Shown here one piece after another: positions 1 to 64,000 of a stretch of 64,000 bases of DNA. The DNA comes from Pseudisothecium myosuroides. Taxonomy: Eukaryota > Streptophyta > Bryopsida > Hypnales > Lembophyllaceae. The notes under the pieces are model-generated. The model worked only from the letters and a program-made list of their open reading frames with translations, had not been told where the DNA came from and ran no database searches. Positions within the stretch are counted from its first letter, which is position 1; each line of letters starts with the position of its first letter. A program made the translations under genes and the position numbers. The stretch is taken from the NCBI GenBank assembly GCA_951799445.1, contig OX637293.1, forward strand, positions 11,470,001 to 11,534,000, written 5' to 3'.

Positions 1-2371
1 GCTAATTTTTTCTCTAATGAAACTCAATCAATCTTCAACATAAGAAATTTTAAAATCAAAATCCATTGTGCAAAAAATTTAAATTAACCCTCTAACTTCC
101 AAATCCTTATTCAAATTTTTTCACATTTTTACTTATATCATTGTACAAATATTTGAACTCTATCAATTTGTTCAAAAATAGGAGTTGTATTTATAAACTC
201 ATGCATTATTTTTTATGAAGGAGAAGTTACTTGCACAAAACATTGCCGTAAAAAGAACTCAATTTACCATTGAAAATGTAGACTTCAGAGTGCTGAGGAG
301 TTAAGAAAATTCAACTAGTTTGACAATATAGTATAATAAGGTGCTAATATCAATATTTTTAAAACTTTAACCCTTACAGATTCAAAGGGGTCCTCCCTCA
401 AAAATCACCTCAAAATTGGGTTTTTTAAAAACAAATGTGTAATTGTTTCTTAGAATGCATTTTTCAACAATTTGACCATAGGATCTTGTTCACTACCATC
501 ATACTTGTAACCACTTTAATTTTCAAAGAGACTTACAGTAAAGATTTTGAGATATTTACAATCAAAGCTCAATTTTTGTGAAATACAAACTTTTTTTTCC
601 CTGGATGCACAAGAATTTAATCTACTGTGAGTACTTCTAAATTCTACACATGATAGATTTCAAGAGGGGGTATTCTAGGTTAATATGGTTATGCAGCTAA
701 AGAAATAATTATCTGCATTGCAAACCACATTGCGAATTACAACTAATTATCTGCATTGCGAATTACAACTGTGCACTATGAAGGATTCCCATTACGGCAT
801 AAGAACCCAACTGGTTGCTTAAGTACTCATGTGCTGATTTAGAGCTTGCAAAGAATATAATCCAGGAAATAATTTCGGCGCACAGGTTAATTCACTACAC
901 GTCTACATCCCTTCATAGAACGTTTACAAGTGGTCATGGATTGACTTGAAAATGAAAGAGTCAGTCATAAAGCATTGCTATGTACACGCAAAAACTGAAA
1001 AAGAGGAAACTCGCCAACAATGGTTTTTGTTTGCTTCTTGATTTCAACCTAGTGAGTTATCAAGCTGCCATGGAGGAGAACTTGATCAAATTGTAGCCAG
1101 CTATGGAGGATTCCTGATGGAGTCAATTAATTATTCCAAACCTCTCTTCGTTGAATTGAAGATAAATAAGGTGGGGTTGGCATTACATTTGCTACCTGAG
1201 GTATGTATCCTGTGGTGCCAAACTTGATTTCTAGAAATAGAGCTCTCAAATTGCTGAAAACACAGTAGAATGTTGCAGGTCAAGCTTGTGGCGGAACTCA
1301 CTTCCACATTGCATCATGAATACATGAGTGGGGTAGGATTCACTCCATAAATTGGCTCAACTCCATTAAAATGGTGTGGTGTATGCTCAAGCAAGCAAGT
1401 GAAACAAGTTAGGGAGCCGGGTAAGGGATGGGGTGGAAGTCGTAGGTTGGCGGTGCACGATGTTATGCACGTTCTGTAATTTGCACATGTATTGACACAG
1501 CAAGCTTCCAGTGAGAAGAGCAAGAACCGATTGTCAACGAACACGAGGATATAACGAAACTGAATGAAATCGGTCCGACAAACACAAATTAAAACGAATT
1601 GATGATATCACGAGATGAATGAGATCGGTCCCAAAAAGAAAAATTGTGGGAAACCAGTCATATTCAGCATCACGGCCATTGGTAGAGAACAGGTTGAATA
1701 GTTGCACCAAATTTCATTTCGAGAGACTCGGGAGCAACTACTTCAATCATTTTAGTAAATACCCACATTGACGATCAAAACCTCTGCACCCACGTGTTGG
1801 GGATGCTGGACATCCACATGTTCCAATGTCTGCAACACGCAGTTCACGGATCCGCAAGATCTGGAAATCTAAAATTGATTCTGAAGTTCAGTAAAAAAGA
1901 GAGTAGAAACGAAAGTTAGAAACTGTTCAGAGATCTCAGTCTGCTAGAAGATGTGAATCAACTTTGTGAATCAAGTTCCTCTTCTACTTGCACCATACAA
2001 CCGACTGGATGAAGCTCTTCCATTCCCGGATTCAACAGTAACTAACACCAAAAAGGGCAGACTGAAAATTAAATGCAATTGCTGTGTGACGGCGGTGCAA
2101 ATGGTAAGTGGCACAATTGGGGAAACTCACTGACTCATTTGTTTGTATCAATTCCTCCTGCTGGCTGCGGATTTCAGTTGGAAATCACAATGCACAGCTG
2201 CACATGAAAAAATGGGGTTGCAACCAATGCAACTCATGAATGGACCTACCTAACTATGAAGAGTATTGATGCAATTTGGACCTTTGTACACTTGTCGTAC
2301 GTACACTGATGTGATCAGCACCAAAAATGAACTCACATGAAACAATAGACCGAAAATCTACGTAACCTCGC
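1..2371. other. AT-rich non-coding stretch left of CHS
   Basis: I see no supportable gene here. The stretch is AT-rich with only short chance ORFs. A small direct repeat is visible: an ATTGCGAATTACAACT block at about 729-744 recurs at 755-770. A loose repeat of a block ending GAATGARATCGGTCC occurs near 1565-1630. The right end (about 2200-2371) must hold the 3' UTR of the minus-strand CHS gene; no clear polyadenylation signal could be assigned. Confidence 0.6.
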
Positions 2372-3855
2372 CTATTGATTGGCTGCGGCCCGGAGCACCA
2401 ACACCTCGAGCGTGAGTCCCGGCCCGAAGCCGATGAAGAATCCGAAGTCGCTGCCCTCCCCGAGCGTGGAAGATCCCATCTTCAACGATCGCTGCCGAAT
2501 CTGGTCCAACACGAACAACACCGACGAGCTCGACATGTTGCCGTACTCCAGCAACACGTCGCGGCTGCCCTGCATCTTGTCCTTGGAGAGCTGCAGCTTG
2601 GCCTCCACCTGGTCCAAAATAGCGGGGCCTCCTGGGTGCACGGCCCAGAACATCTCGTTCCACGCGGGGGAGCCCACGCACTTGCGCGCCTCCGTCAGAA
2701 ACTTCTCGATGTTCTTCGAGATCAGCCCGGGGACGTCCTTCATCAAATGGAAGATGAGTCCAGCTTCCGTGAGATGGCCATCGATGGCGCCGTCACTTTC
2801 AGGCAAGATGGTCTCCCCGGCCCAGTGGACCTCGAACAAAGCCTTCTCCACTTGCGGCTTGGGGTCCGACCCGACCACGTACACTCCCGCGCCATCCCCG
2901 AACAGCGCCGAGCCCACCAGCCCGTCCAAGTGATTCTCGCTCGGAGCACGGTAGGTCACGGCCGTCACTCGCTGCACACGGCCAGCACGCGCGCGTTCTT
3001 GTTGTTCTCGGCCAGGTCCTTGGCCACGCGTAGCATCGAGGCGCCGCCGAAGCACCCGGTTTGGTACATCATGACGCGCTTCACGGTGGGCTTGAGGCCC
3101 AGCAGCTTGGCCAGCGCGTGGTCGGCGCCGGGCATGTTCACGCCGCTGGTGGTGGCAAACACGATGTGGGTGATGTCAGACTTGTGGCCACCCCACTCCT
3201 TGATGGCCTTCAGCGCGGCCTCGGCCGCGAGCTTGGGCACCTGCACCACCACGATGTCGTGGCACGCGTTCAGCGAGGGCTCCATGTACGTGCATATGCC
3301 TGGGTTGGCCTTGAGCACCTCCTCCGTCAAGTGCAGGTGTCGCTTCCGGATGCCCGACTTGTCGCCTGTGGAATGGGATCACACATATATCACGTCAATT
3401 TCGATTCATATATTGAGGGCACCACAAGTACAACACATAGCTTTCTTAATTTGACTCTTGAAATCAAGTTGGGTAGACTACGAATCGCAGCTTCTGGACA
3501 TCAGAATTCAAATTTCCTCCAAGCGATCACCCACGTACATTGAACTACTTCGTGGGATTCATCGGCAAGTAATTAAGCCCTGAGGTGGGCCAGAACATTT
3601 GAGTATGTATACAACTGAAGTGAATTTAATTGAGATGCGGCTCCAGATATATGGTCACTTACAGATGCGCTTGAACTTGGCCTTGAGCGCCTCCTTCTCG
3701 CCGCAGTTGGTGATGTTGAAGAAGAAATCCGGGTACTCCGATTGCAGAAACTCCGTGGGAGGCACGGCGGTGCCAATGCCCAACACGCACGCCGGCCCGT
3801 CCGCACGAGGCTGTCCCCTGGGGAGCGCAGCGCTCACCGCAGTCTGCGAAGCCAT
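2372..3855 (-). pseudogene. CHS: Chalcone synthase, two exons, with a one-base frameshift in exon 2
   Basis: CHS is a type III polyketide synthase that condenses 4-coumaroyl-CoA with three malonyl-CoA to naringenin chalcone, the entry step of flavonoid synthesis. Exon 1 is 3855-3663 (ATG, 193 nt, donor GTAAGT); exon 2 is 3365-2372 (acceptor CCACAG, stop TAG). The 297-bp intron splits a Cys codon (T|GC, residue 65), the classic plant CHS intron site. Seen in the product: catalytic Cys in QTGCFGG (residue 169), His308 in WAVHPGG, Asn341 in YGNMSS, gatekeepers Phe220 and Phe270, and the GFGPG loop near 377-381; these equal Cys164, His303, Asn336, Phe215 and Phe265 of alfalfa CHS2. Exons total 1187 nt, one short of 396 codons. 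Around 2967-2968 the reading GAG TGA should be GAG GTG A, so one G is missing and the frame stops after residue 197. All else is intact, so this is a very young pseudogene or a sequence error. Confidence 0.9.
3366..3662 (-). other. CHS intron 1 (phase 1)
   Basis: A 297-bp intron with donor GTAAGT directly after exon 1 and acceptor TTCCACAG before exon 2. It interrupts a Cys codon after its first base. Joining the exons gives the uninterrupted CHS string [19 protein letters not shown], which confirms both splice sites. Confidence 0.88.
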
Positions 3856-4103
3856 GGCGACGAGTTCGCTCCTGCTGACCGAAGTGGGAAGTGCGTGCTA
3901 CTCCTAGTCTCCCTTACGTCCGGCAGTCGACTTTTCTGTGATTCACTAGATCCAATCCGAATGAGAACTTTGTAACTTGGAATCGAATCAAAGGGCTCTT
4001 GAAAATTGTGCGAAATGTTTGATCGAGTGTGATGGAGACAGTTGCTGGAGTGCTGGGGATTACTGTTTGCTGTTGTGAGGATTGGATGTAGGATTCCAGG
4101 CTC

Positions 4104-4109
4104 TTTATA
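4104..4109 (-). promoter_or_regulatory. TATA box of CHS
   Basis: TATAAA on the minus strand, 249 bp upstream of the CHS ATG, in the context ACTATAAAGAGCC. The distance allows a 5' leader of roughly 215-225 nt. It is the best TATA match upstream of the gene. Confidence 0.6.
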
Positions 4110-4160
4110 GTGCGTCTGAGGTGCGTGTGGAGAGCAACGCGGAGTGAGAGTCTGCGGCAT

Positions 4161-4166
4161 CACGTG
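4161..4166. promoter_or_regulatory. G-box CACGTG upstream of the CHS TATA box
   Basis: A palindromic CACGTG lies about 52 bp upstream of the TATA box. Angiosperm CHS promoters carry a CACGTG ACGT-containing element bound by bZIP factors of the HY5 type in their light-responsive unit. The position here fits such an element; function is inferred. Confidence 0.5.
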
Positions 4167-4558
4167 TTGCGGAAGAGCGTGGAATGCTGGGAAGTCTTGT
4201 TGAGGAAACAAGGAATGGCCCATCAGGGGAGAACGGATAGCGAAGGTCAGCGGCGTGAACAGGTCGGGCCTGCCAATTCAAAGGCTATTCAGAGTCTGCC
4301 AATTCAGAGGCTATTAGAATATGAGAATCATGTCAACTCCTGCTCTCCTCGTTGTCCCTTGTTGTTGACATCTGTTTGAACCGACTCTCGGTTAGACTCT
4401 GTTGTTCTCTTCCAAATGTGACAGTGACTTCTTTGTTGGCTGCGATTTCAAGTTGCTCTGTGAGGCTCCCACTTCCTACGAAGAATCCCAATCAGTTCAC
4501 TCTCCAAGAAGATGGAGCACCACATTCATTTGCATTCCTCCCACTCGAATAGCTCCTA

Positions 4559-4806
4559 CACAAAATAGTGAAATTAGGTTGTCGCACACTAATTTCTTGA
4601 CATTCTACACTAAATAAATATTTATTGTTTCTCTACAAGAGAGCACTACTTTTGAATTAATTATTGTTGTAATTGGGACTCATGAACCTCCATGTGTACA
4701 AACAAAAATATTTGAAGAAATATTTGTTGGCTTTTTTGACTTGTAAAGTAATTTTCTTGAAGTATGGCAACCTAATTTTAAGGCAACTTGATTTCACTAT
4801 TTTGTG
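4559..4806. mobile_element. 248-bp MITE with terminal inverted repeats, possible TA target duplication
   Basis: The left end CACAAAATAGTGAAAT is matched by an inverted copy at the right end; about 21 of the outer 23 bases pair. TA dinucleotides flank both ends (4557-4558 and 4807-4808), suggesting a Tc1/mariner (Stowaway-like) element. The interior is AT-rich and non-coding. A diverged relative lies at about 25848-26030, sharing the block around AACCTCCATGTGTACAAA. Confidence 0.6.
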
Positions 4807-4869
4807 TAGTGAACAAATGGGGACATAGCATGGTTTGGTTTATTGTCCTAATTTGATCACTTGTTTTAA

Positions 4870-5304
4870 GAGCATCTCCACCCGTTCCCCAGAAACAAGG
4901 CTTGGGAAATGGGTTGGCCCGTGCCCGGTAGCTCCTGGGTTGCTCCGTCCCCCATTCATTCCCGGAAAAGTAAACACACCAACAAGACAAACGCATGCAT
5001 TAATGACTTGTCATATTAAAGAGCCAACCAAAATGCTAAATGAATAAAAAGAGATAAGAGATGGCCCACGAACCAAACAAAGTGAATCAAATGCATTAAT
5101 GACTTAGAAGAATGAAGAGCAAACCCGATAAGATCAAGCCCGGGTCAAAGCGTGGCGGGAACGGGCAGCTAGTGCTAGAGAGCTCATTTTTGAATGACCG
5201 GTCTTATTTTGTCCTTGGCTGGGTCTACGGTAGACCACTTTTTCTTGGCCGGCCATGCCTAAGCCCCGGCCGGGGAGCGTCCCCGTGAATGGATGGAGAT
5301 GTTC
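4870..5304. mobile_element. 435-bp MITE with TAA target duplication (PIF/Harbinger-like)
   Basis: The element begins GAGCATCTCCACCC and ends in the imperfect inverted copy GGATGGAGATGTTC. TAA flanks both sides (4867-4869 and 5305-5307). A 3-bp TAA/TTA target duplication with GAGCATCTCC-type ends is typical of plant PIF/Harbinger-derived MITEs. The interior is more GC-rich than its surroundings and has no supportable ORF. Confidence 0.6.
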
Positions 5305-5307
5305 TAA

Positions 5308-6119
5308 TGTTGAACTTGTTAGGACGATCAGGTTGTTGATTTTTGGATTTGAATGGGCGGTGGTTGTTGGATGACTTTCAAGATTTTTGTAGGATTGAAG
5401 AATGCACCTATTGGTCAACAAATTGGACCATTTTTGGCAAAGTATCCTAATTAAAGGTTTTGCCTTGTGAAGGTTCAAAAACAAATCATGATTAAAGGTC
5501 TTGCCCTGTGAAGGTTAAAAGACAAATCATAACTTTCACTCTGTCAACTTTACTATATGCGACATTTAAATAATCATACACTTGATCATATTATTTGTAC
5601 TTTCCTTAGTAACGACTCTTATTTGTTAATAAGAAGATCCAAACTAAATTTTTGAAAAATCAAACTTTGATGTCTAGACAACAAACTAAATGCCTTACCA
5701 TGACACTTTTATCATTTGTATATGAATTAACTAATATTTATCCCTTCAATCTCTGCCCGATTTTGAAAAAATTCAAATTTGCTATGATATATGACTTTCA
5801 TAACCTTTTTAAAGTTTGATGTAAGAATGGAGACGTTGAATATTAATTTTAGAAATAATCTATGCAATTAAATTTGAATTTTTTAATATAGATATTTGAG
5901 TAATCGACTTATTTTTATTGTGACAGAAACTAGACTTGAAAAAGATTTGTTTCCTTAGTTGGTCTTTAATTCAAAAATGATCATTTTTATATTATAGCTT
6001 AAATTCAACTCTAGATAAAGGAGCACAAATTACCAAAATACACTACATTGGGAGATCCATGGATGTGCCATTTTCTTATGTAGGAAAGTCAAAAATATCA
6101 CAAGAAGAAGACATACAAC
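5308..6119. other. AT-rich intergenic stretch with a 41-bp direct repeat
   Basis: No gene seen. A direct repeat of about 41 bp (ATTAAAGGTYTTGCCYTGTG and following bases) occurs at 5450 and again at 5491. The rest is AT-rich DNA between the MITE and the CACTA terminus. Confidence 0.5.
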
Positions 6120-6133
6120 CACTACAAGAAAAG
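6120..6133 (+). mobile_element. CACTA-transposon left terminus
   Basis: CACTACAAGAAAAG matches the canonical terminal inverted repeat of plant CACTA (En/Spm) elements. It is followed at once by many AGTCGT/ACGACT subterminal motifs and lies downstream of a TNP1-like gene that reads toward it. No convincing inverted partner (TTCTTGTAGTG) was found to the right, so the element's other end is lost, diverged or unrecognised. Confidence 0.75.
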
Positions 6134-6139
6134 GGGGGG

Positions 6140-6730
6140 AAAAACGACTTCAATAAACGACTAAAAAACAGTCGTTGTGGACACAATGACTGCAATACGA
6201 CTTAGAGGCCTTGGAGTCGTTGTGGACAAGTCGTTTAGGACAATGACTGCATTTTTATTATCACCATCCGTTTCTACCTTGGATGTAGAGGGACTGATAG
6301 AATGGATGATACAAGTACGTGGAAAAGTTGACGTGGGAAAGGGGTGTGTTGGGCACGCGCCTGACATCAGGCGACGTGGCATTCTGTCATTGGTTGACGG
6401 ATACAGTCGTTCTGTAGTCGTTTCATAGTCGCGGTTCAGGTTTGTCAGAATTGTCAGACTTGTCAGAGATGTAATGCTTACGTGGACTGCCACGTCGGCA
6501 GTCTTCATGGAGTCATGTCCGAGTCGTGCGTCAGTTACGGCGGGGACATCGAAGTGAGTTACGGGGACATGTATGGAAGCTGGGTGAAGTCGTTTTTCAG
6601 TCGTGTCTAAGTCATTTCAAAGTTGCAAAGACGTCCTTGACAGCGATTGCACATTTTCGTTAATTACTTGCAGTCGGGATCAAGTTCTTTCAGTGTTTAG
6701 GGACAGTCGTCTACTAGTTATCAGCCTGTT
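6140..6730. repeat. Subterminal AGTCGT / ACGACT motif cluster of the CACTA element
   Basis: More than ten copies of AGTCGT or its complement ACGACT occur in both orientations within 600 bp. One forms a short hairpin (ACGACT-7 nt-AGTCGT near 6159-6178). Related GACTTC/GTGACT-type motifs recur at 7500-8260, 10195-10335 and 14130-14245. In En/Spm, TNPA binds short repeated motifs in the subterminal regions; these are the likely equivalent. Confidence 0.55.
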
Positions 6731-7162
6731 GGTGCAGTTTTGGGGGACTCACCGTCCAGCAACTGCCAAGTACTCCTACTAGGCCACCCGGTGACGTTTC
6801 TGAGGCCGTGCATGCAACCTCAGCCAAGAAGGGACTCCCTCTGAACTAACTTCACACACTGACGGCGGTTCAGGAGATGCTGTAGGCACCACTGGCCACA
6901 AATAACAAACTATAATGACGACCTCCTAAGAAAATGCTAAACATGACATTGGCACTATTCCGTTTAACATGTTGCGCAACAGTCACTGCCATGTTAATTA
7001 CAAAAATGAATCGGGCATGGTATTTCACAAGACATCAGTTCAGTTTCTGATTACAAGATGTCCTCCACGTGGAGACTGACAAACAAAGGCGCTGATTTAT
7101 ATAGCATGCCCTACACAACACATCCACCCACCCCCGGGCTAAGTCACCTCTTCAAGGCCGCC
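6731..7162. other. Non-coding, CACTA interior downstream of the TNP1-like gene
   Basis: No ORF or motif of note. It lies between the subterminal motif cluster and the stop codon of the last TNP1-like exon, so it should contain that gene's 3' UTR. Confidence 0.4.
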
Positions 7163-7429
7163 TCATGTCGTGAATTTTATGTACTTTTCCGACCACAGTG
7201 CGCATGTGCCCTTTGCGTCGTCAATTATGAACTGCTCACTGTCTTCGTGGGGGTACATGAGTGCTACCCCCTTAAGCAAAACATCTCGAACGTCCACCTT
7301 CCACCACCCCTCCGGTACATCGTTGAAGTGGAAGCTTGTCTCCCCTGCTGCTCCGCTAATGGTCCCCACTGCCACTTTGTGCTTCGTGGCGCGGGGATTC
7401 ATCAGGAATACCTCGTCCCCGATGTGGAA
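7163..7429 (-). CDS. Last exon: TNP1/En-Spm C-terminal domain
   Basis: It encodes 88 residues from a clean acceptor (TGTGTCTTGCAG at 7430) to TGA. The text starts FHIGDEVFLMNP, continues VAVGTISG, then GWWKVDVRDV, LMYPHEDSEQF and CALWSEKYIKF. This small beta-rich module (G-x-x-V-x-L, vA.g.v, W.V.V..V, LMYP, a W near the end) is found at the C-terminus of plant En/Spm TNP1-like proteins and related DUF8039 proteins. It confirms that the gene belongs to a CACTA-type element. Confidence 0.65.
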   Translation of the reverse strand, partial: FHIGDEVFLMNPRATKHKVAVGTISGAAGETSFHFNDVPEGWWKVDVRDVLLKGVALMYPHEDSEQFIIDDAKGTCALWSEKYIKFTT

Positions 7430-8354
7430 CTGCAAGACACAAAGCATTAGGCAGTTCCTTCTTGGCACTTAAACGAGTACTAATTTGACATGGCATGGCA
7501 CGCTGTACCACTCTCGCGACTCTCATATGTCACTCACAAATGACTGAATGACGACTGCGGACTTCAGATAACTGCCACGTGACTTCCAAGCAACTGAGTG
7601 GACTTGACTGGGTGACGGCAGCCCCGGTTACAATGCATCCCGCGCGACAATGACTTCATAGAGCCAATGCAACACCTACCAACACCACCACGGCCTTGAC
7701 GGCCACACACAGCTTCCCAACGCTTGTGTGCAACAACATCTGTAAGACCTCCACAACCTTTCTTTCATTTGGAACGTTTTCATCATTACTTTACGATACC
7801 TTCTACACGTGGATGAAGGGCCTCTTACAATGCAATGAATGACAAAACAAGCTAGTGGAGCCTCTGAGAGCAGCCACCATTCACACCGGCTGAGAGAGGT
7901 TTAGGGTAACGGATGCTCACCACAGGCCACGAATTTACTTATCACATTTTGCACCGATAGCATTTCTTGCTGAGGTGCACCAGGGACCTACCCATTCACG
8001 CATTCATTGAGGAAATCCTGACCTCTCACCTGCGTTGACCTTCACAGTACCCTGCATGCATGCTGACCTCCACCGGCACTCCTACCGGCTTTGCTTAAAA
8101 CAGACCGTGTCTAGTCTACAACGCTACTGGGTGCACCACAACGGTCATCCATTACAGTCTTCACTCCTTTGGCAGAAATTACAGACGACACCTACGGCAC
8201 TTACACGCGACTTGGATACGACAGCTGCCTGACTTCACTACGACTGCAGGATTGGGCGCACTCCAAATTCACTACCCCAGCACCTCAAAAGGAGTAGTTA
8301 CTATGCAGAGCTAAAGAAGATGATGAAAAAGCGAAGGGGGCGGTTTTGGCTTAC
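7430..8354 (-). other. Intronic stretch with GACT-type motifs
   Basis: No supportable exon could be fixed here, although one (length 2 mod 3) is expected to connect exon 6 (phase 1) to the last exon (phase 0). GACTTC, CGACT and GTGACT words are frequent (7500-7620, 8195-8250), like the subterminal motif clusters. Confidence 0.4.
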
Positions 8355-8426
8355 CTTCTTCTCCCGTTTCTTCTCCGCAGTCTGTCTTGGCGGGTTGTTC
8401 CTTGTTTCCCGCTTCTGCGGTCTTGC
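8355..8426 (-). CDS. Exon 6 of the TNP1-like gene (24 codons)
   Basis: A 72-nt exon between a strong acceptor (GTGTCTGTGCAG) and donor (AAG|GTAAGC). In the phase set by the donor of exon 5 it reads GKTAEAGNKEQPAKTDCGEE and on, an acidic linker. Read in phase 0 it gives a basic string rich in K and R (RETRNNPPRQ, EKKREKK) that would look like a nuclear-localisation stretch. The frame cannot be settled from the sequence. Confidence 0.45.
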
Positions 8427-8520
8427 CTGCACAGACACACGGAAGCAATTAGGAATGAGTTTGAAATGAAGGTGAGGGGAGCACCATTGACGCAAGCACG
8501 TGCTGTGCGAGCCCCCTCAC

Positions 8521-10120
8521 CTTCCACAATGTCAAGAAATTCATACAGTGATCCAGTTCAACGTTTCTGAAGCATTTGCGCCATTGTTTCGTTGACAATT
8601 TCGGGGTACTTAGCCCTGAAGGAGGGGACATCACGGCATTTCTTTAGCGCCTCCAGCAACGGCCACAGGTAGCACTTCAGATACTCCTTGTCATCAGCCA
8701 CTGTGCATAGCCACTTCACGTAAAAAGGGGTGCTGATGATGACATTGGCATCCGGATTGCATGCGACCCTATTGAGCTTGCTATCTACTATCACTGTGTT
8801 CAACGCACTAAACCGAGGCCAACCCGCATACACCTTAGACAAATTTTTTCCCCCCAACATTCCTTTACCGCCTTCATCCGATTGTTCCTCGCACTCCTTA
8901 CCAGACCAAACAAAGAGCGGAACTGCATTGAAGGGACCTGCCAACCCATTCAGCATGCTAGGGACAACGTCATCCATGTATGATGCACCCTTGCTACCCC
9001 AAAAAGCTACCTCAAAGTTTGTAAAACATCGAGATAAAAAAGGTTTTAACCAAGGCCTCAACACGACTCGGCGACAATCAGTTTTGGTGGTTCCACGAAT
9101 TCGATGGTGCGGGTTTGTCATGTCCAGCGAACTACAGTCCAACAGGGTGCCGTGGACATTAAAAACTACTAATTTGGAGTGGTTTTTGATTCGTCGTGAG
9201 AGAATGTCCGCAACTGACAGGGCTGGACCCACCTCAATTGACGTACAAGTAGGGACGTCTGAGGGGGCTTTTACCTTACTTGGAGACTTAGGCACTCTCC
9301 GCCCCTTCTTCTGCCCAGTCTCCGCCGCAACGGGTCCGGCCACTGCTGCTACTTCCGGCGACGCTCTAGGTGGGTCCTCTACTCTTGCTAATTCCTGCAC
9401 AACCTCGCCTGCCGGAGTCTCAGCCACCTGCATTTCCAAGGCCATGGGCGGCACATGTTCACCCGTCTCCGTGTTTGAAGCCGGCACTTCGGCTGGGGCA
9501 GCGTCATGTGGGGTCCCCTCAGTGCCTGCTGGGTCGAGGGCGTCGCCGCCTTCCTTTGCCGGTATGCCAAGTGCGACATTCTCTTTGGTTGGAGGCTCCT
9601 GCGTTTCGGGGATGGCATCTTTGACTGGAATGGGCGGCGCAAGCGGGGGCTCCGGGGATTCCCTTGGACTAACATGCCACTGAGGCTCGATATCCGCTCC
9701 TGGGGTGCCCTTTGTTGACAACTCCGTCTCCGAGGAGAGTGTCACTTGCGCGACAGTGGCAGTAACGTCGCCATCGCACAGCAGTTTAGGTCCACTCTTC
9801 TCTGACGGTCCCCTTGTAGGCTCCTGGAAGACGGCTTCCAGGGACATTACCTTCCGGCGAGAATTGGAAAGCACACCGGCAGCGTCCACCCCAAGCACGC
9901 CACCATGGTCTTGATTGTCCAGCGCCGACTGAGTTATAGAAGGGCTTTCGTCATCACCAAACTTCGACTTTCGCATGAAAGTCTTGAACATGGAGCGAAG
10001 GTCTTCAATTGCTTCTGACTGCTCGGTGTTTGTCGCCATAACTTGGCGGAACTGAACCTACACATCGAGTTTTAGAGCAGCCATCTCCGCCCTGAACGAC
10101 TGATCGCCTACTACGCCACT
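8521..10120 (-). CDS. Exon 5: Pro/Ala-rich linker and FCP1/HAD-like phosphatase domain (two in-frame stops)
   Basis: The acceptor CTCTGCGCAG at 10121 opens a frame reading SGVVGDQSFRAEMAALKLDV, then TAG (10058-10060), then VQFRQVMATNTEQ and an uninterrupted 493-codon stretch to TGA (8558-8560), then TGSLYEFLDIVE to a GAAG|GTGAGG donor. Counting from the ATG at 10039, residues 1-30 look helical, 70-250 are Pro/Ala/Glu-rich and disordered, 245-258 are basic, and 288-480 match an FCP1/NIF (HAD) domain: RPWLKPFL, FEVAFWGS, LFVWSG, KNLSKVYAGWPRF, NTVIVDS. The catalytic DxDGT motif is replaced by NVHGT (294-298) and the distal DD by DS, so phosphatase activity is very unlikely. A weaker acceptor (GGTTCAG|TTC) just beyond the TAG could skip the first stop. 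Confidence 0.6.
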
Positions 10121-11117
10121 CTGCGCAGAGAAAAAACCACGCAAGGTTGCAGTTATTTACATGTGCATCGGCATTCGCAAATACAGGGTCCGACAGGCTA
10201 CAAGTACAACTTCGACCCTTCAACGCCACTTCATAACAACTTCAACACGACATGGGTGCGACTTCACCGCGACTCCGCGGCTGCTGTCACTACAACTCAT
10301 TAGCGACTTCAACACGACTTGGTTGAGACTTCATGGCGTCGATGCCCATGTCGCAGTCATCCATGTCAACTTTGCGCACCCACAATGCATACGTTTAGAA
10401 CACATGTAGCCAAGCAGCCAAAGAAACGAAAGCGGATAATCTCCTGTGTTGTAATTTCGGTGCAAAGGGAGTACCTCCCAGTGCACCCTGCTTTACTTGC
10501 AGATCTGGAACATCGTTAATCCAAACACTTTGCAACACTTTTGAAATACTCTTACTCTATAAGATAAATATGCTTCAATATGTCAATTTCACACATGCTC
10601 TTGCACAGACTACGGATTCACATCTAGGTTAATTCCTCCCTTCTGCCTCAGCCCACTCGCACAGCAAGCACTCTTGATCTTCATGTCGCATCCTCTTCAT
10701 GTGGGTTCGCTTCCCCGTATGAAGTTAAGTTTCACTGCAATTTTCTACCAACAATTTTTGTGCAAGCAAGTGCAAATAGGCAATTACTAAAGCTCATCAG
10801 GTCATTACATGCACATAATGACCATGGAACTAATACGGCAGAGTGTCCTTCATCACAAGAACTCAAGAAAGCCAGAGAAAGGAAATCCCTCCAAAATCCA
10901 CTTGGCCAAGAGTGAATAAGGAAGACTAGGACCTAAGATCCCATTTCCAGGGGTCTTGCACTAAACTAGACTAAGCAAAGACCGCAGCCACTTCCTGTCC
11001 TAATATGGACCAGCCTCCAAGAACAAGAACTGAGTTTTACAAAGCCGAGATTGACACAAACACGCACAAGAAACACTTTAGGAGAGTATGCTAGGAATGC
11101 GTGCGGAGTGGACTTAC
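10121..11117 (-). other. Intron 4 of the TNP1-like gene, with GACTTC-type repeats
   Basis: Between donor CCT|GTAAGT (exon 4) and acceptor CTCTGCGCAG (exon 5), both phase 0. The part at 10195-10335 is dense in CAACTTC, CGACTTC and ACGACTT words, resembling the subterminal motifs of this element. No other coding signal was seen. Confidence 0.5.
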
Positions 11118-11201
11118 AGGAGGCGCAGGTGTGACGCCAGCGCTTGCCCGCATGCCCTCCGCCAGTTCGGTGATCCCCGGACTGGTTGACAGCCCCTCTT
11201 T
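11118..11201 (-). CDS. Exon 4 of the TNP1-like gene (28 codons)
   Basis: An 84-nt phase-0 exon from acceptor CATTTTGCAG to donor CCT|GTAAGT. It reads KEGLSTSPGITELAEGMRAS and on to TPAPP. It joins in frame with exon 3 (ending at codon GTG before GTAAGC) and exon 5 (starting AGT GGC). No domain of its own; it extends the linker after the Transposase_24-like domain. Confidence 0.6.
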
Positions 11202-11357
11202 CTGCAAAATGGCCGGCAAACAGTCCGGGCGCACAGTTAAAGCCAGAGGACCTTCTTGACAGCAATGGACATGGAGAAGACATGATAAGAGACTTACATG
11301 ACGGACACAATGGACACAAGCACAAATGCATGAATGGGAAGGAAGAAGGATGCTTAC

Positions 11358-12196
11358 CACTTGCGCTTCCACGCCTACTTTCCCTTTCCGTCCTTCTACA
11401 CTGCAGTGCTTCACGCTGTGGCGGGCAGCAGTCATCTTCTGGGACTTTAGTTTCTGAGCATCCGTATTCCAATAGGCAATCAAGCGTTCCCACTGGGCAT
11501 CGTCAGTTATGTGCATAGGAGTCTCTTTGTGGCCCAGATTGTACCGCGTCTTCAAGCGAGATCTCTCGCCTTTCATGTACCTTGTGACCGCACTACGGAA
11601 CCCAGCCATGCTCATCGGATTACCCACATACTCAAACTCGTTGTCCAGTGCTTCCCGGAGTTTAACCAACGTGTGAGGCTTGTGCTTTGACCATGACACC
11701 ACGCTCATATCCAAAATCTTTGGGGTGAATTTCCTAATTGCCTCGTCCCAAGCATTCTTCCCTTCACAACCGGCATCTACCTCGCCACCGTCCTGGACGT
11801 ACACAAAATTGGGCTTGGCAGAAGTCCTGGAGCGCTCTTGACTCCCCAGCTCGTAGGCAGTGCGCTTTTTCCTTCGCCCACCTCGGTCCCCGACGCCACT
11901 TCCCCCGTCACTTGCTGGCCGCGCACCCTCGTAAGGTGCTGGCGGACCCGCAGGCCAAGGCGCTGATGTCTGGCTGGGCTGCTGCGGCATCCACTGGCCG
12001 GGGAACCACGACCATCCTGGCGGGCAAGACCCCGCAGGCGCGGCTGTGGATTGCGTGGGAGGATTGACCCCTCCTTGGACCTTTGCGGGCGATCTCGCTG
12101 TCGGATCCGTTCTTGCTCGCTTCTTCCGACGGTCCACCAATGGCTCCTCAACCTCCAGGTCCTCATCGCTGGAGTCGAACACTGCATTGTTGGCCT
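11358..12196 (-). CDS. Exon 3: Transposase_24-like (Ptta/En/Spm) domain
   Basis: An 839-nt exon from acceptor TTTGTCTGTGCAG to donor GTG|GTAAGC. The first 30 residues are acidic then basic (DSSDEDLEVEEPL, DRRKKRAR), followed by a Pro/Trp/Gly-rich stretch (WSWFPGQWMPQQ) and a basic patch (GGRRKKR). From about residue 148 of the exon it reads NAWDEAIRKFTPKILDMS, later FRSAVTRYMKGERSRLKTRY, QWERLIAYWNTDAQKLKS and ARHSVKHC. The last block matches the W-x-x-L-x-x-Y-W ... K/S ... R ... H pattern of the plant transposase Ptta/En/Spm family, the TNPA-like accessory protein of CACTA elements that binds subterminal repeats. Confidence 0.65.
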
Positions 12197-12612
12197 CTGC
12201 ACAGACAAAGGAACCCAACGTGAAGAGCTGTTCTTTGGAGAAGGTGTGCAATACAAGCTTGCTGGGGCCAATAGAAGCTCGTCAACACAAGGACGCTTTC
12301 ACCCCACCAGCTTAGGGACATCACCAACTCATTCAGCGCCAACAAGACAATGCCTGAACCCGCAAAACAAATAGAAATCGTGTAGACAAACATTGCCCTA
12401 TGATCAAGGCCCACCAGATTCCACAAAACATACAGCATGGCGGCCTCCTGGACTTTCAAAAATTTCATGAAGCCCACGCGCGATGAAAGTGACGGATCCC
12501 TAAAACCCTAATCCTTCAGCGAGAAAGCGTTCTGGCGAATTACCTGCCCCACGCGACTCTCCCTTCGATTGCTGGCGAACATGGTTACAAGCAAGTGCTA
12601 AATTCATCATAC

Positions 12613-12842
12613 CTGCTGCGATTGCCTCTTCATCGGACTCCGTGGCCTCGGAGGAGGAGTCGCGCTCGCTGGACATCCCTGCTGCGCCCGCAGATCCTTC
12701 TTTGCGCTCACGAGGTGTGCGCTTCCTCCGTCCGCTCCGTCCTCGGAGTCCTCGCTGCCTTGCACTCCTTCGCAGTCCCTCACGCCCTCCTCTCGCGGTT
12801 TTAGACTTCTGTGGCTTCTCCGCTGGCGCTTTCTCCCGATCC
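12613..12842 (-). CDS. Exon 2 of the TNP1-like gene (basic/acidic region)
   Basis: A 230-nt exon from acceptor GCGTCACAG to donor GCAG|GTATGA. It reads DREKAPAEKPQKSK, an Arg/Gly-rich stretch, then MSSERDSSSEATESDEEAIA. The split codon G|AG restores Glu at the junction with exon 3. Likely a nuclear-localisation and acidic tail segment. Alternative frames over the same DNA are open but do not splice in phase. Confidence 0.55.
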
Positions 12843-13484
12843 CTGTGACGCAGAGTTCCAAGCGAGCGGACTGAGGGACAATCGCAAGGAGCCAACACCG
12901 TCAACCGCCCATCCCACAAAGTAATGGCGACGACGCTCCGCAAGGCAGCACAATCGCAGCGAAACAAAAGAGAATTGAAGTTAGGGTTGCGCCTGGGGAA
13001 AAGAGAAGGGAAGGTGCGAGGTGATACACGTGGCCGGCAGCCCATCCACACCCGGTAAATGCTGCACTTTTTTGGCGGCCACACTGCCAAAATAGTGGCA
13101 CACAACTCCACAGTGACTCATGAACGTCTCTTAGGGGCCACAAAGCCTTCACAGCAACTGTGAAACAACTTCCACGCGACTGCTCATCTCTTCCCTTGTA
13201 GTCTTCCGTGATTTAAAAATAAGAATTGCACTATAAACCCTACCGCGGCGCGTAAACGTACTGGACAAAGGATCTAAGCGCTCACGGACGTGAGGAAGGA
13301 AAACACGCATGACACAAAATTCAACCGTGGAGACAACGTAGACAAAACAACGTGCATGGCCGGCGGTTTCAGCATTTGCAACTTTGGCCTGTCAGGTCGT
13401 GGGGCCATGCATGGCGATGCAGCATGAAGAGGGCACGAACTTCCAGACAAAGGACAACGGTAACTCAAAAGAGAAATAACTCAC

Positions 13485-13603
13485 AGTACTTTTTTGGCAA
13501 GAAGGACCGACTCCATCCTCTTCTGGTTCTCCGCCACCCGCGCGTCTCTGCGCAGCTCGTACTCACTCCGAGGATGTGGCAGGCTAGACGCTGGCGAGTC
13601 CAT
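13485..13603 (-). CDS. Exon 1 of the TNP1-like gene
   Basis: It starts at ATG 13603 and ends at a consensus donor (CT|GTGAGT). The peptide is MDSPASSLPHPRSEYELRRD, continuing ARVAENQKRMESVLLAKKV. The Y-E-x-R-R-x-x-R-x-A-E-N-x-x-R-M heptad-like string is an N-terminal helix of a kind I have seen in plant transposon-related proteins. The frame is open upstream of this ATG to about 13711, so an earlier start is possible. Phase 2 at the donor matches exon 2. Confidence 0.55.
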
Positions 13604-14897
13604 TTTCACAGACGTCCTGGAAAGACTCCTGCGCCGTGGAAGATCTTGTTGTTCCGCAGGCTGGACTCTGTTAGCACGCCAGTCGCCTCCGATTCTCACA
13701 CTCTTCAGCAAGGAGGGCGGTCACGCATTCATCAAGAGCGATGCAGCGGAGCTTCACAAGATTGGAGAAATTGAAAGAAGCCTGAGGAACTGCCTCCCCC
13801 TTCGATCCAAGGTGCGTTTGGTTGAATGCAGTCATTGAAGAGAAGTAGTGGGCATGATAGAGCGGCTAGGATTTGGCGGCTGGCAATAAATTTCGAAATG
13901 GGGCAATTACTGGCATTCGGCGTCTGATTAGACTTCCGTCGTTTTGTGACGATCTTCCCCTGATTTTGCAATCCCTGCGGTACATGACAATCCAATGATT
14001 GGCAGATTGAGAAATTACTAGGCCTAACACCGTTGAGGCGGTCTTGGACATGTAATTAGGGTCGCCAACTTCTAGTCCTCAGTATCATCCCGTCCGAGGC
14101 GGCGCAAACGTGATCGGGTGCCCTTGTTACTCCTAAACAACTTGTAGAAGTCATGTTCAAGTCACAACATCGGTCCAGTGACTACGTAGTCACTCATGAC
14201 AGTCACTTGGAAGTTGCATACTGTCGTTTCCTGAGACTGACATGATGGAAGCCTGGGTTTCTCCCCTTCTCGAAATTCAAATGTGCATTTTCCAAAAAGA
14301 CAAGAAGAAAGCTTCCAAGGGAGATTTCCGTCTACAACCTCAAGAACTATAGGTTTTCCACATAAGTGAATTCACTGCTTCCTTGTCCGATAGCTAAGTA
14401 TCCACGCTCATTGCTCCATGGAAGGCGCACAACCATCGCTCAAGCTTCTGTTCATAACGATTCGCATGAAACTTAATTTTTACCACGTACCTATGTATGC
14501 AATACAGAAATTACTGTGAAATGTGACAGGGTTCCTCGAAGGTGGGGAAGCAGTGGGCCTGTCACCTACATTGACCTTCAGATTCAGATGACTAATTGTC
14601 TTCATGTTTCTGAAACAGGAGTCTCTTAGAAGGGAAATTTGACGAAGTTAGCGTTGTGTCTGACAAGTATGGAGGGTGACTAACGACAGCAAGCGGAATC
14701 AAGCATACAGCACCTTCATCTTCTTAGACGGTGAGTTTTTTCAGGTCAGACCTGTGCGAATTTGGTATCGTCTGGCCACGTTTGTTGAGGACGCAGGTAC
14801 TGGACAAAGAAGACCCAGATTTTGAGATTGGAGAAGGCAGAAGCCCTATCCAAAGTATCAATTTTTTTTCCTCATTATTCCACGCGCACCCCCTCCC
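13604..14897. other. Upstream flank of the TNP1-like gene; subterminal-like motifs at 14130-14245
   Basis: No gene seen. GTGACT/AGTCAC words cluster at 14130-14245 (including the near-palindrome AGTGACTACGTAGTCACT), consistent with the opposite subterminal region of the CACTA element. No CACTA terminus could be located beyond it. Confidence 0.45.
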
Positions 14898-15190
14898 CTC
14901 CCATAGACTCCCACTTCCATGTGCTTTCCACCTTATTTTGTTTTCTAAGGACATGAGTACTTAGAACATAGCTTTCAAGGGCTCACCATGCATGAATTGA
15001 ATCCCTATATGTGTCAATTATCCTCTTTTTTTTAGTTCCCTTTTTTTTTTGGCCCACCCCCCCTCCCATAGACTCCCACTTCCATGTGCTTTCCACCTTA
15101 TTTTGTTTTCTAAGGACATGAGTACTTAGAACATAGCTTTGGAGGGCTCACCATGCATGAATTGAATCCCTACATGTGTCAATTACCCTT
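14898..15190. repeat. 165-bp tandem duplication, about 1.8 copies
   Basis: A block starting CTCCCATAGACTCCCACTTC at 14898 recurs at 15063 with few differences and runs through TGCATGAATTGAATCCC to TGTGTCAATTA. The copies are separated by a poly-T/poly-C tract. Non-coding. Confidence 0.85.
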
Positions 15191-15688
15191 TAAGGCCATA
15201 TTCGTTAAATTGAGACAAAATGGTCATTTTGAGACTTTGAAATGAAGGGTGCCAAGCTCCATTGCCTTAGTAGAGTTCGAACCAAAGATAAATAGAACAT
15301 GTCCAAGACCGAGGATAGAAGTTTTCAAGTGCATTTCCCTTTCTGATTTGGAAAGAGCGAGCATGAATGCATGAACACATAAAAACAAGATAAAAAATCC
15401 TTCACACTACGTGCCACGTACTCCACAAATAGAAAAGAGAGTGAATTTACAGTCAATAACCTCAACAGTCTGAGTACAAAAAGAGTGTGTAAGTCTTGCT
15501 CACAAAGTCATGTGCACTCAATGAATTATAAATGCTGAATTCCTAAGATCTTTGTAGAAACGAAGAGGCTTACTGTACATGAAGCACTCTACTTTTCTAA
15601 GTCATATTTTTGTATGTTTTTATTTACCATGCTATTTATAGTAAGAGAGACTCGGAGGCCAAGGGCTTTTGAAACTGTTCACTGTGGC
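15191..15688. other. Non-coding stretch downstream of the ParB-like gene
   Basis: No ORF, repeat or RNA gene recognised. It probably holds the 3' UTR of the minus-strand gene ending at 15689. Confidence 0.4.
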
Positions 15689-16600
15689 CTAAGTTTCGCT
15701 ATTCGCTTTACAATTGCTTTTGGCTGCCTCCAATGCTTTCTGCTTATCGCGGGCTCTGAAGATATCCTCGCGCCGAGAGGGATATTGTGTATACCGATAG
15801 TCCGGCAAACCTCCGAAGTCGGCACTGTGAGATCCACTGTCCTTAGACTTCCTCTTCCCAGTGCTTCCCGAAACCTCGGAGGTCAAAGCAGATTTAAACC
15901 CTCGAGGAGGCGGCCTCGGCAGCGTACTATCCACATTGTTTATGTACGAACGTCCAGATCCGGTTGACTTTGAGTCCAAAGACCGTCGATGGTCTCGACG
16001 ATACCTCTGACTATGTATACTGTCGGCAGAGGGCAAGCGCCTCACGCCCACTGACAACGACGGGCGAGACTGATTATCCTCGGGGCGAAGAAACCGAGGC
16101 GACGCCGACGGACCGAGATGTGCCGACCTGCGCTGCCCCCCTAAGGCAGACGCTGCCTCCCTGCCACTCATATAAACGGCCCGACGTGCGGGCTGGGCCG
16201 GAACATCATCTTCGAGACGAGGATCAGCCACAGGTGCGCGAAGCGGGAGATCCAGTTTCCGGTTTGTTCCCGGTTCCACCCGCGGCGTTGGCGAAAAAGA
16301 TCCTCCTCGAGCCGAAGAGACTGGTTTCAACGGGGACGGCGAGCAGATTGGAGTGCGAGGCGGTCCTCGACTCGGGGGGCTATCCACGACGCCGTCCTCT
16401 ACATTGCCTTTTGAGAAGTCGACGGCCATGGAGGCAGCGTCGTCAGCGGTGCGCATCAAGTACGGTCCCGTATCTACAGACGGCCTGGTACTCCCCTTCG
16501 TAGATTCGGAGGTCACAGAAAGAGATTTCACCGATCCGGAAAGCAGGCTCCTTGTCAATCTTTGCCTTTCTGGTGGTTCAACGACAAGATCCCCTCCAAC
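15689..16600 (-). CDS. Exon 5: disordered Ser/Pro/Arg-rich C-terminal tail
   Basis: From acceptor TTTTCTTCTACAG the frame is open for 303 codons to a stop. It starts VGGDLVVEPPERQRLTRSLL and is rich in Ser, Pro and Arg throughout, with no recognisable domain. Repeated short strings PRLEDD, LRPEDN and SRREDI coincide exactly with copies of the 21-bp palindrome in the DNA (16206, 16074, 15762), all read in the same frame. The exon may belong to the upstream FCP1-like exon (phase-0 junction) or be a separate ORF. Confidence 0.5.
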   Translation of the reverse strand, partial: VGGDLVVEPPERQRLTRSLLSGSVKSLSVTSESTKGSTRPSVDTGPYLMRTADDAASMAVDFSKGNVEDGVVDSPPSRGPPRTPICSPSPLKPVSSARGGSFSPTPRVEPGTNRKLDLPLRAPVADPRLEDDVPAQPARRAVYMSGREAASALGGQRRSAHLGPSASPRFLRPEDNQSRPSLSVGVRRLPSADSIHSQRYRRDHRRSLDSKSTGSGRSYINNVDSTLPRPPPRGFKSALTSEVSGSTGKRKSKDSGSHSADFGGLPDYRYTQYPSRREDIFRARDKQKALEAAKSNCKANSET

Positions 16601-19600
16601 CTGTAGAAGAAAACCTTAAGGACTCACGTAGGAATAGTCTTCTATTAAAGGGCAACGGAATGCAGCACAAACACGAAGATAAGAAGCAGAGAAAACCGGC
16701 ATGAGAATTTCAGAAACACACAACAAGAATTATGATTTCAACTCCGAGCTTCATATATTATTTACAAATGAACAATATACACATAGAGTACCAAAAAAAT
16801 ACAATCCCAGTCCAAGCGGGTGCCCACAACAACATCTAGGTCCTATCCCGGGCTCTCTCTACGACTACATTCATGCCGGGCAGCTTGAATCGCGAGCCCA
16901 AGTTCTTCGCCGACTCTTGCATTCCTGCCAATATATGCCTAATGCTAACGTCCGACGCTGTAAGCGGCCTCGAGCCTATCCGGTGGGAATCCACGTACGC
17001 ACGCAATTGCCCCTTCTGACAATCTGAATCTAAACGCCGTAGCCAGGGAAGGAGGTTTGCCATGAGGTAGTCATCCTCCCGCTGGTCGTGATTCCAGGCC
17101 TTCAGGAAAATCGCGTTCCCGGTCTCATTACAAAGACTCTTCTCCGGCGTATCGTCTATGAGAAGAGTGTTATCCCTAGTGAACGTCGCCCCCTCCCCAC
17201 GCCCGTCAAAGAACTGCTCCGAGAGCACCTTCAACATGACTTGCTTGTGGCCCGCGGAGAGGAACTTCCCACGAGACAACTCAATCTTCCTGCAATGTGC
17301 TTGCCCTAAGATATCGTATGGGATTTTTGAACCCCTAAATATGTGGTCTGCGATGGGTTCCGCATTTGATTTGACCATCGAAGTCCAGACCACGACCCTA
17401 CTAGCGATCCGAAACACGTGTTGCAGGAATTCTTGCACGTTCGGCCGAGCGAACACCGCTTTGGGCCCAATTATTGTGGGAACTTCGTGGCATAGAACAT
17501 TGTCTTCGATCTGGTAGTGCTTCGACTTGAAGCTCTTGCCCTTGTGAACGGTATGACAGAGGACGCCGTTCAAGTCGAAGACAATGTTCATCCACTTTCG
17601 CGGGCGATCAGGCACTACAGGCGGGACATTCCGCGGCACAACCTCTCTCCGCTCCTCCGACCCTACCTGCTAAAAGCAAGACAACATAGAAATGGAGTTA
17701 CCTGTTTGAATGCAGAATCAGGCGAGCCAGACAACGGGTACGAGCATTGAATTCCACTAATCGATGGCTTGCTCCCGTTAGAAATTGTTTTCATTGCCAG
17801 TGGGCTGTGCAAACTTTTAAGAGTTGTGGGCTGAGAAAACAAAACATGGACAAAAGAATACAATTAGGCGGAGATGTATGAAATCGCAAAACGTGTATTA
17901 TATTTACAATGAGGACACAATACATTTGCAGAATGGCGCTCTCACATCAAGTGAAATAATATTACATGCGAAGTCTCACACTACACTACTCTCCGCAAAT
18001 CGCAGTCAGACAGTGTCCGTCAGCGTTGCACAATCAAGGGGTGATCTCGCCCTCCTGCCAAGAAGAATGAACACAAAATAAGTGTTGCATTGGAGGACGA
18101 AAGTGGCAAGGACAAACCACATGGGATTTCACGGACTCACACGATGTCATACGGGTTTGTAGAGGGTACCTCTACTGTTTTCCCCTGATGTCGCCCTTCA
18201 CCTTCCGCTGGAATATCCTGCGTAGCGTTTCCCTCTACCTCCTCCGGCACATTGTCATCTAAGTGGATCTCATCATCTCCGTAGTCCAATAACTGCTCCT
18301 CCACATTATGGTGAGGAACCGCGGCGTCACTGTCTTGCGCGGACGCTGGACAAGGAGGGAGATTTTCACGTGTAGGACAAGCCTCCACTCCCGCCAAAGG
18401 AGCACGGCGGGACGTTTCTGGAGGTGCACCAGAGGGAAGTGATTTATCTTCGCCCCGAGGATGAACCCTTCGCCCTGATCGTGGTGCCTTGGCAGCAGGC
18501 AAGGCACGAGTCTCCGGGACTACAACTTCCACTGCCGTCTGAACTTCAGGCCCCGAGATCTGTAGTTGGGAGGCAGGGGTGGAGGCAACGCAGTCTTCGG
18601 TGGGGAGAGGATCCTTTGAGACCGTATCCTCGCCTCGAGGATCCGTCAGACTGGTGACCAGATTCTGCACATTGTGTACCAGACCAGGTGCAGAGGCCGA
18701 GGGCAATGGTAAAGGTTGCGAGATAGTGAGTCCAACAACAGGTGCCGACTGCGTCGAACTCAAAATGGGATCGGCACGCTCAAAAAATGCCTTCATCTGT
18801 GCTTCCAACCTGTCGCACCTCTCCTGCGTTACCTTATTGCTCGCGTGGGCTTCAGCGATCAACCTGTCCTTTCTCGCCATCTCCTCCGCCAGCGCCTTCT
18901 TCCTCTCAGCCCTCCGCTCCTTTCGTTCGTCCACTTTGGTCCAGAACTGCTGTTCCAGTTTCACAGCGACTTTGGGAGAAACACCTACGAAGGTTGGCGC
19001 AACTGGAACAAGTGTTTCGTCGTCACTGTCCTTGTCGTCGTCGTCAGAGGATCGGGGATGCGCGTCCGTGTCGTACTCACTACAATTGATTTGATCACTG
19101 GGAATGTCTTCTCGAGTGATTACGGACTTCATCTTACGCGACTGCTTCAGAGGCACGGCTTCTTCGGATCCCGAAGAACCATTATCAGAGTCCTGTCTGT
19201 CATCACGTCTCTCCCGCAGTTGTGCCTGACGGCGGATTTCATCGAACTCTGTATCGGTCTCGATGTCCTCACCCACAGCGTCCGAAGGATCCTCTGCCCT
19301 TCGAGGAAGAGCCTCCCAACGCTCCATGTCCATGGCATTGCTGCCGTACTCATCTATCCCCTCCAATCCTTTTGCTGATTGTCTCCTAGGTTGGGCTGCC
19401 ACGAGGCCCGCTTCACCTTCATCTGACCCTTCTCGTCCGGGTGACTTAGGCGAGACAAGATTCTTAGCTAATGGGGGGGATACTGATGTGAGGAGCGGCG
19501 GCTCCAGATACAGAGGCCGAAGGTAATTTGCGGAGTAAATGGAATTTGAAAACATGAAGTCGTTCATGTCCATTGTCTCGGCGAAAGTTGCAACGTATCG

Positions 19601-22600
19601 CAACTTTGCTGTGAATTCTGGGTCACACAGACCATAAAAAAACGCTCCAAACATCTGCAAGACGATGGGAAAGACAAAATTTAGATCACAAAATCATAAT
19701 TCTTTACCCTCGACCCGAAGATAAGAGAGTCCACAGAAAGGAATAAACGGTAGCCCCTAAATAATAAAACCAGAGAGGGAGAAATTATCCTCGACCCGAA
19801 GATAAACACACCTTCGCTGCAAGAGTGCACTTTGAACCTGTATAGATCCCAAGAACGTTCTCATCAGGCTTGGCGAAACACTGAAGAAGCTCCAAATAGA
19901 ATTCCATTCTGAGTTCGCTCGAGTAGACCCTCCACTTTGCTTCATTATTCTTGTATGGGTCCTTGTAGTACAGATTATCACCAGCCAAATACTCTGGCTT
20001 AAATCTCTCACGGACGGAATTAGCGTGGGCGCTTCGCCTCTTAAAAAGAAAAACAAGTGGCACTGGTGCCATGTTCCCCCGCGTCGTGGAGTTATACAGA
20101 CGCTCGCCCTTACAGGGAACGTATATGGACTGCAAACAGTCGTACTGCTGCAACTTAGAAGCAACGAACGTTGCAGCTACTTTCACGTCGTCTTCTCCCC
20201 GAAGAATCCAGACCCAGACGTGAGCTTCCGTCGCTGCCGGCCGCAGCTGCGTAGCCATGAAAGTCAAAAACGGTTCCAGCTCAAGCACTTGTTTCGGGAG
20301 AAGAGGCTTTAGCGTCTCCCGGACGTCGAGTATTGCCAAGTTCAGATTTCGCTCCTGGTACTGATAGTGGTCACTCGTTACTATTGCCCTCGCCACCACA
20401 TCTAGGCCAGTCAACGACACTTGTCCTGAAGGCTCTGCAAGTCGATACTTACACTTCATAAACCTCTGGAACATCGTCAATTCGTCTTTAAACTTCTCTC
20501 CCATGGCTTTGGCCTTTCTTAGCTTTGCCTCGTTTGTCAGCCGTTTTACAAAGAAAGACGGCTTCGGGTTGGCAATAAGAAAGTCCCATGTCGAAGAGGT
20601 AAAAAGGTGGCGTTTCTTCCACGATCTCCACTTGTCATCCACAACATCCCCTTGAGAGTCTCGGAACTGTAGAGCAGGCTTAATGTCCATCAGTTCGTCT
20701 ATGACAACTTTTTTCTTCTTTCTCCGCTCCGCCCAGGACTCCACGTTATGGTTATCTTGCACCAAATATTTTGGTTTGTGCACAGAAACCTTTGGGTAGT
20801 CACACACACGACCCGGCGTCTTGTTCAGCAGGTGCATCGCAAGCCTCCCAAAGTCGTGGTCTGTGAAATGCCCCAAACGCTTGAAGAACTCCTTCTTCAA
20901 GGTAAAGTTACTGGATTTAAAAAATTTGCCCTCGTTGTACTTCTCGAAAGTGATCGGATCGATCAGCTCTCCCTCGCTGTGCTTCATGAGAAATTCCTTC
21001 CAGTGCTTCCAAAGACCGTCACGCAAAGTGATAATTTTGATCTCGATCTTCAAGTCACTAGCTCCCTTCACTGATTTGCCTTCATTTTCCGGATTAATGC
21101 TCTTAAAACGCTTGACGACGTGGTCAGTGAAAAGCTGCACATCCAAAAGAAAGTTAGGATACATGATCCTCGAACCGAGGATAACAGTTCACTAAAACCA
21201 CACAACCGTTGCTTAACTAATCCTTCTGAAAAATCACGCATCCGACTACGCAATTGATCTATTATCATCGGGTCGAGGATAACTGTGAGGATCTAGGGCG
21301 TACAGCATATTGGCGATCATTGTGCACTGAGCCGTTCCTCCGATTAACCGGGTCCTCCGGAGCATTCGTTGGTCGCAATCGGTGAATCCATACGTTTCGC
21401 AATCCAAGCATTTGATTTCCCCATGTCGGTTGTTCGTACACAATATGGTTCGTGACATTGTAAAAATCCGAGATCTCCACAAGCTTTGCAGCATCTAGCG
21501 TCCACACGATCACGGCGTCCCAGGTTTGCAACTCCTCCTTCCGTTTTGCGCCGCATCCCGCAATTTGGTATTCCTTCGAGACGGCAATACTGTGTTGTCC
21601 ATTTATTATCATGAACTTGCCATCCTTTATATCCTTCCAATCTTTGGGAGGTGACTTCAATAGCTCATTATTCTCGTCCACGGGGGTGAGGCAAAGGTGC
21701 TGCCTTTGTGTAGGGTCACCAAGATTCAGAAGCACTTTCCTGACACCCTTTAAAACTCTCTCCTCAATCCCACGAATTATATATTCGTCCTTCGCAGGAA
21801 TACATTTGAAAATAGACACTGGAAACGGTGCCAGTCCGAGGACGTAGCAGGATTTGTGGTTATCCCAGAAGTTTTTTTGTAATTTCTCGAACTTGTCCGC
21901 TTCCGCCACGGGCATTTCCTCTTCGGGTGGTGTAGGTTCCACCGTGGTCAAGGCTGACCCAGAACTCCCAATTGTCGAAAGGGTTCCAGCAGCAGCTCGT
22001 TTCCGGGGTTTCTTCGGGGCAGCTTCTTTGCTAACCGCTGCAGTTACGCTCCGCTTCCGTGAATCTAGACGGTCGTTCCGCTGATCACTTCCCTCCCCCG
22101 TGACGCTTCGCCGACGGGAATCTGACCTCGCATTTCCTTGGCCACTTCTGCCGCTGGCAGACACTCCTGCTGCAGATTGGCTACGATCTGGAGCGACTGA
22201 CGGATTCTTCTTTGTCTTCTTCTTTAGGCCGACGGTGGGAATTTTATTGACGTGCTTGTGAGCATATCGGTCTAATGACACCCAGATTGCGTTCAGTCTT
22301 CTCGAGGTAATCTTCGCAGTGCTGTCTTGCCAGGGGACGTACTTCGCGTCTTCGAACTCTCGAATTAGATGCTGAGTTCTTGAATCGTCGAGTGCTGCGA
22401 CAAGAGCGTTCATGTCGAACTTCTGTTTGTTCTTGGCAATGTCTACAATGATGGAGTGACTGTGCTTCCCCTGTATTCCGTCTTCTTTCACCTCACGAAG
22501 TACTATAACATAGTAGTTTGCCTGAGCTGCTTCAATCACAGTGATTTTTTCCTTCGTATTCAAGGCGAAGAAATTTGTCTTGTCCTTTACTCGGTAGCGG

Positions 22601-22785
22601 AGATAGACGTACTCCTGGAACCGAGAGATACCGAATGTCCAAGCCTCGACATGGTCTTTGAATTTCCATAGCATTCCGTAGGATTCGTCGAGATCCTCGC
22701 TAACTGGTTTCTCACCAACGGGTTCGACAAACGGCTCAAGGAATGGCTCCACCATCGAATAGTCGTACCCATCTGCTGAGTCCAT
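15689..22785 (-). CDS. Five-exon gene: ParB-like + DNA-methyltransferase-like + linker + FCP1-like protein, about 2000 aa
   Basis: Minus-strand exons are 22785 to about 21304-21348, 21134-19812, 19654-18143, 17666-16869 and 16600-15689. Every exon is open throughout, and all introns can be placed in phase 0, giving one protein of roughly 2,000 residues. Domain order: unknown N-terminal domain, basic linker, ParB/Srx-like domain, permuted N4/N6-methyltransferase-like domain spanning the exon 2/3 junction, acidic disordered and coiled-coil region, FCP1/HAD-like domain, disordered tail. ParB-domain plus DNA-methylase fusions are known from phages and bacteria; an FCP1-like addition in a plant is not something I recognise. 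The gene is surrounded and penetrated by a repeated 21-bp palindrome. I infer a transposon-borne or virus-derived DNA-binding protein. Less likely it is two or three separate genes; the exon 1 donor and the links to exons 4 and 5 are the weakest points. Confidence 0.55.
15762..16226. repeat. Three palindrome copies inside exon 5
   Basis: Copies at 16206-16226 (TCATCTTCG-AGA-CGAGGATCA), 16074-16094 (left half perfect, right half CGAAGAAAC) and 15762-15782 (left half ATATCCTCG, right half with an extra base pair). All are read as R-x-E-D in the same frame. Confidence 0.6.
16869..17666 (-). CDS. Exon 4: FCP1/HAD-like phosphatase domain
   Basis: The acceptor TTGCTTTTAGCAG opens VGSEERREVVPRN, then KWMNIVFDLNGVLCHTV (HAD motif I at about 31-35: D present, second D replaced by N), VFARPNVQEFLQHVF, RVVVWTSM (motif II region, 91-97), and DNTLLIDDTPEKSL (acidic pair DD, 171-172). 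This is the FCP1/NIF/TIM50-type HAD fold that dephosphorylates Ser/Thr, as in the RNA polymerase II CTD. The nucleophile Asp is kept but the general acid/base Asp is Asn, so activity is doubtful. The probable donor is AAT|GTAGTC at 16868. It is better preserved than the FCP1-like domain at 8521-10120 and clearly a different sequence. Confidence 0.65.
17667..18142 (-). other. Putative intron 3
   Basis: Between a candidate donor ATC|GTGTGAG and acceptor TTTTAGCAG, both phase 0. AT-rich with no long ORF. It holds none of the 21-bp palindromes, unlike introns 1 and 2. Confidence 0.45.
18143..19654 (-). CDS. Exon 3: end of methyltransferase-like fold, acidic disordered region and coiled coil
   Basis: It starts at acceptor CTTGCAG|ATG and is open for 504 codons. 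Residues 1-55 (MFGAFFYGLCDPEFTAKLRY and on) continue the methyltransferase-like fold from exon 2. Residues 60-220 are acidic and disordered, ending in a run of Asp. Residues 232-292 form a strongly charged coiled coil (KVDERKERRAERKKALAEEM), followed by a Pro/Ser/Ala-rich tail. HPRGEDK and DPRGEDT mark two palindrome copies in the DNA (18444 and 18624). The end near PYDI is defined by a weak donor or by the TGA at 18137-18139. Confidence 0.6.
18444..18644. repeat. Two palindrome copies inside exon 3
   Basis: Copies at 18444-18464 (TTATCTTCG-CCC-CGAGGATGA) and 18624-18644 (GTATCCTCG-CCT-CGAGGATCC). They are 180 bp apart and in the same reading frame, encoding PRGED both times. Confidence 0.75.
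19655..19811 (-). other. Intron 2 (157 bp) carrying two palindromes
   Basis: The donor AAG|GTGTGT and acceptor CTTGCAG give a phase-0 join CTLAAK|MFGAFF. The intron contains palindrome copies at 19785-19805 and 19704-19724. The first begins 6 nt inside the donor end of the intron. Confidence 0.65.
19704..19805. repeat. Two palindrome copies in intron 2
   Basis: Copies at 19704-19724 (TTACCCTCG-ACC-CGAAGATAA) and 19785-19805 (TTATCCTCG-ACC-CGAAGATAA). They differ at one base and share the ACC spacer and the AAG variant, suggesting local duplication. Confidence 0.85.
19812..21134 (-). CDS. Exon 2: permuted N4/N6 DNA-methyltransferase-like domain, catalytic motifs altered
   Basis: It is 1323 nt, exactly 441 codons, from acceptor TTGGATGTGCAG. 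Residues 1-230 are Lys-rich and unrecognised. From about 260 it follows the order of beta-type DNA amino-methyltransferases: a strand ending NLNLAILDVRE where DPPY (motif IV) is expected (residues 270-273 DVRE), VWVWIL, a variable region, a strand PLVFLFKRRS, then a helix LELLQCF and KPDENVLGIYTGSKCT (about 423-437), where the cofactor motif I (DPFxGSGTT) is expected. Both key motifs are degenerate, so it is probably a non-catalytic DNA-binding fold. Prokaryotic relatives often follow a ParB-like domain, as here. The assignment rests on pattern and order, not on a search. Confidence 0.5.
21135..21303 (-). other. Intron 1, with two palindromes; donor not fixed
   Basis: The acceptor TTTCTTTTGGATGTGCAG at 21135 is strong. 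The donor must be phase 0 and lies at one of three weak sites: GCT|GTACGC (exon end 21304), TCA|GTGCAC (21328) or CCG|GTTAAT (21349). The intron holds palindromes at 21164-21184 and 21262-21282. Confidence 0.5.
21164..21282. repeat. Two palindrome copies in intron 1
   Basis: Copies at 21164-21184 (TGATCCTCG-AAC-CGAGGATAA) and 21262-21282 (TTATCATCG-GGT-CGAGGATAA), each one base from a perfect dyad in the left arm. Confidence 0.85.
21304..22785 (-). CDS. Exon 1: N-terminal domain, basic linker and ParB/Srx-like domain
   Basis: It starts at ATG 22785 (MDSADGYDYSMVEPF). Residues 35-180 form an unrecognised, probably folded domain. Residues 187-265 are a basic, Ser-rich linker with several K/R clusters (KKPRKR at 258-263) that would serve for nuclear import. 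Residues 317-445 resemble the ParB N-terminal/sulfiredoxin-like fold: PFPVSIFKCIP (strand and Ile-rich start), a helix ending GVRKVLLNLG, the signature KFMIINGQHSIAVSKEY (the DGxHR-type loop, here ING-Q-H-S at 394-399), a strand VIVWTL, and FYNVTNH. In ParB this loop binds nucleotide (CTP) and contacts partner DNA-bound subunits. The Arg of GxHR is Ser here. A possible 5' UTR intron acceptor (TGTGAACAG) lies 13 nt before the ATG. Confidence 0.6.
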
Positions 22786-24200
22786 ATTGGGACTATCTGT
22801 TCACAGCAACCATGAAGTTAGGCTTCAATACAATTATCCTCGGCTCGAGGATAAGGAGCATAATTGTTGTTAGCATAACTTATACTTCAGACGCTTAGAA
22901 TTTACAGAACTTTGTTAAATGTGCCTAATAAGCTTATTAGAGAAGCTTCGACCTAGAAGTAAGTGTTGTAGTCTAGTCAGAGTACCATTTATCTCCGGTC
23001 CGAGGATACGGGTTTTGTTCTACGTTTTCCAAGGTTAAGTACTGCGCAACGGATCCTCGTCTTCTAAAGCATAGTCCTCTGATCTGTGATTAGCTACACA
23101 TATTATTTAAGAGATATGATTTAGGCTACGTACTATTCTCTAATACCTTTTCTATAATGCTTTTAGGAATTAATTATCCTCGCCTCGATGATAACTTTGC
23201 TGGCATCTATGCCCTTCAACTTGGGTTCTCAACTCCTCTCTACGGTTCTTTTAAGAATGAACATGTGGGCGTACGTAATATGGAGTGACTTACTTCGTTA
23301 CATTTTCTAACCTATTTTCAGTTACAGCCCGGCTGTCATCTTGAGTTGGCATTCGATTTAGGCTCTCCTCTAGAGACGGAGAGTTATCTTCGCCTCGAGG
23401 ATATCTCTATGTGCAGGTGTGTAGGAGTCCCCTCGTCAGATTATGGGTTCTGTCTATTGAAGTTCTGAGTTTCTGATGATTATCTCCGGGTCGAGGATAA
23501 TCTTATGGTTTGGGGAGGTAATGTGGCGAGGAATTTCAGACACTAATTTTTATTCCTCCAGGAATAAGTTTTGTATGAAGGGTTTCCGTGCTACTTTTAT
23601 TCTGTCTGGGATCCTTGCCCGGGTTAATTCTTATTAGTAATTATCAATAGCAGTGGTAGTGCTCTTGTTTATCCTCGGGCCGAGGATAACTGAACGCTGA
23701 CTGAGTTTTCGGGATTTTTACCAAAGCTTACCGTATATTCGTTATGATACTCAGTTATCTTCGCCTCGGAGATGCTCGCTGTTCTCCTACATTACTATTC
23801 TTCCGGGCTTAAACCCTAATATTTCTGTTTTTTCTGATCAGAACTTTGATTATGGTTGATGCACATGATTCGGGCGCCTCTAACGTAATTCCACTATACA
23901 AGAATGCAAACCGCGTATACAGAGTCGGAGTACAGCGACCAAAATGGGTTTACCGGTTGCCTAAACTCTAAACCCTAAAACAGTGAAGGAAACTATGAAT
24001 GCATACCACATACTAATTTCACACTGAGAAACGCAATTCTTCTACAAAATGTATACTGACATTAACTTACAGAGTAACGTGATCGTTGCCTGCTCAAATT
24101 ACACAATCCCAAACACTTGAAAGGCTTCGCTTATCCCTGCAAAAAATGGATCCGTCAGTACTTAATCATTCCAAGAAATAGTCACACGAACAAATCATTA
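22786..24200. promoter_or_regulatory. 5' region of the ParB-like gene with palindromes and two teloboxes
   Basis: No ORF of note. Apart from the palindrome set there are telobox motifs AAACCCTAA at 23811-23819 and TAAACCCTAAAA at 23969-23980. Teloboxes occur near transcription starts of many plant genes, so the promoter may lie at about 23800-24000, with the palindromes then in a leader or 5' UTR intron. Inferred. Confidence 0.4.
22834..23775. repeat. Seven palindrome copies in the 5' flank of the ParB-like gene
   Basis: Copies start at 22834, 22989, 23174, 23384, 23480, 23669 and 23755; consensus TTATCYTCG-N3-CGAGGATAA. Those at 22834 (spacer GCT) and 23669 (spacer GGC) are perfect 9-bp dyads; the last is degenerate on the right. 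Spacings are 155, 185, 210, 96, 189 and 86 bp. The sequence between copies is unrelated, so this is a dispersed motif and not a tandem repeat or CRISPR. The first copy lies about 50 bp before the gene's ATG. Confidence 0.9.
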
Positions 24201-24219
24201 ATAGACTAAGATATCGTAA

Positions 24220-24500
24220 ACACACAAATACAGAATTAACAAAAGCACGGAATGAACACAAAGACGCACAGACAAAGAGATCAAAATCAAACAAACATGC
24301 AGACACACACAGCGCAAGGTGACACACGAAGCGCACAGACACTCACAGCTGACAGACACAGACAGCGCACAAACACAGAACACACAACACACACAACACA
24401 CACAACGCACAACACTCACAACACTCACAAACACACAACATACACAATGCACAAACACATAACGCACAAAAACACAACACAAAAAACGGACAGACAAACA
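24220..24500. repeat. CA/ACA-rich low-complexity tract
   Basis: Dense CACA, ACAACAC and CACTCACAA runs with no fixed period. Reading frames through it give only Cys/Val-rich (minus) or His/Thr-rich (plus) low-complexity peptides. Confidence 0.85.
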
Positions 24501-25005
24501 ACGCACCAGAGGATTCGACGCAGGGCTCCACCGAACGGCTCCCACTCCGACGCCGCTGGCGTCGACCTCCGACACTGCAGCAACCTAGACCTCACACACT
24601 CCAAGGTCAGCTTCTCCGGCGCTGCAAGCTGGAACGCCGGCGTTGTGATGAAGAACGACGAAGCAAAGAGGAAGAAGACCAGCGCGTGACAACAGCGGCG
24701 ACAACGCAGGAGAGAACAGCGGCGACGAAGAAGAGCAGGAGAAAAAAAGAAGCGAGAGGAGCCGTGCTGCAGGAGAGAGATGACCTCCCATGGCAAAGCC
24801 GAGCCGCCAAATCGCAACCCGAAGCTCCCACGAACCTAAGTCCCTTGCCGAACCTCCCGACCCAGATCCAGCTCCCTTGCCGAACCTCACCCGAACCCAA
24901 AACCAACCGAACCAAACCCTGAGCCTACCTTAAGCCTGACGAAGCTGAAACCCAACCTAAACCCGAACCCAACAAAAAATTAGCCCAACCAAGAGAATCC
25001 CTAAA
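24501..25005. other. GC-richer stretch of unknown nature
   Basis: More GC-rich than its surroundings, with purine-rich runs (GAAGAAGAGCAGGAG) and, from 24840, repeated CCGAACC/AACCCGAAC-like words. Several overlapping frames stay open only because of composition. No domain or splice structure was recognised. Confidence 0.4.
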
Positions 25006-25845
25006 ACCAAGCCTACTAGTGTAGCCCTGTGCCGTTGCCACACCCAAAACAAAAATAAAAGTCATTTTAAAGACCAGAAATAACTCAAAAGACCATAACT
25101 TTTCCACCGGAGGTTCAAATGCCATGAAACCAAGCCCATGCACCCCTCCTCGCCTAGAGCTTTCCAACGATACCAAGAACGCGACAAAAATTGAAGGAGA
25201 AATAATTTCTAGTGTAGCCCTGTGCCGTTGCCACAACCAAAACAAAAGTAAAAGTCATTTTTAAAACAAAAAATAACTCGAAATCCTAGAACTTTCCCAC
25301 TATAGTTCGAAACCCCCCCAAACGAAGTCTGTGTACCCCTCCTTGCCAGCTTCCCAACGGTACCAAGAACATGACAAATTGACACACGATTGAAAAGGTA
25401 CATAATTTAGCATAATTTAATAATTTTTCAAATCCCCAAAAAACTCAAAAATCCATAATTTTTCCACCGTCAGTCCAAACGCCATGAAACAAAGCTAGGG
25501 CACCCCTCCTCGCCCAGTGCTTTCGAACCGTACCAAAAAAGTGACAAATTGACTCACGGTTCAAAAGATACATGATTTACTAATTTTTAAGATCCAAAAA
25601 TAACTCAAGAAATCCATTACTTTTTCACCGTACATGCAAATGCTACGAAACCAAGCCTCTCCACCCCTCCTCGCCGAGAGCTTTCCCATGGTACGAAGAG
25701 CGCAACCAAAATCAAAATAAAAGTAATTTCCTAATTTTCTGACCCATAAATACTTCGAAATTCAATAACTTCCGCACCTGAACTCCAAACACAACGAAAC
25801 CAAGCCCGTGCACCCCTCCCAATCGAGGAGATCGAGGGCTTATTG
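25005..25845. repeat. Decaying tandem repeat, about five copies, 150-195 bp period
   Basis: The landmark CACCCCTCCTCGCC recurs at 25141, 25334, 25501, 25662 and 25811 (periods 193, 167, 161, 149), with ATGAAACCAAGCCC before it and GAGCTTTCC and a TACCAAGAACG-like block after it. A second landmark, AGTGTAGCCCTGTGCCGTTG, occurs at about 25018 and 25211. Copies are strongly diverged; non-coding. Confidence 0.75.
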
Positions 25846-25847
25846 TA

Positions 25848-26030
25848 CAAGAATACACTATTTCTAAATTAGATATTGTTGTAATTGAGAGTAATGAACC
25901 TCCATGTGTACAAATGAAACTATTTCCAGAAAGATTTGTTCACTGTAATGCTTTAGAAAATAACTTTCAAGTTTAGATGGCAACATAATGCAACAGGCAA
26001 GTGAACGTAATTTTCCTATTTCGCGTAGTA
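25848..26030. mobile_element. Diverged MITE copy related to the element at 4559-4806
   Basis: It shares TTGTTGTAATTG, ATGAACCTCCATGTGTACAA and GATTTGTTCA-type blocks in the same order as 4665-4735. Terminal inverted repeats are no longer clear. Further related AT-rich blocks with CAAGAGTGCACTACTTTTGA follow at 26095-26195. Confidence 0.5.
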
Positions 26031-26220
26031 GAATTACAAGCCCCATACTTAGTTCTTAACATTTTACAAATAAACTTAAATGTTTATTCTTATCGAATAA
26101 GAGTGCACTTCTTTTGACTAGAAGTTTAAGAAAATTAAGCCCTAATATTTATTCTTATTGTACAAGAGTGCACTACTTTTGACTAAAATTTTAGGAAAAT
26201 TGCGACTCAGGTCTGAACAA

Positions 26221-26382
26221 ATAAGGTAAACTACGCCATTATGGACAAAATGGGAGCAAGCCCGTTGCGGACCAAATTATAATAGTGGTGTACATTTCAG
26301 AACTTGAATGTACACCACCATTATAATTTTGCCCACAATGGGCTTGCTCCCATTCTGCCCATAATGGGATAGTTTACCTTAT
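26221..26382. mobile_element. 160-bp foldback element (near-perfect hairpin)
   Basis: Two arms of about 75 bp, 26221-26296 and 26308-26382, are inverted copies with only a few mismatches (for example GTAAACTA, GGGAGCAAGCCC, ATTATAAT, GTGGTGTACATT). The loop is about 11 nt. The ends read ATAAGGTAAAC. This is a MITE or foldback transposon. Confidence 0.85.
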
Positions 26383-26690
26383 GTTAAAGCTCTGAAGCCA
26401 ATAGGTACTCTACAACCATGGTTTGTTCCAAAGCTAAGGATTAGCACAAAATGAAACCTAAACAAAATAAATTCTGCACTGAAACAAAATTTTAACAACT
26501 ACATTACAAACTAGAGACTATGGAAATCATCCCTCAGTATAAATATTGTGAAAACTCTTGGCTTTAACAAATGCAAAAGCAATCATTTAAGGACCTACTA
26601 CTACTTTCAAAAACAGCATACTGGCACTTAATGTTTTGCAAGATATTTTTTTTCGAAGATAATTAAAATATAGGGTTTAAGGTTGAAATA
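26383..26690. other. AT-rich spacer before the satellite
   Basis: No gene, repeat unit or RNA gene recognised. Confidence 0.4.
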
Positions 26691-27501
26691 TCAAACATCA
26701 AAGAAGGATCAAATCAAATTAAAAATTCTGAACTCAAAATGTCATGAAATTTAATGGCGTTTGGAGTGGATAAATTGTTGTAGAAGTTGTAAATGTTCCC
26801 AACATTTACATTCCCCTAGTGTATGAAAATTGTGCCCCATTTACAATCTTTTATTACGTGAAAGAAAAAAAACAAGAACTAGCCATGCCTCTTAAACACT
26901 ACAATTCAACACGAGATGTCATCAAATTCAATAGCGATTGCAAGAGGAAAAAAATGTACAAATCGTTTATAGTACCCACATAGAGATTCCTTGTGGGTAT
27001 TAAAATAATTCATGACCCATAGCTTTTAATTCTCCTCCGTGAAACCAAGAAAAGAAAACAATTAGGCACGCCCCATAGTTAATAAAACTACACTCCAAAT
27101 GTCATGGAATTTAATGTCGTTTGGAGGTAAAAAAACAATGTAGAAGTTCTAAAAAAAATACAACAAATACATTCCCCAAATAAATTAAATTTGTGCCCCA
27201 TTTACAATCTTCTACTACGTGAAGGAAAAAAACACAAGAATCAACCATGCCTCCTAGCACTCAACCAGCGATGTCTACATTCCCCAAGTGCATTAAATTT
27301 GTGCCCCATTTACATTCATTTACTACGTGAAGGAAAAAACTCAAGAACCAGGCATGCCTCGTAATTAGTGGAATTCAACCCGGGATGTCATGAAATTCAA
27401 TAGCGATTGGAAGAGGAAAAAAATGTACAAGTTGTACGTAATCTCCACATGGAGATTGCATGTGGGCATTAAATTCACATCGTAATTTGATGCATGAAAT
27501 T
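26690..27501 (-). repeat. Inverted, diverged edge of the satellite array
   Basis: These sequences are the reverse complement of the satellite unit that follows. Equivalent points (ATGTCATGAAATTTAATGGC at 26738 and its counterpart at 27098) are 360 bp apart. Divergence increases leftward: 27330-27501 is nearly identical to the main array, 26690-27230 is clearly mutated, and a deletion joins two units near 27276. The mutated units carry the type B segment (ending near CCCATAGCTTTTAATTC). Confidence 0.85.
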
Positions 27502-30500
27502 CAGTGCGCAAACTACAGGGCGTGCCTAATTATTTTCTTTTCTTGGTTTTGCGGAGCAAAATTAAAAGAAATGGGTCCTAAATTTAATGCCCACATGCAA
27601 TCTCCATGTGGGGATTGTGTACAACTTGTACATTTTTTTCCTCTTCCAATCGCTATTGAATTTCATGACATCCCGGGTTGAATTCTACTAATTACGAGGC
27701 ATGCCTGGTTCTTGATTTTTTTCCTTCACGTAGTAAATGAATGTAAATGGGGCACAAATTTAATGCACTTGGGGAATGTACATGTTGAGAACATTTACAA
27801 CTTGTACGATATTTTTTTATCCTCCAATTGCCAACTAATTCCATGACATTTGGTGTGCGAGTCCGCAAACTACAGGGCGTGCCTAATTATTTTCTTTTCT
27901 TGGTTTTGACGGAAGAATTTTATGCATCAAATTACGATGTGAATTTAATGCCCACATGCAATCTCCATGTGGAGATTACGTACAACTTGTACATTTTTTT
28001 CCTCTTCCAATCGCTATTGAATTTCATGACATCCCGGGTTGAATTCTACTAATTACGAGGCATGCCTGGTTCTCGATTTTTTTCCTTCACGTAGTAAATG
28101 AATGTAAATGGGGCACAAATTTAATGCACTTGGGGAATGTACATGTTGAGAACATTTACAACTTGTACGATATTTTTTTATCCTCCAATTGCCAACTAAT
28201 TCCATGACATTTGGTGTGCGAGTCCGCAAACTACAGGGCGTGCCTAATTATTTTCTTTTCTTGGTTTTGACGGAAGAATTTTATGCATCAAATTACGATG
28301 TGAATTTAATGCCCACATGCAATCTCCATGTGGAGATTACGTACAACTTGTACATTTTTTTCCTCTTCCAATCGCTATTGAATTTCATGACATCCCGGGT
28401 TGAATTCTACTAATTACGAGGCATGCCTGGTTCTTGATTTTTTTCCTTCACGTAGTAAATGAATATAAATGGGGCACAAATTTAATGCACTTGGGGAATG
28501 TACATGTTGAGAACATTTACAACTTGTACGATATTTTTTTATCCTCCAATTGCCAACTAATTCCATGACATTTGGTGTGCGAGTCCGCAAACTACAGGGC
28601 GTGCCTAATTATTTTCTTTTCTTGGTTTTGACGGAAGAATTTTATGCATCAAATTACGATGTGAATTTAATGCCCACATGCAATCTCCATGTGGGGATTG
28701 TGTACAACTTGTACATTTTTTTCCTCTTCCAATCGCTATTGAATTTCATGACATCCCGGGTTGAATTCTACTAATTACGAGGCATGCCTGGTTCTCGATT
28801 TTTTTCCTTCACGTAGTAAATGAATGTAAATGGGGCACAAATTTAATGCACTTGGGGAATGTACATGTTGAGAACATTTACAACTTGTACGATATTTTTT
28901 TATCCTCCAATTGCCAACTAATTCCATGACATTTGGTGTGCGAGTCCGCAAACTACAGGGCGTGCCTAATTATTTTCTTTTCTTGGTTTTGACGGAAGAA
29001 TTTTATGCATCAAATTACGATGTGAATTTAATGCCCACATGCAATCTCCATGTGGGGATTGTGTACAATTTGTACATTTTTTTCCTCTTCCAATCGCTAT
29101 TGAATTTCATGACATCCCGGGTTGAATTCTACTAATTACGAGGCATGCCTGGTTCTCGATTTTTTTCCTTCACGTAGTAAATGAATATAAATGGGGCACA
29201 AATTTAATGCACTTGGGGAATGTACATGTTGAGAACATTTACAACTTGTACGATATTTTTTTATCCTCCAATTGCCAACTAATTCCATGACATTTGGTGT
29301 GCGAGTCCGCAAACTACAGGGCGTGCCTAATTATTTTCTTTTCTTGGTTTTGACGGAAGAATTTTATGCATCAAATTACGATGTGAATTTAATGCCCACA
29401 TGCAATCTCCATGTGGGGATTGTGTACAACTTGTACATTTTTTTCCTCTTCCAATCGCTATTGAATTTCATGACATCCCGGGTTGAATTCTACTAATTAC
29501 GAGGCATGCCTGGTTCTTGATTTTTTTCCTTCACGTAGTAAATGAATATAAATGGGGCACAAATTTAATGCACTTGGGGAATGTACATGTTGAGAACATT
29601 TACAACTTGTACGATATTTTTTTATCCTCCAATTGCCAACTAATTCCATGACATTTGGTGTGCGAGTCCGCAAACTACAGGGCGTGCCTAATTATTTTCT
29701 TTTCTTGGTTTTGACGGAAGAATTTTATGCATCAAATTACGATGTGAATTTAATGCCCACATGCAATCTCCATGTGGGGATTGTGTACAACTTGTACATT
29801 TTTTTCCTCTTCCAATCGCTATTGAATTTCATGACATCCCGGGTTGAATTCTACTAATTACGAGGCATGCCTGGTTCTTGATTTTTTTCCTTCACGTAGT
29901 AAATGAATGTAAATGGGGCACAAATTTAATGCACTTGGGGAATGTACATGTTGAGAACATTTACAACTTGTACGATATTTTTTTATCCTCCAATTGCCAA
30001 CTAATTCCATGACATTTGGTGTGCGAGTCCGCAAACTACAGGGCGTGCCTAATTATTTTCTTTTCTTGGTTTTGACGGAAGAATTTTATGCATCAAATTA
30101 CGATGTGAATTTAATGCCCACATGCAATCTCCATGTGGAGATTACGTACAACTTGTACATTTTTTTCCTCTTCCAATCGCTATTGAATTTCATGACATCC
30201 CGGGTTGAATTCTACTAATTACGAGGCATGCCTGGTTCTCGATTTTTTTCCTTCACGTAGTAAATGAATGTAAATGGGGCACAAATTTAATGCACTTGGG
30301 GAATGTACATGTTGAGAACATTTACAACTTGTACGATATTTTTTTATCCTCCAATTGCCAACTAATTCCATGACATTTGGTGTGCGAGTCCGCAAACTAC
30401 AGGGCGTGCCTAATTATTTTCTTTTCTTGGTTTTGACGGAAGAATTTTATGCATCAAATTACGATGTGAATTTAATGCCCACATGCAATCTCCATGTGGA

Positions 30501-31090
30501 GATTACGTACAACTTGTACATTTTTTTCCTCTTCCAATCGCTATTGAATTTCATGACATCCCGGGTTGAATTCTACTAATTACGAGGCATGCCTGGTTCT
30601 CGATTTTTTTCCTTCACGTAGTAAATGAATATAAATGGGGCACAAATTTAATGCACTTGGGGAATGTACATGTTGAGAACATTTACAACTTGTACGATAT
30701 TTTTTTATCCTCCAATTGCCAACTAATTCCATGACATTTGGTGTGCGAGTCCGCAAACTACAGGGCGTGCCTAATTATTTTCTTTTCTTGGTTTTGACGG
30801 AAGAATTTTATGCATCAAATTACGATGTGAATTTAATGCCCACATGCAATCTCCATGTGGGGATTGTGTACAACTTGTACATTTTTTTCCTCTTCCAATC
30901 GCTATTGAATTTCATGACATCCCGGGTTGAATTCTACTAATTACGAGGCATGCCTGGTTCTCGATTTTTTTCCTTCACGTAGTAAATGAATGTAAATGGG
31001 GCACAAATTTAATGCACTTGGGGAATGTACATGTTGAGAACATTTACAACTTGTACGATATTTTTTTATCCTCCAATTGCCAACTAATTC

Positions 31091-31447
31091 CATGACATTT
31101 GGTGTGCGAGTCCGCAAACTACAGGGCGTGCCTAATTATTTTCTTTTCTTGGTTTTGCGGAGCAAAATTAAAAGAAATGGGTCCTAAATTTAATGCCCAC
31201 ATGCAATCTCCATGTGGGGATTGTGTACAATTTGTACATTTTTTTCCTCTTCCAATCGCTATTGAATTTCATGACATCCCGGGTTGAATTCTACTAATTA
31301 CGAGGCATGCCTGGTTCTTGATTTTTTTCCTTCACGTAGTAAATGAATATAAATGGGGCACAAATTTAATGCACTTGGGGAATGTACATGTTGAGAACAT
31401 TTACAACTTGTACGATATTTTTTTATCCTCCAATTGCCAACTAATTC
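31091..31447 (+). repeat. Example of a type B satellite unit (357 bp)
   Basis: In type B, monomer 2 has GCGGAGCAAAATTAAAAG and on to GGTCCTAAATTTAATG in place of the type A segment GACGGAAGAATTTTATGC and on to GATGTGAATTTAATG. The B segment resembles monomer 1 more (AAATGGG..C..AAATTTAATG), and B-like sequence is present in the old inverted edge, so B is likely ancestral. Confidence 0.85.
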
Positions 31448-34400
31448 CATGACATTTGGTGTGCGAGTCCGCAAACTACAGGGCGTGCCTAATTATTTTC
31501 TTTTCTTGGTTTTGCGGAGCAAAATTAAAAGAAATGGGTCCTAAATTTAATGCCCACATGCAATCTCCATGTGGGGATTGTGTACAATTTGTACATTTTT
31601 TTCCTCTTCCAATCGCTATTGAATTTCATGACATCCCGGGTTGAATTCTACTAATTACGAGGCATGCCTGGTTCTTGATTTTTTTCCTTCACGTAGTAAA
31701 TGAATATAAATGGGGCACAAATTTAATGCACTTGGGGAATGTACATGTTGAGAACATTTACAACTTGTACGATATTTTTTTATCCTCCAATTGCCAACTA
31801 ATTCCATGACATTTGGTGTGCGAGTCCGCAAACTACAGGGCGTGCCTAATTATTTTCTTTTCTTGGTTTTGACGGAAGAATTTTATGCATCAAATTACGA
31901 TGTGAATTTAATGCCCACATGCAATCTCCATGTGGGGATTGTGTACAACTTGTACATTTTTTTCCTCTTCCAATCGCTATTGAATTTCATGACATCCCGG
32001 GTTGAATTCTACTAATTACGAGGCATGCCTGGTTCTCGATTTTTTTCCTTCACGTAGTAAATGAATGTAAATGGGGCACAAATTTAATGCACTTGGGGAA
32101 TGTACATGTTGAGAACATTTACAACTTGTACGATATTTTTTTATCCTCCAATTGCCAACTAATTCCATGACATTTGGTGTGCGAGTCCGCAAACTACAGG
32201 GCGTGCCTAATTATTTTCTTTTCTTGGTTTTGCGGAGCAAAATTAAAAGAAATGGGTCCTAAATTTAATGCCCACATGCAATCTCCATGTGGGGATTGTG
32301 TACAATTTGTACATTTTTTTCCTCTTCCAATCGCTATTGAATTTCATGACATCCCGGGTTGAATTCTACTAATTACGAGGCATGCCTGGTTCTTGATTTT
32401 TTTCCTTCACGTAGTAAATGAATATAAATGGGGCACAAATTTAATGCACTTGGGGAATGTACATGTTGAGAACATTTACAACTTGTACGATATTTTTTTA
32501 TCCTCCAATTGCCAACTAATTCCATGACATTTGGTGTGCGAGTCCGCAAACTACAGGGCGTGCCTAATTATTTTCTTTTCTTGGTTTTGACGGAAGAATT
32601 TTATGCATCAAATTACGATGTGAATTTAATGCCCACATGCAATCTCCATGTGGGGATTGTGTACAATTTGTACATTTTTTTCCTCTTCCAATCGCTATTG
32701 AATTTCATGACATCCCGGGTTGAATTCTACTAATTACGAGGCATGCCTGGTTCTTGATTTTTTTCCTTCACGTAGTAAATGAATATAAATGGGGCACAAA
32801 TTTAATGCACTTGGGGAATGTACATGTTGAGAACATTTACAACTTGTACGATATTTTTTTATCCTCCAATTGCCAACTAATTCCATGACATTTGGTGTGC
32901 GAGTCCGCAAACTACAGGGCGTGCCTAATTATTTTCTTTTCTTGGTTTTGACGGAAGAATTTTATGCATCAAATTACGATGTGAATTTAATGCCCACATG
33001 CAATCTCCATGTGGAGATTCGTACAACTTGTACATTTTTTTCCTCTTCCAAGCGCTATTGAATTTCATGACATCCCGGGTTGAATTCTACTAATTACGAG
33101 GCATGCCTGGTTCTCGATTTTTTTCCTTCACGTAGTAAATGAATATAAATGGGGCACAAATTTAATGCACTTGGGGAATGTACATGTTGAGAACATTTAC
33201 AACTTGTACGATATTTTTTTATCCTCCAATTGCCAACTAATTCCATGACATTTGGTGTGCGAGTCCGCAAACTACAGGGCGTGCCTAATTATTTTCTTTT
33301 CTTGGTTTTGCGGAGCAAAATTAAAAGAAATGGGTCCTAAATTTAATGCCCACATGCAATCTCCATGTGGGGATTGTGTACAACTTGTACATTTTTTTCC
33401 TCTTCCAATCGCTATTGAATTTCATGACATCCCGGGTTGAATTCTACTAATTACGAGGCATGCCTGGTTCTCGATTTTTTTCCTTCACGTAGTAAATGAA
33501 TATAAATGGGGCCCAATTTTAATGCACTTGGGGAATGTACATGTTGAGAACATTTACAACTTGTACGATATTTTTTTATCCTCCAATTGCCAACTAATTC
33601 CATGACATTTGGTGTGCGAGTCCGCAAACTACAGGGCGTGCCTAATTATTTTCTTTTCTTGGTTTTGACGGAAGAATTTTATGCATCAAATTACGATGTG
33701 AATTTAATGCCCACATGCAATCTCCATGTGGGGATTGTGTACAACTTGTACATTTTTTTCCTCTTCCAATCGCTATTGAATTTCATGACATCCCGGGTTG
33801 AATTCTACTAATTACGAGGCATGCCTGGTTCTCGATTTTTTTCCTTCACGTAGTAAATGAATGTAAATGGGGCACAAATTTAATGCACTTGGGGAATGTA
33901 CATGTTGAGAACATTTACAACTTGTACGATATTTTTTTATCCTCCAATTGCCAACTAATTCCATGACATTTGGTGTGCGAGTCCGCAAACTACAGGGCGT
34001 GCCTAATTATTTTCTTTTCTTGGTTTTGCGGAGCAAAATTAAAAGAAATGGGTCCTAAATTTAATGCCCACATGCAATCTCCATGTGGGGATTGTGTACA
34101 ATTTGTACATTTTTTTCCTCTTCCAATCGCTATTGAATTTCATGACATCCCGGGTTGAATTCTACTAATTACGAGGCATGCCTGGTTCTCGATTTTTTTC
34201 CTTCACGTAGTAAATGAATATAAATGGGGCCCAATTTTAATGCACTTGGGGAATGTACATGTTGAGAACATTTACAACTTGTACGATATTTTTTTATCCT
34301 CCAATTGCCAACTAATTCCATGACATTTGGTGTGCGAGTCCGCAAACTACAGGGCGTGCCTAATTATTTTCTTTTCTTGGTTTTGACGGAAGAATTTTAT

Positions 34401-36836
34401 GCATCAAATTACGATGTGAATTTAATGCCCACATGCAATCTCCATGTGGGGATTGTGTACAACTTGTACATTTTTTTCCTCTTCCAATCGCTATTGAATT
34501 TCATGACATCCCGGGTTGAATTCTACTAATTACGAGGCATGCCTGGTTCTCGATTTTTTTCCTTCACGTAGTAAATGAATGTAAATGGGGCACAAATTTA
34601 ATGCACTTGGGGAATGTACATGTTGAGAACATTTACAACTTGTACGATATTTTTTTATCCTCCAATTGCCAACTAATTCCATGACATTTGGTGTGCGAGT
34701 CCGCAAACTACAGGGCGTGCCTAATTATTTTCTTTTCTTGGTTTTGCGGAGCAAAATTAAAAGAAATGGGTCCTAAATTGAATGCCCACATGCAATCTCC
34801 ATGTGGGGATTGTGTACAATTTGTACATTTTTTTCCTCTTCCAATCGCTATTGAATTTCATGACATCCCGGGTGGAATTCTACTAATTACGAGGCATGCC
34901 TGGTTCTTGATTTTTTTCCTTCACGTAGTAAATGAATATAAATGGGGCACAAATTTAATGCACTTGGGGAATGTACATGTTGAGAACATTTACAACTTGT
35001 ACGATATTTTTTTATCCTCCAATTGCCAACTAATTCCATGACATTTGGTGTGCGAGTCCGCAAACTACAGGGCGTGCCTAATTATTTTCTTTTCTTGGTT
35101 TTGACGGAAGAATTTTATGCATCAAATTACGATGTGAATTTAATGCCCACATGCAATCTCCATGTGGGGATTGTGTACAACTTGTACATTTTTTTCCTCT
35201 TCCAATCGCTATTGAATTTCATGACATCCCGGGTTGAATTCTACTAATTACGAGGCATGCCTGGTTCTTGATTTTTTTCCTTCACGTAGTAAATGAATAT
35301 AAATGGGGCACAAATTTAATGCACTTGGGGAATGTACATGTTGAGAACATTTACAACTTGTACGATATTTTTTTATCCTCCAATTGCCAACTAATTCCAT
35401 GACATTTGGTGTGCGAGTCCGCAAACTACAGGGCGTGCCTAATTATTTTCTTTTCTTGGTTTTGACGGAAGAATTTTATGCATCAAATTACGATGTGAAT
35501 TTAATGCCCACATGCAATCTCCATGTGGAGATTCGTACAACTTGTACATTTTTTTCCTCTTCCAAGCGCTATTGAATTTCATGACATCCCGGGTTGAATT
35601 CTACTAATTACGAGGCATGCCTGGTTCTCGATTTTTTTCCTTCACGTAGTAAATGAATATAAATGGGGCCCAATTTTAATGCACTTGGGGAATGTACATG
35701 TTGAGAACATTTACAACTTGTACGATATTTTTTTATCCTCCAATTGCCAACTAATTCCATGACATTTGGTGTGCGAGTCCGCAAACTACAGGGCGTGCCT
35801 AATTATTTTCTTTTCTTGGTTTTGACGGAAGAATTTTATGCATCAAATTACGATGTGAATTTAATGCCCACATGCAATCTCCATGTGGGGATTGTGTACA
35901 ACTTGTACATTTTTTTCCTCTTCCAATCGCTATTGAATTTCATGACATCCCGGGTTGAATTCTACTAATTACGAGGCATGCCTGGTTCTCGATTTTTTTC
36001 CTTCACGTAGTAAATGAATGTAAATGGGGCACAAATTTAATGCACTTGGGGAATGTACATGTTGAGAACATTTACAACTTGTACGATATTTTTTTATCCT
36101 CCAATTGCCAACTAATTCCATGACATTTGGTGTGCGAGTCCGCAAACTACAGGGCGTGCCTAATTATTTTCTTTTCTTGGTTTTGCGGAGCAAAATTAAA
36201 AGAAATGGGTCCTAAATTTAATGCCCACATGCAATCTCCATGTGGGGATTGTGTACAATTTGTACATTTTTTTCCTCTTCCAATCGCTATTGAATTTCAT
36301 GACATCCCGGGTTGAATTCTACTAATTACGAGGCATGCCTGGTTCTTGATTTTTTTCCTTCACGTAGTAAATGAATATAAATGGGGCACAAATTTAATGC
36401 ACTTGGGGAATGTACATGTTGAGAACATTTACAACTTGTACGATATTTTTTTATCCTCCAATTGCCAACTAATTCCATGACATTTGGTGTGCGAGTCCGC
36501 AAACTACAGGGCGTGCCTAATTATTTTCTTTTCTTGGTTTTGACGGAAGAATTTTATGCATCAAATTACGATGTGAATTTAATGCCCACATGCAATCTCC
36601 ATGTGGGGATTGTGTACAATTTGTACATTTTTTTCCTCTTCCAATCGCTATTGAATTTCATGACATCCCGGGTTGAATTCTACTAATTACGAGGCATGCC
36701 TGGTTCTTGATTTTTTTCCTTCACGTAGTAAATGAATATAAATGGGGCACAAATTTAATGCACTTGGGGAATGTACATGTTGAGAACATTTACAACTTGT
36801 ACGATATTTTTTTATCCTCCAATTGCCAACTAATTC

Positions 36837-38276
36837 CATGACATTTGGTGTGCGAGTCCGCAAACTACAGGGCGTGCCTAATTATTTTCTTTTCTTGGTT
36901 TTGACGGAAGAATTTTATGCATCAAATTACGATGTGAATTTAATGCCCACATGCAATCTCCATGTGGAGATTCGTACAACTTGTACATTTTTTTCCTCTT
37001 CCAAGCGCTATTGAATTTCATGACATCCCGGGTTGAATTCTACTAATTACGAGGCATGCCTGGTTCTCGATTTTTTTCCTTCACGTAGTAAATGAATATA
37101 AATGGGGCACAAATTTAATGCACTTGGGGAATGTACATGTTGAGAACATTTACAACTTGTACGATATTTTTTTATCCTCCAATTGCCAACTAATTCCATG
37201 ACATTTGGTGTGCGAGTCCGCAAACTACAGGGCGTGCCTAATTATTTTCTTTTCTTGGTTTTGACGGAAGAATTTTATGCATCAAATTACGATGTGAATT
37301 TAATGCCCACATGCAATCTCCATGTGGAGATTCGTACAACTTGTACATTTTTTTCCTCTTCCAAGCGCTATTGAATTTCATGACATCCCGGGTTGAATTC
37401 TACTAATTACGAGGCATGCCTGGTTCTCGATTTTTTTCCTTCACGTAGTAAATGAATATAAATGGGGCACAAATTTAATGCACTTGGGGAATGTACATGT
37501 TGAGAACATTTACAACTTGTACGATATTTTTTTATCCTCCAATTGCCAACTAATTCCATGACATTTGGTGTGCGAGTCCGCAAACTACAGGGCGTGCCTA
37601 ATTATTTTCTTTTCTTGGTTTTGACGGAAGAATTTTATGCATCAAATTACGATGTGAATTTAATGCCCACATGCAATCTCCATGTGGAGATTCGTACAAC
37701 TTGTACATTTTTTTCCTCTTCCAAGCGCTATTGAATTTCATGACATCCCGGGTTGAATTCTACTAATTACGAGGCATGCCTGGTTCTCGATTTTTTTCCT
37801 TCACGTAGTAAATGAATATAAATGGGGCACAAATTTAATGCACTTGGGGAATGTACATGTTGAGAACATTTACAACTTGTACGATATTTTTTTATCCTCC
37901 AATTGCCAACTAATTCCATGACATTTGGTGTGCGAGTCCGCAAACTACAGGGCGTGCCTAATTATTTTCTTTTCTTGGTTTTGACGGAAGAATTTTATGC
38001 ATCAAATTACGATGTGAATTTAATGCCCACATGCAATCTCCATGTGGAGATTCGTACAACTTGTACATTTTTTTCCTCTTCCAAGCGCTATTGAATTTCA
38101 TGACATCCCGGGTTGAATTCTACTAATTACGAGGCATGCCTGGTTCTCGATTTTTTTCCTTCACGTAGTAAATGAATATAAATGGGGCACAAATTTAATG
38201 CACTTGGGGAATGTACATGTTGAGAACATTTACAACTTGTACGATATTTTTTTATCCTCCAATTGCCAACTAATTC
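36837..38276 (+). repeat. Run of four identical-type C units (360 bp each)
   Basis: Units starting 36837, 37197, 37557 and 37917 all have GAGATTCGTAC (one base lost) and CCAAGCGC instead of CCAATCGC. Isolated C units occur at 32884 and 35398. The run marks a recent local amplification. Confidence 0.85.
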
Positions 38277-41200
38277 CATGACATTTGGTGTGCGAGTCCG
38301 CAAACTACAGGGCGTGCCTAATTATTTTCTTTTCTTGGTTTTGCGGAGCAAAATTAAAAGAAATGGGTCCTAAATTTAATGCCCACATGCAATCTCCATG
38401 TGGGGATTGTGTACAATTTGTACATTTTTTTCCTCTTCCAATCGCTATTGAATTTCATGACATCCCGGGTTGAATTCTACTAATTACGAGGCATGCCTGG
38501 TTCTTGATTTTTTTCCTTCAGGTAGTAAATGAATATAAATGGGGCCCAATTTTAATGCACTTGGGGAATGTACATGTTGAGAACATTTACAACTTGTACG
38601 ATATTTTTTTATCCTCCAATTGCCAACTAATTCCATGACATTTGGTGTGCGAGTCCGCAAACTACAGGGCGTGCCTAATTATTTTCTTTTCTTGGTTTTG
38701 ACGGAAGAATTTTATGCATCAAATTACGATGTGAATTTAATGCCCACATGCAATCTCCATGTGGGGATTGTGTACAACTTGTACATTTTTTTCCTCTTCC
38801 AATCGCTATTGAATTTCATGACATCCCGGGTTGAATTCTACTAATTACGAGGCATGCCTGGTTCTCGATTTTTTTCCTTCACGTAGTAAATGAATGTAAA
38901 TGGGGCACAAATTTAATGCACTTGGGGAATGTACATGTTGAGAACATTTACAACTTGTACGATATTTTTTTATCCTCCAATTGCCAACTAATTCCATGAC
39001 ATTTGGTGTGCGAGTCCGCAAACTACAGGGCGTGCCTAATTATTTTCTTTTCTTGGTTTTGCGGAGCAAAATTAAAAGAAATGGGTCCTAAATTTAATGC
39101 CCACATGCAATCTCCATGTGGGGATTGTGTACAACTTGTACATTTTTTTCCTCTTCCAATCGCTATTGAATTTCATGACATCCCGGGTTGAATTCTACTA
39201 ATTACGAGGCATGCCTGGTTCTCGATTTTTTTCCTTCACGTAGTAAATGAATGTAAATGGGGCACAAATTTAATGCACTTGGGGAATGTACATGTTGAGA
39301 ACATTTACAACTTGTACGATATTTTTTTATCCTCCAATTGCCAACTAATTCCATGACATTTGGTGTGCGAGTCCGCAAACTACAGGGCGTGCCTAATTAT
39401 TTTCTTTTCTTGGTTTTGCGGAGCAAAATTAAAAGAAATGGGTCCTAGATTTAATGCCCACATGCAATCTCCATGTGGGGATTGTGTACAACTTGTACAT
39501 TTTTTTCCTCTTCCAATCGCTATTGAATTTCATGACATCCCGGGTTGAATTCTACTAATTACGAGGCATGCCTGGTTCTCGATTTTTTTCCTTCACGTAG
39601 TAAATGAATGTAAATGGGGCACAAATTTAATGCACTTGGGGAATGTACATGTTGAGAACATTTACAACTTGTACGATATTTTTTTATCCTCCAATTGCCA
39701 ACTAATTCCATGACATTTGGTGTGCGAGTCCGCAAACTACAGGGCGTGCCTAATTATTTTCTTTTCTTGGTTTTGACGGAAGAATTTTATGCATCAAATT
39801 ACGATGTGAATTTAATGCCCACATGCAATCTCCATGTGGGGATTGTGTACAACTTGTACATTTTTTTCCTCTTCCAATCGCTATTGAATTTCATGACATC
39901 CCGGGTTGAATTCTACTAATTACGAGGCATGCCTGGTTCTCGATTTTTTTCCTTCACGTAGTAAATGAATGTAAATGGGGCACAAATTTAATGCACTTGG
40001 GGAATGTACATGTTGAGAACATTTACAACTTGTACGATATTTTTTTATCCTCCAATTGCCAACTAATTCCATGACATTTGGTGTGCGAGTCCGCAAACTA
40101 CAGGGCGTGCCTAATTATTTTCTTTTCTTGGTTTTGCGGAGCAAAATTAAAAGAAATGGGTCCTAGATTTAATGCCCACATGCAATCTCCATGTGGGGAT
40201 TGTGTACAACTTGTACATTTTTTTCCTCTTCCAATCGCTATTGAATTTCATGACATCCCGGGTTGAATTCTACTAATTACGAGGCATGCCTGGTTCTCGA
40301 TTTTTTTCCTTCACGTAGTAAATGAATGTAAATGGGGCACAAATTTAATGCACTTGGGGAATGTACATGTTGAGAACATTTACAACTTGTACGATATTTT
40401 TTTATCCTCCAATTGCCAACTAATTCCATGACATTTGGTGTGCGAGTCCGCAAACTACAGGGCGTGCCTAATTATTTTCTTTTCTTGGTTTTGACGGAAG
40501 AATTTTATGCATCAAATTACGATGTGAATTTAATGCCCACATGCAATCTCCATGTGGGGATTGTGTACAACTTGTACATTTTTTTCCTCTTCCAATCGCT
40601 ATTGAATTTCATGACATCCCGGGTTGAATTCTACTAATTACGAGGCATGCCTGGTTCTTGATTTTTTTCCTTCACGTAGTAAATGAATATAAATGGGGCA
40701 CAAATTTAATGCACTTGGGGAATGTACATGTTGAGAACATTTACAACTTGTACGATATTTTTTTATCCTCCAATTGCCAACTAATTCCATGACATTTGGT
40801 GTGCGAGTCCGCAAACTACAGGGCGTGCCTAATTATTTTCTTTTCTTGGTTTTGCGGAGCAAAATTAAAAGAAATGGGTCCTAAATTTAATGCCCACATG
40901 CAATCTCCATGTGAGGATTGTGTACAACTTGTACATTTTTTTCCTCTTCCAATCGCTATTGAATTTCATGACATCCCGGGTGGAATTCTACTAATTACGA
41001 GGCATGCCTGGTTCTCGATTTTTTTCCTTCACGTAGTAAATGAATGTAAATGGGGCACAAATTTAATGCACTTGGGGAATGTACATGTTGAGAACATTTA
41101 CAACTTGTACGATATTTTTTTATCCTCCAATTGCCAACTAATTCCATGACATTTGGTGTGCGAGTCCGCAAACTACAGGGCGTGCCTAATTATTTTCTTT

Positions 41201-44200
41201 TCTTGGTTTTCACGGAAGAATTTTATGCCTCAAATTACGATGTGAATTTAATGCCCACATGCAATCTCCATGTGGAGATTACGTACAACTTGTACATTTT
41301 TTTCTTCTTCCAATCGCTATTGAATTTCATGACATCCCGGGTTGAATTCTACTAATTTCGAGGCATGCCTGGTTCTCGATTTTTTTCCTTCACGTAGTAA
41401 ATGAATGTAAATGGGGCACAAATTTAATGCACTTGGGGAATGTACATGTTGAGAACATTTACAACTTGTACGATATTTTTTTATCCTCCAATTGCCAACT
41501 AATTCCATGACATTTGGTGTGCGAGTCCGCAAACTACAGGGCGTGCCTAATTATTTTCTTTTCTTGGTTTTGACGGAAGAATTTTATGCATCAAATTACG
41601 ATGTGAATTTAATGCCCACATGCAATCTCCATGTGGGGATTGTGTACAACTTGTACATTTTTTTCCTCTTCCAATCGCTATTGAATTTCATGACATCCCG
41701 GGTTGAATTCTACTAATTACGAGGCATGCCTGGTTCTTGATTTTTTTCCTTCACGTAGTAAATGAATATAAATGGGGCACAAATTTAATGCACTTGGGGA
41801 ATGTACATGTTGAGAACATTTACAACTTGTACGATATTTTTTTATCCTCCAATTGCCAACTAATTCCATGACATTTGGTGTGCGAGTCCGCAAACTACAG
41901 GGCGTGCCTAATTATTTTCTTTTCTTGGTTTGCGGAGCAAAATTAAAAGAAATGGGTCCTAGATTTAATGCCCACATGCAATCTCCATGTGGGGATTGTG
42001 TACAATTTGTACATTTTTTTCCTCTTCCAATCGCTATTGAATTTCATGACATCCCGGGTTGAATTCTACTAATTACGAGGCATGCCTGGTTCTTGATTTT
42101 TTTCCTTCACGTAGTAAATGAATATAAATGGGGCACAAATTTAATGCACTTTGGGAATGTACATGTTGAGAACATTTACAACTTGTACGATATTTTTTTA
42201 TCCTCCAATTGCCAACTAATTCCATGACATTTGGTGTGCGAGTCCGCAAACTACAGGGCGTGCCTAATTATTTTCTTTTCTTGGTTTTGACGGAAGAATT
42301 TTATGCATCAAATTACGATGTGAATTTAATGCCCACATGCAATCTCCATGTGGAGATTACGTACAACTTGTACATTTTTTTCCTCTTCCAATCGCTATTG
42401 AATTTCATGACATCCCGGGTGGAATTCTACTAATTACGAGGCATGCCTGGTTCTCGATTTTTTTCCTTCACGTAGTAAATGAATATAAATGGGGCACAAA
42501 TTTAATGCACTTGGGGAATGTACATGTTGAGAACATTTACAACTTGTACGATATTTTTTTATCCTCCAATTGCCAACTAATTCCATGACATTTGGTGTGC
42601 GAGTCCGCAAACTACAGGGCGTGCCTAATTATTTTCTTTTCTTGGTTTTGACGGAAGAATTTTATGCATCAAATTACGATGTGAATTTAATGCCCACATG
42701 CAATCTCCATGTGGGGATTGTGTACAATTTGTACATTTTTTTCCTCTTCCAATCGCTATTGAATTTCATGACATCCCGGGTTGAATTCTACTAATTACGA
42801 GGCATGCCTGGTTCTTGATTTTTTTCCTTCACGTAGTAAATGAATATAAATGGGGCACAAATTTAATGCACTTGGGGAATGTACATGTTGAGAACATTTA
42901 CAACTTGTACGATATTTTTTTATCCTCCAATTGCCAACTAATTCCATGACATTTGGTGTGCGAGTCCGCAAACTACAGGGCGTGCCTAATTATTTTCTTT
43001 TCTTGGTTTTGACGGAAGAATTTTATGCATCAAATTACGATGTGAATTTAATGCCCACATGCAATCTCCATGTGGGGATTGTGTACAACTTGTACATTTT
43101 TTTCCTCTTCCAATCGCTATTGAATTTCATGACATCCCGGGTTGAATTCTACTAATTACGAGGCATGCCTGGTTCTTGATTTTTTTCCTTCACGTAGTAA
43201 ATGAATATAAATGGGGCACAAATTTAATGCACTTGGGGAATGTACATGTTGAGAACATTTACAACTTGTACGATATTTTTTTATCCTCCAATTGCCAACT
43301 AATTCCATGACATTTGGTGTGCGAGTCCGCAAACTACAGGGCGTGCCTAATTATTTTCTTTTCTTGGTTTTGACGGAAGAATTTTATGCATCAAATTACG
43401 ATGTGAATTTAATGCCCACATGCAATCTCCATGTGGGGATTGTGTACAACTTGTACATTTTTTTCCTCTTCCAATCGCTATTGAATTTCATGACATCCCG
43501 GGTTGAATTCTACTAATTACGAGGCATGCCTGGTTCTTGATTTTTTTCCTTCACGTAGTAAATGAATGTAAATGGGGCACAAATTTAATGCACTTGGGGA
43601 ATGTACATGTTGAGAACATTTACAACTTGTACGATATTTTTTTATCCTCCAATTGCCAACTAATTCCATGACATTTGGTGTGCGAGTCCGCAAACTACAG
43701 GGCGTGCCTAATTATTTTCTTTTCTTGGTTTTGACGGAAGAATTTTATGCATCAAATTACGATGTGAATTTAATGCCCACATGCAATCTCCATGTGGGGA
43801 TTGTGTACAATTTGTACATTTTTTTCCTCTTCCAATCGCTATTGAATTTCATGACATCCCGGGTTGAATTCTACTAATTACGAGGCATGCCTGGTTCTTG
43901 ATTTTTTTCCTTCACGTAGTAAATGAATATAAATGGGGCACAAATTTAATGCACTTGGGGAATGTACATGTTGAGAACATTTACAACTTGTACGATATTT
44001 TTTTATCCTCCAATTGCCAACTAATTCCATGACATTTGGTGTGCGAGTCCGCAAACTACAGGGCGTGCCTAATTATTTTCTTTTCTTGGTTTTGACGGAA
44101 GAATTTTATGCATCAAATTACGATGTGAATTTAATGCCCACATGCAATCTCCATGTGGGGATTGTGTACAACTTGTACATTTTTTTCCTCTTCCAATCGC

Positions 44201-47200
44201 TATTGAATTTCATGACATCCCGGGTTGAATTCTACTAATTACGAGGCATGCCTGGTTCTTGATTTTTTTCCTTCACGTAGTAAATGAATATAAATGGGGC
44301 ACAAATTTAATGCACTTGGGGAATGTACATGTTGAGAACATTTACAACTTGTACGATATTTTTTTATCCTCCAATTGCCAACTAATTCCATGACATTTGG
44401 TGTGCGAGTCCGCAAACTACAGGGCGTGCCTAATTATTTTCTTTTCTTGGTTTTGACGGAAGAATTTTATGCATCAAATTACGATGTGAATTTAATGCCC
44501 ACATGCAATCTCCATGTGGGGATTGTGTACAACTTGTACATTTTTTTCCTCTTCCAATCGCTATTGAATTTCATGACATCCCGGGTGGAATTCTACTAAT
44601 TACGAGGCATGCCTGGTTCTCGATTTTTTTCCTTCACGTAGTAAATGAATATAAATGGGGCACAAATTTAATGCACTTGGGGAATGTACATGTTGAGAAC
44701 ATTTACAACTTGTACGATATTTTTTTATCCTCCAATTGCCAACTAATTCCATGACATTTGGTGTGCGAGTCCGCAAACTACAGGGCGTGCCTAATTATTT
44801 TCTTTTCTTGGTTTTGACGGAAGAATTTTATGCATCAAATTACGATGTGAATTTAATGCCCACATGCAATCTCCATGTGGGGATTGTGTACAATTTGTAC
44901 ATTTTTTTCCTCTTCCAATCGCTATTGAATTTCATGACATCCCGGGTTGAATTCTACTAATTACGAGGCATGCCTGGTTCTTGATTTTTTTCCTTCACGT
45001 AGTAAATGAATATAAATGGGGCACAAATTTAATGCACTTGGGGAATGTACATGTTGAGAACATTTACAACTTGTACGATATTTTTTTATCCTCCAATTGC
45101 CAACTAATTCCATGACATTTGGTGTGCGAGTCCGCAAACTACAGGGCGTGCCTAATTATTTTCTTTTCTTGGTTTTGACGGAAGAATTTTATGCATCAAA
45201 TTACGATGTGAATTTAATGCCCACATGCAATCTCCATGTGGGGATTGTGTACAACTTGTACATTTTTTTCCTCTTCCAATCGCTATTGAATTTCATGACA
45301 TCCCGGGTTGAATTCTACTAATTACGAGGCATGCCTGGTTCTTGATTTTTTTCCTTCACGTAGTAAATGAATATAAATGGGGCACAAATTTAATGCACTT
45401 GGGGAATGTACATGTTGAGAACATTTACAACTTGTACGATATTTTTTTATCCTCCAATTGCCAACTAATTCCATGACATTTGGTGTGCGAGTCCGCAAAC
45501 TACAGGGCGTGCCTAATTATTTTCTTTTCTTGGTTTTGACGGAAGAATTTTATGCATCAAATTACGATGTGAATTTAATGCCCACATGCAATCTCCATGT
45601 GGGGATTGTGTACAACTTGTACATTTTTTTCCTCTTCCAATCGCTATTGAATTTCATGACATCCCGGGTTGAATTCTACTAATTACGAGGCATGCCTGGT
45701 TCTTGATTTTTTTCCTTCACGTAGTAAATGAATGTAAATGGGGCACAAATTTAATGCACTTGGGGAATGTACATGTTGAGAACATTTACAACTTGTACGA
45801 TATTTTTTTATCCTCCAATTGCCAACTAATTCCATGACATTTGGTGTGCGAGTCCGCAAACTACAGGGCGTGCCTAATTATTTTCTTTTCTTGGTTTTGA
45901 CGGAAGAATTTTATGCATCAAATTACGATGTGAATTTAATGCCCACATGCAATCTCCATGTGGGGATTGTGTACAATTTGTACATTTTTTTCCTCTTCCA
46001 ATCGCTATTGAATTTCATGACATCCCGGGTTGAATTCTACTAATTACGAGGCATGCCTGGTTCTTGATTTTTTTCCTTCACGTAGTAAATGAATGTAAAT
46101 GGGGCACAAATTTAATGCACTTGGGGAATGTACATGTTGAGAACATTTACAACTTGTACGATATTTTTTTATCCTCCAATTGCCAACTAATTCCATGACA
46201 TTTGGTGTGCGAGTCCGCAAACTACAGGGCGTGCCTAATTATTTTCTTTTCTTGGTTTTGACGGAAGAATTTTATGCATCAAATTACGATGTGAATTTAA
46301 TGCCCACATGCAATCTCCATGTGGGGATTGTGTACAACTTGTACATTTTTTTCCTCTTCCAATCGCTATTGAATTTCATGACATCCCGGGTTGAATTCTA
46401 CTAATTACGAGGCATGCCTGGTTCTTGATTTTTTTCCTTCACGTAGTAAATGAATATAAATGGGGCACAAATTTAATGCACTTGGGGAATGTACATGTTG
46501 AGAACATTTACAACTTGTACGATATTTTTTTATCCTCCAATTGCCAACTAATTCCATGACATTTGGTGTGCGAGTCCGCAAACTACAGGGCGTGCCTAAT
46601 TATTTTCTTTTCTTGGTTTTGACGGAAGAATTTTATGCATCAAATTACGATGTGAATTTAATGCCCACATGCAATCTCCATGTGGGGATTGTGTACAACT
46701 TGTACATTTTTTTCCTCTTCCAATCGCTATTGAATTTCATGACATCCCGGGTTGAATTCTACTAATTACGAGGCATGCCTGGTTCTTGATTTTTTTCCTT
46801 CACGTAGTAAATGAATGTAAATGGGGCACAAATTTAATGCACTTGGGGAATGTACATGTTGAGAACATTTACAACTTGTACGATATTTTTTTATCCTCCA
46901 ATTGCCAACTAATTCCATGACATTTGGTGTGCGAGTCCGCAAACTACAGGGCGTGCCTAATTATTTTCTTTTCTTGGTTTTGACGGAAGAATTTTATGCA
47001 TCAAATTACGATGTGAATTTAATGCCCACATGCAATCTCCATGTGGAGATTACGTACAACTTGTACATTTTTTTCCTCTTCCAATCGCTATTGAATTTCA
47101 TGACATCCCGGGTGGAATTCTACTAATTACGAGGCATGCCTGGTTCTCGATTTTTTTCCTTCACGTAGTAAATGAATGTAAATGGGGCACAAATTTAATG

Positions 47201-49437
47201 CACTTGGGGAATGTACATGTTGAGAACATTTACAACTTGTACGATATTTTTTTATCCTCCAATTGCCAACTAATTCCATGACATTTGGTGTGCGAGTCCG
47301 CAAACTACAGGGCGTGCCTAATTATTTTCTTTTCTTGGTTTTGCGGAGCAAAATTAAAAGAAATGGGTCCTAAATTTAATGCCCACATGCAATCTCCATG
47401 TGGGGATTGTGTACAATTTGTACATTTTTTTCCTCTTCCAATCGCTATTGAATTTCATGACATCCCGGGTGGAATTCTACTAATTACGAGGCATGCCTGG
47501 TTCTTGATTTTTTTCCTTCACGTAGTAAATGAATATAAATGGGGCACAAATTTAATGCACTTGGGGAATGTACATGTTGAGAACATTTACAACTTGTACG
47601 ATATTTTTTTATCCTCCAATTGCCAACTAATTCCATGACATTTGGTGTGCGAGTCCGCAAACTACAGGGCGTGCCTAATTATTTTCTTTTCTTGGTTTTG
47701 ACGGAAGAATTTTATGCATCAAATTACGATGTGAATTTAATGCCCACATGCAATCTCCATGTGGGGATTGTGTACAACTTGTACATTTTTTTCCTCTTCC
47801 AATCGCTATTGAATTTCATGACATCCCGGGTTGAATTCTACTAATTACGAGGCATGCCTGGTTCTTGATTTTTTTCCTTCACGTAGTAAATGAATATAAA
47901 TGGGGCACAAATTTAATGCACTTGGGGAATGTACATGTTGAGAACATTTACAACTTGTACGATATTTTTTTATCCTCCAATTGCCAACTAATTCCATGAC
48001 ATTTGGTGTGCGAGTCCGCAAACTACAGGGCGTGCCTAATTATTTTCTTTTCTTGGTTTTGACGGAAGAATTTTATGCATCAAATTACGATGTGAATTTA
48101 ATGCCCACATGCAATCTCTTTGTGGAGATTTGTACAACTTGTACATTTTTTTCCTCTTCCAATCGCTATTGAATTTCATGACATCCCGGGTTGAATTCTA
48201 CTAATTACGAGGCATGCCTGGTTCTTGATTTTTTTCCTTCACGTAGTAAATGAATGTAAATGGGGCACAAATTTAATGCACTTGGGGAATGTACATGTTG
48301 AGAACATTTACAACTTGTACGATATTTTTTTATCCTCCAATTGCCAACTAATTCCATGACATTTGGTGTGCGAGTCCGCAAACTACAGGGCGTGCCTAAT
48401 TATTTTCTTTTCTTGGTTTTGACGGAAGAATTTTATGCATCAAATTACGATGTGAATTTAATGCCCACATGCAATCTCCATGTGGAGATTACGTACAACT
48501 TGTACATTTTTTTCCTCTTCCAATCGCTATTGAATTTCATGACATCCCGGGTGGAATTCTACTAATTACGAGGCATGCCTGGTTCTCGATTTTTTTCCTT
48601 CACGTAGTAAATGAATGTAAATGGGGCACAAATTTAATGCACTTGGGGAATGTACATGTTGAGAACATTTACAACTTGTACGATATTTTTTTATCCTCCA
48701 ATTGCCAACTAATTCCATGACATTTGGTGTGCGAGTCCGCAAACTACAGGGCGTGCCTAATTATTTTCTTTTCTTGGTTTTGACGGAAGAATTTTATGCA
48801 TCAAATTACGATGTGAATTTAATGCCCACATGCAATCTCCATGTGGGGATTGTGTACAACTTGTACATTTTTTTCCTCTTCCAATCGCTATTGAATTTCA
48901 TGACATCCCGGGTTGAATTCTACTAATTACGAGGCATGCCTGGTTCTCGATTTTTTTCCTTCACGTAGTAAATGAATGTAAATGGGGCACAAATTTAATG
49001 CACTTGGGGAATGTACATGTTGAGAACATTTACAACTTGTACGATATTTTTTTATCCTCCAATTGCCAACTAATTCCATGACATTTGGTGTGCGAGTCCG
49101 CAAACTACAGGGCGTGCCTAATTATTTTCTTTTCTTGGTTTTGACGGAAGAATTTTATGCATCAAATTACGATGTGAATTTAATGCCCACATGCAATCTC
49201 CATGTGGGGATTGTGTACAACTTGTACATTTTTTTCCTCTTCCAATCGCTATTGAATTTCATGACATCCCGGGTTGAATTCTACTAATTACGAGGCATGC
49301 CTGGTTCTTGATTTTTTTCCTTCACGTAGTAAATGAATATAAATGGGGCACAAATTTAATGCACTTGGGGAATGTACATGTTGAGAACATTTACAACTTG
49401 TACGATATTTTTTTATCCTCCAATTGCCAACTAATTC

Positions 49438-52400
49438 CATGACATTTGGTGTGCGAGTCCGCAAACTACAGGGCGTGCCTAATTATTTTCTTTTCTTGGT
49501 TTTGCGGAGCAAAATTAAAAGAAATGGGTCCTAAATTTAATGCCCACATGCAATCTCCATGTGGGGATTGTGTACAATTTGTACATTTTTTTCCTCTTCC
49601 AATCGCTATTGAATTTCATGACATCCCGGGTTGAATTCTACTAATTACAAGGCATGCCTGGTTCTTGATTTTTTTCCTTCACGTAGTAAATGAATATAAA
49701 TGGGGCACAAATTTAATGCACTTGGGGAATGTACATGTTGAGAACATTTACAACTTGTACGATATTTTTTTATCCTCCAATTGCCAACTAATTCCATGAC
49801 ATTTGGTGTGCGAGTCCGCAAACTACAGGGCGTGCCTAATTATTTTCTTTTCTTGGTTTTGCGGAGCAAAATTAAAAGAAATGGGTCCTAAATTTAATGC
49901 CCACATGCAATCTCCATGTGGGGATTGTGTACAATTTGTACATTTTTTTCCTCTTCCAATCGCTATTGAATTTCATGACATCCCGGGTTGAATTCTACTA
50001 ATTACGAGGCATGCCTGGTTCTTGATTTTTTTCCTTCACGTAGTAAATGAATATAAATGGGGCACAAATTTAATGCACTTGGGGAATGTACATGTTGAGA
50101 ACATTTACAACTTGTACGATATTTTTTTATCCTCCAATTGCCAACTAATTCCATGACATTTGGTGTGCGAGTCCGCAAACTACAGGGCGTGCCTAATTAT
50201 TTTCTTTTCTTGGTTTTGACGGAAGAATTTTATGCATCAAATTACGATGTGAATTTAATGCCCACATGCAATCTCCATGTGGGGATTGTGTACAACTTGT
50301 ACATTTTTTTCCTCTTCCAATCGCTATTGAATTTCATGACATCCCGGGTTGAATTCTACTAATTACGAGGCATGCCTGGTTCTTGATTTTTTTCCTTCAC
50401 GTAGTAAATGAATATAAATGGGGCACAAATTTAATGCACTTGGGGAATGTACATGTTGAGAACATTTACAACTTGTACGATATTTTTTTATCCTCCAATT
50501 GCCAACTAATTCCATGACATTTGGTGTGCGAGTCCGCAAACTACAGGGCGTGCCTAATTATTTTCTTTTCTTGGTTTTGACGGAAGAATTTTATGCATCA
50601 AATTACGATGTGAATTTAATGCCCACATGCAATCTCCATGTGGGGATTGTGTACAACTTGTACATTTTTTTCCTCTTCCAATCGCTATTGAATTTCATGA
50701 CATCCCGGGTTGAATTCTACTAATTACGAGGCATGCCTGGTTCTCGATTTTTTTCCTTCACGTAGTAAATGAATGTAAATGGGGCACAAATTTAATGCAC
50801 TTGGGGAATGTACATGTTGAGAACATTTACAACTTGTACGATATTTTTTTATCCTCCAATTGCCAACTAATTCCATGACATTTGGTGTGCGAGTCCGCAA
50901 ACTACAGGGCGTGCCTAATTATTTTCTTTTCTTGGTTTTGACGGAAGAATTTTATGCATCAAATTACGATGTGAATTTAATGCCCACATGCAATCTCCAT
51001 GTGGAGATTACGTACAACTTGTACATTTTTTTCCTCTTCCAATCGCTATTGAATTTCATGACATCCCGGGTTGAATTCTACTAATTACGAGGCATGCCTG
51101 GTTCTTGATTTTTTTCCTTCACGTAGTAAATGAATATAAATGGGGCACAAATTTAATGCACTTGGGGAATGTACATGTTGAGAACATTTACAACTTGTAC
51201 GATATTTTTTTATCCTCCAATTGCCAACTAATTCCATGACATTTGGTGTGCGAGTCCGCAAACTACAGGGCGTGCCTAATTATTTTCTTTTCTTGGTTTT
51301 GCGGAGCAAAATTAAAAGAAATGGGTCCTAAATTTAATGCCCACATGCAATCTCCATGTGGGGATTGTGTACAATTTGTACATTTTTTTCCTCTTCCAAT
51401 CGCTATTGAATTTCATGACATCCCGGGTTGAATTCTACTAATTACAAGGCATGCCTGGTTCTTGATTTTTTTCCTTCACGTAGTAAATGAATATAAATGG
51501 GGCACAAATTTAATGCACTTGGGGAATGTACATGTTGAGAACATTTACAACTTGTACGATATTTTTTTATCCTCCAATTGCCAACTAATTCCATGACATT
51601 TGGTGTGCGAGTCCGCAAACTACAGGGCGTGCCTAATTATTTTCTTTTCTTGGTTTTGCGGAGCAAAATTAAAAGAAATGGGTCCTAAATTTAATGCCCA
51701 CATGCAATCTCCATGTGGGGATTGTGTACAATTTGTACATTTTTTTCCTCTTCCAATCGCTATTGAATTTCATGACATCCCGGGTTGAATTCTACTAATT
51801 ACGAGGCATGCCTGGTTCTTGATTTTTTTCCTTCACGTAGTAAATGAATGTAAATGGGGCACAAATTTAATGCACTTGGGGAATGTACATGTTGAGAACA
51901 TTTACAACTTGTACGATATTTTTTTATCCTCCAATTGCCAACTAATTCCATGACATTTGGTGTGCGAGTCCGCAAACTACAGGGCGTGCCTAATTATTTT
52001 CTTTTCTTGGTTTTGACGGAAGAATTTTATGCATCAAATTACGATGTGAATTTAATGCCCACATGCAATCTCCATGTGGGGATTGTGTACAACTTGTACA
52101 TTTTTTTCCTCTTCCAATCGCTATTGAATTTCATGACATCCCGGGTTGAATTCTACTAATTACGAGGCATGCCTGGTTCTCGATTTTTTTCCTTCACGTA
52201 GTAAATGAATGTAAATGGGGCACAAATTTAATGCACTTGGGGAATGTACATGTTGAGAACATTTACAACTTGTACGATATTTTTTTATCCTCCAATTGCC
52301 AACTAATTCCATGACATTTGGTGTGCGAGTCCGCAAACTACAGGGCGTGCCTAATTATTTTCTTTTCTTGGTTTTGACGGAAGAATTTTATGCATCAAAT

Positions 52401-53031
52401 TACGATGTGAATTTAATGCCCACATGCAATCTCCATGTGGAGATTACGTACAACTTGTACATTTTTTTCCTCTTCCAATCGCTATTGAATTTCATGACAT
52501 CCCGGGTGGAATTCTACTAATTACGAGGCATGCCTGGTTCTCGATTTTTTTCCTTCACGTAGTAAATGAATGTAAATGGGGCACAAATTTAATGCACTTG
52601 GGGAATGTACATGTTGAGAACATTTACAACTTGTACGATATTTTTTTATCCTCCAATTGCCAACTAATTCCATGACATTTGGTGTGCGAGTCCGCAAACT
52701 ACAGGGCGTGCCTAATTATTTTCTTTTCTTGGTTTTGACGGAAGAATTTTATGCATCAAATTACGATGTGAATTTAATGCCCACATGCAATCTCCATGTG
52801 GGGATTGTGTACAACTTGTACATTTTTTTCCTCTTCCAATCGCTATTGAATTTCATGACATCCCGGGTTGAATTCTACTAATTACGAGGCATGCCTGGTT
52901 CTCGATTTTTTTCCTTCACGTAGTAAATGAATGTAAATGGGGCACAAATTTAATGCACTTGGGGAATGTACATGTTGAGAACATTTACAACTTGTACGAT
53001 ATTTTTTTATCCTCCAATTGCCAACTAATTC
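49438..53031 (+). repeat. Five-unit higher-order block repeated at 1,797 bp
   Basis: The rare variant ATTACAAGG occurs at 49644 and 51441, exactly 1,797 bp apart, each in a B-type unit followed by another B unit. 1,797 bp equals two B plus three A units. The two blocks are not fully identical further on. Confidence 0.7.
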
Positions 53032-56000
53032 CATGACATTTGGTGTGCGAGTCCGCAAACTACAGGGCGTGCCTAATTATTTTCTTTTCTTGGTTTTGAC
53101 GGAAGAATTTTATGCATCAAATTACGATGTGAATTTAATGCCCACATGCAATCTCCATGTGGGGATTGTGTACAACTTGTACATTTTTTTCCTCTTCCAA
53201 TCGCTATTGAATTTCATGACATCCCGGGTTGAATTCTACTAATTACGAGGCATGCCTGGTTCTCGATTTTTTTCCTTCACGTAGTAAATGAATGTAAATG
53301 GGGCACAAATTTAATGCACTTGGGGAATGTACATGTTGAGAACATTTACAACTTGTACGATATTTTTTTATCCTCCAATTGCCAACTAATTCCATGACAT
53401 TTGGTGTGCGAGTCCGCAAACTACAGGGCGTGCCTAATTATTTTCTTTTCTTGGTTTTGCGGAGCAAAATTAAAAGAAATGGGTCCTAAATTTAATGCCC
53501 ACATGCAATCTCCATGTGGGGATTGTGTACAATTTGTACATTTTTTTCCTCTTCCAATCGCTATTGAATTTCATGACATCCCGGGTTGAATTCTACTAAT
53601 TACGAGGCATGCCTGGTTCTTGATTTTTTTCCTTCACGTAGTAAATGAATATAAATGGGGCACAAATTTAATGCACTTGGGGAATGTACATGTTGAGAAC
53701 ATTTACAACTTGTACGATATTTTTTTATCCTCCAATTGCCAACTAATTCCATGACATTTGGTGTGCGAGTCCGCAAACTACAGGGCGTGCCTAATTATTT
53801 TCTTTTCTTGGTTTTGACGGAAGAATTTTATGCATCAAATTACGATGTGAATTTAATGCCCACATGCAATCTCCATGTGGAGATTACGTACAACTTGTAC
53901 ATTTTTTTCCTCTTCCAATCGCTATTGAATTTCATGACATCCCGGGTTGAATTCTACTAATTACGAGGCATGCCTGGTTCTTGATTTTTTTCCTTCACGT
54001 AGTAAATGAATATAAATGGGGCACAAATTTAATGCACTTGGGGAATGTACATGTTGAGAACATTTACAACTTGTACGATATTTTTTTATCCTCCAATTGC
54101 CAACTAATTCCATGACATTTGGTGTGCGAGTCCGCAAACTACAGGGCGTGCCTAATTATTTTCTTTTCTTGGTTTTGACGGAAGAATTTTATGCATCAAA
54201 TTACGATGTGAATTTAATGCCCACATGCAATCTCCATGTGGGGATTGTGTACAACTTGTACATTTTTTTCCTCTTCCAATCGCTATTGAATTTCATGACA
54301 TCCCGGGTGGAATTCTACTAATTACGAGGCATGCCTGGTTCTCGATTTTTTTCCTTCACGTAGTAAATGAATGTAAATGGGGCACAAATTTAATGCACTT
54401 GGGGAATGTACATGTTGAGAACATTTACAACTTGTACGATATTTTTTTATCCTCCAATTGCCAACTAATTCCATGACATTTGGTGTGCGAGTCCGCAAAC
54501 TACAGGGCGTGCCTAATTATTTTCTTTTCTTGGTTTTGCGGAGCAAAATTAAAAGAAATGGGTCCTAAATTTAATGCCCACATGCAATCTCCATGTGGGG
54601 ATTGTGTACAATTTGTACATTTTTTTCCTCTTCCAATCGCTATTGAATTTCATGACATCCCGGGTTGAATTCTACTAATTACGAGGCATGCCTGGTTCTT
54701 GATTTTTTTCCTTCACGTAGTAAATGAATATAAATGGGGCACAAATTTAATGCACTTGGGGAATGTACATGTTGAGAACATTTACAACTTGTACGATATT
54801 TTTTTATCCTCCAATTGCCAACTAATTCCATGACATTTGGTGTGCGAGTCCGCAAACTACAGGGCGTGCCTAATTATTTTCTTTTCTTGGTTTTCACGGA
54901 AGAATTTTATGCATCAAATTACGATGTGAATTTAATGCCCACATGCAATCTCCATGTGGAGATTACGTACAACTTGTACATTTTTTTCCTCTTCCAATCG
55001 CTATTGAATTTCATGACATCCCGGGTTGAATTCTACTAATTACGAGGCATGCCTGGTTCTTGATTTTTTTCCTTCACGTAGTAAATGAATATAAATGGGG
55101 CACAAATTTAATGCACTTGGGGAATGTACATGTTGAGAACATTTACAACTTGTACGATATTTTTTTATCCTCCAATTGCCAACTAATTCCATGACATTTG
55201 GTGTGCGAGTCCGCAAACTACAGGGCGTGCCTAATTATTTTCTTTTCTTGGTTTTGACGGAAGAATTTTATGCATCAAATTACGATGTGAATTTAATGCC
55301 CACATGCAATCTCCATGTGGGGATTGTGTACAACTTGTACATTTTTTTCCTCTTCCAATCGCTATTGAATTTCATGACATCCCGGGTTGAATTCTACTAA
55401 TTACGAGGCATGCCTGGTTCTCGATTTTTTTCCTTCACGTAGTAAATGAATGTAAATGGGGCACAAATTTAATGCACTTGGGGAATGTACATGTTGAGAA
55501 CATTTACAACTTGTACGATATTTTTTTATCCTCCAATTGCCAACTAATTCCATGACATTTGGTGTGCGAGTCCGCAAACTACAGGGCGTGCCTAATTATT
55601 TTCTTTTCTTGGTTTTGCGGAGCAAAATTAAAAGAAATGGGTCCTAAATTTAATGCCCACATGCAATCTCCATGTGGGGATTGTGTACAATTTGTACATT
55701 TTTTTCCTCTTCCAATCGCTATTGAATTTCATGACATCCCGGGTTGAATTCTACTAATTACGAGGCATGCCTGGTTCTTGATTTTTTTCCTTCACGTAGT
55801 AAATGAATATAAATGGGGCACAAATTTAATGCACTTGGGGAATGTACATGTTGAGAACATTTACAACTTGTACGATATTTTTTTATCCTCCAATTGCCAA
55901 CTAATTCCATGACATTTGGTGTGCGAGTCCGCAAACTACAGGGCGTGCCTAATTATTTTCTTTTCTTGGTTTTGCGGAGCAAAATTAAAAGAAATGGGTC

Positions 56001-56982
56001 CTAAATTTAATGCCCACATGCAATCTCCATGTGGGGATTGTGTACAATTTGTACATTTTTTTCCTCTTCCAATCGCTATTGAATTTCATGACATCCCGGG
56101 TTGAATTCTACTAATTACGAGGCATGCCTGGTTCTTGATTTTTTTCCTTCACGTAGTAAATGAATATAAATGGGGCACAAATTTAATGCACTTGGGGAAT
56201 GTACATGTTGAGAACATTTACAACTTGTACGATATTTTTTTATCCTCCAATTGCCAACTAATTCCATGACATTTGGTGTGCGAGTCCGCAAACTACAGGG
56301 CGTGCCTAATTATTTTCTTTTCTTGGTTTTGCGGAGCAAAATTAAAAGAAATGGGTCCTAAATTTAATGCCCACATGCAATCTCCATGTGGGGATTGTGT
56401 ACAATTTGTACATTTTTTTCCTCTTCCAATCGCTATTGAATTTCATGACATCCCGGGTTGAATTCTACTAATTACGAGGCATGCCTGGTTCTTGATTTTT
56501 TTCCTTCACGTAGTAAATGAATATAAATGGGGCACAAATTTAATGCACTTGGGGAATGTACATGTTGAGAACATTTACAACTTGTACGATATTTTTTTAT
56601 CCTCCAATTGCCAACTAATTCCATGACATTTGGTGTGCGAGTCCGCAAACTACAGGGCGTGCCTAATTATTTTCTTTTCTTGGTTTTGACGGAAGAATTT
56701 TATGCATCAAATTACGATGTGAATTTAATGCCCACATGCAATCTCCATGTGGGGATTGTGTACAACTTGTACATTTTTTTCCTCTTCCAATCGCTATTGA
56801 ATTTCATGACATCCCGGGTTGAATTCTACTAATTACGAGGCATGCCTGGTTCTTGATTTTTTTCCTTCACGTAGTAAATGAATATAAATGGGGCACAAAT
56901 TTAATGCACTTGGGGAATGTACATGTTGAGAACATTTACAACTTGTACGATATTTTTTTATCCTCCAATTGCCAACTAATTC

Positions 56983-59900
56983 CATGACATTTGGTGTGCG
57001 AGTCCGCAAACTACAGGGCGTGCCTAATTATTTTCTTTTCTTGGTTTTGCGGAGCAAAATTAAAAGAAATGGGTCCTAGATTTAATGCCCACATTCAATC
57101 TCCATGTGGGGATTGTGTACAACTTGTACATTTTTTTCCTCTTCCAATCGCTATTGAATTTCATGACATCCCGGGTTGAATTCTACTAATTACGAGGCAT
57201 GCCTGGTTCTCGATTTTTTTCCTTCACGTAGTAAATGAATGTAAATGGGGCACAAATTTAATGCACTTGGGGAATGTACATGTTGAGAACATTTACAACT
57301 TGTACGATATTTTTTTATCCTCCAATTGCCAACTAATTCCATGACATTTGGTGTGCGAGTCCGCAAACTACAGGGCGTGCCTAATTATTTTCTTTTCTTG
57401 GTTTTGACGGAAGAATTTTATGCATCAAATTACGATGTGAATTTAATGCCCACATGCAATCTCCATGTGGGGATTGTGTACAACTTGTACATTTTTTTCC
57501 TCTTCCAATCGCTATTGAATTTCATGACATCCCGGGTTGAATTCTACTAATTACGAGGCATGCCTGGTTCTTGATTTTTTTCCTTCACGTAGTAAATGAA
57601 TATAAATGGGGCACAAATTTAATGCACTTGGGGAATGTACATGTTGAGAACATTTACAACTTGTACGATATTTTTTTATCCTCCAATTGCCAACTAATTC
57701 CATGACATTTGGTGTGCGAGTTCGCAAACTACAGGGCGTGCCTAATTATTTTCTTTTCTTGGTTTTGACGGAAGAATTTTATGCATCAAATTACGATGTG
57801 AATTTAATGCCCACATGCAATCTCCATGTGGGGATTGTGTACAACTTGTACATTTTTTTCCTCTTCCAATCGCTATTGAATTTCATGACATCCCGGGTTG
57901 AATTCTACTAATTACGAGGCATGCCTGGTTCTCGATTTTTTTCCTTCACGTGTAAATGAATGTAAATGGGGCACAAATTTAATGCACTTGGGGAATGTAC
58001 ATGTTGAGAACATTTACAACTTGTACGATATTTTTTTATCCTCCAATTGCCAACTAATTCCATGACATTTGGTGTGCGAGTCCGCAAACTACAGGGCGTG
58101 CCTAATTATTTTCTTTTCTTGGTTTTGCGGAGCAAAATTAAAAGAAATGGGTCCTAAATTTAATGCCCACATGCAATCTCCATGTGGGGATTGTGTACAA
58201 TTTGTACATTTTTTTCCTCTTCCAATCGCTATTGAATTTCATGACATCCCGGGTTGAATTCTACTAATTACGAGGCATGCCTGGTTCTTGATTTTTTTCC
58301 TTCACGTAGTAAATGAATATAAATGGGGCACAAATTTAATGCACTTGGGGAATGTACATGTTGAGAACATTTACAACTTGTACGATATTTTTTTATCCTC
58401 CAATTGCCAACTAATTCCATGAAATTTGGTGTGCGAGTCCGCAAACTACAGGGCGTGCCTAATTATTTTCTTTTCTTGGTTTTGACGGAAGAATTTTATG
58501 CATCAAATTACGATGTGAATTTAATGCCCACATGCAATCTCCATGTGGGGATTGTGTACAACTTGTACATTTTTTTCCTCTTCCAATCGCTATTGAATTT
58601 CATGACATCCCGGGTTGAATTCTACTAATTACGAGGCATGCCTGGTTCTCGATTTTTTTCCTTCACGTAGTAAATGAATGTAAATGGGGCACAAATTTAA
58701 TGCACTTGGGGAATGTACATGTTGAGAACATTTACAACTTGTACGATATTTTTTTATCCTCCAATTGCCAACTAATTCCATGACATTTGGTGTGCGAGTC
58801 CGCAAACTACAGGGCGTGCCTAATTATTTTCTTTTCTTGGTTTTGACGGAAGAATTTTATGCATCAAATTACGATGTGAATTTAATGCCCACATGCAATC
58901 TCCATGTGGGGATTGTGTACAACTTGTACATTTTTTTCCTCTTCCAATCGCTATTGAATTTCATGACATCCCGGGTTGAATTCTACTAATTACGAGGCAT
59001 GCCTGGTTCTTGATTTTTTTCCTTCACGTAGTAAATGAATATAAATGGGGCACAAATTTAATGCACTTGGGGAATGTACATGTTGAGAACATTTACAACT
59101 TGTACGATATTTTTTTATCCTCCAATTGCCAACTAATTCCATGACATTTGGTGTGCGAGTCCGCAAACTACGGGGCGTGCCTAATTATTTTCTTTTCTTG
59201 GTTTTGCGGAGCAAAATTAAAAGAAATGGGTCCTAAATTTAATGCCCACATGCAATCTCCATGTGGGGATTGTGTACAATTTGTACATTTTTTTCCTCTT
59301 CCAATCGCTATTGAATTTCATGACATCCCGGGTTGAATTCTACTAATTACGAGGCATGCCTGGTTCTTGATTTTTTTCCTTCACGTAGTAAATGAATATA
59401 AATGGGGCACAAATTTAATGCACTTGGGGAATGTACATGTTGAGAACATTTACAACTTGTACGATATTTTTTTATCCTCCAATTGCCAACTAATTCCATG
59501 ACATTTGGTGTGCGAGTCCGCAAACTACAGGGCGTGCCTAATTATTTTCTTTTCTTGGTTTTGACGGAAGAATTTTATGCATCAAATTACGATGTGAATT
59601 TAATGCCCACATGCAATCTCCATGTGGGGATTGTGTACAACTTGTACATTTTTTTCCTCTTCCAATCGCTATTGAATTTCATGACATCCCGGGTTGAATT
59701 CTACTAATTACGAGGCATGCCTGGTTCTTGATTTTTTTCCTTCACGTAGTAAATGAATATAAATGGGGCACAAATTTAATGCACTTGGGGAATGTACATG
59801 TTGAGAACATTTACAACTTGTACGATATTTTTTTATCCTCCAATTGCCAACTAATTCCATGACATTTGGTGTGCGAGTCCGCAAACTACAGGGCGTGCCT

Positions 59901-62375
59901 AATTATTTTCTTTTCTTGGTTTTGCGGAGCAAAATTAAAAGAAATGGGTCCTAGATTTAATGCCCACATTCAATCTCCATGTGGGGATTGTGTACAACTT
60001 GTACATTTTTTTCCTCTTCCAATCGCTATTGAATTTCATGACATCCCGGGTTGAATTCTACTAATTACGAGGCATGCCTGGTTCTCGATTTTTTTCCTTC
60101 ACGTAGTAAATGAATGTAAATGGGGCACAAATTTAATGCACTTGGGGAATGTACATGTTGAGAACATTTACAACTTGTACGATATTTTTTTATCCTCCAA
60201 TTGCCAACTAATTCCATGACATTTGGTGTGCGAGTCCGCAAACTACAGGGCGTGCCTAATTATTTTCTTTTCTTGGTTTTGACGGAAGAATTTTATGCAT
60301 CAAATTACGATGTGAATTTAATGCCCACATGCAATCTCCATGTGGGGATTGTGTACAACTTGTACATTTTTTTCCTCTTCCAATCGCTATTGAATTTCAT
60401 GACATCCCGGGTTGAATTCTACTAATTACGAGGCATGCCTGGTTCTTGATTTTTTTCCTTCACGTAGTAAATGAATATAAATGGGGCACAAATTTAATGC
60501 ACTTGGGGAATGTACATGTTGAGAACATTTACAACTTGTACGATATTTTTTTATCCTCCAATTGCCAACTAATTCCATGACATTTGGTGTGCGAGTTCGC
60601 AAACTACAGGGCGTGCCTAATTATTTTCTTTTCTTGGTTTTGACGGAAGAATTTTATGCATCAAATTACGATGTGAATTTAATGCCCACATGCAATCTCC
60701 ATGTGGGGATTGTGTACAACTTGTACATTTTTTTCCTCTTCCAATCGCTATTGAATTTCATGACATCCCGGGTTGAATTCTACTAATTACGAGGCATGCC
60801 TGGTTCTCGATTTTTTTCCTTCACGTGTAAATGAATGTAAATGGGGCACAAATTTAATGCACTTGGGGAATGTACATGTTGAGAACATTTACAACTTGTA
60901 CGATATTTTTTTATCCTCCAATTGCCAACTAATTCCATGACATTTGGTGTGCGAGTCCGCAAACTACAGGGCGTGCCTAATTATTTTCTTTTCTTGGTTT
61001 TGCGGAGCAAAATTAAAAGAAATGGGTCCTAAATTTAATGCCCACATGCAATCTCCATGTGGGGATTGTGTACAATTTGTACATTTTTTTCCTCTTCCAA
61101 TCGCTATTGAATTTCATGACATCCCGGGTTGAATTCTACTAATTACGAGGCATGCCTGGTTCTTGATTTTTTTCCTTCACGTAGTAAATGAATATAAATG
61201 GGGCACAAATTTAATGCACTTGGGGAATGTACATGTTGAGAACATTTACAACTTGTACGATATTTTTTTATCCTCCAATTGCCAACTAATTCCATGAAAT
61301 TTGGTGTGCGAGTCCGCAAACTACAGGGCGTGCCTAATTATTTTCTTTTCTTGGTTTTGACGGAAGAATTTTATGCATCAAATTACGATGTGAATTTAAT
61401 GCCCACATGCAATCTCCATGTGGGGATTGTGTACAACTTGTACATTTTTTTCCTCTTCCAATCGCTATTGAATTTCATGACATCCCGGGTTGAATTCTAC
61501 TAATTACGAGGCATGCCTGGTTCTCGATTTTTTTCCTTCACGTAGTAAATGAATGTAAATGGGGCACAAATTTAATGCACTTGGGGAATGTACATGTTGA
61601 GAACATTTACAACTTGTACGATATTTTTTTATCCTCCAATTGCCAACTAATTCCATGACATTTGGTGTGCGAGTCCGCAAACTACAGGGCGTGCCTAATT
61701 ATTTTCTTTTCTTGGTTTTGACGGAAGAATTTTATGCATCAAATTACGATGTGAATTTAATGCCCACATGCAATCTCCATGTGGGGATTGTGTACAACTT
61801 GTACATTTTTTTCCTCTTCCAATCGCTATTGAATTTCATGACATCCCGGGTTGAATTCTACTAATTACGAGGCATGCCTGGTTCTTGATTTTTTTCCTTC
61901 ACGTAGTAAATGAATGTAAATGGGGCACAAATTTAATGCACTTGGGGAATGTACATGTTGAGAACATTTACAACTTGTACGATATTTTTTTATCCTCCAA
62001 TTGCCAACTAATTCCATGACATTTGGTGTGCGAGTCCGCAAACTACGGGGCGTGCCTAATTATTTTCTTTTCTTGGTTTTGACGGAAGAATTTTATGCAT
62101 CAAATTACGATGTGAATTTAATGCCCACATGCAATCTCCATGTGGGGATTGTGTACAACTTGTACATTTTTTTCCTCTTCCAATCGCTATTGAATTTCAT
62201 GACATCCCGGGTTGAATTCTACTAATTACGAGGCATGCCTGGTTCTCGATTTTTTTCCTTCACGTAGTAAATGAATATAAATGGGGCACAAATTTAATGC
62301 ACTTGGGGAATGTACATGTTGAGAACATTTACAACTTGTACGATATTTTTTTATCCTCCAATTGCCAACTAATTC
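56983..62375 (+). repeat. Eight-unit higher-order block repeated at 2,875 bp
   Basis: Several rare variants recur in the same order 2,875 bp apart: CCTAGA with CACATTCAATC (57075 and 59950), GAGTTCGC (about 57718 and 60593), CACGTGTAAATG (about 57949 and 60824), CCATGAAATTTGG (about 58418 and 61293) and CTACGGGGCG (59171 and 62046). This is a segmental tandem duplication of eight dimers. Confidence 0.85.
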
Positions 62376-64000
62376 CATGACATTTGGTGTGCGAGTCCGC
62401 AAACTACAGGGCGTGCCTAATTATTTTCTTTTCTTGGTTTTGACGGAAGAATTTTATGCATCAAATTACGATGTGAATTTAATGCCCACATGCAATCTCC
62501 ATGTGGAGATTACGTACAACTTGTACATTTTTTTCCTCTTCCAATCGCTATTGAATTTCATGACATCCCGGGTTGAATTCTACTAATTACGAGGCATGCC
62601 TGGTTCTCGATTTTTTTCCTTCACGTGTAAATGAATGTAAATGGGGCACAAATTTAATGCACTTGGGGAATGTACATGTTGAGAACATTTACAACTTGTA
62701 CGATATTTTTTTATCCTCCAATTGCCAACTAATTCCATGACATTTGGTGTGCGAGTCCGCAAACTACAGGGCGTGCCTAATTATTTTCTTTTCTTGGTTT
62801 TGCGGAGCAAAATTAAAAGAAATGGGTCCTAAATTTAATGCCCACATGCAATCTCCATGTGGGGATTGTGTACAATTTGTACATTTTTTTCCTCTTCCAA
62901 TCGCTATTGAATTTCATGACATCCCGGGTTGAATTCTACTAATTACGAGGCATGCCTGGTTCTTGATTTTTTTCCTTCACGTAGTAAATGAATATAAATG
63001 GGGCACAAATTTAATGCACTTGGGGAATGTACATGTTGAGAACATTTACAACTTGTACGATATTTTTTTATCCTCCAATTGCCAACTAATTCCATGACAT
63101 TTGGTGTGCGAGTCCGCAAACTACAGGGCGTGCCTAATTATTTTCTTTTCTTGGTTTTGACGGAAGAATTTTATGCATCAAATTACGATGTGAATTTAAT
63201 GCCCACATGCAATCTCCATGTGGGGATTGTGTACAACTTGTACATTTTTTTCCTCTTCCAATCGCTATTGAATTTCATGACATCCCGGGTTGAATTCTAC
63301 TAATTACGAGGCATGCCTGGTTCTCGATTTTTTTCCTTCACGTAGTAAATGAATGTAAATGGGGCACAAATTTAATGCACTTGGGGAATGTACATGTTGA
63401 GAACATTTACAACTTGTACGATATTTTTTTATCCTCCAATTGCCAACTAATTCCATGACATTTGGTGTGCGAGTCCGCAAACTACAGGGCGTGCCTAATT
63501 ATTTTCTTTTCTTGGTTTTGCGGAGCAAAATTAAAAGAAATGGGTCCTAAATTTAATGCCCACATGCAATCTCCATGTGGGGATTGTGTACAATTTGTAC
63601 ATTTTTTTCCTCTTCCAATCGCTATTGAATTTCATGACATCCCGGGTTGAATTCTACTAATTACGAGGCATGCCTGGTTCTTGATTTTTTTCCTTCACGT
63701 AGTAAATGAATATAAATGGGGCACAAATTTAATGCACTTGGGGAATGTACATGTTGAGAACATTTACAACTTGTACGATATTTTTTTATCCTCCAATTGC
63801 CAACTAATTCCATGACATTTGGTGTGCGAGTCCGCAAACTACAGGGCGTGCCTAATTATTTTCTTTTCTTGGTTTTGACGGAAGAATTTTATGCATCAAA
63901 TTACGATGTGAATTTAATGCCCACATGCAATCTCCATGTGGAGATTACGTACAACTTGTACATTTTTTTCCTCTTCCAATCGCTATTGAATTTCATGACA

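What the first reader, a model, noticed from the sequence alone, without database searches (positions are those of the whole stretch)
15762..23775. A 21-bp palindrome repeated at least 16 times around and inside the ParB-like gene
TTATCYTCG-N3-CGAGGATAA copies occur at 22834, 22989, 23174, 23384, 23480, 23669, 23755, 21262, 21164, 19785, 19704, 18624, 18444, 16206, 16074 and 15762. Arms are conserved while the spacer and the DNA between copies vary, as for a bound operator. ParB proteins bind palindromic parS sites, and VANDAL-type plant transposons carry dispersed motifs bound by their own protein. The encoded protein may bind these sites for silencing escape, copy control or segregation.
Basis: partly seen in the sequence, partly recalled or inferred. 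Interest (0 to 1): 0.88.

Follow-up and report, generated by a model that had tools for sequence, protein, structure and literature searches.

The report
Giant moss transposon's self-recognition sites
A repeated 21-letter mirror-image DNA word sits at both gene control regions of a 63,000-letter moss jumping gene that also encodes a ParB-like, methyltransferase-like protein, and the word varies between element families along with that protein, as expected if the element recognises its own DNA.

Summary
The palindrome is real: 14 sites at up to 3 mismatches in the window, 0.09 expected. They belong to a 63,202-bp transposon (window 15192 to 14.4 kb past the window end) with inverted terminal repeats and a CTTT target duplication. 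It carries a transposase (DUF7869) and, on the other strand, a gene with a ParB N-domain, a probably dead beta-class DNA methyltransferase fold and an NIF phosphatase. Nine more sites lie upstream of the transposase. The window's 361-bp satellite lies inside the element.

Of 87 exon-1 matches in the genome I looked at 38; 37 have such sites, also where the DNA between sites no longer aligns. Motif letters 4-6 differ between gene subfamilies while the core stays. Divergent metagenome relatives often keep a site just after the exon end.

Best reading: the element's own protein binds these sites and controls both genes, working like Arabidopsis VANC/VANDAL anti-silencing but with an unrelated protein. 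Binding and effect are untested; 13 of 47 perfect sites remain unplaced. Segregation is unlikely. Novelty: new variant of a known kind.

The parts
15192..64000 (.). part of the 63,202-bp transposon inside the window (C7:11485192-11548393; it continues 14,393 bp past the window; C7:11534001-11540000 was not read)
   Evidence: terminal repeats at both ends and CTTT on both outer sides; both repeats found again in the genome scan
15192..15218 (+). terminal inverted repeat AAGGCCATATTCGTTAAATTGAGACAA, one mismatch to the repeat of element A; outer flank ends in CTTT
21304..22785 (-). exon 1: N-terminal beta domain and ParB N-domain (protein residues about 319-450, NGQHS motif)
   Evidence: exon end inferred from where homologues diverge and a GT donor
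19812..21134 (-). exon 2: helical part plus beta-class DNA methyltransferase fold with lost catalytic motifs
   Evidence: splice ends inferred
18137..19654 (-). exon 3: low-complexity and coiled region
   Evidence: open frame; dN/dS 0.33 against element A
16836..17639 (-). exon 4: NIF/FCP1-like phosphatase domain
   Evidence: PF03031 8.9e-16; joining to the same transcript is inferred
15689..16558 (-). exon 5: disordered region
   Evidence: open frame; joining inferred
16074..16094 (.). palindrome site, in exon 5
16206..16226 (.). palindrome site, in exon 5
18444..18464 (.). palindrome site, in exon 3
18624..18644 (.). palindrome site, in exon 3
19704..19724 (.). palindrome site, in intron 2
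19785..19805 (.). palindrome site, in intron 2, just after the inferred donor
21164..21184 (.). palindrome site, in intron 1 near the inferred acceptor
21262..21282 (.). palindrome site, in intron 1 near the inferred donor
22834..22854 (.). palindrome site, upstream array
22989..23009 (.). palindrome site, upstream array
23174..23194 (.). palindrome site, upstream array
23384..23404 (.). palindrome site, upstream array
23480..23500 (.). palindrome site, upstream array
23669..23689 (.). palindrome site, upstream array
23755..23775 (.). weak palindrome site, upstream array
27503..64000 (.). 361-bp satellite, about 101 copies in the window, inside the transposon; satellite is seen again up to C7:11542715

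Best explanation
The palindromes are the recognition sites of the transposon's own ParB/pseudo-methyltransferase protein. A dimer binds the two mirrored arms at the arrays in front of the transposase gene and of its own gene, and in its introns, and so controls expression of the element: most likely it keeps the element's control regions open against host silencing (as VANC does), possibly with negative autoregulation at high dose. Shown here: the element, the two arrays, their persistence and their variation with the gene subfamily, purifying selection on the protein. Inferred: that this protein is the binder, that it acts as a dimer, and the direction of the effect.
For: 14 sites in the window against 0.09 expected. 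In 34.5 kb around element A (C1:7510705-7531959, 21,255 bp) all 22 sites at up to 3 mismatches are inside the element: 8 at the transposase (7 upstream of its open frame, 1 at the frame's first codons), 6 upstream of the ParB gene, 4 in introns, 4 in exons. The window copy has the same plan, with 9 sites upstream of its transposase frame, five of the spacings nearly as in element A. 29 of 30 exon-1 loci (one is the window copy, up to 3 mismatches) and 8 of 8 further ones (up to 4) have sites. 25 of 47 perfect sites lie within 10 kb of an exon-1 match, 0.5 expected; for the D-type variant 42 of the 50 places listed (of 248, on three chromosomes) lie within 20 kb, 0.26 expected. Arm letters 4, 5, 6 differ between subfamilies (p 2e-15, 4e-7, 6e-14), letter 1 weakly (0.003), letters 2 and 3 not. 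Translated palindromes stand in 11 of 21 exon-1 tails and 5 of 9 exon-2 tails of metagenome relatives (27-53% identical), 0 in 22,903 body residues. dN/dS 0.10 (exon 1) and 0.06 (exon 2) between the window copy and element A.
Against: No binding data. 13 of 47 perfect sites are near neither an exon-1 match nor a listed terminal repeat; decayed copies are possible but were not checked. In the gene body the arms are no better conserved than the rest (94% and 93%), and upstream of the ParB gene only 3 of 6 sites coincide. 10 of 21 and 4 of 9 tails lack the translated palindrome, and that pattern was chosen after seeing tails. NGQHS lacks the arginines of the bacterial GERR motif (recalled), so CTP use is doubtful. 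Sites were called with the consensus, which inflates arm conservation; sites within a subfamily are not independent, so the p-values are too small.
Confidence: 0.62

Rival explanations
1. The sites are operators for repression: the protein shuts down both promoters as copies build up (copy control), not anti-silencing.
For: Sites crowd the upstream regions of both genes, including the protein's own, a usual layout of autoregulation.
Against: Sites in introns and exons, and tandem units in the D subfamily, resemble VANC targets more.
Confidence: 0.2
2. The sites serve transposition itself, as binding sites of the transposase or of a synaptic complex.
For: In the stretch scanned around element A they occur only inside the element.
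Against: They are not at the ends: the nearest is 3.5 kb from the left and about 0.9 kb from the right terminus in element A; terminal repeats are shared between subfamilies A and C while palindrome letters differ.
Confidence: 0.08
3. The palindromes work as RNA hairpins, for splicing or RNA stability.
For: Two inferred introns each hold two sites, close to donor and acceptor.
Against: On the sense strand, C-A mismatches at arm letter 6 outnumber U-G pairs 24 to 7 (summed over subfamilies, unique sites).
Confidence: 0.04
4. They are parS-like partition sites used for segregation.
For: ParB N-domain fold.
Against: The element is a chromosomal transposon; 4-bp target duplications in three copies.
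Confidence: 0.01

Closest known systems
VANC proteins and their motifs in Arabidopsis VANDAL transposons (PMC5735166, PMC10398659)
   Same: Element-encoded protein; short motifs upstream of the transposase gene and in introns; tandem units; C- and T-type variants between subfamilies
   Different: VANC has DUF1985/DUF287, its motif is 9 bases and not a palindrome, the element is Mutator-like (recalled); here a ParB N-domain plus pseudo-methyltransferase and a 21-bp palindrome, also in exons; no methylation data here
ParB plus DNA methyltransferase accessory protein of Ectocarpus Sola1-1_Ec32 (PMC12477816)
   Same: Giant element (21.5 kb), accessory gene on the strand opposite to the transposase, ParB-like and N6A/N4C methyltransferase domains
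   Different: In Ectocarpus the methyltransferase is predicted to methylate; here the motifs are lost. The passages I read name no binding sites
Bacterial ParB/KorB with palindromic sites
   Same: ParB N-domain fold; palindromic sites; KorB is a transcriptional repressor (title of 8qa9)
   Different: GERR (recalled) replaced by GQHS; no helix-turn-helix identified; eukaryotic transposon
Beta-class DNA methyltransferases (M1.HpyAVI, CcrM, M.RsrI)
   Same: Fold of exon 2 residues 247-454
   Different: DPPY absent in 22 of 22, DPFxGSGTT (recalled consensus) replaced in all 21 that reach that stretch

Membership tests
VANC/VANDAL anti-silencing system | family-specific motifs clustered in non-coding DNA of the element | tested here: met
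   but 4 of 22 sites in element A are in exons and 1 in the transposase frame
VANC/VANDAL anti-silencing system | VANC protein with DUF1985/DUF287 | tested here: not met
   no such Pfam hit in the five exons at E up to 1
VANC/VANDAL anti-silencing system | protein removes DNA methylation from its own family | not testable with these tools
   no methylation or expression data
ParB | ParB N-domain fold | tested here: met
ParB | GERR nucleotide-binding motif (recalled) | tested here: not met
   NGQHS in 22 of 22 aligned
ParB | partner ParA and partition function | not tested
   no search for ParA was made
Sola1 transposons | terminal inverted repeats and 4-bp target duplication | tested here: met
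   TAAA, ATAG and CTTT in three copies; PMC6875170 has a table row for a Sola1 element with 3270, 32 and 4, which I read as length, repeat and duplication (header not seen)
Sola1 transposons | Sola1-type transposase | tested here: inconclusive
   DUF7869 1.4e-44, relatives in Physcomitrium and Ceratodon, Physcomitrella Sola1 named in a table of PMC9033089; no Sola1 reference sequence was at hand
Active beta-class DNA methyltransferase | DPPY and glycine-rich SAM motifs | tested here: not met

The most novel reading that the evidence does not exclude
A eukaryotic transposon uses a ParB-type protein that loads at parS-like palindromes and spreads along the element, shielding tens of kilobases, including its own internal satellite, from silencing; the methyltransferase fold has become a non-catalytic reader of the site.
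Probability: 0.15. Interest if true: 0.92.

Novelty: new variant of a known kind. Interest (0 to 1): 0.74.

Why it matters
Sequence-specific self-recognition by a transposon is documented in detail for VANDAL in Arabidopsis. A second case, in a moss, built from unrelated bacterial-type domains, would show that it arose more than once. The sites make the suggested role of ParB-methyltransferase accessory proteins of giant transposons directly testable, and a protein and target that vary together are a natural experiment in DNA recognition.

Tried and rejected
Pfam by sequence found neither ParB nor methyltransferase; folds were needed. Helical phasing of site spacings: not significant at 10.5 bp (p 0.18); the smallest of eight periods tried was p 0.04 at 9.5 bp. 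RNA hairpins: see rivals. Single matches in a phage-like contig (L001) and a deltaproteobacterial contig (L002) are taken as chance. A scan of viral contigs gave no relative of exon 1. The other NIF-phosphatase frame of the window is only 22% identical to exon 4. Papers, open-licence PMC only: 0 papers hold DUF7869; 0 hold ParB, adenine methyltransferase, transposon and algae; 0 hold ParB, eukaryotic transposon and methyltransferase; only the Ectocarpus paper holds ParB, DNA methyltransferase, transposon and Chlamydomonas. Moss searches listed 3 of 3 papers and 8 of 118, one search listed 20 of 5,966; from titles and abstract starts none reports such sites.
Full report
Observation. With C/T allowed in the left arm, 14 of the 16 listed places match at up to 3 mismatches; 100 shuffles gave 0.09 on average. 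23755 is a weak 15th site; at 15762 the right arm is interrupted.

The element. The genome is 388 Mb in 222 contigs; the window is C7:11470001-11534000. Transposase relatives named in Ceratodon and Physcomitrium point to a moss; this is an inference. Two copies on C1 and C5 are 99.4% identical over 21.3 kb and then differ; their ends are inverted repeats starting AAGGCCTTATTCG, with TAAA and ATAG as 4-bp duplications. A 1000-codon frame on the other strand matches DUF7869 (1.4e-44). The window copy runs from 15192 to C7:11548393, 63,202 bp, between CTTT duplications; its transposase frame is open (980 codons stop to stop, 91.6% identical over 965 residues). Its extra length is the 361-bp satellite, read from window 27503 to the window end and again from C7:11540001 to 11542715; the 6 kb between were not read, so about 45 kb is an inference. 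The satellite is about 70% identical to short repeats of element A 4.3-5.0 kb before its exon 1; in the window it starts 4.7 kb before exon 1. Of 174 terminal-repeat matches (up to 2 mismatches) 100 were listed; they give 24 facing pairs less than 90 kb apart, 23 of which hold an exon-1 match.

The sites in the element. In element A, with 34.5 kb scanned, all 22 sites at up to 3 mismatches are inside the element: 8 at the transposase (7 upstream of the open frame, 1 at its first codons), 6 before the ParB gene, 2 in each of two introns and 2 in each of two exons (exons by homology to the window). The window copy has 15 in the window and 9 upstream of the transposase frame.

Conservation. The upstream DNA of subfamily A2 does not align with the window's beyond 22882 but still has about six sites. 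Before the transposase, 6 of 7 sites coincide in an alignment where other DNA is 58% identical, arms 77%, spacers 42% (site choice by consensus inflates the arms). Before the ParB gene only 3 of 6 coincide and identity is near background (arms 55%, rest 49%): sites turned over. In the gene body there is no difference (arms 94%, spacers 92%, rest 93%).

Variation with the protein. Sites found by the core TCG-N3-CGA alone show letters 4, 5 and 6 differing among subfamilies A-D (34, 12, 29 and 21 unique sites), letter 1 weakly, letters 2 and 3 not (sites within a subfamily are not independent, so the p-values are too small). Subfamily B has mostly C or G at letter 4, C most often G at letter 6, D mostly T at letter 6.

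Other species. A 4.2-kb contig binned with a cyanobacterium encodes the gene start with 5 sites, 4 upstream and 1 after exon 1; I take it for plant contamination. In metagenome relatives, 11 of 21 exon-1 tails and 5 of 9 exon-2 tails of at least 8 residues show a translated palindrome, none in 22,903 body residues; the pattern was chosen after seeing tails, and 13 of 43 and other proteins without a usable tail were not counted further. Three ParB relatives and three transposase relatives share contig lengths (46150, 460842, 493283, among 27 and 26 compared), which suggests linkage.

Specificity. 47 perfect A-type and 248 perfect D-type sites occur in the genome; reversed controls 0. 30 of 47 lie within 20 kb of an exon-1 match (1.0 expected); 10 of 47 lie inside the 24 paired intervals, which make up 0.18% of the genome; 13 of 47 are near neither an exon-1 match nor a listed terminal repeat. 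The exon-1 list is a lower bound (85 of 462 candidates scored).

Mechanism. The layout resembles VANDAL21, where motifs lie upstream of the transposase gene and in introns and come in C- and T-type variants (PMC5735166: outline, section 5 part 1 and section 9 read; PMC10398659: passages). The Ectocarpus Sola1 element with a ParB-methyltransferase gene opposite its transposase (PMC12477816: passages) is the nearest in design; its authors suggest binding and modifying the element's own DNA. Here modification is unlikely, so recognition alone seems to have been kept. Whether binding opens or closes the element is not decided by sequence; I favour anti-silencing by analogy.

Noticed in passing
window 27503-64000 and L054:1-2715: A 361-bp satellite of probably about 45 kb (6 kb of it not read) lies inside the transposon, apparently grown from its internal repeats; a transposon as a source of a large satellite array.
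   Followed up: partly
G000 contig C11: 23 of 87 exon-1 matches are on this 16.9-Mb contig (1.36 per Mb against 0.09-0.30 on the other ten large contigs), perhaps a sex chromosome.
   Followed up: no
window 8558-10039 (-): Another NIF-phosphatase frame outside the element (PF03031 1.1e-10), 22% identical to exon 4.
   Followed up: partly
window 11091-12251 (-): Fragment resembling plant Transposase_24 (2.2e-4, below the Pfam cut-off).
   Followed up: no
L038-L044 upstream regions: In subfamily D many sites sit in tandem units with spacings 21, 73 and 94 bp.
   Followed up: partly
inferred introns 1 and 2, window 21135-21303 and 19655-19811: Each short intron holds two palindromes near its two ends; a splicing role was not tested.
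   Followed up: no
L003: Plant-like contig in a cyanobacterial MAG (CADCWO010000074.1), probably misbinned.
   Followed up: partly
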